Below are positions 1-64,000 of a stretch of DNA of 64,000 nt, in pieces. This DNA is from Streptomyces sp. LUP47B (lineage in GTDB: Bacteria; Actinomycetota; Actinomycetes; Streptomycetales; Streptomycetaceae). The notes below the pieces were generated by a model. The model was not told where the DNA came from and searched no databases. It saw only the letters and a list, made by a program, of their open reading frames with translations. The DNA is taken from assembly GCF_001746295.1 (NCBI RefSeq), contig NZ_MJAH01000001.1, positions 398,468 through 462,467 on the forward strand, read 5' to 3'. A program made the position numbers and the translations under genes. Each line of letters begins with the position of its first letter. Position 1 is the first letter of the stretch.

Positions 1-1
1 G

Positions 2-1012
2 ATTCCCCTGTCGGCCGACCGGGTCGCCATGGTGATCGGCGACGTCATGGGGCACGGCATCAGCGAGGCAGCCACCATGGGCCGACTGCGCACGGCCGTA
101 CGGACCCTCGCCGACCTGGAAATACCCCCCGACGAACTGTTCAGCCGCCTCAACGACCTGGTCTCCGACCTCGGCGAGGACTTCTACGCCACATGCCTGT
201 ACGCCGTCTTCGACCCTGTGGCCCGCACGTGCTCGTATTCCCTGGCCGGTCACCCGCCGCTCCTCGTCGTCCAACGCGATGGCACCGTCGACGCCCCCGA
301 GGTCGCTCCCGACCCACCGCTGGGAGCCGCCAGGCCCCCCTTCGAGACCCATCAGCTGGACCTGCCCGACGACTGCCTTCTCGTCCTGTACACCGACGGG
401 CTCGTCGAATCCGCCGCCCGGGACGCCGACCAGGGACTGGCTCAACTGCGCCAGGCCCTCTCCCAAGCCGTGGTGGATACGGCCTCCTTCCGGACCACCG
501 ATGAGGAAGACGGCATCCGACGCCTGGAGGAGTTGTGCGGCAGGGTCGTGACGGCTCTGCTGCCCGACCACGAACAGACGACGGACGACGCCGCCCTGCT
601 CATCGTCCGTACCCGGTGCACCGCCGCCGGCGACGTCGCCTCCTTCCCCCTCCCTGACGATCCCCGGGCAGCCAGACAGGCTCGCGAGTACGTGCGCGAA
701 CAACTGGACGCATGGGAACTCGATGATCTCGTACCCACCACCGAGCTGCTGGTGAGCGAGTTGGTCGGCAACATCGTCCGCCATGCCAAGGGCCCCATCC
801 GCCTCCGCCTGCTGCGCAGCCGATCCCTGACCTGTGAGGTCTACGACGGCAGCCTGACCACCCCCCGCATACGCCACGCCAGTTACACCGACGAAGGCGG
901 ACGCGGCCTACAACTCGTCGCCGCTCTTTCACGGCGCTGGGGCGCCCGCTATCTCGACGACGGCAAATGCATCTGGACCGAGCAGGACCTTCCGCCCCGA
1001 GCGTCCACGTGA
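2..1012 (+). CDS. SpoIIE-type phosphatase / RsbW-like ATPase regulator, 5' partial
   Basis: The frame is open to the left edge (IPLSADRVAMVIGDVMGHG), so the start lies outside the window. The visible 336 residues hold a PP2C/SpoIIE phosphatase domain (about 1-200; GDVMGHG and YTDGLVE carry likely metal-binding acids). A GHKL/RsbW-type ATPase domain follows (about 215-330), with N-box ELVGNIVRHA and glycine-rich GGRGLQLV. Proteins of this architecture usually carry N-terminal PAS or GAF sensors and act on STAS anti-anti-sigma factors in stress or developmental signalling. That sensor part is not visible. No partner gene is adjacent, and the protein looks unrelated to the catabolic genes to its right. 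Confidence 0.9.
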   Translation: MPLSADRVAMVIGDVMGHGISEAATMGRLRTAVRTLADLEIPPDELFSRLNDLVSDLGEDFYATCLYAVFDPVARTCSYSLAGHPPLLVVQRDGTVDAPEVAPDPPLGAARPPFETHQLDLPDDCLLVLYTDGLVESAARDADQGLAQLRQALSQAVVDTASFRTTDEEDGIRRLEELCGRVVTALLPDHEQTTDDAALLIVRTRCTAAGDVASFPLPDDPRAARQAREYVREQLDAWELDDLVPTTELLVSELVGNIVRHAKGPIRLRLLRSRSLTCEVYDGSLTTPRIRHASYTDEGGRGLQLVAALSRRWGARYLDDGKCIWTEQDLPPRAST

Positions 1013-1179
1013 TCACACAGCCCGACCACTGACTGCCCCACCGTCGCTACGTCGCCCTCGCCGAACTGGAAGAAGTCCGGAACGAAGGAGACGACGACCG
1101 AGGGGACGAGTCGGCGGAAACGTCATCTGCCCCGGCGGTGCCGGCAGGACTGTCGGCCGCAGATGCCAGAATCCTCGAC

Positions 1180-1626
1180 ATGCCGCTGTGCGATTACTTC
1201 TCTGCCGCCGACGATCAGGGTGCTGTCGCTGTCCTGCAGACTGGGGGCGGCCCGGGGCAGGCGGACCTCGACGTGGTCTTCCTTGAGAACATCGACCCGG
1301 TCGTCGCGATCGCCAGGCTCGAAGCGATCATGACGGGCTGCAGCTTTGAAGAGGCCGGCGAACGTCCCCGGTCCGGAGAACTGCTGTCGGACCCGGAGCG
1401 CGACGGGGCGTTCGTCGTGAGTGTGACGGACACCTTGACCGCTGCCTTGGCCTCGGCGACGCAGGACGACCTCGTCCGCTTCGCCGAGCCGTGGTCGATG
1501 ACCGACGAGCTCCAGCAGATCGGGATCAGCGTCGAGGTGGCGGCTGGTGTGCTGGAGGCCCTGGCCGGCCTGGCTCAGCGCGCTCAGGCTTCCGACCGGC
1601 GGCTGTATTGCTGGTGGGCCCTGTGA
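1180..1626 (+). CDS. Small conserved actinobacterial protein of unknown function
   Basis: A 148-residue acidic protein beginning MPLCDYFSAADDQG and ending RRLYCWWAL. It has no signal peptide or membrane segment. I recognise the overall pattern (CDYFSAADD, LENIDPVVAIARLEAIMTG, C-terminal LYCWWAL) from hypothetical proteins of streptomycetes, but know no function. The frame stays open to an upstream ATG at 1138; the start at 1180 is preferred because the recognisable sequence begins there. An overlapping minus-strand frame is rejected as a shadow because it lacks any recognisable motif. It sits alone between the phosphatase gene and a decayed IS remnant. Confidence 0.6.
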   Translation: MPLCDYFSAADDQGAVAVLQTGGGPGQADLDVVFLENIDPVVAIARLEAIMTGCSFEEAGERPRSGELLSDPERDGAFVVSVTDTLTAALASATQDDLVRFAEPWSMTDELQQIGISVEVAAGVLEALAGLAQRAQASDRRLYCWWAL

Positions 1627-1627
1627 G

Positions 1628-2092
1628 TCACCGGCATCCGTCGCCGTCGGCCTTGCCCAGCAGTTCGCGTCGCTGACGGGCACGGTAGGAGCCGCCGGTG
1701 AGGGTGAGGACCAGGCGGTCGATCATCGCGGCCGCGACCACATCGTCGGAGAAAGTCTCTCCCCAGCGTCCGACGGGCAGGTTCGAGGTCACCATGACCG
1801 AGCCATGCTCGTAACGCGAGGCGATGAGCCGGAAGAACAGGTTGGCCGCGTCCTGGTCGAACGGGAGGTAGCCGATCTCGTCGATGATGATCTGCTTGTA
1901 ACGGCGGATCTTCTTCAGCTCCGCCTCCAGGCGTCCGGCTTGATGGGAGGCGGCCAGGCGGGCTATCCAGATGCTGGCGGTGTCGAACAAGACCGAGTAG
2001 CCGGCGTGGACGACTTTGACGCCGAGCCCGACGGCCAGGTGCGTCCTGCCGATCCCGGGCGGCCCGAGCGGGATCCCGTTCTCGCACGGATC
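1628..2092 (-). pseudogene. Remnant of IS21-family istB ATP-binding helper
   Basis: The encoded sequence matches the C-terminal two thirds of IstB: GPPGIGRTHLAVGLG (Walker A with Arg in place of the usual Lys), QIIIDEIGYLPFDQDAANLFF (Walker B region) and SVMVTSNLPVGRWGETF. The N-terminal domain is absent; upstream residues in the same frame resemble nothing. Near the end, MIDRLV runs directly into LTLTGGSYR, so the usual HHAEV-type residues are missing. No istA transposase lies nearby and I found no terminal inverted repeats. It is a dead fragment marking an old insertion. Confidence 0.8.
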
Positions 2093-2165
2093 GTTTTCGC
2101 CGGAGCCAACGATCAGGCCACGGTGCCCGGCCCCGCCGGACTCGTCATCTCTCGCCACCTCAGGC

Positions 2166-2777
2166 TCACGGCGTGACTCGAACGAGCAGCGGCATGGCAA
2201 CGCCGTCGACCAGATACTCGACGAAGTCCGCATCCAGAGGCAGGCCGAGGAGAGCGTGGCGCATGAACAGGGCCGGCGCACAGAGCTCGTCGATGAATCG
2301 CACGTCCCGGTCCAGGGCGAGTTCGCCACGCCGTTCTGCCCGCTCACAGACAGCCCGGACCGGCGGTACAGCGGGGATCAGCAAGGGGCGCAGCAGCGCC
2401 GCGAGCTCGGCATCTTTGCGCATGGTGACGAAAAGGCCGCTGATCACGGCGCCTGGCTCACCGCTCATCCACTCGGCGAGCAGTTGGAGGTATGCCAGGA
2501 GGTCGCCGCGCAGCGTGCCGGTGTCTGGCACCCGCAGGTCTTCGGCCGGGCGCAAGCTCATGGCCGTGCTCACCAGTTCCGCCTTGGTGGGCCAGTGTCG
2601 GTACAGCGTGGCCTTGCTCGTCCTGGCGCGGGTCGCCACTGCCTCGTAGTGCAGTCCCTGGTACCCGGACTCGGCGAGTATCTCGTAGACGGCTCGCAGG
2701 ATGGTCCGCTCACGGCTCGCCGAGAGCCTCTTGGCAGGCCGGGCGACCGCCGTGGCCGGTGCCTCGGACTCGGACAT
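2166..2777 (-). CDS. TetR-family transcriptional regulator
   Basis: A 203-residue protein. The N-terminal TetR helix-turn-helix (about 20-65) reads ILAESGYQGLHYEAVATRARTSKATLYRHWPTK, and the larger C-terminal part is the ligand-binding/dimerisation domain. The start MSESEAPATA is chosen because upstream in-frame residues (MWDERSGTRR...) look unlike the family. It lies downstream of the 4-hydroxyphenylacetate operon on the same strand, separated by about 250 bases without a gene, so it could be that operon's regulator or an independent gene. The target is unknown. Confidence 0.8.
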   Translation of the reverse strand: MSESEAPATAVARPAKRLSASRERTILRAVYEILAESGYQGLHYEAVATRARTSKATLYRHWPTKAELVSTAMSLRPAEDLRVPDTGTLRGDLLAYLQLLAEWMSGEPGAVISGLFVTMRKDAELAALLRPLLIPAVPPVRAVCERAERRGELALDRDVRFIDELCAPALFMRHALLGLPLDADFVEYLVDGVAMPLLVRVTP

Positions 2778-3028
2778 GGCCCCCCTCGCTCTACAACGTG
2801 GACAATCTCGGCGCGTGCCCGAACGCTCATCCCACAACGGTCGAGTCAGACAGTTGCCTCGACGAGGTCGAAGCCTTGGACGGCTCCTTGATCAACGCCG
2901 ACTCTAGTGGCCGGTTCACGATCACCGCGTTTGGGTCCCACCTGAGGCCGTCCACGTCTATCCGTGCTCTGACCCCGCCGTGCTGAACGCTCCGGTGCCG
3001 CACCCGGCACCGGAGCTGTTCCGCGCGG

Positions 3029-4033
3029 TCAGCCGAGTCCGTCGGCGCCGACCTGCACGGCGGACTCGTCCAGCAGTGAGCTGCTCACCGGCTGCTGCCG
3101 TCCGTCGAGGTCGAGAACCGGGGTCGCCTCCTTGTACCAGGACTCGATCACCGCGTTGCCCCAGAAGTCGCGGCGGCGGTCGTCGTTGACGTTCCACCGG
3201 TACGTCTCGTGGTCCGGGTCGCCGGTGTAGTAGTCGGAGGTGTAGATCTCCACCCGGTGGCCGTCGGGATCGCGCAGGTAGACGTAGAAGGCGTTGGAGA
3301 CACCGTGCCGGCCGGGCCCCCGCTCGATGTGCTTCTCCTCGTGCAGCGCGCCGAAGATGTCGGCGGTGCGCAGCACCTGGTGGGACTCGTGGGTGGCGAC
3401 GCCCAGGTGGTGCAGGCGGGGGCCGGCCCCGCCGGTGAAGGCGACGTCGTGGACGGTCTGCTTGCGGTACATCCAGGCCGCGTACAGCTCGTGTTCGTCG
3501 CCCTCGATGGTCTCCGAGCAGCCGAAGCCGAGGGACTGGTAGTGGGCGTAGGCGGCGGGGATGTCGGGGGTGCAGATGTTGAAGTGGTCGAGGCGGGCGA
3601 TCTGGGCGCCACGGTGGAGGTCGTAACGCTGGATGAGGCGCTCACCCCGCTCGATCTCGTGGAAGAACTCGACCGGGAAGCCGAGCGGGTCGACGACGCG
3701 TACGGCGTCCCCGACTCCGACCGTGCCCTCGCCCTTCTTCAACCGCTTGACGGGGCGGCCGAGTTGGCGGAAGAACTTCTCCGCCTTGTCGACGTCCTCC
3801 GGGGTGCGGACGCGGTAGGAGATGTGGTCGAGAGCGGCGATCTCACCCTTGCGCAATACGAGCGAGTGATGGGTGAGCTCATCGGTCCCGCGCAGGTAGA
3901 GGGAGTCGGCGTCCTCGTACTGGACGTGGAATCCGAGCATGTCCACCCAGAACCAGCGGGCCCTGGCCAGGTCGGTGACGGCGAGTTGGGCGTAGGCGGA
4001 GCGCACGACGTCCGGTGCGGCTGTTCCAGTCAT
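3029..4033 (-). CDS. hpaD: 3,4-dihydroxyphenylacetate (homoprotocatechuate) 2,3-dioxygenase
   Basis: A 334-residue type I extradiol dioxygenase that opens the ring of homoprotocatechuate to 5-carboxymethyl-2-hydroxymuconate semialdehyde. It aligns over its length with the Brevibacterium/Arthrobacter enzymes. The metal ligands H150, H209 and E262 are each exactly five residues before H155, H214 and E267 of the Brevibacterium enzyme, and the second-sphere N152, H195 and Y252 are also in place. The C-terminal signature YTSDYYTGDPDHE is typical. The ATG overlaps the hpaE stop by one base (TGATG), so the two are probably translationally coupled. It is the last gene of the hpa operon. Confidence 0.93.
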   Translation of the reverse strand: MTGTAAPDVVRSAYAQLAVTDLARARWFWVDMLGFHVQYEDADSLYLRGTDELTHHSLVLRKGEIAALDHISYRVRTPEDVDKAEKFFRQLGRPVKRLKKGEGTVGVGDAVRVVDPLGFPVEFFHEIERGERLIQRYDLHRGAQIARLDHFNICTPDIPAAYAHYQSLGFGCSETIEGDEHELYAAWMYRKQTVHDVAFTGGAGPRLHHLGVATHESHQVLRTADIFGALHEEKHIERGPGRHGVSNAFYVYLRDPDGHRVEIYTSDYYTGDPDHETYRWNVNDDRRRDFWGNAVIESWYKEATPVLDLDGRQQPVSSSLLDESAVQVGADGLG

Positions 4034-5517
4034 CAGACGGCTCCGAATCGTGGAGTGTGGACGTCACCGAGGGCGACGTGGACGATCTTGGACTCGGTGT
4101 AGAAGTCGATGCTGTGGGCGCCGCCTTCCCGGCCGACGCCGGAGGCCTTCACCCCGCCGAAGGGGGTGCGCAGGTCACGGATGTTGTGCGAGTTGATCCA
4201 GACCATGCCGGACTCGACGGCGTGCGCGATGCGGTGGCCGCGCTTGAGGTCGGAGGTCCAGATGTACGCGGCCAGGCCGAACTGGGTGGCGTTGGCCAGT
4301 TCGATCGCCTCGGCCTCGGCATCGAAGGGCGCGACGGCCACGACGGGGCCGAAGATCTCCTCCTGGAAGATCCGGGCGTCACGGGACACGTCGGCGAACA
4401 CGGTCGGCTGGAGGTAGTTGCCCTCGGTGAGGTGGTCCGGGCGGACGCCCCCCGCCACCAGCCGGGCCTCCTTCTTGCCGATCTCGACGTAGTTCAAGAC
4501 GCGCTCGTAGTGCTCCGTGTGGACCAGCGCCCCCACCTCGGTGGCGGGGTCGGAGGGCAGGCCGACCCTGACCCGGTCGGCTCGCTCGGCGAGGCGGCGG
4601 GTGAACTCCTCGTACAGCGGGCGCTCGACGAGCACCCGGGAACCCGCCGTGCAGCGTTCGCCGTTGAGCGAGAACACACCGAAGACCACGGAGTCCAGCG
4701 CCGCCTCGATGTCGGCGTCGGCGAAGACGACGACCGGGGACTTGCCGCCCAGCTCCATCGACGTCGTCTTGAGGTGCTCGGCCGAGGAACGGATGATGTG
4801 GCGGCCCGTGTCGGTAGAGCCCGTGAAGGAGATCAGCGGCACGTTCGGGTGGTCGACGAGGGCCTGCCCGGCCTCCTCGCCGATGCCGTGGACGATGTTC
4901 ACGACTCCGGCCGGCACGCCCGCCTCGGCGAAGATCTCCGGCCAGAGCGAAGCCGACAGGGGCGTCCACTCGGCGGGCTTGAGGATGAGGGTGCAGCCGG
5001 ACGCGAGGGCCGGCGCGAGCTTCCAGCTCTCCAGCATGAACGGGGTGTTCCACGGGGTGATGAGGCCGGCGACTCCGACCGCGGTGCGGACCACGTAGCT
5101 GAACTGCTCACCGCCCTGCCGGAAGGCCTCCTCGCCGAGCGCGACGATGACGTCGGCGAAGTAGCGGAAGTTCTCCGCGGCGCGCCGGGCCTGGCCCTTG
5201 GCCTGGGTGATCGGCAGGCCCGAGTCGTACGACTCGAACTGGGCGAGGCGGTCGTGGCGGGCCTCGACGGCGTCGGCGATGCGGTACAGGACGCGGGCGC
5301 GCTCGCGGTTGGATATCGACGACCAGCCGGGGAAGGCGGCCCGCGCTGCCTCGACGGCCCGCTGGACGTCGTCCTGCGCACCCCGTGCGGCCTGTGTGTA
5401 GGCGGTGTTGGACACCGGGTCGGTGACGTCGAAGGTGCGGCCGTCGGCCGCGTCGACGAGTTCGCCGCCGATCCAGTGCCGGATGGTCGAGGGCAGGCCC
5501 TCGGGGGCGGTGCTCAC
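4033..5517 (-). CDS. hpaE: 5-carboxymethyl-2-hydroxymuconate semialdehyde dehydrogenase
   Basis: An NAD(P)-dependent aldehyde dehydrogenase of 494 residues. Catalytic residues are present: N157 in ITPWNTPF, K180, general base E255 in MELGGKSP and nucleophile C289 in NGERCTAGS. In the homoprotocatechuate meta pathway this enzyme oxidises the ring-fission semialdehyde made by HpaD. The GTG start overlaps the preceding stop as GTGA. The frame stays open far upstream into the neighbouring gene, but that extension is a shadow. Its position between the DapA-like gene and hpaD supports the assignment over a generic aldehyde dehydrogenase. Confidence 0.9.
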   Translation of the reverse strand: MSTAPEGLPSTIRHWIGGELVDAADGRTFDVTDPVSNTAYTQAARGAQDDVQRAVEAARAAFPGWSSISNRERARVLYRIADAVEARHDRLAQFESYDSGLPITQAKGQARRAAENFRYFADVIVALGEEAFRQGGEQFSYVVRTAVGVAGLITPWNTPFMLESWKLAPALASGCTLILKPAEWTPLSASLWPEIFAEAGVPAGVVNIVHGIGEEAGQALVDHPNVPLISFTGSTDTGRHIIRSSAEHLKTTSMELGGKSPVVVFADADIEAALDSVVFGVFSLNGERCTAGSRVLVERPLYEEFTRRLAERADRVRVGLPSDPATEVGALVHTEHYERVLNYVEIGKKEARLVAGGVRPDHLTEGNYLQPTVFADVSRDARIFQEEIFGPVVAVAPFDAEAEAIELANATQFGLAAYIWTSDLKRGHRIAHAVESGMVWINSHNIRDLRTPFGGVKASGVGREGGAHSIDFYTESKIVHVALGDVHTPRFGAV

Positions 5518-6461
5518 TTGTCGGCTCCGTTCGCTTGCGTTGCGAGCTGCTGCGTCAGGTCCCCGCCCTCGGTGAGGAGGGCGCTGATTCGGGCCAGGCC
5601 CGGGGCGGTGGGTGTGATGAGCGGCGGCCGTACGTGCGGCGAGGCGATCCGTCCCTGCTGGGCGAGGACCCACTTCGCCGGAGCCGGATTGGTCTCCACG
5701 AAGAGCAGGTCCACCAGCGGGTGCAGGCGGTAGTGCAGGTCCCGTGCGCCGTCGAAGTCCCCCGACTCCCACAGCTCGTACATCCTTGCCACGGCGGTCG
5801 GCGCCAGGTTGGCCACGGCGCTGACGAAGCCGGCGCCGCCCAGCGCGAGCAGCGGCAGGCAGAGGAGTTCGATGCCGGACCACACCAGCAGGGAGCGGCC
5901 GCAGGCGTGCAGCACGCGGGAGAAGTGCTCGAAGTCCTTGGTGGTCTCCTTGACTCCGACGAAGTTGTCGAAGTCGGTGAACAGCCGCTTCACCGTCTCG
6001 GGGGCGATGTCGACCGCCGTGCGGGAGGGCACGTTGTACGCGACGATCGGCAGGTCCGGGAACTCCCGGGCCACCGTGGCATACCACTTATACAGCGCCT
6101 CCTGGGTGGGGCGCGCGTAGTACGGGGTGATCACCAGCGCCGCGTCCGCTCCAAGGTCCTGGGCGGCGGCCGTCAGCTCCAGGGTCTCGTTCAGCTTGTG
6201 CGAGCCGGTACCGGGCAGGAAGGGCACCCGGTCGCCGGTCTCCTCGACGGCCGTACGCATGGCGGCGATCCGCTCGGCGACGGTCTGTGCGCTGGGCTCT
6301 CCGGTGGAGCCGCCGAGCGAGATGCCGTGCGAACCGGACTCCAGCTGGAAGCGGATCAGGGAGCGCAGGCTGTCGTGGTCGACGGCGCCCTCGTCGGTGA
6401 ACGGGGTGACGACCGGGGCGATGGATCCGCGGATGGTGGCGGGATCACTGCGGAACTTCAT
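5514..6461 (-). CDS. DapA-superfamily aldolase/lyase of the hpa operon
   Basis: A 315-residue class I (Schiff-base) aldolase of the dihydrodipicolinate synthase/N-acetylneuraminate lyase superfamily. Visible landmarks are GGSTGE (50-55, carboxylate binding), Y142 in VAYNVPSRT and the Schiff-base lysine K171 in VGVKETT. Because it lies in the hpa operon with 4-base overlaps on both sides, it probably acts on a late 2-oxo acid intermediate. It may replace the HpaI class II aldolase or the hydratase step, neither of which has an ordinary gene here. True dihydrodipicolinate synthase is unlikely in this context. Confidence 0.75.
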   Translation of the reverse strand: MKFRSDPATIRGSIAPVVTPFTDEGAVDHDSLRSLIRFQLESGSHGISLGGSTGEPSAQTVAERIAAMRTAVEETGDRVPFLPGTGSHKLNETLELTAAAQDLGADAALVITPYYARPTQEALYKWYATVAREFPDLPIVAYNVPSRTAVDIAPETVKRLFTDFDNFVGVKETTKDFEHFSRVLHACGRSLLVWSGIELLCLPLLALGGAGFVSAVANLAPTAVARMYELWESGDFDGARDLHYRLHPLVDLLFVETNPAPAKWVLAQQGRIASPHVRPPLITPTAPGLARISALLTEGGDLTQQLATQANGADK

Positions 6462-7915
6462 GCGGTTTCTCCTTGCGGCTCTTGCGAGGGGGCGTTGCTG
6501 CGGCGCCATTGCTCGAACGGTTCGCGCCAGTCGGGACCGAGTGGGTACAGCCCGTCGACGCTGTGCCCGGCGCGCACCTGCTCGGTGATGAAGCGCTCTC
6601 GCAGTTCCTGCTCCCGGCAGTCGGCGATCAGCTCCTCGGCCAGGTCAGGGGGCACCACCACGACACCGTCCGCGTCACCGACGATCAGGTCGCCCGGCTG
6701 CACCAGGGCGCCGCCGCAGGCGATGGGCACGCCCGAGTCCCACGGGACGTGGCGGCGGCCCAGGACGGAGGGGTGCTCCCCGCCGTGGTAGACGGGCAGG
6801 CCGAGTTCGGTGACCGCGGCGCTGTCCCGCAGGCCGCCGTCGGTGACGACGCCGGCCGCACCACGCGTCTGGGCCCGCAGCGCGAGGATGTCGCCGAGGG
6901 TCCCGGCGGAGGTGTCGCGGCGCGCGTCCATGACGAGCACGTGGCCCGGCCTCAGCTCCTCGATCGCCCGCTTCTGAGCGTTCATGCCGTTGCCGTACTT
7001 CTTGAACAGGTCCTCGCGCAGCGGCAGATAGCGCAGGGTGTGCGCGACGCCGACCATGGTCCGCTCCGGCAGCGTGGGGCGGACACCGTCGATGGACATG
7101 TGCGGCAGGCCGCGGGCACGGAGCTGTGCGCTGAGGGTGGCGACGGCCACCGAGCGCAGCCCCTCCTCCAACCGCTTGTCCAGCAGGGGCGCGGGAGTGT
7201 ACGCCGTCCCGTACGCGGCCTCCCGCTCCGCCAGATCGGCCTTGGGCATCGCCCCGTACGAGTCCAGCGCGGGCCCGGCGGCGACGGGATTACGGAGGCG
7301 GCCGGTGGACAGCCCGTTTCCGGTCACCTCGACCTCGACCACGTCACCGGGGGCGACCACGGAGGCGCCGGCCGGCGTACCGGTGAGGATGACGTCCCCC
7401 GGCTCCAGGGTGACCTGCCTCGACAGGTCCGCGATCAGCTCGCCGAACGGGAACAGCAGCGTGTCCGTGGTGTCGTCCTGGACCAGTTCGCCGTTCACCC
7501 ATGTCTGCAACCGCAGGGCGGCCGGGTCGAGTTGGCGTGCGTCCAGCAGTCGCGGCCCGATCGGCGTGAAGCCGTCTGCGCCCTTGGAGCGGAGGTTGGA
7601 GCCGCGATCGGCGTAACGCAGGTCGTACACACCCGCGTCGTTGGCGGCGGTCACCCAACGCACGTACTGCCAGCCGTCCTCGGGCCGCACCCGCTGCGCG
7701 CGCGAGCCGATGACGAGGGCGATCTCGCCTTCGAAGCCGAGGAGTTCGCAGCCCTCGGGGCGGACGAGTGCCTCCTTGGTACCCGCCAACGACGAGGGTG
7801 GCTTGAGGAAGTACGACGGATGGGCGGGGATCCTGCCGCGCTCCTTGGCGCGGCTGGGGTAGTTGAGATGCAGAGCGATGATCTTCGAGGGTGGGGTCCC
7901 CAGGGGATGCGTCAT
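6458..7915 (-). CDS. FAH-family isomerase/decarboxylase fused to an RraA-like domain (HpaG-type)
   Basis: A 485-residue two-domain protein. Residues about 1-265 are a fumarylacetoacetate-hydrolase-family domain (FEGEIALVIG with metal-binding acids, WVTAANDAGVYDLR, GDVILTGTPAGASVV), as in HpaG, which isomerises and decarboxylates the HPA ring-fission acid. Residues about 270-485 are an RraA/4-hydroxy-4-methyl-2-oxoglutarate-aldolase-like domain (VLVMDARRDTSAGTLGDIL, GVVTDGGLRD). The second domain could supply a decarboxylase or aldolase activity. TGATG overlap with hpaB and ATGA overlap with the DapA-like gene imply one coupled operon. Which domain does which step is inferred. Confidence 0.8.
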   Translation of the reverse strand: MTHPLGTPPSKIIALHLNYPSRAKERGRIPAHPSYFLKPPSSLAGTKEALVRPEGCELLGFEGEIALVIGSRAQRVRPEDGWQYVRWVTAANDAGVYDLRYADRGSNLRSKGADGFTPIGPRLLDARQLDPAALRLQTWVNGELVQDDTTDTLLFPFGELIADLSRQVTLEPGDVILTGTPAGASVVAPGDVVEVEVTGNGLSTGRLRNPVAAGPALDSYGAMPKADLAEREAAYGTAYTPAPLLDKRLEEGLRSVAVATLSAQLRARGLPHMSIDGVRPTLPERTMVGVAHTLRYLPLREDLFKKYGNGMNAQKRAIEELRPGHVLVMDARRDTSAGTLGDILALRAQTRGAAGVVTDGGLRDSAAVTELGLPVYHGGEHPSVLGRRHVPWDSGVPIACGGALVQPGDLIVGDADGVVVVPPDLAEELIADCREQELRERFITEQVRAGHSVDGLYPLGPDWREPFEQWRRSNAPSQEPQGETA

Positions 7916-9366
7916 CACGAACGCTCCAGGAACGCCTGGACCCTGGCCTTGTACGGCTCGCGGTCGTAGCTCTTCACGTACGCGCCGGCCATCCGCACCG
8001 GGTCGCCGAAGAAGTAGTACTCGTACAGCGCCTGGCGGCTGGAGAACGCCGAGATGCAGGTGTCCCACACCAGGCGGAAGAGCTTGACGCGCTCGGGGCC
8101 GGACAGGGTGGCCGACTGCAGGTACGCCTCGATGTCGGCGGCGGCGGGGCCCTGGATGTCGAGTTCGGTGGGGGTGGCCATCAGGCCGGAGGCGCCGAGC
8201 TTGCGCAGGATCTGCGGGAAGCGCTGGTAGAGCTTGGGGTAGAGGTTGCGGGCGGCGTTCAGCGGGGCGAAAGCCGGGGTGAGGACCCCATACTCGTTGA
8301 CCTCGGCGTCCGCTTCGGCGGCGCGCAGGAAGGCCCGCAGCATCTCCAGCGTGGTGATGATCTCGGCGACGTCCTCCTGGACGTGCTGGAACTGCTCGAT
8401 GCCGATGGCCTCGGTCAGCAGCGACACCAGGCCGAGGACGTACTCGGTCTTGGCGGTGGTGCGGGTGACGACCTGGTGGGTCATGTGCACCACCGACGAC
8501 GTCTGCGAGTAGAAGCCGTTGCACAGTTCCGCGTCGCCGAGGGCGAAGCAGCGCTCGTACGGCACGTGCACGTCGTCGAAGACGACGACGCAGTCCGACT
8601 CCTCGAAGCGGGAGGCGAGGGGGTGGTCGTGCCGGGGGCGGTCGTAGTCCAGCGGTTCGCGGGCGATGTAGCGCAGGCCGGGGGTGTCGTTCGGGATGGC
8701 GAAGGCGTAGGAGTACGGCTTGTCCTCGGGGGTGCCGCGCAGCACGGTCGAGGGGAACACCAGCATCTCGTCGGCGAACGGGGCGATGGTGGCGAGCATG
8801 CGCGCACCGTTGATGACGACGCCGTTGTCGTCCTCCTTCACGATGCGTGCCGCGAGCTTGCCGCCGGCCTGCTGGGTACCGGCCACGGACCGGTTGACCT
8901 GCGGTGGGATCAGCGTGTGCGTGCACAGCAGGTCCTCTTCGCGGGCCTTCTCGTAGTAGCGGCGGATGTTCTCGCCGAAGGCGGGGTTGGCCTGGGCGAA
9001 CCAGTCGGCGGCCGAGGCAAGCGCCATCAGGGAGCTGTTCATGTAGTCGCCGGTGCGGCCGAGCATGCCGTTGCTGTGGTCGGCCCACACCTTGAACGCC
9101 TTGCGGCGCTTGACCAGGTCGTCCGGGGTCTGCGGGGTGAGGAAGGAGGTGCCGACCGGCTCGCCGGACGTGGGCGAGGTGTAGGTGAGGGTGTCCTTGT
9201 GCTCGTCCGAGTGCTGGAGGTCGAACAGTTCGGCGTAGGTCTGGACGACGTTGCGGAAGGCGGGGTGGTCCTGGATGCCGCCGGTGACGGTCTCGCCCTG
9301 GATGTGGACGGTGGGGCGGGAGGCGGCGAGGCGCTCCAGGTATTCCTTGCCGGTGCGTGCGGCCAT
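7915..9366 (-). CDS. hpaB: 4-hydroxyphenylacetate 3-monooxygenase, oxygenase component
   Basis: A 483-residue FADH2-dependent hydroxylase of the HpaB/acyl-CoA-dehydrogenase-like fold that converts 4-hydroxyphenylacetate to homoprotocatechuate. The start MAARTGKEYLERLAASRPTVH matches the family's N-terminal GEEYL...GRE pattern. Family-like stretches include PPQVNRSVAG, DDVHVPYERCF and the C-terminal YEYYFFGDP. Reduced flavin is supplied by the adjacent HpaC-type reductase. The frame continues open upstream over hpaC, but that is a shadow. Confidence 0.92.
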   Translation of the reverse strand: MAARTGKEYLERLAASRPTVHIQGETVTGGIQDHPAFRNVVQTYAELFDLQHSDEHKDTLTYTSPTSGEPVGTSFLTPQTPDDLVKRRKAFKVWADHSNGMLGRTGDYMNSSLMALASAADWFAQANPAFGENIRRYYEKAREEDLLCTHTLIPPQVNRSVAGTQQAGGKLAARIVKEDDNGVVINGARMLATIAPFADEMLVFPSTVLRGTPEDKPYSYAFAIPNDTPGLRYIAREPLDYDRPRHDHPLASRFEESDCVVVFDDVHVPYERCFALGDAELCNGFYSQTSSVVHMTHQVVTRTTAKTEYVLGLVSLLTEAIGIEQFQHVQEDVAEIITTLEMLRAFLRAAEADAEVNEYGVLTPAFAPLNAARNLYPKLYQRFPQILRKLGASGLMATPTELDIQGPAAADIEAYLQSATLSGPERVKLFRLVWDTCISAFSSRQALYEYYFFGDPVRMAGAYVKSYDREPYKARVQAFLERS

Positions 9367-9407
9367 GGTGGTTCTCCTGTGCAGGTGATCAGCGGGAGGG
9401 GTCGGGT

Positions 9408-9911
9408 TCAGATGAGGTGTTCGATGCCGTCGGTGGACTCGGCCGCGGTGCCGAAGCGGCTCCAGGCGTAGGTGAGGGCGTCGCCGTCGCGGTGGCCGAG
9501 GTCGGTGACGCGGCCGACGAGAAGGGTGTGGTCTCCGCCGTCGTACGCCTGCCACGGCTCGCACTCCACCCATGCCAGGGGGTTCGTGAGGCGGGGCACC
9601 CGGGCCGCGGTCGCCCAGCGCGGCTCGGTGGCACCCTGCGCCCCGGCGAACAGCCGGGCCAGCGGCTCCTGTTCGGCGCCGAGGATGTTGACGCAGAAGG
9701 AGCTGTCGATCAGCTGGTCGTGGCAGCGGGCGCGTCGGGCGACGCTGACGAGCACCAGCGCGGGATCGGCGGAGACGGAGGTGAAGGAGTTCATCGTCGC
9801 GCCCCGGGGACCGTCCTCGCCCGCGTACGTCACGACGGTGACGCCGGTGGCGAACCGGGACATGCAGGCGCGCAGGGCGCCAGGGCTGGGAGGGGCGAGG
9901 GCTCGGGACAT
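9408..9911 (-). CDS. hpaC: Flavin reductase partner of HpaB
   Basis: A 167-residue flavin-reductase-domain protein (MSRFATGVTVVTYAG, ATMNSFTSVSADPALVLVSV, FCVNILGAEQEPLARLFAG) of the HpaC class, which uses NAD(P)H to reduce free flavin for the oxygenase. It is the first gene of the six-gene operon. Reading the minus strand, AAGGAG lies eight bases before the ATG. A strong 18-bp palindrome sits about 115 bases upstream. Oxygenase and reductase occur here in the order reductase-oxygenase. Confidence 0.9.
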   Translation of the reverse strand: MSRALAPPSPGALRACMSRFATGVTVVTYAGEDGPRGATMNSFTSVSADPALVLVSVARRARCHDQLIDSSFCVNILGAEQEPLARLFAGAQGATEPRWATAARVPRLTNPLAWVECEPWQAYDGGDHTLLVGRVTDLGHRDGDALTYAWSRFGTAAESTDGIEHLI

Positions 9912-10026
9912 GAGGAGGACTCCTTGAGTCGATCGTCGGCTGTGCCCTCTGGCAAAGGGCCGGACAGGGGCGGCGCCGGCCCAGCAGGGCTGGGGACGAA
10001 GCGGGCAAGATCCTGATCAAAGCATG

Positions 10027-10044
10027 TAATCAAAGCTTTGATTA
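10027..10044. promoter_or_regulatory. 18-bp perfect palindrome upstream of the hpa operon
   Basis: TAATCAAAGCTTTGATTA is a perfect inverted repeat in an AT-rich patch within GC-rich DNA. It is followed, reading toward hpaC, by another half-site copy of ATCAAAGC at 10016-10023. Its position about 115 bases upstream of hpaC, between the hpa operon and the MBL hydrolase gene, suits an operator. The cognate regulator is not identified; the TetR at 2166-2777 is the nearest candidate. Confidence 0.6.
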
Positions 10045-10094
10045 TTTGGACGGTACCGGTGCCGACCGCTCCTGGGAAGACCGGAGCGGAGAAT

Positions 10095-10724
10095 TCAGTG
10101 ACCGCGGACGATCCACTCCCCCAGATGCGGAGCCTCGGCCCCGATGGTCGTGGCCGCTCCGTGCCCCGTACGCACCCGGGTGTCCGGCGGCAGGGACAGG
10201 AGTTCGCTGCGGATCGAACGGATGATGGTGGGGAAGTCCGAGAACGACCGCCCGGTGGCACCCGGGCCGCCGGCGAAGAGCGTGTCACCGGTGAACACGG
10301 TGCCGAGGTCGGGCGCGTACAGACAGATGGCCCCGGGGCTGTGGCCGGGCGTGTGCAGCACGATGAGTTCCGTACCGGCGACCGTGAGCCGACGCCGGTC
10401 GGAAAGGTAACCGTCCGGGGATCTGTCCGGGTGGACGTTCCGCCACAGCAGGCGGTCGTCCAGGTGGAGAAGGACAGGCGCACCGGTGCGGGCGGCGAGC
10501 GCCGGGGCGGCGTTGATGTGGTCGTTGTGCCCATGCGTGCACACGATCGCTGTCAGTCGACGCTCGCCGACGGCTGCGGCGATCGCGTCCGCGTCGTGGG
10601 AGGCGTCGATGACGAGGGCCTCCTCGTCGTTCCCGACGATCCAGACGTTGTTGTCCACGCCCCATGTACCGCCGTCGAGGGTGAACTCCCCGGTGGTGAC
10701 GACATGCTCGACTCGTGCGGCCAC
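10095..10724 (-). CDS. MBL-fold hydrolase, probable S-formylmycothiol hydrolase
   Basis: A 209-residue metallo-beta-lactamase-fold protein with the zinc signature THGHNDH and later HTPGHSPG and FTGDTLFAGG. It begins with GTG directly after the stop of the S-(hydroxymethyl)mycothiol dehydrogenase gene. In many actinobacteria an MBL hydrolase of this type accompanies that dehydrogenase. The natural role is hydrolysis of the S-formylmycothiol thioester to formate and mycothiol; this is inferred from the pairing, since the fold alone also fits glyoxalase II-like thioesterases. Confidence 0.8.
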   Translation of the reverse strand: MAARVEHVVTTGEFTLDGGTWGVDNNVWIVGNDEEALVIDASHDADAIAAAVGERRLTAIVCTHGHNDHINAAPALAARTGAPVLLHLDDRLLWRNVHPDRSPDGYLSDRRRLTVAGTELIVLHTPGHSPGAICLYAPDLGTVFTGDTLFAGGPGATGRSFSDFPTIIRSIRSELLSLPPDTRVRTGHGAATTIGAEAPHLGEWIVRGH

Positions 10725-11807
10725 TCAGAACACCACCACGGACCGCAGCACCTCACCTGAGTGCATCTTCTCGAAGGCCTTCTCCACCTCGTCGAGAGCG
10801 ATCGTTTCGGTGACGAAGGCGTCCAGGTCCAGTCGCCCCTGCCGGTACAGGTCGACCAGCATCGGGAAGTCCCTCGAGGGCAGGCAGTCGCCGTACCAGG
10901 AGGACTTCAGCGCCCCACCGCGGCCGAAGACGTCCAGCAGCGGCAGCTCCAGCTTCATGTCCGGAGCCGGGACACCCACCAGTACGACGGTCCCGGCCAG
11001 GTCACGTGCGTGGAAGGCCTGCTGGTACGTCTCCGGACGGCCGACGGCATCGATCACCACGTCCGCTCCGTGCCCGCCGGTGAGCTCGCGGATCGCCGTC
11101 ACCGGGTCGGTGTCGCGGGAGTTGACGGTGTGTGTGGCGCCGAAAGTCTCGGCCAGGGCCAGCTTCCGGTCGTCGATGTCCACCGCGATGATCCTGCCCG
11201 CTCCGGCGAGGCGCGCACCGGCGATCGCCGCGTCGCCGACACCTCCGCAGCCGATCACCGCGACGCTCTGCCCCCTGCTGACGGGTGCGGTGTTGAGCGC
11301 GGCTCCCAGCCCGGCCATGAGCCCGCAGCCGAGGAGACCGGCCGCTTCGGGCCGGACCTGGGGGACCTTCGTGCACTGGCCTGCGGCCACGAGGGTCTTC
11401 TCGGCGAAGGCCCCGATACCGAGGGCGGGCGCCAACTCCGTGCCGTCCTTCAGCGTCATCTTCTGCCGTGCGTTGTGCGTGTCGAAGCAGTACCAGGGCT
11501 GCCCACGCCGACAGGCACGACAGCGACCGCACACCGCACGCCAGTTGAGGATGACGAAATCACCGGGGACGACGTCGGTGACGCCTTCACCAATCGCTTC
11601 GACGACTCCCGCGGCCTCGTGGCCGAGCAGGTAGGGGAAGTCGTCCCCGATGGCGCCCTCCCGGTAGTGCAGGTCGGTGTGGCACACCCCGCAGGCCTGC
11701 ACCCGCACCAGGGCCTCCCCCGGTCCGGGATCGGGCACCAGGATGGTCTCCACCGAGACAGGGGCGCCTTTGCTCCGGGCCAGGACAGCGCGGACTTCAT
11801 GAGACAT
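10725..11807 (-). CDS. mscR: S-(hydroxymethyl)mycothiol dehydrogenase
   Basis: A 360-residue zinc alcohol dehydrogenase that oxidises the adduct of formaldehyde and mycothiol. Catalytic-zinc residues lie in [12 protein letters not shown] and GHEAAGVV; the structural-zinc lobe is [15 protein letters not shown]. The NAD-binding motif is [10 protein letters not shown]. The stretch [19 protein letters not shown], with [10 protein letters not shown] after it, is the pattern I associate with this mycothiol-specific class rather than generic alcohol dehydrogenases. Mycothiol dependence itself marks an actinobacterium. It lies in the P450 operon, implying that the P450 releases formaldehyde. Confidence 0.88.
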
Positions 11808-11869
11808 GTCTGTGTTCCTCTGGAAGGGTTCCTCTGGAAAGTTGAGTGGGTCGGCTACGCGCGACCGGG

Positions 11870-13051
11870 CTACCGGATGCTCCAGGCGCCGCGGAGGTCC
11901 CGCCGCAGCCGTCCGAACTCCCTTGGGCTGTCCACCGCGAGGACGCCGGAGATCTCGCCGTCGCGCCGGTACACGGCTGCTAAGCTGTCGTCGAAGGAGC
12001 CGGAGACGAGTTCGAGCACGTCGTCGACGCCAGGTCGGCCGGCGATCTGGAGGTGGACCCCGTACTGGTCCGACCACACATAAGGCAGCGGGTCGTGGAC
12101 CGGTTGCGCGATGGGGTCCTGCCCTCGCAACGTGGCCAGCAGCGATCCGGCCGCGATGACCGGCATGTCCCGCGCGTTGGTCCAGTGCTCGATGCGCAGC
12201 CGCCCCCCGCGGCAGCGGTACGCGGCCACGTCGCCCGCCGCGACGACCCCGGGCACGGTGGTCCGGCACCGCTCGTCCGTGAGGACGCCGTTGTCGCAGG
12301 CGACACCGGAACCCGTCAGCCACTCGGTGTTGGGCACGGCTCCCACGCCGACGACCACCACGTCCGCGGGAAGGAGGCGGCCGTCGGACAACTCCACCGC
12401 TCGCACCCCGTCCTCGCCGACGAGGCCCGTGACACCCACGCCGGTCACCAGAGCGACCCCGTGGTCCGTGTGCAGGCGGCCAAGGATGTCGGCTGCGTCG
12501 GGCCCCAACTGACGTAGCAGCGGTTTCTGTTCGTACTCGACGATGGTCACCTCGTGTCCGAGGGCACGCGCCGAGGAAGCGACCTCCGCGCCGATGAACC
12601 CGCCTCCCACCACGACGACCCGTCCGGGACGGGACAGGTCCTCGCGCAACCGGTGTGCGTCGTCGAGCGTGCGGAGGGTGTGCACCCCCCGCAGCCGCGG
12701 CATCCCGGGGAGGGTGCGCGCGCGGGCTCCCGTCGCGATGACCACACCGTCCGCGTGCAGGGTTCGCCCATCGGCGAGGGTGAGCGCCCGTGAGGCCGGA
12801 TCGAGGGCAGTGGCGCGGGTACCGAGCAGCCATTCGGCGTCGAGCACGGCACGCAGGTCTTCGTCCGTCAGCGCGATGTCCTGGCTCTCGCACTTGCCCA
12901 GCAGCACCTGCTTGGACAACGGAGGCCGGTCATAGGGCTGCGCGGCCTCCTCACCGACCAGCACAAGATGCCCGTCGTAGCCGTCGGTGCGGAGGGCTTC
13001 GGCGGCTCTGACGCCCGCCAGTCCGGTGCCGACGACGGCGATCGTGGTCAT
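11870..13051 (-). CDS. FAD-dependent ferredoxin reductase of a P450 system
   Basis: A 393-residue pyridine-nucleotide-disulphide-type oxidoreductase of the rhodocoxin/putidaredoxin reductase class. It has an N-terminal FAD dinucleotide fold ([17 protein letters not shown]), a central NAD(P)H fold ([14 protein letters not shown]) and the second FAD contact ([13 protein letters not shown]). It passes electrons from NAD(P)H to the Rieske ferredoxin encoded just upstream; the start overlaps that gene's stop as ATGA. A 62-base gap separates it from the mycothiol dehydrogenase gene. Confidence 0.88.
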
Positions 13052-13386
13052 CGCGCGGTCTCCGTGGCCGGCGCCAACGACGCTGCGTCGACGCACACCA
13101 TGCCGTCGACGACCTGCACGACGTGGGTACGGATGGGCCGCCGCGCCGGCGGGCAGTCGGGCTTGCCGGTGCGCAGGTCGAAACGTGACTCGTGCAGCGG
13201 GCATTCGATCTCATGGCCGTCGAGCCAGCCGTCGGACAGCGAGGCGGTCTCGTGGGAGCAGGTGTCGTCGACACAGAAGACACGTTCGCCGACCTTGACG
13301 AGTGCCAGCGGCACCGGCACGTCGGGACTGGCGATCCGGGTGACCACACCGGGGGTGAGGTCCGCGATCGGACAGAGCTGTATCAC
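13048..13386 (-). CDS. Rieske-type [2Fe-2S] ferredoxin
   Basis: A 112-residue Rieske ferredoxin with ligands C43-S-H45 (DTCSHETASL) and C62-P-L-H65 (IECPLHESRFD). It has no membrane anchor, so it is a soluble electron carrier. Its GTG start overlaps the P450 stop as GTGA and its own stop overlaps the reductase start, giving a coupled P450-ferredoxin-reductase trio. Actinobacterial P450s more often pair with [3Fe-4S] or plant-type [2Fe-2S] ferredoxins, so a Rieske partner is notable. Confidence 0.88.
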   Translation of the reverse strand: MIQLCPIADLTPGVVTRIASPDVPVPLALVKVGERVFCVDDTCSHETASLSDGWLDGHEIECPLHESRFDLRTGKPDCPPARRPIRTHVVQVVDGMVCVDAASLAPATETAR

Positions 13387-14576
13387 TGTGCCGCTCCCTT
13401 CACGCCCCGGGCGTCGTGACGCATGAGGACCGATTCCGGTCCGCGGAACATCCAGCCGACGAGGTTCGGAGTGCTGGTGACGCGCAGCCCGGTGAGCGAG
13501 TTGAACAGTGCGGGCACCGCGGTACGGAGCTGCTCCCGCGCCAGATAGGTGCCGAGGCAGTAGTGGGCGCCGAGCGAGAAGGCCAGGTGGTCCGACAGTT
13601 CGGGACGGTCGATGTCGAAGGCGTCGGGGGCGGCGAACTTCCGGTCGTCCCGGTTGGCCGACGCGGCGAGCGCGAGCAGCTTGTCCCCGGCCCGCAAGGT
13701 CACGTCCCCCACCGTGTGGTCGACGGCGAGTTGGCGCGGAAAGGCGCCGACGGGGGTCAGCCAGCGCATCGTCTCCTCGATGGCCGCGTCGAGGGCCTCG
13801 CAGTCGGTCAGTACGCGGTCGCGCAGCTGGGGCTGTTCACACAGCTGCCACACGAGGGTGGCCAGTGCGTGCCAGGGCTCGTTGAAGCCGCCGGAGATCA
13901 TCAGACGCACCTGGGTGGCGATCTCCTCGGCCGTCAGCGGCTCGGCGAGTTCGGCGTGCACCATCGCGGAGATCACGGTGTGGTCCGGTACGGCCGTCAC
14001 GCGGGCGACGGCCTCGCGGACCAGCTCCCCCACCTCGGTGCTGGCGCGTCCGGCCCGCTCCCAGACCTCGGGGTCGTCGTCGTGGTTGGCCAGGCCCGCG
14101 ATGAAGGCACGCGACCACTCGACCACCTGCTCGGTGGTCACGTCGGGCAGCCCCGCCGTCCGCATCAGCGCCTGAGCGGCGAACGGCGCCGCGAAGTCCG
14201 ACACCAGGTCGAACTCCGGCTTCTCGGCCAACCGCCCGGCGAGTTCCGTGGCGTGCGAGGTGAGCCCCGCGGACCACTGCTGACGCACGTTGCGGCGCTT
14301 CAGCGGGCCGTCCACCGCCGAGCGCAGCCTGCGGTGGGCGTCGCCGTCGGTACGGATCATGACCAGACCCATGGTGCGTTCGGCGAGGGAGTTCTCCTGG
14401 TGCGCGGTGAAGATCTCGGGGTGCTCGTCGACGAAGACGACGTCCTCGTAGCGGCTGACGAGCCACAGACCGAGCCCGTCCGACCAGGCCCAGGGCTCGT
14501 CGTCCCTGAGTTCGCGGTAGACGGGATACGGGTCGGCGTAGAGGTCTTTGCTGGTGAGATTGCGGGCGATGGACAT
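13383..14576 (-). CDS. Cytochrome P450, probable demethylase
   Basis: A 397-residue soluble class I P450. The haem-ligand motif FSLGAHYCLG places C340; the K-helix ExxR is E268-R271. The I-helix reads MISGGFNEPWHALATL, so the usual acid-Thr pair is replaced by NEP. This recalls the QEP of the guaiacol O-demethylase GcoA, and the flanking K-helix sequence is also similar in style. Together with the downstream formaldehyde-oxidising genes this points to O- or N-demethylation of a small substrate. The substrate cannot be told from the sequence. It is first in the operon and divergent from a LysR gene. Confidence 0.85.
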   Translation of the reverse strand: MSIARNLTSKDLYADPYPVYRELRDDEPWAWSDGLGLWLVSRYEDVVFVDEHPEIFTAHQENSLAERTMGLVMIRTDGDAHRRLRSAVDGPLKRRNVRQQWSAGLTSHATELAGRLAEKPEFDLVSDFAAPFAAQALMRTAGLPDVTTEQVVEWSRAFIAGLANHDDDPEVWERAGRASTEVGELVREAVARVTAVPDHTVISAMVHAELAEPLTAEEIATQVRLMISGGFNEPWHALATLVWQLCEQPQLRDRVLTDCEALDAAIEETMRWLTPVGAFPRQLAVDHTVGDVTLRAGDKLLALAASANRDDRKFAAPDAFDIDRPELSDHLAFSLGAHYCLGTYLAREQLRTAVPALFNSLTGLRVTSTPNLVGWMFRGPESVLMRHDARGVKGAAQ

Positions 14577-14671
14577 GGCGGCTCCTCACGTGTCGGCGAC
14601 ATCCGGACAGGGGATGTCCGCCGCATCGGGCTGCAACGACTGTGCGGTACGCCGCCTGAGCACGGAATACT

Positions 14672-14682
14672 CTGGAATCCAG
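14672..14682. promoter_or_regulatory. Palindrome in the P450/LysR divergent intergenic region
   Basis: CTGGAATCCAG is an 11-bp perfect palindrome located 43 bases before the LysR start and 96 bases from the P450 start. LysR proteins typically bind short interrupted dyads in exactly this position between the regulator gene and its divergent target. No second footprint is obvious to me. Confidence 0.35.
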
Positions 14683-14724
14683 CAATGCGCCGACAACAAC
14701 CACAGGAATCCTGAGGTATGGACC

Positions 14725-15654
14725 ATGACGCTCTCTCTGCGCCAGCTCCGGTTCTTCGTGGCGGCGGCCGAGGCCGGAACCATCGCGGGCGCCGCGGCGC
14801 ACGAGCACATCTCCCAGTCGACGATCGCCCTGGCCGTCAGCGAGCTAGAGCGCACCCTCGGCGTCCAGCTGTTCCTGCGTCGCCAGGCCAAAGGGCTGAC
14901 GATCACTCAGGCCGGCCTGGCCGTGCTCGCCGACGCGCGCCCGCTGCTCGCTCACGCGGACGAACTCGTGTCCAGTGCACGCAACCTGGGCGGGGAGCTC
15001 TCCGGGAACCTGACGGTCGGCTGCTACACGACCCTGGCCCCGTTCCTGATGCCCGGCGTCCTGGAGGGTTTCGCCACCGAACATCCGACGGTGCGGCTGA
15101 GCTTCACGGAGGGCACTCAGGTGGAACTGCAGGAGAAACTCCTCGACGGCAGCTGCGAGATGGCCCTGCTGTACGACCTCGACGTGCAGCCGGGCATTCA
15201 GCAGGAGACGCTGTACGTCACCCGGCCGCATCTGCTCCTGCCCCGCACGCACCCCCTGGCCGGACAGGCGCCGGTGAGCCTGCGCGACCTCGCGGACGAA
15301 CCGATGGTCATGCTCGACAACCCGCCGAGCCTGCACTACTTCACGGAGCTGCTCGCCTCGCTCGGCATTCGGCCGGTGATCCGGCACACGACGAGCAGCT
15401 TCGAGACGGTGCGGTCACTGGTGGCCCGGGGCCTCGGCTACTCACTTCTGATCCAGCGGCCCGCCTCCGGCATCAGCCACGAGGGCGTACCGCTGGCCGA
15501 ATGCGAGATCCGGGAGGAGGTGCCGGACATGCCCGTGCTGCTCGCCTGGCCCGCCCGCGCCAACCTCACCAGACGAGCCAAGGCGTTCGCCGACTTCTGC
15601 CGCCGGGCCCTTGAGGACGGGCCGGTACGGCCGGCGGTCGGGGACCACGCGTGA
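14725..15654 (+). CDS. LysR-family transcriptional regulator
   Basis: A 309-residue LysR regulator: N-terminal winged helix (LRQLRFFVAAAEAGTIAGAA, HISQSTIALAVSELERTLG) followed by a two-lobed effector domain (about 90-300; LTVGCYTTLAPFLMPGVLEG). The start MTLSLRQLRFF fits the family; an ATG at 14718 is in another frame. Divergent to the P450 operon with about 150 bases between them, so it most likely controls P450 expression in response to the substrate. It may also influence the downstream ornithine-cyclodeaminase-like gene. Confidence 0.88.
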   Translation: MTLSLRQLRFFVAAAEAGTIAGAAAHEHISQSTIALAVSELERTLGVQLFLRRQAKGLTITQAGLAVLADARPLLAHADELVSSARNLGGELSGNLTVGCYTTLAPFLMPGVLEGFATEHPTVRLSFTEGTQVELQEKLLDGSCEMALLYDLDVQPGIQQETLYVTRPHLLLPRTHPLAGQAPVSLRDLADEPMVMLDNPPSLHYFTELLASLGIRPVIRHTTSSFETVRSLVARGLGYSLLIQRPASGISHEGVPLAECEIREEVPDMPVLLAWPARANLTRRAKAFADFCRRALEDGPVRPAVGDHA

Positions 15655-15747
15655 TCCGCTTCGGGGAGATCTCGGCGTAGCCACCTTTATTGAAAGGCGC
15701 GCACGGGATTGCGGACAGTGCGACCGCCATTTAATGTGAGCGCTAAT

Positions 15748-15764
15748 CGAAACGATACGTACCG
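15748..15764. promoter_or_regulatory. Copy f of the 17-bp CGAWACG-N3-CGTWYCG operator
   Basis: CGAAACG-ATA-CGTACCG lies 163 bases before the start of the ornithine-cyclodeaminase-like gene and about 95 bases after the LysR stop. The left half-site is perfect, the right half has one deviation from CGTATCG. Its first 12 bases are identical to those of the fully symmetrical copy at 57463-57479. Confidence 0.5.
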
Positions 15765-15927
15765 CATCGGAGGAGTGGGCCGGTCGCTCGACTCGTGCCC
15801 CACCGGCTCCCCCGCGATCTGCTCGGCCCCGCCGTCAACGAGCCCATGCGCACGAGGAGATGGCGTATTCCGGCCTGTCGCGCCCCCCCTCCTCCGGTCG
15901 ACCGGCTCACCCGCAAGGAGCTTCCCC

Positions 15928-16914
15928 ATGGCCGTGTATCTCACCGACGACGACGTCCGTTCCCTGCTCGACTGGGAGTCCGCGCTGAAGGCTCTGCACG
16001 AGGCCTACGCCGCTCCGGTCTCCGAAGCGCACTTTCCCCCGCGGACGATGGCCAGGGGCGAGCAGGAGTGGATGCGCACCCTCAGCGGGATACTCCCGAG
16101 CAGCGGTGTGATGGGAGCCAAGCTCATCGCCGTGTCGAACGGCAAGCGCAGGGGCGCCTACCTCGTGGCGCTGTTCGACCTCGAGACCACGGAGCTGGTC
16201 GCCCTGCTGGACGGCCGGTCGATCACGGGCTTCCGTACTGCGGCCACCTCGGCCCTCGCCGTCCGGTTCCTGGCGCCGCAAAGGCCGCTCTCGGTCGCCG
16301 TCATCGGCTCGGGGTTCGAGGCGACGAATCACCTTCGGGCCCTGGCCGCGACGCGGGAGCTCACCTCCGTACGGGTCTACAGCCCGAGCCCGGCGAGCCG
16401 AGCCCGGTTCGCGGGGTCGTTCAGCGACCTGGCGGCCGATGTGGTCCCCGCCGACGCGCCCGAGGACGCGGTCGACGGCGTGGATCTGGTGCTGTGCGCC
16501 GCACGGTCCCGGGACGAGACGCCCACCGTTCGCGGCACCTGGCTCAAGCCGGGGACGACCGTCGTGTCCATCGGGTCGACGCTGCCCGAGCAGCGTGAAC
16601 TCGACCCTGTCGCCATCGACCGCGCGGATGTCGTGGTGTGCGACCTTGTCGACGAAGTCGCCCACGAGACCGGCGACTTCATCGCCGCACGCGCCGAGGG
16701 CGTGGAGTTCACCGACAAGCTCGTGTCTCTCGCCGACGTGGTCTCCGGCCGCGCACCGGGCCGGACCGGAACCGATGACATCGTGCTCTACAAGTCGGTC
16801 GGGTCCGCTCTGCAGGATCTGACGGTGGCGGCACTGTGCGCGCGTCTCGCGGGCGAACGGGGCGCGGGTGTGTCTCTGGACGCCCGCATCAGTCGTGGCT
16901 TCCAAGAACACTGA
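15928..16914 (+). CDS. Ornithine cyclodeaminase / mu-crystallin family protein
   Basis: A 328-residue NAD(P)-binding protein of the ornithine cyclodeaminase/mu-crystallin family (TRMARGEQEWMRTL-type region, LLDGRSITGFRTAATSALAV, Rossmann motif VAVIGSGFEATNHLRAL, GTDDIVLYKSVGSALQDL). Family members deaminate ornithine, reduce cyclic imines or act on N-alkyl amino acids. Beside a demethylase-type P450 and an N-methylglutamate-like cluster, an imine or amino acid dehydrogenase role is plausible. AAGGAG at 15915-15920 fixes the ATG; the frame is open further upstream without coding features. A hairpin follows the stop. Confidence 0.82.
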   Translation: MAVYLTDDDVRSLLDWESALKALHEAYAAPVSEAHFPPRTMARGEQEWMRTLSGILPSSGVMGAKLIAVSNGKRRGAYLVALFDLETTELVALLDGRSITGFRTAATSALAVRFLAPQRPLSVAVIGSGFEATNHLRALAATRELTSVRVYSPSPASRARFAGSFSDLAADVVPADAPEDAVDGVDLVLCAARSRDETPTVRGTWLKPGTTVVSIGSTLPEQRELDPVAIDRADVVVCDLVDEVAHETGDFIAARAEGVEFTDKLVSLADVVSGRAPGRTGTDDIVLYKSVGSALQDLTVAALCARLAGERGAGVSLDARISRGFQEH

Positions 16915-16948
16915 ACGGTCATCAGCGGCTTGAGCCGGGCCACTACGG

Positions 16949-16987
16949 CCCCCGGGGGTGGTAGCCGCAGAGCTGCCACCCCGGGGG
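16949..16987 (+). terminator. Intrinsic terminator hairpin after the ornithine-cyclodeaminase-like gene
   Basis: CCCCCGGGGGTGG pairs with CCACCCCGGGGG across a 14-base loop, a 12-bp stem with one bulged G. It starts 34 bases after the stop codon. It lies between convergent genes, so it may end transcripts from both sides; the rest of the gap to 17208 shows no gene. Confidence 0.65.
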
Positions 16988-17207
16988 CGGTCCGAACTCG
17001 CCGACGCCGACGCGGCCACGTGCGTGATGTATGAGAACACCCCCGCCGACAGGTCCTTTCGGCTCGGCCGCGCCCAGTACCTCGAAGGTGATCTCCGCGC
17101 CCCCGCTGTAGCTCGCGTCCTGACCACGACTGCCACCCGCCCGCGGAGCAAGCGGCGCTCCAGAGGGCGGTGGCCGCGTGGTGGACGGCGGCGGCCAGGG
17201 GCGAGGG

Positions 17208-17759
17208 TCACGCCAGAGGGCCGCCCAGCAGTTCCGTGGCGGTCGTGACGCGGACGAGCGGCCGGTACAGGTCCATGACGCGCAGGGCCTGGGCGTGGTA
17301 GTCGTCGTCCACGCCCGCGCAGGCGTCGGCGACGACCAGCACCTCCACTCCGGCGTCGGCGGCGGCGAGCGCCGTGGACAGTACGCAGCAGTCGGTGCTG
17401 ACGCCTGCCAGGACCAGGCGGCCGCCTGGTGCGGCTCGGGCGGCGAGTTCGGGGGTCCACTTGCCGAGAGTGGACGCGTCCAGGACGTCGTGCGCGAGGG
17501 CCGCGAACTCGTCCGTCAGCCGCCAGAGCGGGGCGTCGGGCGGTTGGAGCGCGAAGGGCCAGCGGTCGTAGTAGGCGCGCCAGGCGCCGGTGGGCTGCGC
17601 GGGGGCGATGAAGCGGGTGAAGGTGACACGCTCGCCGAAGGCCGGCAGCAAGCGACGTACGCCTGCTGCCGCCTCGGTGTAGCGGGGAGCCGCCCAGGGG
17701 CTCGCGGGGTCGGCGAAGACGTCCTGCATGTCGATGACGGCAAGCCAGCCGGTCGTCAT
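17208..17759 (-). CDS. Isochorismatase-superfamily cysteine hydrolase
   Basis: A 183-residue cysteine hydrolase. The catalytic triad is visible: D10 (AVIDMQDVF), K100 (TLGKWTPE) and C125 (GVSTDCCVLST). The superfamily includes N-carbamoylsarcosine amidase, nicotinamidase, ureidoacrylate amidohydrolase and isochorismatase. Next to a sarcosine-oxidase-like gene, an amidase releasing an N-methyl amino acid is an attractive idea, but the protein is shorter than known carbamoylsarcosine amidases. It is coupled by ATGA to a 66-codon frame upstream and sits downstream of a well-formed promoter. Confidence 0.82.
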   Translation of the reverse strand: MTTGWLAVIDMQDVFADPASPWAAPRYTEAAAGVRRLLPAFGERVTFTRFIAPAQPTGAWRAYYDRWPFALQPPDAPLWRLTDEFAALAHDVLDASTLGKWTPELAARAAPGGRLVLAGVSTDCCVLSTALAAADAGVEVLVVADACAGVDDDYHAQALRVMDLYRPLVRVTTATELLGGPLA

Positions 17760-17956
17760 ACGGTCACCGCCCCCTCCTGTGCGCGGACGCGGTCCCGGCC
17801 CAGGGCAGGCGTGCCGAGGAAGCCGGGGGCAGTGGCAGTGGCAGTGGCAGGCAGGGTGAGCGGCAGCGGGACGGCGGGTACCTCGCCGTAACGGTCGTCG
17901 GGGTGGTGGAGGGACATCGGGCGGTCCGCTGTCGTGTCGGCTCGGTGTTCCGTCAT
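17756..17956 (-). CDS. Small 66-residue protein coupled to the cysteine hydrolase
   Basis: MTEHRADTTADRPMSLHHPD begins a 66-residue frame whose stop overlaps the hydrolase start as ATGA. It has no membrane segment or motif I recognise; the middle, TLPATATATAPGF, is encoded by tandem copies of GGCAGT (17828-17850 on the plus strand), a slippage-prone tract. It could be a real small subunit, a leader peptide or the shortened remains of a longer protein. It precedes the hydrolase on the same transcript. Confidence 0.45.
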   Translation of the reverse strand: MTEHRADTTADRPMSLHHPDDRYGEVPAVPLPLTLPATATATAPGFLGTPALGRDRVRAQEGAVTV

Positions 17957-18135
17957 CGTCGACCTGTCTGTCCTGGTGAGTGGGATCCACGGAAGGGGCA
18001 GCGGGGGTGGCGGCTCCCCCGGCCGGCGCGGAATCGGCTCAGGCACCGACCTCAGTGACGCGTAACGCGAAGGGGACTGGAAGGCGGCAAAGACGGAGGG
18101 CGGGATGCCCGCCGTCGGGTCGCCCTTCCGTGCGC

Positions 18136-18180
18136 AGACTCCTTCAGAGGAGTCTAACTGGGAGAAACATCGTTTCACAA
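18136..18180 (-). promoter_or_regulatory. Promoter with overlapping inverted-repeat operator
   Basis: On the minus strand TTGTGA (18180-18175) and TAGACT (18156-18151) are spaced by 18 bases, a good sigma-70-like promoter for the 66-residue frame and cysteine hydrolase. The inverted repeat AGACTCCT-TCAG-AGGAGTCT (18136-18155) overlaps the -10 element and the expected start point. A protein bound there would block transcription. The XRE-cupin regulator encoded immediately upstream is the likely binder. Confidence 0.45.
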
Positions 18181-18231
18181 CAGTAGACAGGGATGTCATA
18201 GGGCGGCTCCGCGGCTGATCAAAGCCGAGCT

Positions 18232-18864
18232 TCAGTGCTGGGGGCTGTCCCCGAAGGCCGTCACGGTGAGGAACTGGATGGGGAGTTCGACCAGCGTCTC
18301 CGGGCCGTGCGGGGCCTCGCCGTCGAACTGGAGGGCGTCGCCGGGGCGCAACGTGTAGCTGGACTTGCCGTGGCCGTAGACCATGACGCCTTCCAGCATG
18401 TACAGGAGTTCGGTGCCCGCATGCTGGAAGAGCGGGAAGACCTCGCTCTCCTCGGTCAGGGTGACCAGCAGGGCGTCCATCCGCTTGTGGGCGCCCCGGA
18501 GCGAGCCGAGCTGGGCGTACTCGTGACCGACCCTGGTGCCCCGCCGTACGATCCGGGCGCCGTGACCGGCGGGGACGAAGACCGCCTCGCGTTCGTCGTC
18601 CATGCCGCGGAACAGGGCCGTGACGGGGACGTCCAGACCGCGGGCGAGCCGGGAGAGCGTGGTGAGACTGCACGCGGTCTGGGCATTCTCGATCTTCGAC
18701 AGCATGGCCTTGGAGATGCCGACCCGCTGCGCCATGTCGCCGACCGACAGCCCGGCCGCCTGCCGGTACTCGCGGGCGCGGACCGCGATGATGCGCTCCA
18801 GCGCCTTGTCGTCGGAGTCGTCGGGGGCCGCGGAGTCCGGTGCGGGGGCGGGATGCTCGGTCAC
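18232..18864 (-). CDS. XRE-family regulator with C-terminal cupin domain
   Basis: A 210-residue protein. Residues about 25-85 form a Cro/CI-type helix-turn-helix (RQAAGLSVGDMAQRVGISKAMLSKIENAQT); residues about 130-205 form a cupin (GTELLYMLEGVMVYGHGKSS, LRPGDALQFDGEAPHGPE). Such XRE-cupin regulators commonly control polyamine, amine or amino acid catabolism (the PuuR type). It starts nine bases after the stop of the sarcosine-oxidase-like gene and so probably ends the amine operon, giving feedback control. The inverted repeat at 18136-18155, just downstream, is a candidate site. Confidence 0.85.
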   Translation of the reverse strand: MTEHPAPAPDSAAPDDSDDKALERIIAVRAREYRQAAGLSVGDMAQRVGISKAMLSKIENAQTACSLTTLSRLARGLDVPVTALFRGMDDEREAVFVPAGHGARIVRRGTRVGHEYAQLGSLRGAHKRMDALLVTLTEESEVFPLFQHAGTELLYMLEGVMVYGHGKSSYTLRPGDALQFDGEAPHGPETLVELPIQFLTVTAFGDSPQH

Positions 18865-18873
18865 CGGCGAATC

Positions 18874-19962
18874 CTAGCCCGCGCGGTGCAGTCGGAAGCG
18901 CGGGTGGGGCTCGGCCCGGCCAGTGGCGAGGTCGGCCGCCATCGCGCCGATCAACGGGGCGAATTTCGCGCCGTGGCCGGAGCACGGGGAGGCGATGACG
19001 AACGGACCGTGCCGGTCGAGGACGAAGTCCTCGTCGTGGGTGGTGGTGTAGAGGCAGGTCGCATCGGCCACCGGGTCGGGTTCGAGGCCCGGGAGGCGGT
19101 CGCGTACGAAGCCGCTCACCCGCGTGCGCGACGACGGGTCGACGGCCCCGCTGCGGGTGCGGGCGGTGGTGGGGGTGCCGCGATCGTGCTCCGCGACCTT
19201 GACCGCGGGCAGCGGACCGCCGTCGCTTCCCGACGGCAGCCCGTAGAGATGCAGTTCCCCGTCCCAGATCAGGGTCGGCCACCGCATGGACGGATCCCGC
19301 TGCCGGAAGTGGAAGACCTGCTGCTGGGTCACCTCCAACGGCGGTAGCGAGAAGGGTAGTTCGAGGTCCGGCAGCCAGGCACCGGCAGCGATCACCACCG
19401 TGTCGGCGACGATCTCGCGGCCGTCGTCGGTGCGCAGGAGCACCTTCTCGTCGCCCTGGACGTCGATGCCCGTGACGCGCACGCCGATGATCGCTTCCGT
19501 GCCGTGCTCGATCGCCCGCCGAACGCAGGCCGCGACGGTCTGGTCGGCGTCGACGACGCCCGCGTCTGGGTGGTACAGCACGGGTCCTGTGATGCGGATG
19601 TACGGCCAGCGCTCCGAGGCGGCTTCCGGGCCGAGGACTTCGTGGGGCACCGCGGCCGCATCGAGGAGGGCGGCGAGTTCCTTCGTGTCGCGGCCCTCGC
19701 CCAAGTCGAGGCCACCGGTGGTGCGCAGCAAGGGAGTCGAGCTGTCCTTCTCCAGTTCCCGCCACTGCTCGTGCGCCTGCCCGGTCAGCCGTACGTAGAA
19801 GGGGTCGGCGTAGGCCCGCCGGAAGATCCTTGAGCTGCCGTGCGAACTGCCGTGTCTGTGGCCGATGTCGTACGCCTCGACGAGCGTGACCTCGTGGCCG
19901 CGACGAGCGAGTTGCCAGGCGGTGGCCGCGCCCATCAGTCCGGCGCCTACGACGGCGATCAA
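18874..19962 (-). CDS. Monomeric sarcosine oxidase-like FAD amine oxidase
   Basis: A 362-residue flavoprotein of the monomeric sarcosine oxidase/N-methyltryptophan oxidase family, which oxidises secondary N-methyl amines to formaldehyde and the demethylated amine. Key residues are present: N-terminal FAD fold (VVGAGLMGAATAW), SSHGSSRIFR loop, K255 (position of the O2-activating lysine) and C303 in TCLYTTTHDEDF (covalent FAD). Its TTG start overlaps the upstream stop (TTGA). Since it follows N-methylglutamate-synthase-like genes, N-methylglutamate is a likely substrate; sarcosine or N-methyltryptophan-like compounds are alternatives. Confidence 0.82.
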   Translation of the reverse strand: MIAVVGAGLMGAATAWQLARRGHEVTLVEAYDIGHRHGSSHGSSRIFRRAYADPFYVRLTGQAHEQWRELEKDSSTPLLRTTGGLDLGEGRDTKELAALLDAAAVPHEVLGPEAASERWPYIRITGPVLYHPDAGVVDADQTVAACVRRAIEHGTEAIIGVRVTGIDVQGDEKVLLRTDDGREIVADTVVIAAGAWLPDLELPFSLPPLEVTQQQVFHFRQRDPSMRWPTLIWDGELHLYGLPSGSDGGPLPAVKVAEHDRGTPTTARTRSGAVDPSSRTRVSGFVRDRLPGLEPDPVADATCLYTTTHDEDFVLDRHGPFVIASPCSGHGAKFAPLIGAMAADLATGRAEPHPRFRLHRAG

Positions 19963-21278
19963 AGCCCCTCCCCCGGGATCCAGTTCGTACCCGCGAGTGG
20001 GACGCGGGCCATGGCGGCGGACTCGATCGTAAGGGCGACCAGGTCCTCGGGCTCCAGGTGCAGGAGGTGGGCCTTGCCGCAGGCGCGGGCAAGGGTCTGG
20101 GCCTCCATGGTCATCACACGCAGGTAGTTCGCGAGCCGGCGACCGGCCTCCACCGGATCGAGGCGGGCGGCGAGCTCCTCGTCCTGGGTGGAGATGCCGG
20201 CCGGGTCGCGGCCGTCCTGGTAGTCGTCGAAGTAGCCTGCGGCGGAGCCCAGTTGACGGTACTCGGCATCGTACCTGGGGTGGTTGTCGCCCAGCGCGAT
20301 GAGCGCCGCCGTCCCGATCGCGACCGCGTCCGCGCCCAGAGCGAGGGCCTTGGCCATGTCGGCGCCGCCGCGGATGCCGCCGGAGACGATGAGCTGGACC
20401 TCGCGGTGGACCCCCAGCTCCTGCAGCGCCCGTACCGCTTGGGGCAGCGCGGCCAGGGTGGGGATGCCGACGTGCTCGATGAAGACGTCCTGGGTGGCGG
20501 CCGTGCCGCCCTGCATTCCGTCGACGACCACGACGTCGGCGCCGGCGTGCACGGCGAGCTTGACGTCGTAGTACGTCCGGGTCGCGCCGACCTTCACATA
20601 GATCGGCTTCTCCCAGTCGGTGATCTCCCGGAGCTCCAGGATCTTGATGGCCAGGTCGTCGGGGCCGGTCCAGTCGGGGTGGCGGCAGGCGCTGCGCTGA
20701 TCGATGCCGACGGGCAACGTCCGCATGCCCGCGACGCGCTCGGTGATCTTCTGGCCGAGCAGCATGCCTCCACCGCCGGGCTTGGCGCCCTGGCCGAGGA
20801 CGACCTCGATGGCGTCGGCCTTGCGCAGATCGTCGGGGTTCATGCCGTAGCGGGACGGCAGGTACTGGTAAACGAGGTGCTTGGAGTGGCCCCGCTCCTC
20901 CGGGGTCATCCCGCCGTCGCCGGTGGTCGTCGATGTGCCGACTTCGCTGGCACCGCGGCCGAGGGCCTCCTTGGCCTGGGCGGACAGGGCGCCGAAGCTC
21001 ATGCCGGCGATGGTGACGGGGGTGGCGAGCCGCAGGGGGTGCTTGGCGTGCCGGGTGCCGAGGACGACGTCGGTGTCACAGCGCTCGCGGTAACCCTCCA
21101 GCGGGTAGCGCGACATGGAGGCGCCGAGCAGCAACAGGTCGTCGAAGTGCGGAAGCTTCCGCTTGGCGCCCCAGCCACGGATGTCGTAGACGCCGGTCTC
21201 GGCGGCTCGCTGGATGGCGTGGATGGTGGCACGGTCGAAGGTGGCCGACTCGCGCAGGCCGTAAGCCGCGGGTTCCAA
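19959..21278 (-). CDS. FMN-binding glutamate-synthase domain protein (MgsC-like)
   Basis: About 439 residues of the FMN/iron-sulphur central domain of glutamate synthase, as a separate polypeptide (TIAGMSFGALSAQAKEALG, STTTGDGGMT, GQGAKPGGGGML, DGMQGGTAAT, SGGIRGGADMAKALALGADA, C-terminal GTNWIPG). In the N-methylglutamate pathway such a subunit makes N-methylglutamate from gamma-glutamylmethylamide and 2-oxoglutarate. A TTG at 21278 is preferred, six bases after GAGGAG; an alternative start at 21374 would extend into an intergenic repeat. Coupled to the amine oxidase gene downstream. Start uncertain. Confidence 0.8.
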   Translation of the reverse strand: MEPAAYGLRESATFDRATIHAIQRAAETGVYDIRGWGAKRKLPHFDDLLLLGASMSRYPLEGYRERCDTDVVLGTRHAKHPLRLATPVTIAGMSFGALSAQAKEALGRGASEVGTSTTTGDGGMTPEERGHSKHLVYQYLPSRYGMNPDDLRKADAIEVVLGQGAKPGGGGMLLGQKITERVAGMRTLPVGIDQRSACRHPDWTGPDDLAIKILELREITDWEKPIYVKVGATRTYYDVKLAVHAGADVVVVDGMQGGTAATQDVFIEHVGIPTLAALPQAVRALQELGVHREVQLIVSGGIRGGADMAKALALGADAVAIGTAALIALGDNHPRYDAEYRQLGSAAGYFDDYQDGRDPAGISTQDEELAARLDPVEAGRRLANYLRVMTMEAQTLARACGKAHLLHLEPEDLVALTIESAAMARVPLAGTNWIPGEGL

Positions 21279-21317
21279 TGTCAACTCCTCTGATGGGGCG
21301 AGGTGTCGCACCCCCTG

Positions 21318-21373
21318 AGGGGCGCGGGGCCGTACGGATGTGCGGCTCCACCGCGCGGGCGCGACCGGCGACA
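21318..21373. repeat. Intergenic repeat copy 1
   Basis: A GC-rich stretch running from AGGGGCGCGGGG through TGCGGCTCCACCGCGCGGGC. It matches 30156-30212 at most positions, with the shared core TGCGGCTCC-N-CCGCG forming a short hairpin. The arrangement resembles a degenerate repetitive element scattered between streptomycete genes. It lies between the MgsB-like and MgsC-like genes. Confidence 0.5.
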
Positions 21374-21446
21374 TCCGGCCCGCGGAATGCGGATGAATAC
21401 GGAAGGCAGATGAATTCGGACTCCCAGCGGGGCTGATACGCCGCCG

Positions 21447-22121
21447 CTAGTACGCCGCCGAGTTGCCGACATTGAAGTGGTAGAGCGTCCTGGCGGAGCC
21501 GTACCGTCGGAAATCCGCGGCGTCCTCGTCCCGCTCGGCCGCCTTGAGCAACTCGGCCAGTTCGACGAAGTGTTCCGCCCGCATCTCCTTCTCCACGCAG
21601 TCCGCGCCGAGGGACTTCACCGTGCCCCGGACGTAGATCCGCGCCTCGTAGAGGGAGTCCCCGAGGGCTTCCCCCGCGTCGCCGCAGACGACCAACCGCC
21701 CGGCCTGCCCCATGAACGCGCTCATGTGGCCGACGTTTCCGCCGACGACGATGTCCACGCCCTTCATGGAGATGCCGCAGCGGGCGGCGGCGTCCCCGTC
21801 GACGACGAGCAGTCCGCCGTGGGCGGTGGCCCCGGCCGACTGGGACGCGTTGCCGCGCACCCGCACGGTGCCGGACATCATGTTCTCGGCGACTCCGGTG
21901 CCGGCGTTGCCGTGGACGGTCACGGTGGCACGCTGGTTCATGCCGGCGCAGTAGTAGCCGACGTGACCTTCGATGTCGACGGCGAGATCCTCCCGGATCC
22001 CGCAGGCCACGGCGTGCGCGCCGCGCGGGTTGAGAACACGCCAGGACGCGGCCTCGGGGGCGTGCAGGGCCTGGTTGAGCTCCCGCACCGGTGTCCTGGC
22101 CAGGTCGATCAGCGTCGCCAT
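21447..22121 (-). CDS. GXGXG-domain protein, glutamate synthase C-terminal-like (MgsB-like)
   Basis: A 224-residue right-handed beta-helix protein homologous to the C-terminal GXGXG domain of glutamate synthase (HVGYYCAGMNQRATVTVHGN, VRVRGNASQSAGATAHGG, ISMKGVDIVVGGNVGHMSAF). It is the structural subunit that links the amidotransferase and FMN subunits when glutamate synthase is split into three genes, as in MgsABC. Its start lies inside the 3' end of the upstream amidotransferase gene (13-base overlap), indicating coupled translation. The upstream frame is a shadow. Confidence 0.85.
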   Translation of the reverse strand: MATLIDLARTPVRELNQALHAPEAASWRVLNPRGAHAVACGIREDLAVDIEGHVGYYCAGMNQRATVTVHGNAGTGVAENMMSGTVRVRGNASQSAGATAHGGLLVVDGDAAARCGISMKGVDIVVGGNVGHMSAFMGQAGRLVVCGDAGEALGDSLYEARIYVRGTVKSLGADCVEKEMRAEHFVELAELLKAAERDEDAADFRRYGSARTLYHFNVGNSAAY

Positions 22122-22966
22122 ATGTACACCTCTTCCGGCTCGGGTTCGAAGATCCGGGCGCTCTCGATACCCGGCAGGACGTCCAGCGCCCGGTACTCGG
22201 AGGCCATCGCCACCCATGCGTCGGTCTCGGCGACCAGCGCCGGCTTGCAGGCGATGGCGTCGCGGACGACCGCGAAGGAGTCGCCGGTCGACACCAGCAA
22301 CGTGTAGAAACCGTCGAACCGCTCGCACAGCAGCCGCAGCGCCTTCTCCAGGTCGGTGCCCTGCTCCAGCTGGTGGGCGACGAAGCGGGCGCCGACCTCG
22401 GAGTCGTTCTCGCTGTCGAACTCGACGCCTTGGGCGCGCAGTTCGCGGCGAATGGTGGCGTGGTTGGCGAAGGAGCCGTTGTGCACCAGGCACTGTCCGG
22501 GGCCGACGGAGAAGGGGTGGGCGCCCTCGGGGGTGACGGCCGACTCGGTGGCCATGCGGGTGTGGCCGACGCCCTGCCAGCCGCTCACCCCGGCGAGCCC
22601 GAACGCGTCCGCCAACTCGACGGGATTCCCGGTGCCCTTGAGTACGGCGAACCCCTCGCCGGAGCCGATGACAGTGGCTTCGGGAAGCGCGGCGGCAATT
22701 TGGTCGGCACCGGCGTGCACCACGGTGGTGGCGTCGGCGTCGAGGGCCACCACCCCTGGCAGCGCGGCTTCCACCTCGGTCTTCGAGGTGCCCAGCAGTG
22801 AGACGACGGCTTGTCCCGGCGGGGACAGCCGCGGGTCGCCGTACACCGCGACACCCGCCGAGTCCGGGCCGCGCTCGACGACCTGGCCGAGCATCGCGCT
22901 CAGCAACTCGCCGAGCCGTGGTTCGAGTGAGGGGTCACGCAGATGGAGCCCCACGATTCCGCACAT
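22109..22966 (-). CDS. Class II glutamine amidotransferase (MgsA-like)
   Basis: A 285-residue N-terminal-nucleophile amidotransferase. Cys at position 2 (MCGIVGLHLRD) is the nucleophile after Met removal; GPDSAGVAVYG, HTRMATESAVTPEGAHPF and LVHNGSFANH are the class II glutaminase signatures. In the N-methylglutamate synthase arrangement this subunit takes gamma-glutamylmethylamide rather than glutamine and channels the amine. It is followed by the GXGXG and FMN subunits in the order A-B-C and preceded 57 bases upstream by the glutamine-synthetase-like gene. Confidence 0.85.
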   Translation of the reverse strand: MCGIVGLHLRDPSLEPRLGELLSAMLGQVVERGPDSAGVAVYGDPRLSPPGQAVVSLLGTSKTEVEAALPGVVALDADATTVVHAGADQIAAALPEATVIGSGEGFAVLKGTGNPVELADAFGLAGVSGWQGVGHTRMATESAVTPEGAHPFSVGPGQCLVHNGSFANHATIRRELRAQGVEFDSENDSEVGARFVAHQLEQGTDLEKALRLLCERFDGFYTLLVSTGDSFAVVRDAIACKPALVAETDAWVAMASEYRALDVLPGIESARIFEPEPEEVYIWRR

Positions 22967-23023
22967 CTCAAGTCCCTTCGGAAGGCGGTCAAAGGCGGAA
23001 GACGATCAAAAGGCGAGAGGCGA

Positions 23024-24352
23024 TCAGAAGGCGGTCAGATAGCGGTCGAGCTCCCAGGGGCCGACCGTCGCGTGCCAGTCGAAGAACTCCTGGCGCTTGA
23101 GGTCCGCGAAGTACCGGCTCACGCCGCTCCCGGCCACGTCCAGGGCGCCGCTGATCACGTCGTCCGTCTGGAGGGCCTCGACCGCGTGCAGCAGGGTCGG
23201 CGGGAGTTCGGGGCCCTTGCCGCCCGCGCCCGGCTCGCCGGGGTCGAGGTCGCGCTCGATGCCGTCCAAGCCGGCGGCGAGGGCGGCGGCAGCGGCGAGG
23301 TAGGGGTTGGCGGCGCCGTCTCCGCCGCGCAGCTCGATGCGGTTGCCGTCGGGGACGCGGACGAAGTGGGTGCGGTCGTTGCCGCCGTAACTTGCCACGC
23401 GCGGTGACCAGGTGGCGCCCGAGCGGGTGGAGACCGCGCCGGTGCGCTTGTAGGAGTTGACCGTGGGGGCGATCACGGCCTGCAGGGCCGGCGCGTGCTC
23501 GACGATCCCGGCGAGGAAGGAGTAGGCGAGCGGGGAGAGGCCCAGTCCGCGTCCGTCGGTGGCGTCGGGGAAGGCGGGGTCGTCGCCCCGCCAGAGCGAC
23601 ATGTGCATATGCATGCCGGTGCCGGTGCGGTCGGTGAAGGGCTTCGGCATGAACGTGGCCGTCATGCCGCGCTGTTCGGCCAGTACCGACACCAGGTACC
23701 GCATGGTGATGACCCGGTCGGCGGTGGTGAGGGCGTCGGCGTGCTGGAAGTTCTGCTCGAACTGGCCGTTGCCGTCCTCGTGGTCGTTGGCGTAGTTGCC
23801 CCAGCCGAGGGAGTTCATGGCGCTGGAGACCGCGGTGAGGTGGTCGTACATCCGGGTCAACCCGCGTGCGTCGTAACAGGGTTGGGCAGCGGTGTCCCTG
23901 ACGTCGGCGACCCTGAGCACGCCGTGCTCGTCCCGGTTGACGAGGAAGTACTCGACTTCCGCGCCCACGGAGAGGGACAGTCCTCGCTCGGCGGCCCGCT
24001 TCAGCAGTCCGCGCAGGATGACCCGCGGGGCGTACGGCCAGGGCTTCCCCTCCACGTACGGGTCGCAGTGGACGAGCGCGAGACCGGGCTTGACGAAGGG
24101 GACGGGCGTGTACGAGGCCGCGTCCGGCCGGGCGATGACATCGGGGTCGCTGGGCTGCTGGCCAAGCGCGCCGGCCGCGTATCCGGCGAACCCCACGCCC
24201 GCGTCCCGGAGTTCCTCGACGGCTTGGGCCGGGACGAGCTTGGCGCACGGCTTGCCGGTGAGGTCGACGAAGACGGCGAGCACGAACTCGATGCCGTCGG
24301 CGCGGACCAGCTCGGCGAGATCGGGGGCGTCCGGTTCCGGGTCGGTCGTCAT
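23024..24352 (-). CDS. Type III glutamine synthetase-like, probable gamma-glutamylmethylamide synthetase
   Basis: A 442-residue GlnT/GmaS-type ligase that joins glutamate to ammonia or a primary amine using ATP. Visible motifs: SVGAEVEYFLV (metal-binding acids), FEQNFQHADALTTADR, GTGMHMHMSLWRGDDP and APTVNSYKRTGA. The length matches known gamma-glutamylmethylamide synthetases (about 444). With MgsABC-like genes immediately downstream, methylamine is the best guess; ethanolamine or polyamine ligation is the alternative. The ATG is preceded by GGGAGGGG; a GTG at 24373 is possible. A strong terminator separates it from the permease gene upstream. Confidence 0.78.
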   Translation of the reverse strand: MTTDPEPDAPDLAELVRADGIEFVLAVFVDLTGKPCAKLVPAQAVEELRDAGVGFAGYAAGALGQQPSDPDVIARPDAASYTPVPFVKPGLALVHCDPYVEGKPWPYAPRVILRGLLKRAAERGLSLSVGAEVEYFLVNRDEHGVLRVADVRDTAAQPCYDARGLTRMYDHLTAVSSAMNSLGWGNYANDHEDGNGQFEQNFQHADALTTADRVITMRYLVSVLAEQRGMTATFMPKPFTDRTGTGMHMHMSLWRGDDPAFPDATDGRGLGLSPLAYSFLAGIVEHAPALQAVIAPTVNSYKRTGAVSTRSGATWSPRVASYGGNDRTHFVRVPDGNRIELRGGDGAANPYLAAAAALAAGLDGIERDLDPGEPGAGGKGPELPPTLLHAVEALQTDDVISGALDVAGSGVSRYFADLKRQEFFDWHATVGPWELDRYLTAF

Positions 24353-24455
24353 GGCCCCTCCCAGGGTGTCCACTGTGGTGAATCAATGTTGCATCTGAGT
24401 AGACATCCTGGGTGTTACGGCCGGATTTCCGCCATGGAAGGTCCCCGTAAGCCGA

Positions 24456-24494
24456 AGGGCCGGGCACCGCCTCCGAAGAGGCGGACCCGGCCCT
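24456..24494 (-). terminator. Strong intrinsic terminator after the NCS1 permease gene
   Basis: AGGGCCGGG and CCGCCTC pair with GAGGCGG and CCCGGCCCT around a CGAA tetraloop, giving 9+7 bp with a small CA/A internal bulge. It begins 10 bases after the permease stop and isolates the permease unit from the glutamine-synthetase-like operon. This assigns the permease to the flavin reductase/monooxygenase unit on its other side. Confidence 0.8.
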
Positions 24495-24503
24495 GAGGCT
24501 CCG

Positions 24504-25931
24504 TCAGGACACGACAGCCGTCGGTTCGCTGGAGCCCAGCTCGGCCGAACCTCGGGAGGAACCCCGCACCCACAGCGGCTTCAGCCGGTACGTCAGCAGG
24601 TACAGCACCGCGCCCGCTCCGGCCGCGACGAACATGCTCAGGTCGCCCGCGCCCGGATACGCGGTCGAGAAGGGGCCGGTGTAGAAGCTGGACTGCCAGA
24701 ACGGCACCGAGGCGGCCACCCCGCCCGCCCAGGAGACGAAGCCCCAGTCGAGCACCCGGCGGCGGTCGTAGAGCTCGGAGACGCGGGACGGGTCGGAGCG
24801 GCCGCCCAGGTAGAAGTCGAGGAGCAGCACGGCCGCGAAGGGGGCGATGAAGTACGCGGTCAGGTTGAGGAACACCTTGAACTTGTCCTCCGTGCCCGAC
24901 TCGCCCCACAGGCTGATCGCGTAGGCCAGCAGACAGATGACGGTGACCGCCTGGGAGCGGCTGACCGGGATCTTCAGCGTCTGCACGGAGATCGCGCCAC
25001 CGTAGACGTTGAGGAAGTTCTGCGCGAGTGCGGACAGGCCGACGGCGAGCAGGGCGGGCACGGCGAAGGGGCCGGCCAGTTGGTGCAGAGCGGTGATCGA
25101 GTCCGAGCTGGTCGCGCTGCCGCCGACGACCACGCCCAGGATGCCCAGCCAGCAGATGGTGACGAAGTTGCCGAGGCCGGTGTACCAGGCGGTACGGGTG
25201 ACGACCTCGGGGGTGTCCGGCAGATAGCGGGAGTAGTCCGAGGCGAACGGCGCCCAGGCCACCAGGAAGGACAGGAACCAGCCTCCGAAGGTGACCCAGC
25301 CGCCGGCGGAGCCGATGTAGCCGGACGCCTTCGGGTCGGCGTGGAAGAGGCTTCCGCCGCGCACGACCGCGACCACGGTGATGAGGAGGAAGAGCGGGGT
25401 GAGGACGTAGGTCAGCGCCTTCTGCAGGTAGTTGATCATGTTGTAGCCGTAGATCGACACCACCAGCTCGACCGCCGTGAGCACCGCGCCGCACAGCCAG
25501 AACGGCAGATGTGTCAGTTCGGCGAACGCCTTGCCGCCCAGGATGACGGTGACCGCGGCCCAGCCGATCCCGGCGAAGACGTTGATGTATGCCACGGGCA
25601 GGAAGTTGCCGAAGAATCCGAGCGGGCCGCGCGCCTGGACCTGCTGCGCCACGCCGAGCCGTACTCCCATCCGGGACATGACGGCCATCAGCAGCGAGCC
25701 GACCGCCGCCCCGACGGCGATGGCCGTGACGGCGGCGCCGAAGCTCAGTCCGAACCAGGCCGCGCTGAAGCCGAGCAGGATGATCGGGAAGTTGAGACCG
25801 GCCGCGAACCAGACGAAGAACTGCGAGCTGGGCTTGCCGTGCCGTTCGTTGTCGGGGATGTGGTCGATGCCGAAGGGCTCGATCTTGGTGACCGCGCTGC
25901 CGTAGACCGGCGCCGGTGTTCCGTCTGTCAT
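24504..25931 (-). CDS. NCS1-family nucleobase/hydantoin-type permease
   Basis: A 475-residue integral membrane transporter of the NCS1 (purine-cytosine permease) family with about 12 hydrophobic segments. The cytosolic N-terminus IEPFGIDHIPDNERHGKP and the following FFVWFAAGLNFP are family signatures. NCS1 carriers import cytosine, allantoin, uracil, hydantoins or thiamine-like heterocycles with H+ or Na+. It follows the SnoaL-flavin-reductase gene by 28 bases on the same strand and is closed by its own terminator, so its substrate is probably what the divergent monooxygenase operon degrades. Confidence 0.88.
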   Translation of the reverse strand: MTDGTPAPVYGSAVTKIEPFGIDHIPDNERHGKPSSQFFVWFAAGLNFPIILLGFSAAWFGLSFGAAVTAIAVGAAVGSLLMAVMSRMGVRLGVAQQVQARGPLGFFGNFLPVAYINVFAGIGWAAVTVILGGKAFAELTHLPFWLCGAVLTAVELVVSIYGYNMINYLQKALTYVLTPLFLLITVVAVVRGGSLFHADPKASGYIGSAGGWVTFGGWFLSFLVAWAPFASDYSRYLPDTPEVVTRTAWYTGLGNFVTICWLGILGVVVGGSATSSDSITALHQLAGPFAVPALLAVGLSALAQNFLNVYGGAISVQTLKIPVSRSQAVTVICLLAYAISLWGESGTEDKFKVFLNLTAYFIAPFAAVLLLDFYLGGRSDPSRVSELYDRRRVLDWGFVSWAGGVAASVPFWQSSFYTGPFSTAYPGAGDLSMFVAAGAGAVLYLLTYRLKPLWVRGSSRGSAELGSSEPTAVVS

Positions 25932-25959
25932 GTGGTGCTCCTGCTCGGGTGGGTCGGGG

Positions 25960-26895
25960 TCACCACGGCAACGGCGCCGTGTGCGAGATGTCGAAGAAAC
26001 CGCCGCCGCTGTAGACCAGCGGGGCGAGGTCGTCGTGCCGGGCGGAGACCACCCGGCCGGTGAACACGGTGTGGCTGCCGGCCTCGAGCCGCTGTCCGAT
26101 CTCGACCTCCAGCTGGGCGCAGGAGCCGTCGATCAGCGGGGCGCCGAAGTCACCGGGGGTCCAGGAGATACGGGCGAACTTGTCGTCGTCCTTGGAGGCG
26201 AAGGTCTTCGCCACGTCGAGCTGGTCGGCGGCCAGGATGCTGATGCCGAGATGGCTCGACCGGTGCAGTGCGGGATGGGTGCTGGAGCTGTGCTGCACGC
26301 AGACCAGGACCATTGGCGGGTCGAGCGAGATGCTGGAGAAGGCGTTGACCGCGAGGCCGCGGGGCGTGCCGTCGTCGTCCGTGGTCACCACGGTGACGCC
26401 GGTGATGAACTTGCGGTGCACCCCGCGCACCAGGTCGGCGTCGACGGCGGCCCGCTGGACGGTGGAGATGATCCCGAGCGCCTCCAGGAGCTGCCGGGAG
26501 TCGAAGGTCACCCACTCCTCGGCGACCGAGGGCCCCTCGAAGCGGGCGAAGGTCGCGCCGGACACCTCGACCGGTTTCCCGGTGGGCGGCACACCGAGGA
26601 AGTCCCCGGTGTGCCGGCCGGCGCTGCGCCAGCGGATCGCCAGCCGGTCGCCGTCCTCGACGATGTCCTCGATCTCGGTCCGCAGGTCGGGGAACGCCTC
26701 ACGGACGGCGCGGATGGAGTCCTTGAGCTGGTCCCGGTCCTGTGTGACGGACGCGGGCCCGCGGCGGCGGACGTAGGAGGGGCTGAGCAGATCGTCCAGG
26801 GCGTCGAGGTGTCCCTGGTCCCAGGCGGCGCGCCAAGCGGAGCGGACACGGGAGCTGCGATCGGCGGCGGCGGGGCGGTCAAGAGTGTGGGTCAT
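25960..26895 (-). CDS. SnoaL-like domain fused to a flavin reductase
   Basis: A 311-residue fusion. Residues about 15-135 are a SnoaL/ester-cyclase-like domain (WRAAWDQGHLDALDDLLSP, VREAFPDLRTEIEDIVEDGD, GVPPTGKPVEVSGATFARFE). Residues about 150-311 are a flavin reductase domain (HRKFITGVTVVTTDDDG, LAVNAFSSISLDPPMVLVCV, SGGGFFDISH). The reductase half should supply FMNH2 to the luciferase-like monooxygenase encoded divergently; the SnoaL half may bind or isomerise the product. I know of no characterised protein with this order. It starts 212 bases from the monooxygenase gene. Confidence 0.8.
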   Translation of the reverse strand: MTHTLDRPAAADRSSRVRSAWRAAWDQGHLDALDDLLSPSYVRRRGPASVTQDRDQLKDSIRAVREAFPDLRTEIEDIVEDGDRLAIRWRSAGRHTGDFLGVPPTGKPVEVSGATFARFEGPSVAEEWVTFDSRQLLEALGIISTVQRAAVDADLVRGVHRKFITGVTVVTTDDDGTPRGLAVNAFSSISLDPPMVLVCVQHSSSTHPALHRSSHLGISILAADQLDVAKTFASKDDDKFARISWTPGDFGAPLIDGSCAQLEVEIGQRLEAGSHTVFTGRVVSARHDDLAPLVYSGGGFFDISHTAPLPW

Positions 26896-27039
26896 GGTGG
26901 GTCCCTCAGTCAGCTCTTGTATGGCAGAGGACCGTAGGGAGGGGATGGTTCGGTGTCAACACCTCATCCGGAAAAGCCTGGTGATTGCCGCGATGTCGAT
27001 CAAACACACAGGTCAGACTTGTTTCGGAGTAGTTAACCC

Positions 27040-27069
27040 TTGACGGCACCGATTCCGGACTCCTAGCCT
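27040..27069 (+). promoter_or_regulatory. Promoter of the luciferase-like monooxygenase operon
   Basis: TTGACG (27040-27045) and TAGCCT (27064-27069) are separated by 18 bases. The predicted start point near 27076 would leave a leader of about 30 bases before the ATG at 27107. It would also coincide with an in-frame ATG at 27077, so a leaderless longer form is conceivable. Confidence 0.45.
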
Positions 27070-27106
27070 CACTGCCATGGCACAGCGAGAGAGGGAAGGT
27101 CACGGG

Positions 27107-28231
27107 ATGCGGTTCTCGATATTCCACAACCTCGGAGCCCCCGGGCGGCTCGGCGAGTACGCCCAAATGATGGACGAGGCCCGGGAGTTCGCAGTCGCCG
27201 CGGAACAGGCCGGTTTCTGGTCCACCTGGTACACCGAGCACCATTTCGGGCACGAGGCGATCGAGATCACGCCGAACCCGGTCCTCATGGGCACCGACAT
27301 CGCGGCCCGTACGTCACGCATCCGCATCGGCCAGGCGGCGTCCATCGCCACCTTCTGGCACCCACTGCGGCTCGCCGAGGACATCGCGATGCTCGACCAG
27401 CTCTCCGGCGGCCGCGTCGAGGTCGGCCTCGGCCGTGGTCTGTACGGCCGCGAGGCACTCAACCTCAACGCCCTGGCCGACCCGCGCGACCAGGAGCAGA
27501 ACCGGGCGCTGTACGACGAGACGGTCGAGATCCTGCGCAAGGCGTGGAGCGGCGAGTTCTTCTCCCACAAGGGCCGCTTCTACGAGTTCCCGGCCCCCGG
27601 CGTGAAATGGAACCACCCGCTCTCCCCCGCGACGGACGACTACACGACCGCCGGCGCCATCACGAAGATGCAGGTCACTCCCTTCCCCCTGCAGCGCCCG
27701 CACCCGCCCCTGTGGCAGGTCATCGACAGCCCCCGCTCCATCCAGGCAGCGGCTGCCGACGGCGTCCAGGGCATGTTCTGGCTCCCGCCGGTGTCCGCGC
27801 TGAAGGACCGCTTCGAGCTGTACCGCGCCACGGCGAGCGAGGCCTCGGGCCGGGAGTACACCCTCGGCGAGGGCATCGGCCTGGTACGGGACGTCTATGT
27901 CGCCGACACCATGGAGCAGGCCCGCGCCGACTTCGAGGAGGCGCTGATGACGACCTACCGCTGGATCATGCACTGGCGCGGGCTGAGCAATCTCATGGAG
28001 GCCGGCGAGGAGCTCACCGACGCGCACGAGCTGTCCTTCGACTTCCTCCAGGACAGGAACCTGCTCGTCGGCACGCCCGAGTACGTCGCCGAGAAGGTGG
28101 CGGAGCTGCGCGACGAGGTCGGCCTGGAGCACCTCCTGCTGTGGACCACGCACCCGGGGCTCGAACACCGCAAGGCGATGCGCAGCCTGGAGCTGTTCGC
28201 GGAGAAGGTCATGCCGGAGTTCGCCGCATGA
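27107..28231 (+). CDS. Luciferase-like (LLM) FMN-dependent monooxygenase
   Basis: A 374-residue bacterial-luciferase-family TIM-barrel flavoenzyme (MRFSIFHNLGAPGRLGEY, ARTSRIRIGQAASIATFWHP, LDQLSGGRVEVGLGRGLYG, GTPEYVAEKVAELRDEVG). These enzymes use reduced FMN from a partner reductase to oxygenate aldehydes, nitrogen heterocycles or cyclic ketones. The start at 27107 has a GGAAGG ribosome site and fits where the family begins; 27077 is the alternative. It heads a four-gene string with ATGA overlaps (two PF06684 genes, hydrolase). Partner reductase is divergent. Confidence 0.85.
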   Translation: MRFSIFHNLGAPGRLGEYAQMMDEAREFAVAAEQAGFWSTWYTEHHFGHEAIEITPNPVLMGTDIAARTSRIRIGQAASIATFWHPLRLAEDIAMLDQLSGGRVEVGLGRGLYGREALNLNALADPRDQEQNRALYDETVEILRKAWSGEFFSHKGRFYEFPAPGVKWNHPLSPATDDYTTAGAITKMQVTPFPLQRPHPPLWQVIDSPRSIQAAAADGVQGMFWLPPVSALKDRFELYRATASEASGREYTLGEGIGLVRDVYVADTMEQARADFEEALMTTYRWIMHWRGLSNLMEAGEELTDAHELSFDFLQDRNLLVGTPEYVAEKVAELRDEVGLEHLLLWTTHPGLEHRKAMRSLELFAEKVMPEFAA

Positions 28232-28827
28232 GCACGGGCGTCCGGAAGGTCGTGACCGTCGTCGAGGAGGTGCTGCTGGAACTCGGCCGCCCGGTGGCGA
28301 CTCCGGTACGGCGGGTCGCGGTGGCCGCGGTGCTCCGCAACCCCTGGGCGGGGCGCGGTTTCGTGGCCGACCTGCAGCCCGAGGTCGAGGCGGTGGCACC
28401 GGAGTTGGCGCAGCTGCTGACCGGGAAGCTGATCGACGCGCTGGGCGGAGCCGACCGCGTCGAAGCCTTCGGCAAAGCGGCCGTCGTGGGCCTGGACGGC
28501 GAGATCGAGCACGGCGGCGCGCTGATCCACACGCCGTACTTCGGCAACGTCCTGCGGGAGTTGACCGAGGGCACGTCGATCATCGTCTTCAGCGACGACC
28601 GGCTGCCGGCCGGTGAGCCGCTCACCGTCCCGCTGTGGCACAAGACGGCCGCCGCGACCCGCTCGCACTACCAGACCGTCCAGATCCGCGTCCCGGACGC
28701 CCCCCGGCCCGACGAGCTCGTCGTGGTCGCCGCCGCAGCGTCCGGCCCGCGCCCCAATGCCCGTATCGGAGACCGCCGTACGGATCCCGCCGTCCGTCTC
28801 GTCGACCTGCTGGAGAACGCCCGATGA
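28228..28827 (+). CDS. PF06684 (AA_synth/DUF1185) family protein, first copy
   Basis: A 199-residue protein of the PF06684 'amino acid synthesis' family, whose solved members have a variant of the Bacillus chorismate mutase fold and no established reaction. Landmarks: RKVVTVVEEVLLELGRP, VLRNPWAGRGFVADLQPE, AFGKAAVVGLDGEIEHGGAL. It shares these with the next gene, so the pair arose by tandem duplication and may form a hetero-oligomer. Its ATG overlaps the monooxygenase stop (ATGA), implying equal expression and a role on the monooxygenase product. Confidence 0.85.
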   Translation: MSTGVRKVVTVVEEVLLELGRPVATPVRRVAVAAVLRNPWAGRGFVADLQPEVEAVAPELAQLLTGKLIDALGGADRVEAFGKAAVVGLDGEIEHGGALIHTPYFGNVLRELTEGTSIIVFSDDRLPAGEPLTVPLWHKTAAATRSHYQTVQIRVPDAPRPDELVVVAAAASGPRPNARIGDRRTDPAVRLVDLLENAR

Positions 28828-29375
28828 ACGTCCGCAAGATCATCACCTTCACCGAGGACATCCACACCGAGGGCGGCCGCCCCGTCGACCCGCCCGCCCG
28901 TACCGCGGTGGTGCTCGCCGTGATCGAGAACCCGTGGGCGGGACAGGGCTTCGTCGCCGACCTCCTGCCCGGGATCGACGAAGTCGCCCCGAAACTCGGC
29001 GAGTTGCTGGCCCCCCGGGTGGTGGAGGCGCTCGGGGTGCCGGTGGAGGCGTACGGGAAGGCGGCGATCGTCGGACTGGACGGGGAGATCGAGCACGGCT
29101 CGGCGCTGATCCACACGCTGAAGTTCGGCGACCACTTCCGTAAGGCGGCTCAGGCGACGACCTTGCTGCCGGCCGTGGAGAAGCGCGCGGCGGCCGGAAC
29201 GGTCTTCGACATCCCGCTGAAGCACATCACGGACGCCACCATCCGCTCCCACCACCAGACGATCGAGGTCCGCGTGCCGGACGGCCCGCGCGCCGACGAG
29301 ATCGTCATCGGCCTGGCGGCCGCGGCCCAGGGGCGGCCGCAGGCCCGGCTGGCGCCGCTGTCGACGGAACGATGA
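28824..29375 (+). CDS. PF06684 (AA_synth/DUF1185) family protein, second copy
   Basis: A 183-residue paralogue of the preceding protein (RKIITFTEDIHTEGGRPVDP, VIENPWAGQGFVADLLPG, YGKAAIVGLDGEIEHGSALI), with clear divergence in the C-terminal half. Both copies keep the GLDGEIEHG segment, which may form the active pocket. Coupled by ATGA on both sides. The fold relation to YjgF-type proteins suggests a hydrolase or deaminase-like clean-up step in ring degradation, but this is inference. Confidence 0.85.
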   Translation: MNVRKIITFTEDIHTEGGRPVDPPARTAVVLAVIENPWAGQGFVADLLPGIDEVAPKLGELLAPRVVEALGVPVEAYGKAAIVGLDGEIEHGSALIHTLKFGDHFRKAAQATTLLPAVEKRAAAGTVFDIPLKHITDATIRSHHQTIEVRVPDGPRADEIVIGLAAAAQGRPQARLAPLSTER

Positions 29376-30157
29376 CCACGGTGGGCCCGCCGGTGGCGCT
29401 CAGCCACGAGGTGCACGGCACCGGTCCTGACCTCGTGCTGCTCCACGGCGTGGGGCTCGACCGGTCGATGTGGGCGCGCTGCCTGCCCGCACTGGCCGAA
29501 CGGCACCGTGTGAGAGTGGTCGACCTGCGCGGACACGGCACCTCTCCGCCGGCGGCTCCCGGGGTGTCCCTGCCGGAACTGGCGGCTGACGTGGCGGCAC
29601 TACTGGAAGGCCCCACACACCTCGTGGGCTTCTCCCTCGGCGCCCTGATCGCGCAACAACTGGCTGCTGTGAGACCCGAGTTGACAGCTTCACTCACCCT
29701 GGTGAGCTCGGTCGCCGGACGATCGCAGGAAGAGCGGACGGCGGTGGCACGACGCCGGGAGCGGGCCGTGGCGGACTTCGAGGCGTCGGCGCTCGCGGCG
29801 GTGGAGCGCTGGTTCTCGCCGACGTGGCGGACCAGTGAGCCGGAGCTGTCCCAGCCGGTCCTCACCACCCTGCTGAAGAACGACCGCACGTCGTACCTGG
29901 CCTGCTACGACGTGTTCGCCACCGCGGACGCGGCGCTGTGGCCCCACCTGCCCGACATCACGGCACCGACCCTCGCGGTGACAGGCGAGGACGACCCCGG
30001 CTCGACCCCGGCGATGTCCCGACTGCTCGCCGAGAGGATCCCCGGCGCCCGCGCGATGATCGTGCCAGGAGCACGTCACCTGCTCCCACTGGAGCGCCCG
30101 AAGGACCTCGTCGACGCGATCCTTCACCACACGGAGGCGACGACAGCGCCCCACTAG
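29372..30157 (+). CDS. Alpha/beta hydrolase
   Basis: A 261-residue alpha/beta hydrolase of the 3-oxoadipate enol-lactonase/RutD-like type. The nucleophile elbow is GFSLG; the acid is in GEDDPGS and the base His in GARHLLPLE. The oxyanion region is LHGVGLDRSMW. It probably hydrolyses the ester, lactone, carbamate or amide generated by the monooxygenase step. Its ATG overlaps the stop of the second PF06684 gene. It is the last gene of the tightly coupled string; an intergenic repeat follows. Confidence 0.85.
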   Translation: MTTVGPPVALSHEVHGTGPDLVLLHGVGLDRSMWARCLPALAERHRVRVVDLRGHGTSPPAAPGVSLPELAADVAALLEGPTHLVGFSLGALIAQQLAAVRPELTASLTLVSSVAGRSQEERTAVARRRERAVADFEASALAAVERWFSPTWRTSEPELSQPVLTTLLKNDRTSYLACYDVFATADAALWPHLPDITAPTLAVTGEDDPGSTPAMSRLLAERIPGARAMIVPGARHLLPLERPKDLVDAILHHTEATTAPH

Positions 30158-30212
30158 GGGCGACGGTCCGCGCCGACATGCGGCTCCGCCGCGTGGCCGC
30201 GAGCAACCACAC
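30156..30212. repeat. Intergenic repeat copy 2
   Basis: AGGGGCGACGGTCCG through TGCGGCTCCGCCGCGTGGCC, with a perfect GCGGC-TCC-GCCGC hairpin. It matches copy 1 at 21318-21373 and overlaps the hydrolase stop codon by two bases. The tail ACCCGCAGCCGAGGAG leads directly into the ribosome site of the aldehyde dehydrogenase gene. Likely a degenerate member of a streptomycete intergenic repeat family. Confidence 0.5.
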
Positions 30213-30239
30213 ACAACCCGCAGCCGAGGAGCAGCCCGC

Positions 30240-31727
30240 ATGACCCCACTCCCTCGCCACCAGCACTACATCGCCGGCGAATGGACAGCCCCCGCCTCCG
30301 GCGAGTACTTCGAGAGCCTCAACCCGACCACCGGCCGGCCCTGGTACGAGGCGGCCGACGGAACCGCCGAGGACATCGACCGCGCCGTCAAAGCCGCCCG
30401 AACCGCCTTCGAGGACCGTCGCTGGCGCGACCTCAGCCAGACCGGACGAGGCCGCCTACTACGCAACCTCGCCGAGCTCATCGGCGAAAACGCGGCGGAG
30501 CTGGCCCGTACCGAAACCCTCGACAACGGCAAACTGCTGCGCGAGATGCGCGCCCAACTCGCGGGTCTCCCCGAGTACTTCCACTACTACGCCGGACTCG
30601 CCGACAAGATCCACGGCGAGGTCATCCCGGGCGCGAGCCGCGACCTGCTCAACTACACCCTGCGCGAACCGGTGGGCGTGGTCGGCGCGATCACCCCCTG
30701 GAACTCCCCTCTCCTGCTGACCGCCACGAAACTCGCCCCCGCACTCGCCGCCGGCAACACCGTGGTCGTCAAGCCGTCCGAACACACCTCGGCGTCCCTG
30801 CTGGTCCTCGCCCCGCTCTTCGAGCAGGCCGGCTTCCCGCCGGGCGTCGTCAACGTGGTCACCGGATACGGCGCCACGGCGGGCGCCCCGCTCACCGAGC
30901 ACCCCGACGTGGCCAAGGTGACCTTCACCGGCTCCACCGAGACCGGCCGCCGTATCGCCCGTACCTGCGCGGACCGCTTCGTACGCTGCACTCTCGAACT
31001 CGGCGGCAAGTCACCGAACATCGTCTTCCCGGACGCCGATCTCCCCTCCGCGGCCATGGGTGTGGTCGCCGGCATCTTCGCCGCCGCCGGCCAGACGTGC
31101 GTGGCGGGCAGCCGCGTGCTCGTGCACCGGGACGTCTACGACGAGATCCTGGAGCGGGTGACGGCGCGAGCCGCCGGTATCCGCATCGGCGACCCCCTGG
31201 AGGACACGACCGAGCTGGGCCCGCTGGCCCTGGCCGACCAGCTGGCGAAGGTCGAGTCGTACGTCGAGCTGGGTCTGTCGGAGGGCGGCAAGGTGGTCTG
31301 CGGAGGAGCGCGGCCCGTGACCGGTCTCGGCGGCTGGTTCTACTCCCCCACGGTCTTCACCGGCACGGACAACTCGATGCGCATCTGCCAGGAGGAGATC
31401 TTCGGTCCCGTCGCCACGGTCATGCCGTTCGCGTCCGAGGAAGAGGCCCTCGCCATCGCGAACGACACGGTCTACGGTCTGGCCGCGGGCGTGTGGACCC
31501 GGGACGTCAACCGCGTCCACCGCATGGCGGCGCGCCTGGAGGCGGGCACCGTCTGGGCCAACACGTACCGGTCGATGTCGCCGATGTCACCGCGCTCGGG
31601 CTTCAGGAGCAGCGGCACGGGCGTCGAACACGGCACGGAGGTCATCCGGGAGTACACCCGGCTGAAGAGCGTGTGGGTCAACACGAGCGAGGAACCCGTG
31701 GGTGATCCCTTCGTCCTGCGGTCATGA
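30240..31727 (+). CDS. Aldehyde dehydrogenase
   Basis: A 495-residue NAD(P)-dependent aldehyde dehydrogenase: ITPWNSPLLLTATKLAPALA (Asn for the oxyanion), KPSEHTSAS, ELGGKSPNIVF (general base Glu) and GQTCVAGSRV (nucleophile Cys). It closes the LLM/PF06684/hydrolase operon, so it presumably oxidises a semialdehyde released from the opened ring. An alternative is a general gamma-aminobutyraldehyde-type enzyme. The GntR gene follows directly. Confidence 0.88.
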   Translation: MTPLPRHQHYIAGEWTAPASGEYFESLNPTTGRPWYEAADGTAEDIDRAVKAARTAFEDRRWRDLSQTGRGRLLRNLAELIGENAAELARTETLDNGKLLREMRAQLAGLPEYFHYYAGLADKIHGEVIPGASRDLLNYTLREPVGVVGAITPWNSPLLLTATKLAPALAAGNTVVVKPSEHTSASLLVLAPLFEQAGFPPGVVNVVTGYGATAGAPLTEHPDVAKVTFTGSTETGRRIARTCADRFVRCTLELGGKSPNIVFPDADLPSAAMGVVAGIFAAAGQTCVAGSRVLVHRDVYDEILERVTARAAGIRIGDPLEDTTELGPLALADQLAKVESYVELGLSEGGKVVCGGARPVTGLGGWFYSPTVFTGTDNSMRICQEEIFGPVATVMPFASEEEALAIANDTVYGLAAGVWTRDVNRVHRMAARLEAGTVWANTYRSMSPMSPRSGFRSSGTGVEHGTEVIREYTRLKSVWVNTSEEPVGDPFVLRS

Positions 31728-31763
31728 GCCGCCTTGCATGGCAGAAGGCAGAGCCGAGGGAGG

Positions 31764-31793
31764 TTGACGCCGCGCGCCTCCCCACACTACGTT
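31764..31793 (+). promoter_or_regulatory. Internal promoter of the GntR gene
   Basis: TTGACG (31764-31769), 18-base spacer, TACGTT (31788-31793). The expected start point is within a base or two of the ATG at 31802, so the regulator would be made from a leaderless mRNA. This also explains why the in-frame ATG at 31724, overlapping the dehydrogenase stop, need not be used. Confidence 0.45.
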
Positions 31794-31801
31794 CACGTAC
31801 C

Positions 31802-32497
31802 ATGCAACAACCCAGTGGACGGGCGCGGAAACCGCTGCAGCAGACCAGCATGCAGGCCAGGGTCGCCGAAGAGCTGCGCCAGATGATCATCAGCGGGGAG
31901 CTGCCGCCCCGTTCCAGCCTGTCCGAGATGGCACTGTCGGAGACGTTCGGCGTGAGCCGCACCCCCATCCGCGAGGCACTCAAACAGTTGCAGATCGAGG
32001 GTCTCGTGGAAGTCCGCCCGCGGGTGGGCACGTTCGTCGCCGTGCCGTCGCGGCGCGAGATCACCGAGCTGTTCCAGATGAAGGAACTGCTGGAGGGCGC
32101 CGCCGCCCGGCTGCTGGCGTTCCGCGGCAACGTCCCCGAAGTGGCCCGCATCGAGGAGAACATGCGGGAGGCCGACGAGGCCGTCCGCGCGGGCGACGCC
32201 GAGCGGTACGCCCAGCTGGTCCACGAGTTCCACGACCTGATCGTCATCGGCGCGGACAACTCCAAACTGGAGGCGCACTACCGCACGCTCATGAACCAGC
32301 TGGCCTACGAGCGCCTGGTCCGCACCTCGCTCGCCCAGCCCGGCCGACTGAGCGAGTCCGACCATGAGCACCACCGCGTCCTCGACCTCATCCTCGCCAA
32401 GGACGGCGACGGCGCGGAACGCGTGATGCGCGAGCACGTCAGCCGCAGCCACCAGGCCCTCATGGCGGGCATGGACGAACGACAGCAGCGGAGTTGA
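31802..32497 (+). CDS. GntR-family (FadR subfamily) transcriptional regulator
   Basis: A 231-residue regulator: N-terminal winged helix (VAEELRQMIISGELPPRSSL, FGVSRTPIREALKQLQIEGLVEV) and C-terminal all-helical FCD effector domain (ELFQMKELLEGAAARLLAF, HEFHDLIVIGADN, metal-binding His candidates). FCD regulators sense small acids from the pathway they control. It is encoded at the end of the LLM/PF06684/aldehyde dehydrogenase operon and likely represses it. A start at 31724 (ATGA overlap with the dehydrogenase) would add 26 unconserved-looking residues. Confidence 0.85.
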   Translation: MQQPSGRARKPLQQTSMQARVAEELRQMIISGELPPRSSLSEMALSETFGVSRTPIREALKQLQIEGLVEVRPRVGTFVAVPSRREITELFQMKELLEGAAARLLAFRGNVPEVARIEENMREADEAVRAGDAERYAQLVHEFHDLIVIGADNSKLEAHYRTLMNQLAYERLVRTSLAQPGRLSESDHEHHRVLDLILAKDGDGAERVMREHVSRSHQALMAGMDERQQRS

Positions 32498-32638
32498 GGA
32501 TCTGCCGGGGCACACCCCGCACGGACTGGCGGCGGGCGCGAGCAGCCGGTCCGCGGAGTCGAGCAGCCGACCGCCGGCGGGTGCGGCGCACCGGCCGCTG
32601 ACGCATCCGCCCTCCAAGAGACGTCTTGTGCCCGCTTC

Positions 32639-33184
32639 ATGGTCGAGCGGTGCGCGGTGGCGTCGGTGCTGGGAATGCTGGATGAGCGGGAGGCGGCTGC
32701 TCGCGTGCGGGTGGGGGGTTCGCGGGAGGAAGTCGCGCGGTTGGCTGAGGTGTTGGCGGCCGCGGAGATCGATCCGGCCCGGCGGGTGATCGCGCGGGAG
32801 GAACTGGCCGAGGCCCTGGCGGTCTCCGCGGCCGAGTCCGCTGCCGTGACCACGACCGGAGGAGGAAGCGGCGCTGTCGCTCGCGCCGGTGCCGGGCTCG
32901 ACGGTGCCGCCCTGGCGGGAAGGGCTGCCGGTGGCGGTTCTGGCGCCGGACTGTCAGCGGCTTCTGGGCGTGCTGGAACAGCGGCGATCCACGGGTTGCG
33001 GGCCGCTTCGGGCCAAGGAGTTCGCGATGGAGCGGGGCCTTGGGGCGACGCCGGCGAAGGTCGAGGGATGCGGTCGAAAGCCCGGCGCCTGGCGGAGCGT
33101 GGGTGGCTCCTGCTGGAGGCGTCGGAGGAATTCAGTGCCGGCCCGCGGTCCGTGGCCGTGCCGGACGCCGACTCATCCGCGTGA
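32639..33184 (+). pseudogene. Frameshifted conserved hypothetical gene
   Basis: Three blocks of one protein family appear in two frames. The N-terminal MLDEREAAARVRVGG...RRVIAREELAEALA and the C-terminal MRSKARRLAERGWLLLEASEE share one frame. The middle WREGLPVAVLAPDCQRLLGVLEQ and LRAKEFAMERGLG lies in another, from about 32890 to 33060. Two compensating frameshifts therefore break an ancestral gene of roughly 180 codons. I associate this family with small streptomycete proteins found near transposases, without known function. An IS fragment follows immediately. Confidence 0.6.
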
Positions 33185-33189
33185 CCATC

Positions 33190-33330
33190 AGCCACCGGAT
33201 CATCGCGTCGCCGGTGGCGGCAGGCCCACGGCGGCGTCCCGGTCGCCGATGATCGCGGCGGTGACGCAGCCGATCAAGAGCAGGCCGAGGATGTCGGTCC
33301 CGATGTGCCGTTTGCGGTCCGGCACCGGCC
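33190..33330 (-). mobile_element. Fragment of an IS5/IS4-type transposase
   Basis: The minus strand encodes DRKRHIGTDILGLLL, with IGCVTAAIIGDRDAA after it, and then a stop. This matches the RKRH..D..GLLL..VTAA..QDRDAA block around the second catalytic Asp of DDE transposases of the IS5 group. The rest of the transposase and terminal repeats are not visible. With the frameshifted gene next to it, this is an eroded insertion scar. Confidence 0.6.
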
Positions 33331-33461
33331 CGTCATGCGGGATGGGGTTTGCGGCCAAGAAAGCAACCGGTCCTCACAGGTGCGAAGGCGGCCCCGTAGG
33401 TGGTGCTCTGGTGCGTCCGGGGCCTGGACCGCGTAGAGACGGTCGTTGCCGTTCCGCCGGA

Positions 33462-34949
33462 TCAGCCTGCCTGGATGAGGTGCTCGGGGACCCAGGTCCC
33501 GTGGATGCCGCTGCGCAGGCGGAGGGGGAGATGGAGAGTGGCCACAGGACCGGCGGCCAGATCGGCGGTGTCGAGGATGAGCAGGTCGTTCAGCATCGTG
33601 GTCCAGTTGTTGGCCAGGGCCAGGAGATAACCGTCGCCCTCGGGTGCGCCGTCGCTGCGGGGCACGAACACCGGCTCCTGGAAGGTGAAGTGTTCGGGCA
33701 GGACGTACTGGCCGGTGGCCTGCTGCTTGTCGAAGTCATAGCGGATGATCGTGTTGAGGGCCTGTATGCCGTCAGCGCTCTTGTGCTCGTCACCGATGAC
33801 ACGCGCCCCCGTGAACCCGATGCGGTGCCGGCCCGTTTCCACCCGGTCGTCGATGAGGGGGAATTCGGCGAACTCCGGCTGAAGTACCTGCTCTTCGAAG
33901 CCCTTGCCGTCGTCGGCCGCGTAGTCGGCCGTCCAGCGGGTGATCCTGGACACGCCCTTGGTGACGTCATATACGAGCGTGTCGGGGTACAGGAACGGGG
34001 CCGGCTGAGCCTCTGCGACACAGCCGTCGATGTGGATCGTGGTGCCTTCGTTGTAGGCGTTGAAGAAGTGGTAGGCGAACCGGGCCGGGCCGCGGTACCA
34101 GCGGACCTGGTCGGCGGTGCCGTAGCGCGGCATCACTCCGAGGCAGGTTTCCCTGGACGCGTCCCACTGCCAGTGCGGCCCGCCCGCCTTGAGCCGGTCG
34201 AGGTCGGCGGCGGTGGGCATCACCGGGAAGATCACATAGTCCTGGGTGACGACGAAGTCGTGGATCATGCTGGTGTACGGGGCCTCCAACCACACCTCGT
34301 GCAGGACCTCGCCGTGGGCGTCGAGGACGTAGTACGCGATGTCCCGGCTGGCCAGGCCCTTCGCCTCGAAGCCGAAGGCGAACATCTCACCCGTCACGGG
34401 ATCGACGCGGGGGTGGGCGGTGAAGGTCGGGCTGCTGACCCCACCGTCGAAGTCCCAATCCCCGTAGGTCTCCAGGGAGTCGGTGTCGAGTCGCGTGGGG
34501 CGGGCGTCCTCCTTCAGGACCAGGAGCTTCCCGGCGTGGAAGACGACGCTGGTGTTCGCCGCCCCCCGGTTCTTGCCCGCCACGGTGACGTGGTCGGTGT
34601 AGGGGTTGCGGTAGGCGCCGAACAGTGAACGGCGGGCGGCGCGTTCCAGCTTCAGCTTCTCGGTCCGCACGTAGCGGCTGCGGTAGTCGACGTGGCCGTC
34701 GGCGAAGGTGAACATGCGCAGCATGCCGTCGCCGTTGAAGGGGAGGTCGTCGCCGGTGCGGTTGGGAAAGGCCGGGTCGGGAGCGATCTGGTAGTAGCGG
34801 CCGCGCAGGTCGCGGGGGATCTCCCCGTCGGCCTCGATCTCGCAGATGTCGGCCTCGACGCGCGAGGGGGTCGACCAGCCCGAGTACACCGGCTGGTCGG
34901 GGAACCGCATGCCCGTGCGGCTGGGGGAGGGCGCGGACGACGCTGTCAT
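33462..34949 (-). CDS. Carotenoid cleavage / lignostilbene dioxygenase family enzyme
   Basis: A 495-residue non-haem iron oxygenase with a seven-bladed propeller. The four iron-binding histidines are H179 (FTAHPRVDP), H230 (SMIHDFVV), H294 (FAYHFFNAYNEG) and H483 (SGIHGTW). K126, just before ANTSVVFH, occupies the region of the phenol-binding Lys of lignostilbene dioxygenases, so a 4-hydroxystilbene-like substrate is plausible; carotenoids are less likely with no carotenoid genes nearby. The ATG has a GGAGG ribosome site. A promoter and palindrome upstream suggest control by the divergent MarR. Confidence 0.85.
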   Translation of the reverse strand: MTASSAPSPSRTGMRFPDQPVYSGWSTPSRVEADICEIEADGEIPRDLRGRYYQIAPDPAFPNRTGDDLPFNGDGMLRMFTFADGHVDYRSRYVRTEKLKLERAARRSLFGAYRNPYTDHVTVAGKNRGAANTSVVFHAGKLLVLKEDARPTRLDTDSLETYGDWDFDGGVSSPTFTAHPRVDPVTGEMFAFGFEAKGLASRDIAYYVLDAHGEVLHEVWLEAPYTSMIHDFVVTQDYVIFPVMPTAADLDRLKAGGPHWQWDASRETCLGVMPRYGTADQVRWYRGPARFAYHFFNAYNEGTTIHIDGCVAEAQPAPFLYPDTLVYDVTKGVSRITRWTADYAADDGKGFEEQVLQPEFAEFPLIDDRVETGRHRIGFTGARVIGDEHKSADGIQALNTIIRYDFDKQQATGQYVLPEHFTFQEPVFVPRSDGAPEGDGYLLALANNWTTMLNDLLILDTADLAAGPVATLHLPLRLRSGIHGTWVPEHLIQAG

Positions 34950-34968
34950 GGAAGACCTCCGGGATATT

Positions 34969-34982
34969 GCTAGACTTCTAGC
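34969..34982. promoter_or_regulatory. Palindromic operator for the oxygenase promoter
   Basis: GCTAGA-CT-TCTAGC is a perfect 14-bp inverted repeat just downstream of the predicted transcription start and 20 bases before the oxygenase ATG. A second dyad, ACTTC-N9-GAAGT, overlaps it. This is ideal placement for repression by the MarR protein encoded divergently. Confidence 0.65.
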
Positions 34983-34994
34983 GACTTGAAGTGC

Positions 34995-35024
34995 AGTAGA
35001 AGGCTCCCGAAACCGATATGTCAA
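34995..35024 (-). promoter_or_regulatory. Promoter of the carotenoid/lignostilbene oxygenase gene
   Basis: Reading the minus strand, a perfect TTGACA (35024-35019) is followed after 18 bases by TCTACT (35000-34995). The start point should fall near 34988, directly next to the palindrome at 34969-34982. Confidence 0.55.
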
Positions 35025-35086
35025 GACACTGGCGGGCAGGAAATGAAGGGTGAGTCCCTTGTGAGGGTGCTAGTGACGAAGGCAGA

Positions 35087-35644
35087 GTGGTGCCCGTGAC
35101 TCAAGATCCGGCCCCGCCGCGCCATGGCGAACGTCTGGCTGCCGCCTCTGGCTTCGACCTGCCCGACGCCGACCCGCACCTGGCGTCCGCGTCGGTGGGC
35201 TTCAACCTGGTCCGGGTCGCCAAGAAGATCGAACGCGACATCGAGACCAACTTCGCCCGGCCCGCCGGCCTGACCTTCGCCGGCTTCCGGCTGATGACCA
35301 CGCTCAAGTACGAGGGTGCGATGTCCCCGCGCAGACTCGCCGATCTGCTGAGCATCTCCACCGCGAGCGTCACCTCGGCACTGCACACCCTGGAACGGGC
35401 CGGTCTCCTCACCCGGACGCCCCAGCCCGACGACGGACGCATGCTCGTCATCGCCCTCACCGAGCTGGGCGAGACCGTCATCGACGAGTTTCTGCACTGG
35501 TGGACCACGCATCGCCAGAAGAGCTGGCTGGAACACCTGACCCCCGACGAGGAGCTCACCCTCGCGCGTCTGCTCGCCAAAGTCTCCCGGCACCAGCCCC
35601 AGCCGCTCGCCGAACGACAGCGACGGCTTGTTCCGCCGCAGTGA
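35087..35644 (+). CDS. MarR-family transcriptional regulator
   Basis: A 185-residue MarR winged-helix protein (KKIERDIETNFARPAGLTFAGFRLM, MSPRRLADLLSISTASVTSALHTLERAGLL, wing TPQPDDGRMLVIALTE). MarR repressors usually respond to phenolic ligands and control a divergent gene; here that is the oxygenase, with a 14-bp palindrome between. GTG codons at 35087, 35090 and 35096 are all possible starts; the first is given. A GCCCTCCC/GGGAGGGC hairpin lies about 130 bases after the stop. Confidence 0.85.
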   Translation: MVPVTQDPAPPRHGERLAAASGFDLPDADPHLASASVGFNLVRVAKKIERDIETNFARPAGLTFAGFRLMTTLKYEGAMSPRRLADLLSISTASVTSALHTLERAGLLTRTPQPDDGRMLVIALTELGETVIDEFLHWWTTHRQKSWLEHLTPDEELTLARLLAKVSRHQPQPLAERQRRLVPPQ

Positions 35645-36051
35645 CGTTCCCAGCGACGGGTGTCGGTCGGCGGGGAGAAGCTGACCGCTCAGCGCACACG
35701 TTGGCACGTCGGGGGCAGGCGTGACAGCCAGGCGGTCCTCGCCCTCGCTCGCCGCCGTGTCAACGTCCTCTGAGCCCTCCCAAAAGCTGTACGGGAGGGC
35801 GTGTGCACTGAGCCCGGCCAGCCACGCCAGACCGAGAGCGTGTATGGCACTCCGGTTCGTCGCGCACGATGTGGACGACCCGGTCGCTCAGCGCGGCGTC
35901 GACGGTACCTGCTCAAGCCGGACTCCGCACGGCGGCCGTACTCCACGCGACGTTGCCCGATATGCCGAAGGGTGAAGAACGGCTGTACTGCTGTCTCACG
36001 AGGACGAAGAGATCAGCAGGTCAGGTGCCCCGGCGAGGTTGAGGTTCAAGC
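35645..36051. other. Intergenic stretch without a supported gene
   Basis: Short frames on both strands here are rich in Arg, Pro and Ser and match nothing I recognise. The only structure I see is the hairpin at 35774-35800. The stretch separates the MarR gene from the convergent DapA-family gene. Confidence 0.5.
35774..35800 (+). terminator. Hairpin downstream of the MarR gene
   Basis: GCCCTCCC pairs perfectly with GGGAGGGC across an 11-base loop. It lies about 130 bases after the MarR stop, between convergent genes. It may act as a terminator; no T-run follows. Confidence 0.45.
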
Positions 36052-37071
36052 TCAGGCCCGGTTGCGTCCGGTGAAGAACTCACGGATGGGATCCATGCTC
36101 GGCTCCAGGCCGGCGTCCACGAGTCCCTTGCGCAGGGCGGCCATCTGGCTGTCCTGGAGGCGCATCGTCGGCTGGCGGAGCGGTCCGCCGTTGTACCCCT
36201 GCAGCCAGCCCTGGAACTTCCAGGCCTGGCGGTTGAGGACCGACCCACCGTGCAGGGTCCCGAAGAGTGCGGCCTTGGTCTTGCGGGCGGGGTGCAGCTG
36301 CCAGTAGATCGCCGTCGCCTCGTCATGTTTCCCGTCGCGCAGCAGTTGCATGACGCGCGGGATCATCGGACCGAAGTACTCGTGGTCGCTGGTCGCCGAC
36401 AACTGAATGGGCATCACCTGCGACAGAGGGATCAGATCGCCCTCGATCGGCACCGATATGACCACCTCGTCACCGAAGAGCCGGTTGCACTCGACGGCGC
36501 TCTGGATGTTGGGGTAGCCGCCTTCGGCCTTGATGACCGCGATGTTGGGGATGTCATCGATCAGACGGCGGATCAGCCGGGTCGGGAGATCGGAGGGGTG
36601 GATGCGAGCGCCGAAGTTCCAGATGGTCATCGGGAACAGGATGATCCCGAGGTTCGTGGCCTCGCAGACCGCCTTGGTGTAGTCGTAGATCTCCTGCTCG
36701 GACTCCGGGTAGAAGTTGGGCGGGTAGGCCAGCAGCACCAGGTCCGCTCCTGCCGCTTCGGCACCACGGACCGCTTCGAGGTTCTGCTCGAGGTCGTTCC
36801 AGCTCGCGTGGTGGACGACGTAGAAGTCGTCGCCGGCCTCGTCCTTGGAGATGCGGAGGAACTCCAGGTACTCGTCGAGGGTGATGCTGATCTCGGAGAC
36901 ACCGAGGGTGCCGATGAAACCATGCTCCTTGGCGAGGCGGATGTCGTGGCGGACGGCTCGCTCGTTGACGGCCCGCAGGTCGCCGGTGAACGAGGGGATG
37001 GTGCAGTTGACCGCGCCGACAAGCTTCTCGCGGGCCCAGTCACGTGCCTCGGCACGGGTGTATGCGGACAT
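36052..37071 (-). CDS. DapA-superfamily aldolase/hydratase-aldolase
   Basis: A 339-residue class I aldolase of the dihydrodipicolinate synthase superfamily. K181 in AVIKAEGG is the likely Schiff-base residue; LLAYPPNFYP and TIPSFTGDL line the pocket. It is longer than DapA (about 290) and lacks the GGTTGE motif of true DapA; the equivalent reads TLGVSEISIT. That fits lyases such as hydratase-aldolases that split aromatic or aliphatic 2-oxo acids. It is followed upstream by a semialdehyde dehydrogenase gene 42 bases away, which could oxidise the aldehyde it releases. Confidence 0.75.
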   Translation of the reverse strand: MSAYTRAEARDWAREKLVGAVNCTIPSFTGDLRAVNERAVRHDIRLAKEHGFIGTLGVSEISITLDEYLEFLRISKDEAGDDFYVVHHASWNDLEQNLEAVRGAEAAGADLVLLAYPPNFYPESEQEIYDYTKAVCEATNLGIILFPMTIWNFGARIHPSDLPTRLIRRLIDDIPNIAVIKAEGGYPNIQSAVECNRLFGDEVVISVPIEGDLIPLSQVMPIQLSATSDHEYFGPMIPRVMQLLRDGKHDEATAIYWQLHPARKTKAALFGTLHGGSVLNRQAWKFQGWLQGYNGGPLRQPTMRLQDSQMAALRKGLVDAGLEPSMDPIREFFTGRNRA

Positions 37072-37113
37072 GCCTGTCCTTTCGTTCGTGGTGTGCGTTG
37101 AGTCCGTGGAGGT

Positions 37114-38598
37114 CTACCGGGCACCCGCGCCTTCCCAGGAGAGGTACTTCATCTCCAGGTACTCGTCGATGCCGTGGACCGAGCCCTCACGCCCGAGGCC
37201 CGACTGCTTGATGCCGCCGAACGGTGCGACCTCGTTGGAGATCAGCCCCGAGTTGATGCCGACCATGCCCGCCTCGATCGCGGCGGAGACTCGCCAGATC
37301 CGCTCGGCGTCCCGGCTGTAGACGTAGGCCGCGAGCCCGTACTCGGTGTCATTGGCCATGCGGATCGCGTCCGCCTCGTCGACGAACCGGATGAGCGGGG
37401 TGACCGGACCGAACGTCTCCTCCCGCGTGATCTTCATCCCGGGGGCCACGTCGGCGAGCACGGTCGGCTGGAAGAAGAACCCGCCACGTTCATGGCCCGA
37501 CCCGCCGCACAGGACGCGTGCACCGTGGCCGGTGGCATCGGTGATGTGTTCCTGGACCTTGGCGACGGCGGCGGCATCGATGAGCGGCCCCTGCTCCGCG
37601 CCGGGTTCGAAGCCGTCGCCGACGGTCAACTCGCTGACCCGCTCGGCGAGTTCCTCGGCGAAGCGGTCGTAGATGCCGGACTGGACATAGACCCGGTTCG
37701 CGCTGATGCAGGCCTGGCCGGTGTTGCGGTACTTGCTCGCGAGGACGCCCTCGACAGCCGCCTCGAGGTCGGCGTCGTCGAAGACCAGGACCGGCGCGTT
37801 GCCCCCGAGCTCCATCGAGACCTTCTTCACCGTCTGCGCGCACTCGGTGAGCAGGACGCGTCCCACCTCGGTCGAGCCGGTGAAACTCACCTTGCGCACC
37901 GCCGGGTTGCCGGTCAGCTCCGGACCGATCTCACGGGCCTTGCCGAGGACGACGTTGAGGACGCCCGCCGGGACACCGGCGCGTTCGGCGAGTTCAGCGA
38001 GCGCGAGCGCGGTCAGCGGCGTCTGGGCGGCCGGCTTGACGACCATGGTGCATCCGGCGGCGAGGGCCGGCGCGGCCTTGCGCGTGATCATGGCCGCCGG
38101 GAAGTTCCAGGGCGTGATGGCGACGCACACGCCGACCGGCTCCTTGAGTACGAGGACGCGGCGTGACGGTTCGGGGGCCGGGAAGATGTCGCCGCGCACG
38201 CGCTTCGCTTCCTCGGCGAACCACTCGATGAACGACGCCGCGTACGCCACCTCGCCACGTGCTTCCGCGAGCGGCTTGCCTTCCTCCAGGGTGATCAGGC
38301 GAGCGAGATCCTCCGTGTGTTCCGTCACGAGGTCGAACCAACGGCGCAGGACCTGGGCCCGCTGCTTGCCGGACCGGGCACGCCAGTCCGGGAGCGCGCG
38401 CCCGGCCGCCGTGATGGCATCGGCCACCTGGGCCCGGCTCATGGACGGCAGATCCGCGATCGTCGCGCCGGTGGAAGGGTTGTCGACGGAGAACCGCCCG
38501 GACTCCCCGTGGCTGACCCAGTGTCCGTCGACGTAGGCCGACTCCTGGAAGAGCGACTTCTCGCTGAGGAATTCTGCGGCAGCGGTCCTGGTGCTCAT
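37114..38598 (-). CDS. Succinate-semialdehyde dehydrogenase-type aldehyde dehydrogenase
   Basis: A 494-residue GabD-class dehydrogenase (RWFDLVTEHTEDLARLITLEEGKPLAEARGE, ITPWNFPAAMITRKAAPALA, MELGGNAPVLVF with general base Glu, TGQACISANRVYV with nucleophile Cys). The EEGKPLAEARGE segment is characteristic of succinate-semialdehyde/glutarate-semialdehyde enzymes. It could oxidise succinic semialdehyde from the hpa pathway or an aldehyde from the adjacent lyase. The ATG at 38598 is the first in-frame Met after the intergenic region. A copy of the 17-bp operator lies 29 bases upstream. Confidence 0.85.
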   Translation of the reverse strand: MSTRTAAAEFLSEKSLFQESAYVDGHWVSHGESGRFSVDNPSTGATIADLPSMSRAQVADAITAAGRALPDWRARSGKQRAQVLRRWFDLVTEHTEDLARLITLEEGKPLAEARGEVAYAASFIEWFAEEAKRVRGDIFPAPEPSRRVLVLKEPVGVCVAITPWNFPAAMITRKAAPALAAGCTMVVKPAAQTPLTALALAELAERAGVPAGVLNVVLGKAREIGPELTGNPAVRKVSFTGSTEVGRVLLTECAQTVKKVSMELGGNAPVLVFDDADLEAAVEGVLASKYRNTGQACISANRVYVQSGIYDRFAEELAERVSELTVGDGFEPGAEQGPLIDAAAVAKVQEHITDATGHGARVLCGGSGHERGGFFFQPTVLADVAPGMKITREETFGPVTPLIRFVDEADAIRMANDTEYGLAAYVYSRDAERIWRVSAAIEAGMVGINSGLISNEVAPFGGIKQSGLGREGSVHGIDEYLEMKYLSWEGAGAR

Positions 38599-38626
38599 AA
38601 GGCCTTCTTCTTTTCCCTGGGACATT

Positions 38627-38643
38627 CGATACGTTTCGGAAAA
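38627..38643. promoter_or_regulatory. Copy g of the 17-bp CGAWACG-N3-CGTWYCG operator
   Basis: CGATACG-TTT-CGGAAAA: the left half and centre are perfect, the right half is degenerate. The 12-mer CGATACGTTTCG is identical to that within the symmetrical copy at 57463-57479. It lies between the semialdehyde dehydrogenase and the divergent MarR gene. Confidence 0.5.
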
Positions 38644-38720
38644 CGGGGCGCGGTACGCGGCAGAGTCCGGCTGCGGAGGTGGGCCGGAGGATGAGCGGCC
38701 GTCCGGCCTACACTCCTGGT

Positions 38721-39260
38721 GTGGACCACGAGCACTCGGACAACGAGGACCTGCATTTCTGGTCGTTCATCGATCATGCGATCAGCCGCGCGAGCCGTGA
38801 GCTCCCCGGCGTCGATCCGCTGGCGATGCGGTTGGTGCTCACCCTCCACCGGGCCGCGAACATGCTGGTCTACGACCTGGAATCAACCGTCCACCGACCT
38901 CGCGGATGGTCGTGGCCCGGCTTCCGTGTGCTGTTCGCGATCTGGCTGTCGAGCCCCGTCGAGGCGAAGAAGGTCGCGGAGCTGTCCGGCATGAGTCGCG
39001 CGGCCGTGTCGGCGCTGGTGAACACGCTGGAGCGGGACGGTCTGGTCACCAGGGCGCGTGCCCCGCACGACGGACGCGCGGTCAACCTCAGCCTCACCGA
39101 AAGTGGTCTGCAGGCGATCACCACGGCTTTCCAGGCGCACAACGAACGTGAACGGGAGTGGGCGGGCTCGCTCAGCTCGGACGAGCAGCGGACGCTGATC
39201 TCACTGCTGGAGAAGCTGACCACCCACTCGCTGCACTCCGAGGTCAAGCAACGAACGTGA
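38721..39260 (+). CDS. MarR-family transcriptional regulator
   Basis: A 179-residue MarR protein (HRPRGWSWPGFRVLFAIWL, EAKKVAELSGMSRAAVSALVNTLERDGLVTR, wing RAPHDGRAVNLSLTESG). A GTG start at 38721 is favoured because TACACT at 38709-38714 looks like a -10 element that would begin a leaderless mRNA there; ATG at 38691 has its GGAGG too close. It is divergent from the semialdehyde dehydrogenase/lyase pair and probably controls it. Its stop is six bases from the convergent FAH gene. Confidence 0.82.
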   Translation: MDHEHSDNEDLHFWSFIDHAISRASRELPGVDPLAMRLVLTLHRAANMLVYDLESTVHRPRGWSWPGFRVLFAIWLSSPVEAKKVAELSGMSRAAVSALVNTLERDGLVTRARAPHDGRAVNLSLTESGLQAITTAFQAHNEREREWAGSLSSDEQRTLISLLEKLTTHSLHSEVKQRT

Positions 39261-39266
39261 CGGCTG

Positions 39267-40220
39267 CTACCTGCAGAGGTTTCGCTGCGTGCCGAGTCCG
39301 GTGATCTCGCTGTCCATCACGTCGCCCGCCTGCAGGAACCGGCCGTAGTGCGAGCCGTTGCCCTGCGGAGAACCAGTGATGATCATGTCGCCCGGCTGCA
39401 GCGTCACCCGGTGCGAGATGTAGGAGATGAGGGCCGCGATCCCGAAGATCATGTCGTTGGTGTTGCCCTTCTGCATGACCTTGCCGTTGAGCCGGAGCGT
39501 GATGTCCAGGTCCTGCGGGTCGGGCACGAAGCGTGCCGGCACGAGGTAGGGGCCCGTGGGGTAGAACGTGGGCTGGTTCTTCGCCCGCATCCAGTCGGTG
39601 CCCATCATCGGGATCTCCGGCCGGGGCACCAGGCTGCGCGTCGTCAGGTCGTTGCAGATGGTGTACCCGGCGACGTGGTCCAGTGCCTCGTCACGGCTCA
39701 CCTCGCGCGTCTCGCGTCCGATGATCACGCCCAGCTCGAGTTCCCAGTCATGGTTCTCACCGAGGGAGGGCAGGACCACGTCGTCGTACGGGCCGCTGAT
39801 CGCGGACGGGACGCCCACCCACACGTAGGGCTCGCCGTGCGCGGCACGCTCGTCCATCTCCCGGGCGGCCTGCTCGCGCAGCTCCTCCTCGGTGGCGTCC
39901 GCCTTGCCCAGGCGGTGCGCCACGGTGATCTGGATGACGTGCTCGCGGTAGTTGGCCCCGGCGCCGAAGATCTGGCCCGGTGGCTGGACCGGGGCGAGCA
40001 CAGTGAGCTCCCCGACCGGCCGCCCTTCGCCCTCGGGTGCGTCGGCGAGGGACTGGAGCGCGTCCAGCGATGTGTCCCAGTCGGCGAGCAGGAGCGATGT
40101 GGTCGTGGCTGCGGGCAGGACGGTCCGGGTGTCGTACACCCTGTCGTTCACGACGATGCCGGGGAACGGACCGGACGGTCCGTCAGCGAACGTTCCCAGC
40201 GAGAAGGGGGTCTGGCTCAT
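39267..40220 (-). CDS. Fumarylacetoacetate hydrolase-family protein (module A, copy 1)
   Basis: A 317-residue FAH-superfamily enzyme with an N-terminal domain of about 80 residues and a catalytic domain (GAGANYREHV, ENHDWELELGVIIG with metal-binding Glu, ICNDLTTRSLVPRPEIPMMG, GDMIITGSPQGNGSHYG). It should hydrolyse, hydrate or decarboxylate a 2-oxo acid from meta ring cleavage. A close paralogue of the same length and C-terminal QRN(L/V)CR lies at 52581-53537. It ends the minus-strand string headed by another FAH protein, cupin and acetoacetyl-CoA synthetase. Confidence 0.85.
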   Translation of the reverse strand: MSQTPFSLGTFADGPSGPFPGIVVNDRVYDTRTVLPAATTTSLLLADWDTSLDALQSLADAPEGEGRPVGELTVLAPVQPPGQIFGAGANYREHVIQITVAHRLGKADATEEELREQAAREMDERAAHGEPYVWVGVPSAISGPYDDVVLPSLGENHDWELELGVIIGRETREVSRDEALDHVAGYTICNDLTTRSLVPRPEIPMMGTDWMRAKNQPTFYPTGPYLVPARFVPDPQDLDITLRLNGKVMQKGNTNDMIFGIAALISYISHRVTLQPGDMIITGSPQGNGSHYGRFLQAGDVMDSEITGLGTQRNLCR

Positions 40221-40227
40221 GGTTTCC

Positions 40228-42171
40228 TCATGCTTTCCGGCGGGTGTGGGCGAACTCCGCGTACTCCTGGAGCAGTGCGCTGTCGTCCACCGCGCCCAGG
40301 TCGACGACGTCGTTCAGGGAAGCTCCCTGCAGCAGGCGCTTGACCGGCACCTCGATCTTCTTTCCGGTGCGGGTGTGCGGGATCGCGCGCATCGGCACGA
40401 CCTCGTCGGGCACGTGGCGCGGTGACAGCTCTTCCCGGATCACCTGGTTGATGCGCTGCGTCACCGCTTCGGGGTCGGCGTTCTCCTGGAGGGCGACGAA
40501 CAGTGGCATGTAGTAGGCGTCTTCACCCAGTTCGGCGCCTACGACGAGGGCTTCGCGCACCTCGGGCAGCGCCTCGACGACCCGGTAGATGTCCGCGGGA
40601 CCCATGCGCACGCCCTGCCGGTTCAGGGTGGAGTCCGAGCGGCCGTGGATCACACTGCTGCCGTCGGGCTCGAACTCGATGAAGTCCCCGTGCCGCCAGG
40701 CTCCGTCATACACGGAGAAGTAGCTCTGCCGGTAGCGCCGGCCGTCGGAGTCGTTCCAGAAGCGGAGCGGCATCGAGGGCATCGGCTGCGTGATCACCAG
40801 CTCGCCGCGCTTGCCGACCACGGGCTTGCCGTCCTCGTCCCACGCTTCGACGGAAACGCCCAGGGCGGGCGCCTGGATGCGGCCCACGCGGACGGGCAGC
40901 GTGGGGGCTCCGCCGACGAAGATCGAGCACACGTCGGTGCCGCCGCTCATGGACGTCAGCCACACGTTGCCGAGCCGGTCGTAGACCCAGCGGAAGCCGT
41001 CGGTGGACAGCGGTGATCCGGTCACCTGCACCGTCCGCAGCGCCCCGGTTCCAGGGTTGAGGCCGGCCTTGAGGCAGGCGTGCAGGTAGCCGGCGCTGAC
41101 ACCGAGCGTGTCGACGTCGTGTTCGTCGGCGACGCGGAAGACGCGCCCCAGGTCGGGGCGGACCGGGTTCCCGTCCAGCAGAACGATCGTGGCTCCGACC
41201 GCGAGCCCGGAGACCAGCATGTTCCACACCACCCAGCTGGTGCTGGCGACGGTGAGATAGCGGTCACCGGCCCGTAGGTCCGAGTGCAGCCGTAGGACCT
41301 TGAGGTGTTCCAGGAGGACACCTCCGTGGCCGTGCACGATGCCCTTGGGTGCCCCGGTGGTGCCGGATGAGAACAGCACCCACAGCGGGTGGTCGAAGGG
41401 CAGCTCGTCGAACTCCGGCTCGCCTCCTCCCGCGGCAACCGTGCCCCAGAGCGACACGGGGCGGTCGGCCGTGGGCAGGCTTCCGGGGTGGAGGTGATCG
41501 ACCCAGAGCACGTGCTCCACCGACGGCAGCCGGTCGAGCAGGGTGCGCATCTCGTCCGTGCGTTCGTGCGTCCGTCCGCCGTAGTGGTAGCCGTCCGTGA
41601 GCAGCAGCACCTTGGGCTCCAGCTGGGCGAACCGGGAGGTCACCCCGTCCGCTCCGAACTCCGGGGAGCAGACCGACCAGACGGCCCCTACCGCCGCGCA
41701 GGCGAGGAGCCCTACGACGGCCTCCGCGCGGTTGGGCAGGACGGCGGCCACCCGGTCGCCGTGGGCCACACCCATCCGGCGCAGCGCGGCGGAGACGGCG
41801 GCGACCTGGCTGCGGAGTTCGGTTCGCGAGAGCGTGTGGGACGTGCCGTCGTCGTCCACGACGACGAGTGCCTCGTCCGGGCAGCGGCGCAGCACATGCT
41901 CGGCGTAGTTCACGGTACGGCCGGGAAACCACGTACCTGCGGGCATCTCCCGCGGAGCCACCGGACCGGTCGGGGTACCACCGAGTCGTACGTCCTCGAA
42001 CTCGGCGACGGACTCCCAGAACCGGCCCAGGTCTCGCGTCGACCAGCGCCAGAGATCGAGGTAGTCGGCACCGCCGTCGTAGTCCTTCAGCCCCCGGCGG
42101 TAGCGAGCGAGTTCGCTGCCGTCCTGCCGGGCACTGCTGGGCGTCCACAGGATGTCCTGTGCGGTGCTCAT
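40228..42171 (-). CDS. Acetoacetyl-CoA synthetase
   Basis: A 647-residue ANL-superfamily acyl-CoA ligase of the acetoacetate class: LWRWSTRDLGRFWESVAEF and WFPGRTVNYAEHVLR at the N-terminus, P-loop LFSSGTTGAPKGIVHGHGG, LTSMSGGTDVCSIFVGG, WRHGDFIEF and C-terminal HTRTGKKIEVPVKRLLQG with the adenylating Lys. It activates acetoacetate to acetoacetyl-CoA using ATP. Located between FAH-family genes and followed by a thiolase gene further right, it implies that the ring-fission product is split to acetoacetate. ATGA overlap with the cupin gene. Confidence 0.9.
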   Translation of the reverse strand: MSTAQDILWTPSSARQDGSELARYRRGLKDYDGGADYLDLWRWSTRDLGRFWESVAEFEDVRLGGTPTGPVAPREMPAGTWFPGRTVNYAEHVLRRCPDEALVVVDDDGTSHTLSRTELRSQVAAVSAALRRMGVAHGDRVAAVLPNRAEAVVGLLACAAVGAVWSVCSPEFGADGVTSRFAQLEPKVLLLTDGYHYGGRTHERTDEMRTLLDRLPSVEHVLWVDHLHPGSLPTADRPVSLWGTVAAGGGEPEFDELPFDHPLWVLFSSGTTGAPKGIVHGHGGVLLEHLKVLRLHSDLRAGDRYLTVASTSWVVWNMLVSGLAVGATIVLLDGNPVRPDLGRVFRVADEHDVDTLGVSAGYLHACLKAGLNPGTGALRTVQVTGSPLSTDGFRWVYDRLGNVWLTSMSGGTDVCSIFVGGAPTLPVRVGRIQAPALGVSVEAWDEDGKPVVGKRGELVITQPMPSMPLRFWNDSDGRRYRQSYFSVYDGAWRHGDFIEFEPDGSSVIHGRSDSTLNRQGVRMGPADIYRVVEALPEVREALVVGAELGEDAYYMPLFVALQENADPEAVTQRINQVIREELSPRHVPDEVVPMRAIPHTRTGKKIEVPVKRLLQGASLNDVVDLGAVDDSALLQEYAEFAHTRRKA

Positions 42172-42746
42172 GAGACGGCGGTGTCGACGGGCAGGGCGCC
42201 GATGAGGACGAAGGCCACGCGGCAGGTCGTGTCACTGCGGTTGGACCAGGAGTGGCTGGTGCCTCGCTGGATGATCACGTCACCGGCTCTGGCGAGGGTC
42301 TCTCCCTCGTCCGTCAGCAGCCATATCTCACCCTCGAGGACAAGGGCGTAGTCCAGGCTGTCGGTGCGGTGGAACCAGAAGTGGCGGCCGCCGACGGTGT
42401 GTTGGGCGGCGTCGCGGGCGTGTTCGCCGTCGATGTCGTCGAAGAGGGAGTCGGCGGCGGCGTCGGTGTAGGCGGTGTCGGGCGGGAAGCTCGCGATCCG
42501 GAAGACCGTTCCGCCGGGCTTGGGGTGCATAGGCACCTGGACGTCGGCGGAGGCGGCGTCCAGGTTGCCGTCGTTGCTGACATCGCCCGGTTCGGTCTGC
42601 CAGGGGACGATCGCGCCGAATCCTTTGATGGAGTCGGACACGAAGACGTTGGGAGCCGGGCCGTCGCTGATGACGGTGGAGCGGCCGTCGGCGGTGTGGC
42701 CGGTGACGATGCGGCGTATCGGCTTGATGGCGTGCGGGTGGGTCAT
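42168..42746 (-). CDS. Cupin-domain protein
   Basis: A 192-residue protein with a C-terminal cupin barrel (HFWFHRTDSLDYALVLEGE, LLTDEGETLARAGDVIIQRGTSHSWSNRSD; metal-binding His/Glu candidates). The N-terminal half (RRIVTGHTADGRSTVISDGPAP) belongs to a family often found with aromatic ring-cleavage genes. Whether it is a dioxygenase, an isomerase or a metabolite-binding protein cannot be told. It overlaps the synthetase start by four bases and follows the second FAH gene by 17 bases. Confidence 0.75.
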   Translation of the reverse strand: MTHPHAIKPIRRIVTGHTADGRSTVISDGPAPNVFVSDSIKGFGAIVPWQTEPGDVSNDGNLDAASADVQVPMHPKPGGTVFRIASFPPDTAYTDAAADSLFDDIDGEHARDAAQHTVGGRHFWFHRTDSLDYALVLEGEIWLLTDEGETLARAGDVIIQRGTSHSWSNRSDTTCRVAFVLIGALPVDTAVS

Positions 42747-42763
42747 CTCTGTCGGTCCCGTCG

Positions 42764-43783
42764 TCAGTTCGCCGGCGTACCGAAGGGGTACGGGCGGGGC
42801 TCGGGCCACCAGGGGGCCTTGTCCGGCTCGGCGCTCAGTCGGTTGCGCAGGACACCGACGCCTTCCAGTTCGAGTTCGATGACGTCTCCGAGCGACAGCC
42901 GCCGGTCGATCTCCAGGCCGGAGCCGTTGGGCAGGGTGCCGGAGCCGATGAGGTCTCCGGGCTGAAGCCTGTCGTTGATGGAGACGTAGGCGAGCATTTC
43001 TTCCGGCGTGTAGATCATTCCCTCGGCGACGGTCTCACTCCAGACCTCACCGTTGACGCGGACGACGCCCTTGAGTCCGTCGGTGGAGGGCAGCTCGTCG
43101 ACGGTCGTGATCCAGGGACCGATGCCGTACGCGTAGTCCTTGCACTTCTGCGGGCCCATGCTCATGGCCATCTCGTAGCCCTGGATGTCGCGCGCGCTGA
43201 AGTCGTTGAAGATCGTGACGCCGAACAGGTGGGCGCGGGCGCCGTCGGGGGTCAGGTTGCTGCCCGCGGCTCCGACGATGAGGCCCATCTCGAGTTCGTA
43301 GTCGACGTATTCGGAGTAGCTCGGGTAGGGGACCTCCTCGTCGTGGCCGTAGACCACTCCGGTGGATCCCTTGAAGTAGCCGGGCGTCTTGAACAGTTGA
43401 GGGTTGGGCAGTCCGCCGCCCACCCTCTCGTGGAACCCCTTCATGTGCGCCGGGAAGGTCAGTCCGTCGCGGATGACCGGCGGGTCGACGGCCGCCACCC
43501 AGGACAGGCCCTCGATGGGCAGCGAGGCGTCATCGGCGGCCCCGCCCACGGCGCGGTGGGCGGCGTCGAGGAAGGCCGGCCCGGCGGCGATGGCGGCGGC
43601 CATGCTCGACGGGAAGTGGGCCGCGGCCAGTCGGCGGGCCGCGTCCGGCGTCGCGCCCTCGGCCTGCCTGCCCAGGGCGTAGGCCCTGGCCAGGTCGATG
43701 ACCCTGCCCTCGTCGGGTCGCGCGGCGACGATCCTGATCTGGTCACCGTCGGGGGAAGGTACTGAGATCCGACCGAGCTTCAT
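42764..43783 (-). CDS. Fumarylacetoacetate hydrolase-family protein (module A, copy 2)
   Basis: A 339-residue FAH-family enzyme, distinct from the 317-residue paralogues. The motifs DYELEMGLIVG, FNDFSARDIQGYEMAMSMGPQKCKDY and GDLIGSGTLPNGSGLEID resemble bacterial fumarylacetoacetases and related acylpyruvases. It may carry out the hydrolysis that yields acetoacetate for the adjacent synthetase. AAGGAG precedes the ATG. A full copy of the 17-bp operator sits 23 bases upstream, overlapping a TACGAT -10-like element; the TetR gene is divergent. Confidence 0.83.
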   Translation of the reverse strand: MKLGRISVPSPDGDQIRIVAARPDEGRVIDLARAYALGRQAEGATPDAARRLAAAHFPSSMAAAIAAGPAFLDAAHRAVGGAADDASLPIEGLSWVAAVDPPVIRDGLTFPAHMKGFHERVGGGLPNPQLFKTPGYFKGSTGVVYGHDEEVPYPSYSEYVDYELEMGLIVGAAGSNLTPDGARAHLFGVTIFNDFSARDIQGYEMAMSMGPQKCKDYAYGIGPWITTVDELPSTDGLKGVVRVNGEVWSETVAEGMIYTPEEMLAYVSINDRLQPGDLIGSGTLPNGSGLEIDRRLSLGDVIELELEGVGVLRNRLSAEPDKAPWWPEPRPYPFGTPAN

Positions 43784-43805
43784 GTGTGCAACTCCTTCAT
43801 CTATT

Positions 43806-43822
43806 CGAAACGTTTCGTATCG
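43806..43822. promoter_or_regulatory. Copy a of the 17-bp CGAWACG-N3-CGTWYCG operator
   Basis: CGAAACG-TTT-CGTATCG: both half-sites match the consensus. It lies midway between the divergent FAH gene (start 43783) and TetR gene (start 43898). A perfect 12-bp palindrome CGAAACGTTTCG is nested within it. Confidence 0.65.
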
Positions 43823-43897
43823 TATGGCAGGCTTGTCCCCTTGTCGATCCTGCGCTGACATTGGGGAATGAGGCCGTGCGTGGGTTAACTTGACTCC

Positions 43898-44497
43898 GTG
43901 GCTGTACGAAGCGAATTGAGTCGTCGCGCGATCCTCGACGCGACCATGGACCTCCTTGTGCGCGACGGCCGACGCGCCACCACGGTGCAGAAGCTGACCA
44001 TGGAGGCGATCGCCAAGCGGGCCAAGGTCAGCAAGGCGACGATCTACCGGTGGTGGCCGAACAAGGCCGCGGTCGTCATCGACGCCTTCATGGAGAACCA
44101 CCTGACGCACACCCGCATCCCCGAAGGGGTGCCGGTGCGCGACGCCCTCCTGGCCCACCTCAAGTCGCTGATCTCCCGCTACGCCGGCCCTCAGGGCAAA
44201 CTCGTCGCCCAGATCATCGCCGAGGGACAGTACGACCCCGAGACGATGGCCAACTTCCGCGAGCGCTTCTGGCAGGAGCGCGCCGCGGCCGTCGAGAAAC
44301 TGATGCGCAGGGGAATCGACGAAGGCGTCTTCCGGTCCGACCTCGATCCGAAGTCGGCAGCCCAGTTGTTCTACGCACCGGTCTACTTCCATCTCCTGTT
44401 CGGCGTCAGCCCGCTCGACGACGCGCTCGCGGAACAGCTCGTGGAACTGGGGATCCGCGGTCTGGAAGCGCACCCGTCGCCGGACGGGCAATCCTGA
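43898..44497 (+). CDS. TetR-family regulator, module A
   Basis: A 199-residue TetR repressor with helix-turn-helix TMEAIAKRAKVSKATIYRWWPNKAAVVIDAF and a C-terminal TetR_C-type domain (FRERFWQERAAAVEKLMRRGIDEGVF). It is nearly identical to the protein at 57736-58395 over the first 185 residues or so and then diverges. Both begin GTG GCT GTA CGA. It is divergent from the FAH-2/cupin/synthetase string with a consensus operator in between, so autoregulation and control of that string are likely. Confidence 0.88.
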   Translation: MAVRSELSRRAILDATMDLLVRDGRRATTVQKLTMEAIAKRAKVSKATIYRWWPNKAAVVIDAFMENHLTHTRIPEGVPVRDALLAHLKSLISRYAGPQGKLVAQIIAEGQYDPETMANFRERFWQERAAAVEKLMRRGIDEGVFRSDLDPKSAAQLFYAPVYFHLLFGVSPLDDALAEQLVELGIRGLEAHPSPDGQS

Positions 44498-44542
44498 CCC
44501 CTCCCCCGGCGGCGTTTCGAGTGCGCCTCAGGAGGCAGCGGG

Positions 44543-45481
44543 TCACACCGGCGGTGGGATGAACAATCCCCGGTCGGGGTCGTTGAACATCTCCTTGGAC
44601 ACGAACTCGTTCATCGGGTTGGACGTCCCCCACACGTCCGAGGTCTCCGGGTCGTCGGTGCTGTAGAGGTGGGGATGCCAGGTGTCCTCGTCGAGGATCT
44701 CCAACTCCGTGGTGTACTCCATGGTGTTGCCGTTGGGGTCGTGGAAGTACGTGAAGGTGTTGTCGCCGGCGCGGTGCCGGCCCGGGCCCCACACCTTGTG
44801 GACTCCGTCGCGCATCAGGCGGCCACTGCCGCGCATGTACTCTTCCAGGCCGCGCATCTCGAACGACGCGTGGTGCAGCGAGACATGGGGACAGCGGGCG
44901 ATCGCGATGCTGTGGTGCTGCGGGTTGCAGCGCAGGAACCACATGATCCCGCCGAGCTGCGGGTGCACGTTGGTGTCGGTGAGCCGAAAGTCCAGGTACT
45001 TCTCGTAGAAGGCCATCATGCGCTCGGGCTCGGGGGAATTGAGGACGACGTGGGACAGCCGCACCGGGATGTCCTCGCGCTCCTCGACCTTGCGGTGGGT
45101 ACGGGCGGCGACCTCCGCGGAGATCTCTACGGTGCGCCCCTCGACGTCGAAGAACCGGAAGCCGTAGCCGCCGCCGGGCGTCTGGAGCGTGTCCGGCTCG
45201 CTGACCAGCTTCACGCCGTCGGTGGCGAGGCGGGTGGCGAGGCCGTCCACCGCAGCGCGGTCGGCGGCGCCGAAGGAGACCAGGTCGAGGCGCTTGTCCT
45301 GGGAGCGGCGGACGCGGACGACGTACTGCTCGGGCGAACCCTCGGCGGCGAAGTACGTGACATCGCCGTCGGTGCCGGTCTTGGTCAGCCCCCACTGCTG
45401 CTCGTAGAAGGCGACCTGCTTGTCGTAGTCCTGAACGGCGATGTCGACGTGCCGAAGGTGGGTGATGGGTTGGTCGTGCAT
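44543..45481 (-). CDS. VOC-family extradiol dioxygenase, module A
   Basis: A 312-residue two-domain type I extradiol ring-cleavage dioxygenase. Probable metal ligands are His in RLSHVVLNSPEPE, His in SLHHASFEM and Glu in NGNTMEYTTELE; the N-terminal domain begins ITHLRHVDIAVQDYDKQV. It should open a catechol-type ring made by the adjacent FAD hydroxylase. The paralogue at 53768-54706 has the same length and differs at scattered positions. The stop faces the convergent TetR gene; the hydroxylase gene lies 41 bases upstream. Confidence 0.87.
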   Translation of the reverse strand: MHDQPITHLRHVDIAVQDYDKQVAFYEQQWGLTKTGTDGDVTYFAAEGSPEQYVVRVRRSQDKRLDLVSFGAADRAAVDGLATRLATDGVKLVSEPDTLQTPGGGYGFRFFDVEGRTVEISAEVAARTHRKVEEREDIPVRLSHVVLNSPEPERMMAFYEKYLDFRLTDTNVHPQLGGIMWFLRCNPQHHSIAIARCPHVSLHHASFEMRGLEEYMRGSGRLMRDGVHKVWGPGRHRAGDNTFTYFHDPNGNTMEYTTELEILDEDTWHPHLYSTDDPETSDVWGTSNPMNEFVSKEMFNDPDRGLFIPPPV

Positions 45482-45522
45482 GGTGAACTCCTGTGGGTGA
45501 AACAGTGTGTGCACGCGCGGCG

Positions 45523-47058
45523 TCAGGCCTGCGGGATGTTCTCCTGCTGCGGCGGACTCATCTCGCGCCGGGGTTCCGGGGCGACTGCGAGAGGCAGGAG
45601 TCGCAGCAGCGCTTCGAGTCCTTCGGGGGTGTGTGCCGTCCCGAGCACATAGCGGTCGGGACGGACCAGGACGGCAGGCGCCTCGACCGAGGTCAGCAGT
45701 TGGCCGACGTGCTGCGGGGAGGTCAGTACGGCCACCTCGGGCTCCTCCTCCAGCGCCTTGCGTACGGAATCGGGCAGTCCGGCCGTCAGTTCGGGCGTGG
45801 CCGCGAGCAGGAACCGGCGTCCCACCAGGTCGTCGAGCCGTGTCCCGTCGGGCAGCATCGGCTGCATCGAAATACGTCCGGCGTGCGGGTCGGCCGAGCC
45901 CGTGTGCGCACCCGGGCCCAGGGCGGGTGCCGGCGGGTAGCCGTCGGCCGGGTTGGCACGGATGTGCGCATCCCGCCGGGCGGCCATCACGGGGTCGGTG
46001 GTCTGGACGAGACCGGCCATCGTCGCCGCCTGCTGGACCCAGTACCTGGCGTGGTCCTTGCGTTCGGACTCGTAGGTGTCGAGCAGGGACTCGGAAGCTC
46101 TGCCACGCGAGACGAGCCGGATCTTCCACACCAGGTTGGCCACGTCACGCAGGCCGGCGCACAGCCCCTGGCCGAACAGCGGAGGAGCCAGGTGAGCGGC
46201 ATCGCCCGCGAGGAACACGTTGCCGACCCGCCACGACGTGGCCAACCGCGCGCGGAAGGTGTAAACGGCGACGCGGTCGGGTTCGAAGTTCTGCGGTGAC
46301 AGAACCCCTCGGCTCAACCGGGCGATGCCCGCCGGTGTGGCGATCTCCTCCCGGTCGTCCTCGGGGAGGACTTTGAACTCCATGCGTACCCGGTCACCGG
46401 GGAGCCTGATCCAGAGCGCGGGACGGGTGTGCCGGCCGAGGAAGACCATGTCGCCCTTGATGCCCGCCGTCCCGCGCAGGTGTCCGTCGACGACGAGCCA
46501 CGGATCGTCGGTGCCGAGGTTCTCGCCGGTTATCCCGAGCGTGCGCCTGACGGTCGAGGTGGCACCGTCACAGGCGATGACCCAACGCGCGGTGAGCGTC
46601 TGCGTCGTCCCGTCCGGTGTACGGACGGTGCAGTGCACTGAGCCGTCACCTTGCTGGATGTCCAGCAGCGTCGTACCGAGCCGGAGTTCCACATCGGCGA
46701 GCCGCTCGACTTCGGCGCGCAGCAGCGCGTCGATCTCAGGCTGGTGGAACAGGACCTCCGAGTGCCATGCCTGGGGTCCCATCTGCCCCGTGGCATGGGC
46801 CACCAGAGTCTCGCCGGCCTCGTTCTCCATGCGGTAGTCGCACATCGGCTTGATCCGGGCGGAGAGTTCCTCCCCCAGCCCCATGGACTGGAAGGAACGC
46901 ACCGTCTCACCGTCGAAGTGCACGGCCCGCGCCTGTTCCCACAGTTCGGGCTCGCGTTCGATCCCCACGGCCCGCACACCGGCATGGCCCAGCAAGGCAA
47001 GGGCCATCACCCCGACGGGTCCACCACCCACAACGATGACTTCGCAGTCCTGTGACAC
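45523..47058 (-). CDS. FAD-dependent aromatic hydroxylase, module A
   Basis: A 511-residue group A flavin monooxygenase of the MhpA/phenol hydroxylase type. FAD-binding motifs are VVGGGPVGVMALALLG, the DG motif WVIACDGATSTVRRTLG and GD motif VFLAGDAAHLAPPLFGQGL; a thioredoxin-like C-terminal domain follows (about 390-500). It should hydroxylate a phenolic substrate with NAD(P)H and O2 to a catechol for the adjacent dioxygenase. GTG start. A conserved GGTACTT dyad lies 22-37 bases upstream, also present before the paralogue. Confidence 0.87.
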   Translation of the reverse strand: MSQDCEVIVVGGGPVGVMALALLGHAGVRAVGIEREPELWEQARAVHFDGETVRSFQSMGLGEELSARIKPMCDYRMENEAGETLVAHATGQMGPQAWHSEVLFHQPEIDALLRAEVERLADVELRLGTTLLDIQQGDGSVHCTVRTPDGTTQTLTARWVIACDGATSTVRRTLGITGENLGTDDPWLVVDGHLRGTAGIKGDMVFLGRHTRPALWIRLPGDRVRMEFKVLPEDDREEIATPAGIARLSRGVLSPQNFEPDRVAVYTFRARLATSWRVGNVFLAGDAAHLAPPLFGQGLCAGLRDVANLVWKIRLVSRGRASESLLDTYESERKDHARYWVQQAATMAGLVQTTDPVMAARRDAHIRANPADGYPPAPALGPGAHTGSADPHAGRISMQPMLPDGTRLDDLVGRRFLLAATPELTAGLPDSVRKALEEEPEVAVLTSPQHVGQLLTSVEAPAVLVRPDRYVLGTAHTPEGLEALLRLLPLAVAPEPRREMSPPQQENIPQA

Positions 47059-47079
47059 CTGAACTCCATTTGCGGCTCG

Positions 47080-47095
47080 GGTACTTGGAAGTACC
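47080..47095. promoter_or_regulatory. GGTACTT/AAGTACC dyad before the module A hydroxylase
   Basis: GGTACTT-GG-AAGTACC, a perfect inverted repeat with a 2-base centre, 22 bases upstream of the GTG start. The same arms with a 5-base centre lie at 56310-56328 before the paralogous gene. It may be an operator or an mRNA hairpin affecting translation. Confidence 0.55.
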
Positions 47096-47153
47096 GTTTG
47101 ATCTCTGCACCCGCGCGTCCGCCGGACGCCCTGGGCGCTCGGCGTCCGCGGCT

Positions 47154-47756
47154 CTAGCGGCCCGGCGTGTGCCCTGGCACGGCGGGTCCGTCCACGGCCT
47201 CGCTGTCCGCGCCCGACGGACGGGCGCGGTGCTCCTCATGGCCGGCTCGTCCGGACGGGCGGCCCGGGACCGGATTGCTCCCCGCCGACGGCGCACCGTC
47301 CCTTAGGGCGATCTGCGCCCCCCGCCCGCTGAACTCGACGATGACCTCGTCACCGCGCCGCACCGTGACCTCGCAGATCACTGAGCGGCCCTGCCGGGAG
47401 CGGGTCACCGCTTCGGCGATCAGGTCGTCACCGAGGTGGCCGGGGCGTCGGAAGGTGATGTCCGCGCTCGCCGTGACGACCGGCGGGCCGTAGCTGTTGA
47501 CGGCACAGGCGAAGGTGGTGTCGGCCAAAGCGAACACCAGGCCTCCGTGCACGATCGCGTGCCCGTTGACCATGTCCGGCCGGACCCGCATCCGTGCGCG
47601 CGCCCGCCCGTCGGCGGCCGACTCGACCTGTATTCCGAGGAGTTCACAGGTACGGTCCTCGCTGAGCAGTTGGCGCACGCTCTTCGCCACCTGCCCGTCC
47701 GTGACGCGCTCCGCGTCATCGCGACGGCCGTCGGACGTGAACGGGTCGGGCGTCAT
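47154..47756 (-). CDS. PaaI-family hotdog thioesterase
   Basis: A 200-residue hotdog-fold acyl-CoA thioesterase of the PaaI class (RMRVRPDMVNGHAIVHGGLVFALADTTFACAVN, with the catalytic Asp region GGLVFALAD). PaaI enzymes release stalled aryl-CoA or hydroxyphenylacetyl-CoA. The last 50 residues or so (GAPSAGSNPVPGRPSGRAG...) form a low-complexity tail beyond the usual fold. ATGA overlap with the NMT1-like gene upstream. Module B lacks this gene; the corresponding 260-base gap there holds no homologous frame that I can see. Confidence 0.83.
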   Translation of the reverse strand: MTPDPFTSDGRRDDAERVTDGQVAKSVRQLLSEDRTCELLGIQVESAADGRARARMRVRPDMVNGHAIVHGGLVFALADTTFACAVNSYGPPVVTASADITFRRPGHLGDDLIAEAVTRSRQGRSVICEVTVRRGDEVIVEFSGRGAQIALRDGAPSAGSNPVPGRPSGRAGHEEHRARPSGADSEAVDGPAVPGHTPGR

Positions 47757-48622
47757 GGACGCAGCTCCAGACCGAGCGGGCGGCCGTCGTACAGGTCATC
47801 GGCAGCGGGCGCCCGGTCGGGCATCATGCCGAGCTTGTCGCGCATCGTCAGGACGCACTCCAGACCTGCACGAGCAGGAGCCAGCGAAACCGGGCGGGTG
47901 CGCAGCGCGGCCCGCGCCGAGGCCGGTCCATAGCCGCCTCTCGTCAGCACGTCCAGGATCTGTTCGTCCTCAGTGACGTGCAGCCACTTCCGCGCCGCGT
48001 CGAGGGCCGTGAGATAGAGCGAGAGCTTTTCCCGCCCCGCCTGCCGCGTCGCGGGGCCGGCCACGACACCCTGCCCAGGGAAGTCCGGCACCTCGTCCTC
48101 GACCGCGAGCAGCGAGACGAACCCTTCCTGTTGCGCCATTTCGTCCAGCGGCGGCCCCAGCCACGCCGCGTCGATCGACCGTGAGCGCAGGGCCTCGAAG
48201 CGCTCGCGCACCCCACCCACCGGCTCGAACTCGTACGCGCCGGGCGGGAGACCATGGTGCCCGAGGAGATGACGGAGCAGGACGGCGAAGCCGTTGTCCG
48301 GCGCATCGACGCCGAGCGTTGCGCCCCGCAGGTCTTCCAGCCTCGTCACCGAGGGCTGCGCGACCAGTCGGAGCGGTGTCGTCGACTCGATCTGGGCGAC
48401 GACTCGGAGGTCGCCTCCGCCGGAGTTCCACACGATCAGGTTGTCGATGGCCGTGACGCCCGCATCGACGTCGCCGGTCAGGAGTCGGTCACGCTGGTCC
48501 GTCGACGACTCGATCAGCACGGTCTCGACCTCTAGGCCGACGTGGGCGAAGAAACCCAGCTCGTGGGCAACGACACACACGGGTGGCGGAACGAAGACCG
48601 CCTGTCGAAAGCACGCCGTCAT
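47753..48622 (-). CDS. Cytosolic NMT1/THI5-like periplasmic-binding-fold protein, module A
   Basis: A 289-residue protein with the two-lobed type 2 substrate-binding fold of the NMT1/SsuA group (FRQAVFVPPPVCVVAHELGFF, VETVLIESSTDQRDRLLTGDVDAGVTAIDNLIVWN, GATLGVDAPDNGFAVLLRHLL, VPDFPGQGVVAGP). It has no signal peptide, lipobox or membrane segment, and no ABC permease or ATPase genes are near. It is therefore probably cytosolic and possibly enzymatic, like 4,5-dihydroxyphthalate decarboxylase, which uses this fold. The start at 48622 is shared with the paralogue (same length, 289). Confidence 0.78.
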   Translation of the reverse strand: MTACFRQAVFVPPPVCVVAHELGFFAHVGLEVETVLIESSTDQRDRLLTGDVDAGVTAIDNLIVWNSGGGDLRVVAQIESTTPLRLVAQPSVTRLEDLRGATLGVDAPDNGFAVLLRHLLGHHGLPPGAYEFEPVGGVRERFEALRSRSIDAAWLGPPLDEMAQQEGFVSLLAVEDEVPDFPGQGVVAGPATRQAGREKLSLYLTALDAARKWLHVTEDEQILDVLTRGGYGPASARAALRTRPVSLAPARAGLECVLTMRDKLGMMPDRAPAADDLYDGRPLGLELRP

Positions 48623-48666
48623 TGGAGTGCTCCTCTCTGCACGAGGTGGCCTCACAGTAGGTCAAT

Positions 48667-48683
48667 CGAAACGGAACGTCTAG
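48667..48683. promoter_or_regulatory. Copy d of the 17-bp operator (degenerate)
   Basis: CGAAACG-GAA-CGTCTAG: left half perfect, right half CGT kept, rest degenerate. It lies 45 bases upstream of the NMT1-like gene start in module A. Confidence 0.4.
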
Positions 48684-48792
48684 GATCGCAGCCGGTAATC
48701 TTTTCTCATGCAGGGCACGCTGGGGTCCGCACGCAGCGCAGTGGGTGCCAACGCGGATGACCTGGCGAAATGAAGCGGCCTACGCTTCCATT

Positions 48793-48809
48793 CGAAACGG
48801 TCCGTACAG
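48793..48809. promoter_or_regulatory. Copy e of the 17-bp operator (degenerate)
   Basis: CGAAACG-GTC-CGTACAG, 78 bases upstream of the thiolase start. The left half is perfect; the right half matches CGTA only. With copy d it brackets the divergent region between the NMT1-like and thiolase genes. Confidence 0.4.
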
Positions 48810-48886
48810 TATCTTCCTCGCTGGAGAGCCGCCTTCATGCCGGCCTGCCCGCACGCACCCGTTCGCCATCCTGAGAGGTGCATGAC

Positions 48887-50110
48887 ATGCCTGAAGCCGT
48901 CGTAGTCGCTGCCGCCCGCACGCCCATCGGGCGCGCTTTCAAGGGTTCCCTGAAGGATGTCCGCCCCGACGACCTCGCGGTGACGGCGGTCCGCGCGGCC
49001 CTCGACCAGCTACCCGGACTGGACCCGACACAGATCGATGACCTGCATCTCGGCTGCGCCGAGCCGAGCGGCGAGCACGGCGCCAACATCGCCCGGCGGG
49101 TGGCCGTACAGCTGGGGCTGGACGAGGTGCCCGGCACCACGGTCAACCGCTTCTGCTCGTCCTCCTTGCAGACCGCCCGGATGGCCTTCCACGCCATCAA
49201 GGCAGGAGAAGGCCACGTCTTCGTCAGCGCGGGTGTCGAGTGCGTCTCCCGGTATCAGCACTTCGGGCCCACCGGAGCGGATGCCGACGACGTCTTGAAC
49301 CCGGCATTCGATCAGGCCAGGGACCGCACCGCGGAGGACGCGCGAACCAACGGCCTGTGGACCGATCCCCGCTCCGACGGCCTGCTGCCCGACGTCTACA
49401 TCGGGATGGGGCAGACAGCGGAGAACGTCGCGGGCCTTTCCAAGATCAGCCGCCAGGAGCAGGACCACTACGCCCTGCGCAGCCAGCAGCTGTACGCCGA
49501 GGCCGCCGAGTCCGGGTTCCACGCCCGGGAGATCACCCCTGTCCGAAGGCCCGACGGCACGGTGATCGCGACCGACGACAGCCCGCGCCCCGGCACCACG
49601 TACGAGGCTCTGGAAGGTCTCCAGCCTGCCTTCCGGCCAGGCGGCTCGGTCACCGCCGGAAACTCCTGCCCGCTGAACGACGGAGCCGCCGCCGTGGTCA
49701 TCATGAGCGACGTCAGGGCGCGCGAGCTCGGCATCACTCCCCTCGCCAGGATCGTGGCCACCGGCGTGTCCGGCCTGTCCCCGGAGATCATGGGCCTGGG
49801 ACCGGTCGAGGCCACACGGCGGGCCCTCGCGCACGCCGGTCTTTCGATCGGGGACATCGACCTGTTCGAGATGAACGAGGCGTTCGCCGTTCAGGTCATC
49901 GCCTCTCAGCGCGAACTCCGCATCCCGCTGGAAAGGCTCAACGTGCACGGTGGGGCCATCGCGCTGGGGCATCCGTTCGGTGCGACCGGTGCCCGCATCA
50001 TGACCACGTTGATCAACGGTCTGCGTACGCGCGACGCGCAGTGGGGCGTGGAGACCATGTGCGTCGGAGGCGGACAGGGCATGGCCGTGGTGCTGGAACG
50101 CCTCAGCTGA
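48887..50110 (+). CDS. Acetyl-CoA C-acetyltransferase (thiolase)
   Basis: A 407-residue thiolase: acyl-carrying C90 in VNRFCSSSLQTA, GHPFGATGARI with the catalytic His, and the C-terminal CVGGGQGMA with the proton-shuttling Cys. It would split acetoacetyl-CoA from the acetoacetyl-CoA synthetase into two acetyl-CoA, or act on 3-oxoadipyl-CoA. The ATG at 48887 has AGAGG eight bases before it; a GTG nine bases earlier is less likely. It is divergent from the NMT1-like/thioesterase/hydroxylase/dioxygenase string. Confidence 0.9.
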   Translation: MPEAVVVAAARTPIGRAFKGSLKDVRPDDLAVTAVRAALDQLPGLDPTQIDDLHLGCAEPSGEHGANIARRVAVQLGLDEVPGTTVNRFCSSSLQTARMAFHAIKAGEGHVFVSAGVECVSRYQHFGPTGADADDVLNPAFDQARDRTAEDARTNGLWTDPRSDGLLPDVYIGMGQTAENVAGLSKISRQEQDHYALRSQQLYAEAAESGFHAREITPVRRPDGTVIATDDSPRPGTTYEALEGLQPAFRPGGSVTAGNSCPLNDGAAAVVIMSDVRARELGITPLARIVATGVSGLSPEIMGLGPVEATRRALAHAGLSIGDIDLFEMNEAFAVQVIASQRELRIPLERLNVHGGAIALGHPFGATGARIMTTLINGLRTRDAQWGVETMCVGGGQGMAVVLERLS

Positions 50111-50489
50111 ATCGCCCCCTCGCGGACCTGGAGTCCGACGCAAACGGGCGCAGCTTGGCGTACCCGCCCCAGCGACCCGCGTGGAGTTCGAAAGGGAGCG
50201 CCTGGGGGATGCACTGACCGGCCCAGTCCCTCCCGGATTCCGGGCGGGACCGGCTCCCCGGGGCAGCCGAGTGGGCTCCGAAAGTCGACTGAAGCGTGAT
50301 CCGCGTGCAGCCCACGACTGCCGCATCGGCAAGGCCACTCCGAAGACCGCGGCAGCTACGAGGAGGTGCATCGAGTGGAGGACAGGGTATTCGGCCCGGC
50401 CGACGGAGTCGCCGCTGAGACAGCGCAGGAGGCGAGTTCAGCGAAGCCCGCAGCATCTTCCGGGAAGCGACAGTGCCGAAGGCGCCCCC

Positions 50490-50974
50490 GGGATCAGGAC
50501 CGCCAACGCGATCCCGCAGGTACCCGACGCGCCATCCTCGTGGTGGCCGACGCCGAGTAGGGAGCGACGGCTCGAGGAGTCCATCCAGGTCACTCGGACT
50601 CGCAGGCTCGCGGAGGCCGCACGAGGCTCCGCGCACTGGGCATGTGAGAACCCGGCGTGGGTGCACGCACTGACCCGCCAGGACCCCGGCATGCGCCCGC
50701 CCGCTGCCGAGGACGCGCGGGTCGCCGAGTTGTTCAAGGGCATCGAGGACATGCGGGAACGACAGGTGCGCAGTGAATTCCGCAGTGATCTCGACGTCGG
50801 AGCCCTCGCCCTCGTCTTCTTCGCCGCCTCGATCTCTCCGGTGGCTTTGCCGTGGCTCCCCCGTGAACCACCCAACAGAACCACGCCTCACCGGAGTTCA
50901 TCGACCACTACGCGAAGCAGGTGAGCCGGATCATCTCCGCACTCGCTGAAGCGACGGTCGCCGAGAACTCGTGA
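50490..50974 (+). pseudogene. Decayed TetR-family regulator gene
   Basis: GTRRAILVVADAE followed by a stop resembles the first TetR helix. Further on, RVAELFKGIEDMRERQVRSEFRSDLDVGALALVFFAASISPVALP resembles a TetR C-terminal domain. After a frameshift near 50880 the last helix PEFIDHYAKQVSRIISALAE continues to a stop at 50972-50974. The DNA-binding helices are missing. The first boundary is approximate. The stretch 50111-50489 before it shows no other supported gene. Confidence 0.5.
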
Positions 50975-51082
50975 GTGCCGCGCCGGCCCGGTGTCGAGCC
51001 CGGCCGAGACCGGCACCTCGACGGGCATTGACTCCGCGCCCCATGCGACGGGCGCATCTGGCCTCCGAAGGCGCAGAGCCTG

Positions 51083-52309
51083 TCAGGTGTGCGCCGGCGC
51101 AGGACGCCGCCGGCCGGCGCGGCTGCCGAACGCCCAAGCCAGCACCGTCAACACGCCGAGGGTCAGGCCGAGCACACACACCCCGGTCCAGGCTCCCGTC
51201 CCGTATACCGCGCCCGTGAGCCCGGAGCCCACTGCTCCGCCGATGAAGTATGCCGTCATGTAAGCAGAGTTGACGCGGCTCAGCGCACCGCTGCCCAACT
51301 GGTAGATGCGGCTCTGATTGGCGACCTGGAGTCCTTGCACTGCCAGAGTGAAGAGCGCGGCTCCGATGATGACCGGCGCGATGTGGTGGTTGCCGAAGAA
51401 CAAGACCACCCAGGACAGGGCGAGCAACAGGCAACTGAGGGTGGTCAGCAGGCCCCCACGTCCCCGGTCTGTGAGTGATCCGACCGGTCGGGCCACCAGA
51501 CTGCCTACCACTCCGAGCAGCCCGAACAATCCGATGGTTCCCATGGAGTAGTGGTAAGGCGATCCGCTCAGCAGCATGGTCAGGGCGGTCCACAGCACCG
51601 AGAACCCGGCGAAGCTGAGACCACCGAGCGCCATCCGCACGCGAAGCACCGGCTCCCGCCTGATGATGCGGAAAGTGGAGGCCAGCAGCGCCCCGTAGCC
51701 GATCCGCGTGGAGGACGTCACCACGGGCATCCGTAGCCGCAGGACCAGGGCGAGCACTCCCATGGCCACGGCGGCAGCGCCGTAGACCGTGCGCCAGCCG
51801 GCGAGGTCGGCAAGGTAACCGGCCACGGTACGGGCCAGCACAGAGCCGAGCAGCAGCCCCATCGCCATCGTGCCGACGACCCGGCCGCGATGATGCGCCG
51901 GCGCAAGTTCGGTGGCGAACGGGACCAGCACCTGTGCGGTCGAGGCGCCTGCTCCGGCGACGGCGGCGGCAGCCAGAAAGAGCGGGGCGGAAGGAGCGAT
52001 CGCCATCGCCGCCAGGGCGACGGCCGTCGCCAGCGACATCAACGGCACGAACTTCGCTCGATCGACGAGGTCACCCAGAGGCAGCAGAAGGAGCAGTCCT
52101 ACCGCGTAGCCCGCCTGCGTCAGCGTGATGAGGAGTGCGGCCGTGGACGAGGACGTATGCAGCCCGCGCGCGATGGCGTCGAGCAGCGGTTGCCCGTAGT
52201 AGAGATTGGCCACGCACAGCCCCGTGGCCGTGGCCAGGAGCCCGGTGACCCCTCTCGTCTTGTGCGACGTGTGCTGGTGAAGCGAGTCGGCCTTGACACC
52301 GACAGACAT
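51083..52309 (-). CDS. MFS transporter
   Basis: A 408-residue major facilitator superfamily protein with about 12 hydrophobic segments (TGLLATATGLCVANLYYGQPLLDAIA, LPLGDLVDRAKFVPLM between TM2 and TM3, RGRVVGTMAMGLLLG). The pattern is that of small-molecule/drug efflux or aromatic acid carriers of the AraJ/YnfM type; substrate unknown. It lies downstream of the module B FAH gene on the same strand, but a 19-bp-stem hairpin separates the two, so it may have its own promoter. Confidence 0.85.
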   Translation of the reverse strand: MSVGVKADSLHQHTSHKTRGVTGLLATATGLCVANLYYGQPLLDAIARGLHTSSSTAALLITLTQAGYAVGLLLLLPLGDLVDRAKFVPLMSLATAVALAAMAIAPSAPLFLAAAAVAGAGASTAQVLVPFATELAPAHHRGRVVGTMAMGLLLGSVLARTVAGYLADLAGWRTVYGAAAVAMGVLALVLRLRMPVVTSSTRIGYGALLASTFRIIRREPVLRVRMALGGLSFAGFSVLWTALTMLLSGSPYHYSMGTIGLFGLLGVVGSLVARPVGSLTDRGRGGLLTTLSCLLLALSWVVLFFGNHHIAPVIIGAALFTLAVQGLQVANQSRIYQLGSGALSRVNSAYMTAYFIGGAVGSGLTGAVYGTGAWTGVCVLGLTLGVLTVLAWAFGSRAGRRRPAPAHT

Positions 52310-52417
52310 GATTCTCCTTGGAGTTGAGACCGTGGGGCAGTCCCGGTAGCCGGCATGCCACCGTTCCGGCGCGCAGGGGGAGCAGGTCTTCGGACGACGT
52401 CGGCCGAATCAGGTGGT

Positions 52418-52464
52418 CCGTGGGTGCCGCCGCGGTCGACGGACAACCGCGGCGGCACCCACGG
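52418..52464 (-). terminator. Very strong hairpin between module B and the MFS gene
   Basis: A perfect 19-bp stem (CCGTGGGTGCCGCCGCGGT with its complement) encloses the 9-base loop CGACGGACA. It starts 117 bases after the module B FAH stop. It would terminate the module B transcript, or could act as a processing and stability element protecting it. Confidence 0.75.
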
Positions 52465-52580
52465 CAATCGCTACGGTCCGGCTCCTCGCCGGGGTTTCCG
52501 GCGACGGGCCTCCATAGGCAGGGCCGTCCCTGCGGTCCCCTCAACCAGGTGACGGTTCCCTAGGGACGGAACGAACGTGC

Positions 52581-53537
52581 CTACCTGCAGACGTTGCGCT
52601 GCGACCCGAGGCCGGAGATCTCGCTCTCCATCACGTCCCCGGCGCGCAGGAACCGCCCGTAGTGGGAACCATTGCCCTCCGGCGAGCCGGTGATGAGCAT
52701 GTCGCCCGGCTGCAGGACCAACCGGTGGGAGACGTAGGAGATGAGGGCGGGGATGTCGAAGACCATGTCACCCGTGTTGCCCTTCTGCATGACCTTGCCG
52801 TTGAGCCGCAGGGTGATGTCGAGATCGTGCGGGTCGGCCACGAACCGCGCCGGGACGACGTACGGTCCCGTGGGGTAGAAGCCGGGCTGGTTCTTCGACC
52901 GCATCCAGTCCGTGCCCATCATGGGGATCTCCGGACGGGGCACCAGACTGCGCGTGGTGAGGTCGTTGCAGATGGTGTACCCGGCGACGTAGTTCAGTGC
53001 CTCGTCATGGCTCACCTCTCGCGCCTCGCGACCGATGATCACGCCCAGCTCGAGTTCCCAGTCGTGGTTCTCCCCGATGGAGGGCAGGACGATGTCGTCG
53101 TAAGGGCCGCTGATGGCTGACGGAACGCCGATCCACACATACGGCTCACCGTTCGCCCGGCGCTCGTCGATCTCCCGAGCAGCCTGCTCGCGCAACTCCT
53201 CCTCGGTGGCGTCCGCCTTCCCCAGGCGGTGCGCCACCGTGATCTGGATGACGTGCTCGCGATAGTTGGCTCCGGCAGCGATGATCTGCCCCGGCAGCTG
53301 GACCGGGGCCAGCACCCGCAGGTCACCGAGCGGCAGCCCCGGGCCGACGGGGGCGTCGGCGAGACCCTGCAGCGCGTCGAGGGCCGCCTCCCAGTCAGCG
53401 AGCAGGTCCCGGGTGGTGGCGGCCTCGGGCAGAACGGCCCGGGTGTCGTACACCTTGTCATCCAGGACGATGCCGGGGAACGGACTGCCGGACGCTTCGG
53501 CGAACGTTCCCAGCGAGAAGGGCGTACTGCTGCTCAT
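52581..53537 (-). CDS. Fumarylacetoacetate hydrolase-family protein (module B)
   Basis: A 318-residue FAH enzyme, paralogue of 39267-40220: from GANYREHVIQITVAHRLGKADATEEELREQ to the C-terminus most residues agree, with the N-terminal 80 residues more divergent. Motifs ENHDWELELGVIIG, CNDLTTRSLVPRPEIPMMGTDWM and GDMLITGSPEGNGSHYG are kept, so both copies should be active. It is the last gene of module B; 230 bases without a gene separate it from the dioxygenase gene. MSSSTPFSLG is taken as the start by comparison with the paralogue. Confidence 0.86.
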   Translation of the reverse strand: MSSSTPFSLGTFAEASGSPFPGIVLDDKVYDTRAVLPEAATTRDLLADWEAALDALQGLADAPVGPGLPLGDLRVLAPVQLPGQIIAAGANYREHVIQITVAHRLGKADATEEELREQAAREIDERRANGEPYVWIGVPSAISGPYDDIVLPSIGENHDWELELGVIIGREAREVSHDEALNYVAGYTICNDLTTRSLVPRPEIPMMGTDWMRSKNQPGFYPTGPYVVPARFVADPHDLDITLRLNGKVMQKGNTGDMVFDIPALISYVSHRLVLQPGDMLITGSPEGNGSHYGRFLRAGDVMESEISGLGSQRNVCR

Positions 53538-53767
53538 AAGTAGTGTCCTCAAATTTCTGGTGATGGCGGGCGGACCGGCCGGGCGGGAATCTGCTCGGCG
53601 TCATCCGCGGCCCCGGGCCCGCGGCGTCGCTCAGAAGGCCGGCTTGAGCGAGCGGCTGACCGGGGGCTCGATCTCGTCTTGTGTACTCATGTGCCGTAGA
53701 AGGCCGGCGACTTGTCGTGGCAGCGGGGCGGGGCGGACTGCCGACGCGTGGGCGGCCCGTCCTCGTC

Positions 53768-54706
53768 TCATACGGGGGGTGCGATGAACAGTCCGCGGTC
53801 GGGGTCGTTGAACATCTCCCTGGACACGAAGTCGTTCATGGGGTTGGAGGTTCCCCACTGGTCCGAGGTCTCCGGGTCGTCGGTGCTGTAGAGGTGGGGA
53901 TGCCAGGTGTCCTCGTCCAGCGTCTCCAGCTCCGTGGTGTACTCCATGGTGTTGCCGTTGGGGTCGTGGAAGTACGTGAAGGTGTTGTCGCCCGCGCGGT
54001 GCCGGCCCGGGCCCCACACCTTGTGGACTCCGTCGCGCATGAGACGGCCGCTGCCGCGCATGTACTCGTCCAGCCCGCGCATCTCGAACGACGCGTGGTG
54101 CAGCGAGACATGCGGGCACCGGGCGATCGCCATGCTGTGGTGCTGCGGGTTGCACCGCATGAACCACATGATCCCGCCCAGCTTCGGATGCACATTGGTG
54201 TCGGTGAGCCGGAAGTCCAGGTACTTCTCGTAGAAGGCCTGCAGTCGCTCCGGTTCCGGCGAGTTGAGGACCACATGCGACAGCCGCACGGGAATGTCCT
54301 CGCGCTCCTCGACCTTGCGGTGGGTGCGGGCGGCGACCTCGGTGGAGATCTCGATGGTGCGCCCCTCGACGTCGAAGAACCGGAAGCCGTAGCCGCCGCC
54401 CGGCGTCTGCAGCGTGTCCGGCCCTCCCACCAGTTTCACGCCGTCCCTGGCCAGTCGCGTGGCCAGAGCGTCCACCGTCGCACGGTCGGCCGCGCCGTAG
54501 GACACCAGGTCCAGACGCTTGTCCTGGGAGCGGCGGACACGGATCACGTACTGCTCCGGCGAACCCTCAGCAGCGAAGTACGTGACGTCACCGTCGGTGC
54601 CGACCTTGGTCAGCCCCCACTTTTCCTCGTAGAAAGCGACCTGCTTCTCGTAGTCCTGCACCGCGATGTCCACGTGCCGCAGATGAGTGATCGGACGTTC
54701 AGGCAT
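53768..54706 (-). CDS. VOC-family extradiol dioxygenase, module B
   Basis: A 312-residue extradiol dioxygenase, the same length as its module A paralogue and nearly identical through the catalytic domain (LSHVVLNSPEPE, SLHHASFEMRGL, NGNTMEYTTELE). GGAG six bases before the ATG at 54706 selects this start over an in-frame ATG at 54718. It should open the ring made by the adjacent hydroxylase. Nucleotide identity with module A is also high, indicating fairly recent duplication or gene conversion. Confidence 0.88.
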   Translation of the reverse strand: MPERPITHLRHVDIAVQDYEKQVAFYEEKWGLTKVGTDGDVTYFAAEGSPEQYVIRVRRSQDKRLDLVSYGAADRATVDALATRLARDGVKLVGGPDTLQTPGGGYGFRFFDVEGRTIEISTEVAARTHRKVEEREDIPVRLSHVVLNSPEPERLQAFYEKYLDFRLTDTNVHPKLGGIMWFMRCNPQHHSMAIARCPHVSLHHASFEMRGLDEYMRGSGRLMRDGVHKVWGPGRHRAGDNTFTYFHDPNGNTMEYTTELETLDEDTWHPHLYSTDDPETSDQWGTSNPMNDFVSREMFNDPDRGLFIAPPV

Positions 54707-54754
54707 GACGCACTCCATTAGTGACGATGATGAGTGATTACGGGATGGCGACGA

Positions 54755-56287
54755 TCAGCTCAAGGCCGCCGTCTCCTCGGTCCGAGTCATATCGCGGTGG
54801 GCCTCTCGCGCGGGTCCGAGAGGCAGCACGCGGAGCAGCTCTTCGAGGCTTTGGGCCGTTTGCGCGGTCCCGGCCACGTAGCGGTCGGGACGGACCACGA
54901 CGGCCGGGGACATCACGGAATGGAGCAGCTCACCGATCTGCTCCGTCGAGGTGAGCACGGTGATTTCGGGCTCGTCCTCCAGGGCTGCCTGGAGGGAGGC
55001 GGGAAGCCCGGCCAGCAGTTCTGCCTCAGCGGCGAGCAGGAAGCGATTCCCCACTATGTCGTCGAGACGTGTCCCGTCGTGCAGCAGCGGCTGAATCGAG
55101 AGGCGCCCGGCGTGGACGTCGACGTCTCCCGTGTGCAACCCGGGTCCCAGGGCAGGGTCTGCCGGGAAGCCCTTCTCGGGCTCGGCGAGAAGATGGGCAT
55201 CCCGCTGGGCAGCGACATGAGCGTCGGTGGTCTGCACGAGGTTGGCCATGGTCGCCGCCTCGTTGACCCAGTACCAAGCGTGGGGCCGACGCTCGGACTC
55301 ATAGGTGTCGAGCAGGGACTCGGGGGCCCTGCCGCTGGAGACGAGCCGCAGTTTCCACACCAGATTGGTCACGTCCCGCATACCGGCGCACAAACCCTGA
55401 CCGAACAGGGGCGGCGCCTGATGGGCGGCATCACCCGCGAGGAACACGTTGCCAACCCGCCACCGCTCGGCAACGCGGGCGCGGAAGGTGTAGATCGAGC
55501 GACGATCCGGGGTGAAGTTCTCAGGTGTGAGGAGGCCCTTGCTGAGCCGGGCAATCCCCTCGGGCGTGATGATCTCGTCCGGATCGTCGCCCGGCAGTAC
55601 TTTGAGCTCGATGCGCGCACGGTCGCCGGGCAGCCTCAGCCAGAGCGCGGGACGGGTGTGCCGGCCCAGAAGCACCATGTCGCCCTCGATGTCCGCGGTC
55701 CCGTGCAGGTGTCCATCGGCCACGAGCCACGGGTCGTCGACGCCGAGGTTCTCGACGGGGATGCCGAGAGCCTCCCTGACCGTGGAGTTGGCACCGTCGC
55801 AGGCGACCACCCAGCGCGCAGTGATCGTCTGCCGCGCTCCCTCGGTCGTCCGGACATGGCAGTGGACGCCTTCCTCGTCCTCCTCGATCTCCTCGAGCGT
55901 CGTCCCGAGGCGGAGATCCACACCAGGGAGCCGGTCGACCTCTGCGCGCAGCAGCGCGTCGATCTCCGGCTGATGGAACAGGTTCTCGCCGTGCCACGCC
56001 TGCGATCCCCACTGTCCGGTGACGAAGGACAGGAGGGTGTCCCCGGCTTCGTTCTCCATCCGGTAATGGCGCATCGGACTTGTCACGGCGGACACCTGAG
56101 ACGCAAGGCCGATGGGCTGGAAGGAGCGCATCGCCTCGGCATCGAAGTGCACGGCCCTGGCCTGCTTCCACATTTCGGGCCACATCTCGATACCCACGGC
56201 CTGGACGCCGGCATGGCCCAACTCGGCCAGCATCTTCACCCCGATGGGGCCACCGCCGACGACCAGGACTTCGCAGTCTTGGGACAC
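54755..56287 (-). CDS. FAD-dependent aromatic hydroxylase, module B
   Basis: A 510-residue group A flavin hydroxylase, paralogue of 45523-47058. FAD motifs: VVGGGPIGVKMLAELG, WVVACDGANSTVREALG and VFLAGDAAHQAPPLFGQGL. Substitutions are clustered in the first 130 residues and the C-terminal domain, so substrate range may differ between the copies. A GTG at 56287 is preferred because AGGGGA lies six bases before it; a TTG one codon upstream is possible. The GGTACTT dyad lies 22 bases upstream. Confidence 0.87.
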   Translation of the reverse strand: MSQDCEVLVVGGGPIGVKMLAELGHAGVQAVGIEMWPEMWKQARAVHFDAEAMRSFQPIGLASQVSAVTSPMRHYRMENEAGDTLLSFVTGQWGSQAWHGENLFHQPEIDALLRAEVDRLPGVDLRLGTTLEEIEEDEEGVHCHVRTTEGARQTITARWVVACDGANSTVREALGIPVENLGVDDPWLVADGHLHGTADIEGDMVLLGRHTRPALWLRLPGDRARIELKVLPGDDPDEIITPEGIARLSKGLLTPENFTPDRRSIYTFRARVAERWRVGNVFLAGDAAHQAPPLFGQGLCAGMRDVTNLVWKLRLVSSGRAPESLLDTYESERRPHAWYWVNEAATMANLVQTTDAHVAAQRDAHLLAEPEKGFPADPALGPGLHTGDVDVHAGRLSIQPLLHDGTRLDDIVGNRFLLAAEAELLAGLPASLQAALEDEPEITVLTSTEQIGELLHSVMSPAVVVRPDRYVAGTAQTAQSLEELLRVLPLGPAREAHRDMTRTEETAALS

Positions 56288-56309
56288 CAAATTTCCCCTG
56301 ATTCTCTCT

Positions 56310-56328
56310 GGTACTTGTTGGAAGTACC
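56310..56328. promoter_or_regulatory. GGTACTT/AAGTACC dyad before the module B hydroxylase
   Basis: GGTACTT-GTTGG-AAGTACC: same 7-base arms as at 47080-47095 but with a 5-base centre. The distance to the start codon (22 bases) is the same in both modules, which argues for function. Confidence 0.5.
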
Positions 56329-56550
56329 GCTCTTACTTGGGCACTCCGCCGGCCTGCGCCGGCTGTGCGCTCCTGACGGCCCGGAGTCCGCCCCGGCACG
56401 AGCGGGTCACCGATCGCGCACGTGAGTGGTGGGTGGCGAGCCCGCAGAACTCTGTGACGAGACCCGCGTCACGGCCCGGCCTCCCCATCTGCGCGCACTC
56501 GTGTGCTGTCCGAGACAGCAGACGTCGGGGGTGGGCAGTGCTGGCCGAGG

Positions 56551-57420
56551 TCATGGCCGCAACGCCGCGCCAAGAGGCCCGTCGGCGTACAGATCCCCGA
56601 CGCCCGGTACGGGCTGCGGCAGCAGGCCGAGACCGTCGCGCATCGACAGGATCCGCTCCAGACCCGCACGCGCGGGAACCAACGACTCCGGACGCGTCCG
56701 CAAAGCCGCCCGCGCCGAAGCCGGCCCGTGACCACACTTCGCCATCAGGTCCATCACTTGCTCGTGCGTCGCATCGCAGAGCCACTGCCGTGCGGCTTCC
56801 AACGCCGCCAAATACCGCAGAAGCCCGTCGCCGTGCGCCTTCAACGCCCCTGGGCCGGCTACGACACCCTGCCCGGGAAAGTCCGGCACCTCCGCCTCCA
56901 CAGAGGCCAGCGACGCGAAGCCCTCCACCGTCGCCTGCTCGTCCAGGGGCGGCCCGAGCAATGTCGCATCGATCGACACCGCACGCAGCGCCTCCCACCG
57001 CTCACGCACCCCACCCACCGGCAGCAACGTGTAGTCGGCGGCCGACAGACCACGCCGAGCGAGCAGATGACGCAACACCACAGCGAACCCGTTGTTCACG
57101 GCATCGACGCCCAGCACCGCACCCCGCAGTCCCTGCACCCCGGTCACCGAGGGCCGGGCAACCAGTCCAAGAGGTGTTGTCGACTCCACCTGGGCCACGA
57201 TCCGAAGATCCCCGCCGTCGGCGTTCCAGACCAAGAGGTTGTCCATGGCTGTGACACCGACGTCGACGTTCCCGCTCAGCAAGCGGTCTCTCTGGTCCGT
57301 GGACGACTCGACGAGCACCGTCTCGACGTCCACACCCATATCGGCGTAGATCCCCAGCTCGTCAGCTACGACACAGACAGAAGGCGGAACGAACACCGCC
57401 TGTCGAAGGCACACCGTCAT
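56551..57420 (-). CDS. Cytosolic NMT1/THI5-like periplasmic-binding-fold protein, module B
   Basis: A 289-residue paralogue of 47753-48622, sharing LRQAVFVPPSVCVVADELG, LVESSTDQRDRLLSGNVDVGVTAMDNLLVWN, VLGVDAVNNGFAVVLRHLL and VPDFPGQGVVAGP. It too lacks a signal peptide and any transporter partner. A GGAAGGAGG ribosome site precedes the ATG. It heads module B, and a symmetrical operator lies about 45 bases upstream. The 263 bases between its stop and the hydroxylase start hold no gene I can support. Confidence 0.78.
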   Translation of the reverse strand: MTVCLRQAVFVPPSVCVVADELGIYADMGVDVETVLVESSTDQRDRLLSGNVDVGVTAMDNLLVWNADGGDLRIVAQVESTTPLGLVARPSVTGVQGLRGAVLGVDAVNNGFAVVLRHLLARRGLSAADYTLLPVGGVRERWEALRAVSIDATLLGPPLDEQATVEGFASLASVEAEVPDFPGQGVVAGPGALKAHGDGLLRYLAALEAARQWLCDATHEQVMDLMAKCGHGPASARAALRTRPESLVPARAGLERILSMRDGLGLLPQPVPGVGDLYADGPLGAALRP

Positions 57421-57462
57421 CGGGCGCCCTCCTTCCTACGAAAGGCAACGCAACACTACATG

Positions 57463-57479
57463 CGAAACGATACGTTTCG
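57463..57479. promoter_or_regulatory. Copy c of the 17-bp operator, fully symmetrical
   Basis: CGAAACG-ATA-CGTTTCG, perfectly symmetrical; the dyad extends outwards to 10-bp arms over 57460-57482. On the minus strand it contains TATCGT, a possible -10 for the NMT1-like gene, so binding would block transcription of module B. Confidence 0.7.
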
Positions 57480-57653
57480 CATCTCATGTGCTTCACCCGC
57501 CCCCCTCGCACAACGAAGATCCAGTCGCACTGTCTCCAAAAACCCCATGAACTGGACCTGCGGACACGAAGGGTCACGCCTGCGTGGATCGCTCGAACTG
57601 CGACAGTCGACACGGGCATCCCGGGAGTAACCGCCTGACAGGCGCTACCGATT

Positions 57654-57670
57654 CGATACGTGTCGTATCC
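57654..57670. promoter_or_regulatory. Copy b of the 17-bp operator
   Basis: CGATACG-TGT-CGTATCC; GATACG/CGTATC is a perfect dyad around TGT. It lies 66 bases upstream of the TetR gene of module B and, with copy c, forms a two-site divergent control region. Confidence 0.65.
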
Positions 57671-57735
57671 TTTTATTGAGTGTGCCAGTCGCGCTGGCAT
57701 GGGGATCGCGGTCGCACCCGAGGTGAATTTCTACT

Positions 57736-58395
57736 GTGGCTGTACGAAGCGAGTCGAGCCGTCGCGCGATCCTCGACGCGACCATGGACCTCCTTGTGCG
57801 CGACGGACGGCGTGCCATCACGGTGCAGAAGCTGACCATGGAGGCGATCGCCAAGCGGGCCAAGGTCAGCAAGGCGACGATCTACCGGTGGTGGCCGAAC
57901 AAGGCCGCGGTCGTCATCGACGCCTTCATGGAGAACCACCTGACGCACACCCGCATCCCCGAAGGGGTACCGGTGCGCGACGCCCTCCTGGCCCACCTCA
58001 AGTCGCTGATCACTCACTACGCCGGCCCGCAGGGCAAACTCGTCGCCCAGATCATCGCCGAGGGACAGTACGACCCCGAGACGATGGCCAACTTCCGCGA
58101 GCGCTTCTGGCAGGAGCGCGCCGCGGCCGTCGAGAAACTGATGCGTCAGGGGATCGACGAAGGCGTCTTCCGCCCGGACCTGGACCCGAGCGCGGCAGCC
58201 CAGTTGTTCTACGCGCCTGTCTACTTCCATCTCCTGTTCGGCGTCAGCCCGCTCGACGACGCACTCGCCGAACAACTCGTCGACTTGGGAATCCGAGACC
58301 TGGCAGCCCGACCAAACGAGGCCGGGACAGCCCGAGTTCTCAGCATTCCCACCCACGCCGGACCAGGCAGTCGGTCCTCCTGCGCTCCCGACTGA
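57736..58395 (+). CDS. TetR-family regulator, module B
   Basis: A 219-residue TetR repressor almost identical to 43898-44497 through about residue 185 (same helix-turn-helix TMEAIAKRAKVSKATIYRWWPNK), then with a different, 20-residue longer tail ending RSSCAPD. The shared DNA-binding domain means both proteins should recognise the same operator. Two operator copies lie between it and the divergent NMT1-like gene. GTG start in the same sequence context as the twin. Confidence 0.88.
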   Translation: MAVRSESSRRAILDATMDLLVRDGRRAITVQKLTMEAIAKRAKVSKATIYRWWPNKAAVVIDAFMENHLTHTRIPEGVPVRDALLAHLKSLITHYAGPQGKLVAQIIAEGQYDPETMANFRERFWQERAAAVEKLMRQGIDEGVFRPDLDPSAAAQLFYAPVYFHLLFGVSPLDDALAEQLVDLGIRDLAARPNEAGTARVLSIPTHAGPGSRSSCAPD

Positions 58396-58483
58396 TTCCT
58401 GAGCGAACACCGTCCCTCTCTGCGGTGTTGTCGGCTGGTGGTGTTGTCAGTCGTGGCGGTGCCGAAGTGCGACCTCGGTGCGA

Positions 58484-59866
58484 TCAAGTGCGTGGCCGGG
58501 CATCCGGGGACGCGTCCCGAGAGGCTCTCTCCCGGATCCCGACTTGGGTGGCCACGGCCTGTGCACTCACGGCGGCGGCGTCGGCGTGACGCAGGCGACC
58601 GTCCTGTTTCAGGATGCGTCCGTCGGCGATCACCGTGTCGACGTTCGCCGGCCCAGCGCTCTGGACGAGTTGGAGACTGGGGTCGTTGCCGGGCGCCGGG
58701 AGCATGTTGATCTGGTCGGTGCGGACGAGGATCACATCCGCGCGCTTGCCGGGGGTGAGCGATCCGGTCACCTCGTCCAGGCCGAGTACGCGGGCACCAC
58801 CCAGGGTCGCGAGCTCGATGACTTCCCGGGGGTGCATGAGGGGCGCCTGCGGGCCGTCGCCGAAGAAGTCCTGTGCCACCACATCGGTGAACGAGGTCTC
58901 GGGACGCTGTGCGATGCGCGCGGCATGCAGGAGGATGCGCATGGACGCGAACGGGTCCACGGCGGTCTGACAGTTGACGTCGACGGAGAAGCCGATGTCC
59001 TCGAAGCGGACACCACCGGCAAGCATCTCCTGCAGCGGTGGCAGCCCCGCGCCCACCAGGGGGTCGGTGGACGGACAAAGTCCCACCTTCATCCCGGTGG
59101 CCGCGACGAAGGCGATCTCTTCGGCTGAGGCTCCGGCACCGTGGGTGTACAGGAAGTCCGGACCCACCAGATCGAGATGCCCGGAGAAGTCGGTGTGGGG
59201 TGCGATCGTCCGAAGGCCGAGTCCACGCGCCACACATACCTCTTCGGGCAGCGCCTTGCCGTTCTGGATCGCGATGCCGAGACTGACACGGCCGTCACCG
59301 TGCTCGTCCAACCATGCGAGAGCACGCTTGAGTTCGGCCTCGCCGATCGAGACGTCAAGTCCCGGTAGCGTGTCGCCGTAACCGAAACGGGCGCGCAGAC
59401 CCGAGTCCGCCAGGGCCTGCATCTCGGCCTCGGCGTCCGCGAAGTCGCGTAGCCCGTGGGCCCAGTTGTGGCAGGCGGTCAGTCCGGCGTTGACCGCTTC
59501 CGTGGCCGCGTACCGGACGGCCCAGTAGTGGTCCCGCGCTGTGTAGAACTGAGCCAGGTGGAACAGTCCGAAGTACTGAACGGCGTCGTGCGACATGCCA
59601 CGCATGACCGAGTTCCACATGTGCCAGTGCACGTCGACGAATCCAGGCATCACGACGCAGTCACGCGCGTCGATCACCTCGGCGTCCGGTGCGTCGATCT
59701 TCTGAGCCACGCCGGTGATCACACCGTCACGAACGTGTACGTCTCCTTCGGCGATGTCCCCGATCTCGGGGTCGACGCTCAGGACGTGGCCGCCCCGGAT
59801 CAGGTACTCACCGCGCGGAGCGGTGTCCGGAGCGTCATGGGAGGTTTGTGCTCGCCGTTGAGCCAT
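58484..59866 (-). CDS. Amidohydrolase-superfamily deaminase/chlorohydrolase-like enzyme
   Basis: A 460-residue metal-dependent hydrolase of the TrzN/AtzA/cytosine deaminase-like group: H80-x-H82 in GFVDVHWHMWN, later metal or catalytic residues in IAPHTDFSGHLD and GLCPSTDPLVGAG, and the C-terminal beta-sandwich (LTPGKRADVILV). Substrates in the group are amino-heterocycles, guanine, S-adenosylhomocysteine-like compounds or triazines; this one cannot be specified. It precedes the hydroxyquinol genes on the same strand but with a 600-base gap, so it may be separate. Confidence 0.82.
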   Translation of the reverse strand: MAQRRAQTSHDAPDTAPRGEYLIRGGHVLSVDPEIGDIAEGDVHVRDGVITGVAQKIDAPDAEVIDARDCVVMPGFVDVHWHMWNSVMRGMSHDAVQYFGLFHLAQFYTARDHYWAVRYAATEAVNAGLTACHNWAHGLRDFADAEAEMQALADSGLRARFGYGDTLPGLDVSIGEAELKRALAWLDEHGDGRVSLGIAIQNGKALPEEVCVARGLGLRTIAPHTDFSGHLDLVGPDFLYTHGAGASAEEIAFVAATGMKVGLCPSTDPLVGAGLPPLQEMLAGGVRFEDIGFSVDVNCQTAVDPFASMRILLHAARIAQRPETSFTDVVAQDFFGDGPQAPLMHPREVIELATLGGARVLGLDEVTGSLTPGKRADVILVRTDQINMLPAPGNDPSLQLVQSAGPANVDTVIADGRILKQDGRLRHADAAAVSAQAVATQVGIRERASRDASPDARPRT

Positions 59867-60470
59867 GGGTCTTCCTCCGCTGATGGATGAATCGGTTGGA
59901 CGACACTGCGGGTGAACTCGACGACTTGGGCGTCGTCGAAGGTGACGCCGAGCCGGGTGCCGTTGGCGGCCGGAATGCGGCGTCGGTGCAGGTGACCGGA
60001 TCGGCCACCAGATCGTCGGTGACCAGGAGAAGGCCGAGGCGCTCCGATCCGGTGCCCCGACGCCTGGTGTGGTGCAGAACAGGCGGTGGCGGCGGCCGGG
60101 CCGGGGGAGCTCTCGATGGTGGTGCCACCGTGGCCGGCGATGCCGACGGTCTCCGCGACGATGGTGATCCGTTCGATCGCGGAGATCGCCTTGCGCCCTG
60201 AGCCGGGGCGGCTGCCCTGGGCCGCAGCCCCCGGTTCCTCCGGCCGGTCGGTGAACCGGGCCGCCGAGCTGGGACGGACGCCCTCGCCTCCCTGCTCAGG
60301 ACGGGTAGGGAGTGCCCTAGCGTGCTGAGCGCGGGGCGGCTGCCCGCCAGGAGAGTTCGGGCTCGGCTATCTCGACCGCCAAGGTGTCCGCGGCGCCTTC
60401 TGCGCCGAGCCCGACGGTATCCCCGGCGGGATCGGCGCCCGCTCACTTTGGACGCCGGCGCCGCTCGCAG
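59867..60470. other. Stretch without an intact gene
   Basis: Frames on both strands are rich in Arg and Pro. On the minus strand two short protein-like pieces in different frames, SERLGLLLVTDDLVADPV and GTRLGVTFDDAQVVEFTRS, suggest a frameshifted or eroded coding sequence ending near the amidohydrolase start. I could not assign a family. No promoter or strong hairpin stood out. Confidence 0.35.
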
Positions 60471-62237
60471 TCACGGAAGTGCGGGCCGGCAGAGCGCCGC
60501 GGTCAGCGCCTCCCTCAGCAGGCGGGTCGCCTCGGCGATGTCGGTGGCACCGCTGGGCCGCCGCCAGGCAACGTACCCGTCGGGGCGGACCAGCAGCACG
60601 CCCTCCTCGTCGATCTCCGCGCGGCGGCTCCACTCGCCGTACGCGTCGTGCGCGTCGCGGTCGATGACGACGCCGCGCAGGTCGAGGCCCAGCTCCTGGG
60701 CCAGCGCGTCGGCGGCGTCGGCCCACGGCGTCCCGGCGAGGCCGGTGACGACGGAGAAGCGGCCCTTGCCGATCAGGTCGAGCGTCGAGACGCGCCCGCC
60801 CCTGTCGTCGGCGAGCCAGGCGTGCGGCAGCTTCGCGCCGGGGCGCGAGGTCGGGCGCCCGAAGAGTTCGTCGTCGCGGGAGATCGTCTCCACGGTGCCG
60901 TCGGGGATGACGGCTGCCGACTGGTAGCGCTGGTTGTGCTCGACGCCGTGCGCGTTGAACTCGTAGTTCTTCTGCTCGATCGCCTCGCGGATGGCGCGCC
61001 GCTTCTTCGCACCGTCGGCGTCCGGCTGCCGCGCCGCGTGCAGGGCCTTGGTGATGCCCTCCTCGTCCCCGCCGACGACGCCGAGGGCCTCGAAGAGGGG
61101 CAGGAATTCGTCGCGGGACAGGTTCGCGCGTTCGACGATCTGCTTCGCTACGGGGGCTCGTTCGTCGGTGTAGGTGTCCAGCAGTTCAGGCCCGGCGTGT
61201 CCCTTGATGACGGCCGCGAGCTTCCAGGCCAGGTTGTAGGAGTCCTGGACGGAGGTGTTGGAGCCGAGGCCGTTGGACGGTGGGTGCCGGTGCACGGCGT
61301 CGCCGGCGCAGAAGACGCGGCCGGCGTGCAGCCGTGTCGCGTAGGCGTGGTTGACCGTCCAGAGGGCGGCGCTGTCGATCTGCACGTCGAGTTCGTCGTC
61401 GCCGACGAGGTCCCGGACGATCGCTGCCGCCGCTTCGTCGGTGACCTTCGGCGGGGGGTTGTCGATGTCGTAGCCCCAGACGATGAGCCACTCGTTCCAG
61501 GGCCGGACCATGCGCAGCAGACCCATGCCGATGCCGCCGACGTCAGCGCCTGGGCGCATGATCCAGTACAGGACGCTGGGACGGTGCTCGACGTACTGCG
61601 TGAGGTCGGCCCTGAAGACGATGTTCATGCTGCCGGCCTTGCCCATCTGTCCTTCCATGGGCAGTCCGAGCCTGCCCGCGACGATGCTGCGGCCGCCGTC
61701 GGCGCCGATCAGGTAGCGGGCGCGGACGGTGTGCTCGGTTCCGCTGGGCCGGTCGCGCAGGCGCGCGGTCACACCGTCGGCGTCCTGCTCGAAGTCGATG
61801 AGCTCGGTGTTCAGTCGGACGACGGCGCCCCGCTCGGCGGCGTTGGCCAGGAGGATGGGCTCCAGGTAGGTCTGCGGAAGGTCGATCATGCCGCAGGGGC
61901 TCTGGGCCGCGTATTCGGTCCGGCTCTCGTCGCCGGTGCCCCAGGTGCGGATGCGGCCGATCTCGTCGCCGAGGAGTGACGTGGCGAAGACGGTGTCGCC
62001 CATCAGGTGGCTCGGGGTGCCCTTCTCCAGCGCTTGCTTCTCGATGCCGAGGTCACGGAAGACCTCCATGGCACGCTGGTTGGTGATGTGGGCGCGCGGA
62101 GTGTCGGCGAGCCAGCCGTATTTGGTGACCAGGTGGGTGCGTATGCCGTAGGTGGCGAGCAGGAGGGCGGCGGTGCCGCCGGCGGGTCCGCTGCCGACGA
62201 CCAGGACATCGGTGTCGTAATTTTCAGGTGTTCTCAT
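60471..62237 (-). CDS. FAD-dependent phenol/resorcinol-type hydroxylase
   Basis: A 588-residue group A flavin monooxygenase related to 2,4-dichlorophenol 6-monooxygenase (TfdB). Motifs: VVGSGPAGGTAALLLATYG (FAD), YLIGADGGRSIVAG (DG motif), VFCAGDAVHRHPPSNGLGSNTSVQDSYNLAWKL (GD motif and TfdB-like segment), then a thioredoxin-like C-terminal domain. Encoded 47 bases after a hydroxyquinol dioxygenase fusion, it probably hydroxylates resorcinol or a related phenol to hydroxyquinol. It is distinct from the two MhpA-like hydroxylases of modules A and B. Confidence 0.87.
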   Translation of the reverse strand: MRTPENYDTDVLVVGSGPAGGTAALLLATYGIRTHLVTKYGWLADTPRAHITNQRAMEVFRDLGIEKQALEKGTPSHLMGDTVFATSLLGDEIGRIRTWGTGDESRTEYAAQSPCGMIDLPQTYLEPILLANAAERGAVVRLNTELIDFEQDADGVTARLRDRPSGTEHTVRARYLIGADGGRSIVAGRLGLPMEGQMGKAGSMNIVFRADLTQYVEHRPSVLYWIMRPGADVGGIGMGLLRMVRPWNEWLIVWGYDIDNPPPKVTDEAAAAIVRDLVGDDELDVQIDSAALWTVNHAYATRLHAGRVFCAGDAVHRHPPSNGLGSNTSVQDSYNLAWKLAAVIKGHAGPELLDTYTDERAPVAKQIVERANLSRDEFLPLFEALGVVGGDEEGITKALHAARQPDADGAKKRRAIREAIEQKNYEFNAHGVEHNQRYQSAAVIPDGTVETISRDDELFGRPTSRPGAKLPHAWLADDRGGRVSTLDLIGKGRFSVVTGLAGTPWADAADALAQELGLDLRGVVIDRDAHDAYGEWSRRAEIDEEGVLLVRPDGYVAWRRPSGATDIAEATRLLREALTAALCRPALP

Positions 62238-62284
62238 GCTCTCTCCGGTGAAGATGCGTGAAAGGTCGGCAGGGGATCGCTCGA

Positions 62285-64000
62285 TCAGTGCTGGTCAAAG
62301 CGCGCGATGCGGAAGGTGAACTCGAGCAGGCGCCACTCGCCGTCGACCGGTCGGCCGTCGGGCGTCGGCCCGGTGCGCGGTGTGAAGTCGGTGATCAGGT
62401 CGTCCTTGACGCCGAAGACCGCGTCGCGTTGTCCGGGGACTCCGTGGAGGTAGGCCCCGCCACGTACGAAGAGCTGGGTGATCAGCGGTTGGTGTCCGGG
62501 GGCGTTGATCAGGAAGTGGACATGGGGAGCGCGGTAGGGGTGGCGGCCCACGGCGGAGAGCATCCTGCCGACCGGACCGTCGTTCGGGATCGGGTATTCC
62601 GACGGAAGGATCGACCAGAACGTGAACCGTCCATCGGCGTCGGTGGTGAATCGGGCGCGGAGCACGGGCCCGTCCAGGTCGGGGAGTTGGACGTCGTAGA
62701 AGCCGTCCTCGTTGGACTGCCAGACGTCCACGACAGCACCGGCGACCGGCTCCCCATCCTGGTCGGTCACCTGGATGTCCGCCCACATCGGCGTACCCGT
62801 GAAGTCTCCGGCGATGTCGCTGCCGTGGTCGGCGGCGGGTGGTCCGTCGACGTAGAAAGGGCCGAGGATGGCGGACGAAGTGGTGTCCGGGGTACGGGAG
62901 TTGGCCATGGCGTCGACCACGCTGGACACCCCGAGGGTGTCGGACAGGAGGATGAACTCCTGCCGGGTGTCGGTGGTGATGTGGCCGGCCTCGGTGAGGA
63001 AGCCGATGGCCTGCTGCCACTCCAGGGGGGTGAGGTCGTTGCGGGCCGTGTAGGCGTGCAGGGTGCGCACGAGGTCGGTCAACAGTTGCCGCAGGCGCGG
63101 GTCCGCGCAGCCGTCGAAGCTCGCCACGACCTCGTCGGTCAGCGGGCGCAGGTCGGGTAGGGCCCCGGCCGCCGCCTGGGGGCGACGGCCCTGCCAGGCG
63201 TCCCGCAGCAGGCCCGTGAGGCCGGTGCGGGTCAGCTCGCGCGGGTTCGGATACGGCTGGGAGGTGGCCAGATCCGCCGCGCGCTCCAGGTCGGCCTCGG
63301 CCATGCCGAGATCGCGCAGGGCTGCCGGGCCGCCGACCCGGCGGATCAGGTCGAAGACGCCCGTGGGAGCGTCGGGCGCGCCCAGGGCGCGCGCGATGCG
63401 GTCCATCGCCTCCGACGCGGCGGGCGCGTTGTACGCCATGGCGTGCGGAAGGATCACCGTGTGGGTCTCGGCGTGCGGAAGGCCGAAGGCGCCGCCCAGC
63501 GTGTGGCACAGCTTGTGGTGCAGTCCCATGCCGACGGCACCGAGGCAGGTGCCCGCCAGCCATGCCGCCAGCAGAAGATCCGACCGTGCCTCCTGGTCGG
63601 AGGGGTCGTCGTGGAGGACGGGCAGGGAACGGGCGACGGCCGCGACCGCCTCCAGGGCCATGGCGTCGGTGACCGGAGTGGCATCCGGCGAGTAGAGGGC
63701 CTCCACGGCGTGGGCCAGCGCGTTGACGCCGCTGGTCACCGTCATCGGAACGGGCAGCCCGAGGGTGAGCTCCACGTCGTAGACCACCGTTTCCGGCAGG
63801 ATCCCGGGCGCGGAGCGGGTGATCTTGCGGCCGTTCTGCGTCTCGCCGAGGACGGGGGTGACCTCGGAGCCGGCGTAGGTGGTGGGCACGATGACCTGGG
63901 GCAGGTCCGTACGGACCGCCAGCGCCTTCGCGAGGCCGGTCGTCGAGCCGCCGCCGATCGCCACCAGGCAGTCCACGTCATGCTCGCGCAGCACTGTCAG
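62285..64000 (-). CDS. Maleylacetate reductase-hydroxyquinol 1,2-dioxygenase fusion, 5' partial
   Basis: The frame is open to the right edge, so the N-terminus is missing. The visible first half (to about 63170) is an iron-ADH-type maleylacetate reductase (AIGGGSTTGLAKALA, VPTTYAGSEVTPVLGETQNGRKITR, GLHHKLCHTLGGAFGLPHAETH). The second half is a full-length intradiol hydroxyquinol 1,2-dioxygenase (AILGPFYVDG, HPYRAPHVHFLI with Tyr and His iron ligands). The fusion would convert hydroxyquinol to maleylacetate and reduce it to 3-oxoadipate. The ring-forming hydroxylase is encoded next on the same strand. Confidence 0.9.
   Translation of the reverse strand: MTVLREHDVDCLVAIGGGSTTGLAKALAVRTDLPQVIVPTTYAGSEVTPVLGETQNGRKITRSAPGILPETVVYDVELTLGLPVPMTVTSGVNALAHAVEALYSPDATPVTDAMALEAVAAVARSLPVLHDDPSDQEARSDLLLAAWLAGTCLGAVGMGLHHKLCHTLGGAFGLPHAETHTVILPHAMAYNAPAASEAMDRIARALGAPDAPTGVFDLIRRVGGPAALRDLGMAEADLERAADLATSQPYPNPRELTRTGLTGLLRDAWQGRRPQAAAGALPDLRPLTDEVVASFDGCADPRLRQLLTDLVRTLHAYTARNDLTPLEWQQAIGFLTEAGHITTDTRQEFILLSDTLGVSSVVDAMANSRTPDTTSSAILGPFYVDGPPAADHGSDIAGDFTGTPMWADIQVTDQDGEPVAGAVVDVWQSNEDGFYDVQLPDLDGPVLRARFTTDADGRFTFWSILPSEYPIPNDGPVGRMLSAVGRHPYRAPHVHFLINAPGHQPLITQLFVRGGAYLHGVPGQRDAVFGVKDDLITDFTPRTGPTPDGRPVDGEWRLLEFTFRIARFDQH

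Follow-up and report, generated by a model that had tools for sequence, protein, structure and literature searches.

Which enzyme completes the N-methylglutamate pathway in an actinobacterium whose operon carries the ligase and synthase genes of that pathway and no four-subunit dehydrogenase next to them? The last step is usually catalyzed by the four-subunit, folate-binding enzyme MgdABCD. The question is raised by a window (the whole stretch of DNA analyzed, 64,000 nucleotides) from Streptomyces sp. LUP47B, in which a single-chain flavoprotein gene occupies that place. The pathway genes of Methyloversatilis, Methylobacterium and SAR11 are given as gmaS/glnT, mgsABC/glxBCD and mgdABCD/soxBDAG (PMC6237917, PMC3160333).

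On the basis of sequence, we lean somewhat toward the view that this operon assimilates the nitrogen of a small primary amine, methylamine being the likeliest, via glutamate, and that a single-chain MSOX-type oxidase acts last. Judging from family and residues, the GmaS-type ligase would use ATP to form the gamma-glutamyl-amide of the amine, which MgsABC, by family, would convert to an N-alkylglutamate. The MSOX-type oxidase, substituting for MgdABCD, would then oxidize the N-alkyl C-N bond with O2 and yield glutamate, H2O2 and an aldehyde, which would be formaldehyde if the amine is methylamine.

Gene content and layout of the operon

Six genes lie on the minus strand at positions 18232–24352 of the window, all without internal stops, and along that strand they encode a GmaS-type ligase, MgsA, MgsB, MgsC, an MSOX-type flavoprotein and an XRE-cupin regulator, so that the identities and common direction given in a preliminary description of this DNA hold. 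Its wording that the genes mostly overlap was too strong, since overlaps are present at just two of the five junctions (13 bp at MgsA/MgsB and 4 bp at MgsC/MSOX); the gaps at the others are 9 bp (MSOX/XRE), 57 bp (GmaS/MgsA) and approximately 168 bp (MgsB/MgsC). The arrangement is not due to chance, considering that the gene order is repeated across many genera and that, of the 392 genus genomes surveyed, 15 have the MgsC and MSOX genes side by side.

MgsA (22109–22966, minus strand) is a class II glutamine amidotransferase subunit by its domains (PF13522, PF13537) and begins MCGIVG, with an N-terminal Met-Cys (MCG). MgsB (21447–22121, minus strand) is a GXGXG/FwdC-like subunit (PF01493, 44 bits), and the GXGXG domain was found at two places in the whole genome, namely MgsB and a 1542-aa frame that is presumably an ordinary glutamate synthase. 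MgsC (19959–21278, minus strand), an FMN glutamate-synthase-like subunit, contains the Glu_synthase domain (PF01645, 303.5 bits) and is 81–86% identical to the copies in proteobacterial loci. Its start is most likely the TTG at 21278, giving 439 aa, the length also found in the relative L083; the MgsC queries used in searches began at 21317.

By domains and order, the mgsABC genes adjacent to the ligase, a hallmark of the N-methylglutamate pathway, are present. In comparison with Methyloversatilis, Methylobacterium and SAR11, the ligase and the three synthase subunits are of the same types and likewise form one operon, whereas here no four-subunit dehydrogenase is adjacent and a 362-aa single chain without the folate-binding SoxA part directly follows mgsC.

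The flavoenzyme in the last position

The MSOX-type flavin oxidase (18874–19962, minus strand, TTG start) scored 253.4 bits against NF008425 (N-methyl-L-tryptophan oxidase), 3.6 under the cut-off of 257, and 227 bits against TIGR01377, far below its cut-off of 479.65. Its closest PDB chains include 7exs and 1el5, and its structural model (pLDDT 90.3) gave a TM score of about 0.9 against MSOX structures, at an identity to MSOX and MTOX structures of about 28–35%. The alignment places Cys303 and Lys255, the two residues singled out in the preliminary description, at MSOX Cys315 and Lys265, and Arg45, Arg48, His259, Tyr305 and Lys333 match as well. In MSOX, Cys315 carries the covalent FAD, Lys265 activates O2, and Arg52 and Lys348 bind the substrate, some of these roles being echoed in PDB titles. 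K265, C315, R49, R52 and K348 (MSOX numbering) are kept in all 16 operon-linked MSOX rows, while H269 and Y317 are kept in 12/12 window-type rows, yet in only two of the four rows from Micrococcaceae and Microbacteriaceae.

By fold, sequence, covalent-FAD Cys, O2-activating Lys and substrate Arg/Lys, the protein belongs to the MSOX/MTOX family, resembling MSOX of Bacillus (1el5, 2gb0) and Thermomicrobium (7exs) and N-methyl-L-tryptophan oxidase (2uzz). Unlike these enzymes, it has the change F347A, an inserted loop and an operon link to mgsABC. The loop is common to window-type and other operon-linked MSOX rows, and F347A was observed in 17/17 of them (including the orphan L170) against Phe in 11/11 comparison rows, with the exceptions that four more unlinked rows also have Ala and that the distant MSOX of locus L124 has Phe. 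In the specificity columns of the alignment, no residue was plainly assignable to the gamma-carboxylate of N-methylglutamate.

A survey of the genus linked this oxidase to MgsC. MgsC (E up to 1e-100) was detected in 18 of 392 genomes and an MSOX of more than 50% identity (53–100%) also in 18, both being present in 15 genomes with the two genes at most 30 bp apart in every pair (Fisher p 1.4e-21). The first limit for a close MSOX (54%) had been set after the matches were seen, and the test was redone with all 23 matches, that is, with five weaker MSOX genomes (47–50%, none with MgsC) added (p 8e-19). The remaining three MgsC genomes contain a B-type single-chain DAO enzyme (G530 and G588) or SoxB plus SoxA (G638), and no second enzyme type was present beside MgsC in the fetched stretches of the 18 genus operons. 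A close MSOX without MgsC was found in three genomes of the genus (G084, 82%; G681, 71%; G528, 57%).

The 57 actinobacterial loci comprise 34 with a B-type DAO enzyme, 16 with MSOX, one with both, one with SoxB and five in which none was seen, although L112, one of these five, does hold a B-type gene that was missed because it is split between frames. The single locus with two types is L124, whose MSOX is the distant one mentioned above. Loci were labelled at an identity threshold of 45%, at which two weak Pseudomonas matches (L152 and L157), elsewhere labelled DAO, fall out, and the samples overlap, as at least G586 and G666 seem to be identical with the L083 and L086 genomes and named species may be duplicated among L043–L050.

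The B-type loci resemble the mycobacterial amt1-glnT-glxBCD-oxidoreductase operon, which shares with the window operon the ligase and synthase genes, a single-chain flavoprotein after mgsC and then an XRE-cupin gene. Examples are MSMEG_6259-6264 (by annotation) and the Mycolicibacterium/Mycobacterium loci L090, L092, L093, L097 and L100–L103. The flavoprotein of this operon belongs to another branch of the DAO superfamily than that of the window, its nearest structures being 1vrq SoxB and 1y56 L-proline dehydrogenase. Since B-type flavoproteins have Gly at both the Lys265 and the Cys315 positions (35/35 rows), the mycobacterial enzyme is probably not an MSOX-type oxidase.

MgdABCD, another hallmark of the pathway, was not found beside the operon, and the SoxA, SoxB and SoxG queries used had no match within the 64-kb window. 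As for mgdABCD elsewhere in the genome, which the preliminary description would count against the idea if the set were complete and induced by methylamine, one SoxBAG set does exist, but the genome's sole SoxG and its sole SoxA above cut-off sit with SoxB beside serine hydroxymethyltransferase, and this SoxB pairs with that of a solved sarcosine oxidase (3ada) with support of 100/100 in a tree that left out five rows duplicating loci as well as L152 and L157. The set looks like a sarcosine oxidase rather than MgdABCD. SoxG was also detected in 12 of the 16 MSOX-type genomes, where the set of the LUP47B genome is the one that was classified. The other four (L085, L089, L131 and L161) gave no SoxG match with E ≤ 0.001 and no SoxA above cut-off, with partial GcvT-like or oxidoreductase-like matches only; the same SoxA search gave positives in G000 and G493.

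These data bear on the idea that the protein is an ordinary oxidase of sarcosine or N-methyl-amino acids merely co-located in the operon, while a four-subunit enzyme elsewhere performs the last step. Its sarcosine oxidase fold and residues, the frequent SoxG, the SoxBAG set of its own genome and the three genus genomes with MSOX and without MgsC would fit such an idea, which we nevertheless consider quite improbable in view of the four genomes without SoxG or SoxA, the grouping of the genome's SoxB with sarcosine oxidase and the mutual exclusion of alternative enzymes in the same slot. F347A and the inserted loop of operon-linked MSOX also argue against it, with the exceptions noted above.

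The replacement of the four-subunit dehydrogenase by a single-chain oxidase, as put forward in the preliminary description, recurs among relatives, and the enzyme types exclude each other with one exception (L124) in 57 loci and none in 18 genus operons. Considering this recurrence and exclusion, together with the four of 16 genomes without SoxG or SoxA and the O2-using MSOX residues, the proposal that the single-chain enzyme stands in for MgdABCD appears well supported. Methylamine for the operon and N-methylglutamate for the oxidase are candidate substrates. We consider the chances evenly balanced that this is an undescribed single-chain, folate-free N-alkyl-L-glutamate oxidase and that flavoenzymes of three or more types (MSOX, SoxBDAG and a SoxB-like single chain) have taken turns in refilling the final slot, even within one genus, perhaps with a shift of the amine from methylamine to a larger one. 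A single-oxidase variant of the pathway was not found described in the open-access literature searched.

If this proposal is true, an operon in wide use as a marker of methylamine use has a recurring actinobacterial variant overlooked by annotation, N-methylglutamate or related compounds would have a new single-protein enzyme, and it would be explained how actinobacteria without SoxBDAG could complete the pathway. The predicted cost is that an MSOX-type enzyme would free the aldehyde and H2O2, the carbon not being handed to folate. A direct test is feasible inside one genus, because close relatives differ in which of three enzymes fills this slot. The variant genes are currently annotated as type III glutamine synthetase, glutamate synthase and N-methyltryptophan oxidase.

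The ligase and the identity of the amine

The GmaS-type glutamate-amine ligase (23024–24352, minus strand, 442 aa), a member of the type III glutamine synthetase family, scored 602.7 bits against TIGR03105 (cut-off 469.6), and its nearest PDB chains are 7cql (type III glutamate-ammonia ligase, RhGmaS) and 9qur (glutamate-methylamine ligase). According to the RhGmaS study, the methylamine pocket includes Gln175, K30, Y147, D177, E179, E186 and N188 (PMC7948447). Ten of the 11 residues compared, and six of the seven in this pocket, are kept in the window protein, the position of Gln175 being Ala. Where the letter is present, K30, A48, Y147, D177, E179, E186, N188, R288, W300 and R312 are invariant in 88 loci, while position 175 is Ala in 55/55 actinobacterial and Gln in 32/32 proteobacterial loci. 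Since Ala also occurs in L149, a SoxB-linked actinobacterium, Q175A tracks lineage rather than oxidase type.

The uniform Ala at this position among actinobacteria raises the question of whether the same chemistry serves a larger amine, such as ethylamine, ethanolamine, isopropylamine or a breakdown product made by the catabolic genes nearby, the oxidase giving glutamate and the matching aldehyde. Beside the window operon are an NCS1-family permease gene (24504–25931, minus strand; PF02133, 123 bits) and a cluster of flavin reductase, luciferase-type monooxygenase and aldehyde dehydrogenase genes, which would suit such a role, but both the permease and the flavin reductase genes are absent from the surroundings of most relatives. 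The MSMEG_6259-6264 operon of M. smegmatis, which appears to be a B-type cousin judged by annotation and gene order, is relevant here, as one study reports no growth of this species on 10 mM methylamine and GlnR-dependent growth on ethanolamine (PMC4222082). On the other hand, the methylamine users Mycobacterium sp. 141 and 155 carry Gma-MgsABC and are described as missing a full methylamine oxidase gene (PMC5023230). With the other six pocket residues kept, a larger amine seems rather unlikely, and methylamine is still preferred.

The mycobacterial annotation suggests a further role, in which glnT and a glutamate-synthase-like complex provide auxiliary ammonium assimilation, with the flavoprotein acting as an oxidase or dehydrogenase of amino acids that releases nitrogen from glutamate or a different one. 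Amt-type cluster genes do occur near 45 of 89 loci (Pfam on two members), and 16 of the 34 B-type loci have one immediately upstream of the ligase gene, but Amt proteins may carry methylammonium too. The slot enzymes all belong to the DAO superfamily, with enzymes of sarcosine, N-methyltryptophan or proline as their closest matches, which does not favor such a role. The dependence of the M. smegmatis operon on GlnR, reported in PMC4222082, is in its favor; however, the ammonia site that marks a true glutamine synthetase is missing from the ligase, where A48 replaces Asp and W300 replaces the Glu flap (roles from PMC7948447), and we regard ammonium assimilation as distinctly unlikely.

Regulator, upstream footprint and neighboring genes

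The XRE-cupin transcriptional regulator (18232–18864, minus strand; PF13560/PF01381 and PF07883) has a homologue adjoining the operon in many relatives and probably regulates it. A conserved footprint directly before gmaS (24353–24410, minus strand), reading GTCTACTC..TGCAAC..GATTCA..CAGTGGACAC, is recognizable in 11 of 12 window-type loci, with GTCTACT in seven and a diverged form in four, and likely represents a candidate regulator site. The best inverted repeats scored were not rare among shuffles, save in L045 (2/200). A simple score for the GlnR box GTNAC-n6-GAAAC before the ligase was 6/9, computed for the window alone, and no GlnR box is claimed.

The mycothiol enzymes at 10.1–11.8 kb, to which the preliminary description assigned the handling of formaldehyde, were correctly identified, but no special tie to the operon was found. 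They lie approximately 6 kb away amid P450, ferredoxin-reductase and hydroxylase genes, and among the relatives compared, an MscR homologue of more than 70% identity is near the operon solely in L118 and L119; given this distance, context and near-absence, they were rejected as part of the operon. A creatinine/N-carbamoylsarcosine route, hinted at by an isochorismatase gene (17208–17762) together with the NCS1 permease, was dropped because both genes are absent beside most relatives and no isochorismatase NCBIfam match exceeded its cut-off. Just some relatives carry such a permease, which is more than 85% identical in L083, L044, L190 and L191.

The operon and its flavoprotein

The window (C1:398468-462467, from a genome of 11.0 Mb) holds a real and conserved operon, all six genes of which lie on the minus strand. 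In transcription order, these encode a GmaS-type ligase (23024-24352), MgsA (22109-22966), MgsB (21447-22121), MgsC (19959-21278), a flavoprotein of the monomeric-sarcosine-oxidase (MSOX) type with 362 amino acids (18874-19962), and an XRE-cupin regulator (18232-18864). This is the set named in the preliminary description, which had also called the genes mostly overlapping; two junctions do overlap, but the other three have gaps, one of 9 bp and two longer. Among the best 80 of 588 related loci, the nearest named relatives of MgsC are found in Streptomyces himastatinicus and S. antibioticus (97%), which points to Streptomyces as the genus of the window.

The flavoprotein shares 28-35% identity with MSOX-family structures, and its predicted model (pLDDT 90.3) gives TM-scores of 0.87-0.91 against 7exs, MSOX, N-methyl-L-tryptophan oxidase (MTOX), and NikD. 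Cys303 and Lys255, correctly assigned in the preliminary description, align with MSOX Cys315 and Lys265. In MSOX numbering, the compared positions that serve flavin attachment, O2 activation, or carboxylate binding are C315, K265, R49, R52, and K348; all 16 operon-linked MSOX sequences keep them. H269 and Y317 are present in 12 of 12 sequences of the window's type and in only two of the four from Micrococcaceae/Microbacteriaceae, while Y254 is replaced by Phe in 4 of the 12. At position 347, all 17 operon-linked and orphan (L170) sequences have Ala and all 11 comparison sequences Phe; a short loop insertion is also common to the operon-linked sequences and the orphan. Since Ala occurs in four unlinked sequences of the same clade as well, and the distant MSOX of locus L124 has Phe, F347A marks the clade rather than operon membership as such. 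The orphan (L170:7484-8557) is 82% identical to the window's enzyme and belongs to a genome without MgsC.

Exchange of the putative last-step enzyme

The strongest test of whether the place beside the ligase and MgsABC genes has been refilled is the comparison within the genus, in which MgsC (E up to 1e-100) and MSOX (E up to 1e-85) were called in 392 genomes. MgsC was detected in 18 genomes and an MSOX match in 23 (18 of these above 50% identity). The two occur together in 15 genomes, and by their coordinates the genes of each pair are no more than 30 bp apart (Fisher p 1.4e-21, or 8e-19 with all 23 MSOX matches, both uncorrected for relatedness of the genomes). The other three MgsC genomes have either a B-type enzyme, another single-chain DAO-family protein found after mgsC (G530 and G588), or SoxB with SoxA (G638), and each of the 18 operons has one enzyme type only within the fetched stretches (about 8 kb on each side). 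Speaking against an obligatory link, a close MSOX occurs without MgsC in G084, G681, and G528; the five matches at 47-50% identity are likewise all from genomes lacking MgsC.

A broader set of 89 loci (the window, 8 further loci, and the best 80 of 588 related loci) showed MSOX near MgsC in 16, B-type in 34, both in one (L124), SoxB in 25, and no recognised enzyme inside the fetched stretch in 13. The 57 actinobacterial loci comprise 16 with MSOX, 34 with B-type, one with both, one with SoxB, and five with none recognised, one of which (L112) has a B-type gene after all. Because all 35 B-type sequences have Gly at the positions of Lys265 and Cys315 and the predicted B-type model is nearest to SoxB and an L-proline dehydrogenase, this protein is unlikely to be an MSOX-like oxidase. 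In a quick MgsC tree of 102 sequences, the enzyme labels need 24 changes, whereas shuffled labels need 53.5 on average, and at least 3 changes of the MSOX label are required by well-supported branches, indicating that the enzyme follows lineage, yet was swapped, or travelled by transfer, on more than one occasion. Replacement by a single-chain enzyme is well supported.

The search for mgdABCD (MgdABCD/SoxBDAG, the four-subunit dehydrogenase) suggested in the preliminary description revealed one SoxBAG set in the window's genome, with one SoxG and one SoxA over cut-off next to SoxB and adjoining serine hydroxymethyltransferase; however, its SoxB branches as sister to that of the sarcosine oxidase structure 3ada (support 100/100). 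The SoxB proteins encoded at Mgs loci fall into another, weakly supported group (82/63). SoxG was detected in 15 of the 29 operon-bearing genomes searched (12/16 MSOX-type, 3/13 B-type), and was not found in four of the 16 MSOX-type genomes (L085, L089, L131, and L161). SoxA was sought in 17 genomes: 15 in which SoxG was missing or weak, and two controls (G000 and G493). Only the latter exceeded the cut-off, the others giving partial, GcvT-like, or oxidoreductase-like matches, although these genomes are partly drafts and absence is not absolute. On present evidence, the genomes of L085, L089, L131, and L161 have no heterotetramer to complete the pathway.

The ligase and the proposed pathway

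The ligase scores 602.7 bits against TIGR03105 (cut-off 469.6), and its nearest matches of known structure are two GmaS-type enzymes. PMC7948447 names the residues with which RhGmaS binds methylamine and carries out catalysis; K30, A48, Y147, D177, E179, E186, N188, R288, W300, and R312 are invariant in 88 loci, the window included, wherever a letter is present. Among the compared residues, only position 175 of the methylamine pocket (Gln in RhGmaS) differs: all 32 proteobacterial loci have Gln there, and all 55 actinobacterial loci readable at this column have Ala, one further locus being gapped. Since the SoxB-linked Pseudonocardia locus L149 also has Ala, this change tracks lineage, not oxidase type; it may leave space for a larger amine. 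Six further glutamine-synthetase-family places exist in the same genome (best 36-37% identity).

The best reading of the chemistry, drawn from the protein families and the pathway as presented in PMC6237917, is that an amine would be joined to glutamate, MgsABC would rearrange the product to an N-alkylglutamate, and the MSOX-type enzyme would use O2 to yield glutamate, an aldehyde, and H2O2. MgdABCD has a GcvT-like domain in its SoxA part (as does the genome's own SoxA), whereas the single-chain enzyme would release the aldehyde. The operon appears to be a new variant of the N-methylglutamate pathway, in which the enzyme swap is well supported and the substrate putative. The preliminary description had assigned formaldehyde to mycothiol enzymes at 10.1-11.8 kb; their identity holds (a mycothiol-dependent formaldehyde dehydrogenase, over the TIGR03451 cut-off, and an MBL-fold hydrolase, 10095-11798), but not their tie to the operon, as they form a separate group near P450, ferredoxin reductase, and HpaB-type hydroxylase genes.

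In PMC5023230, Gma-MgsABC clusters are reported in methylamine-using Mycobacterium sp. 141 and 155, with MgdA-D assigned to a gene set at another place, and SoxBDAG has been proposed for SAR11 (PMC3160333). The phrase 'N-methylglutamate oxidase' was absent from the open-access literature searched, and no monomeric enzyme for the last step was found there by title or abstract start. MSMEG_6259-6264, by annotation the mycobacterial version of the operon, is GlnR-dependent, GlnR binding upstream of amt1; according to the same study (PMC4222082), M. smegmatis did not grow on methylamine and showed GlnR-dependent growth on ethanolamine. This result, from an apparent B-type cousin under one growth condition, is what speaks most strongly against methylamine being the amine. 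Four genes of MSMEG_6259-6264 are raised 2.1- to 2.7-fold under nitrogen limitation (PMC4617892).

Neighbouring genes and related loci

Next to an NCS1 permease, window 25960-32497 holds a SnoaL-flavin reductase fusion, a divergent luciferase-type monooxygenase, an AA_synth protein, an alpha/beta hydrolase, an aldehyde dehydrogenase, and a GntR regulator. Together they make up a catabolic cluster, which may supply an amine to the operon. Flavin reductase and NCS1 genes also adjoin the operon in L083, L044, L190, and L191. A footprint before the ligase (24353-24410, GTCTACTC-nnn-TGCAAC-nnn-GATTCA-...-CAGTGGACAC) is discernible in 11 of the 12 window-type loci, 4 of them diverged, and may be a site of the XRE-cupin regulator or GlnR.

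An M20-family amidohydrolase occurs in the neighbourhood of 11/89 loci (e.g., L104:10275-11570 and L115:11459-12742, the latter of allantoate/N-carbamoyl-amino-acid type by NCBIfam), directly 3' of mgsC or the oxidase in Nocardia, Sinomonas, and Arthrobacter. In 45/89 loci (e.g., L090:4737-5996), the operon has nearby genes that group with two Amt-family transporters; in 16 of the 34 B-type loci, these stand immediately 5' of the ligase. A second, distant MgsABC type (MgsC 51-54%; L065-L075, e.g., L065:3600-8000, and L061:200-4700), near most copies of which lies a ligase of ~28-33% identity to the window's, occurs in a number of further actinobacterial families; some genomes have both types, and the distant one is perhaps a sister pathway for another amine. 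One MgsC match from the same genus as the window (L011, G079:C1:4245096-4246439) contains a single in-frame TGA, through either gene decay or faulty assembly. In four genomes of the genus that lack MgsC (L171, L172, L187, and L188), two different MSOX-family genes are closely paired, and in L172 an MscR-type formaldehyde dehydrogenase gene (77%) adjoins the pair.
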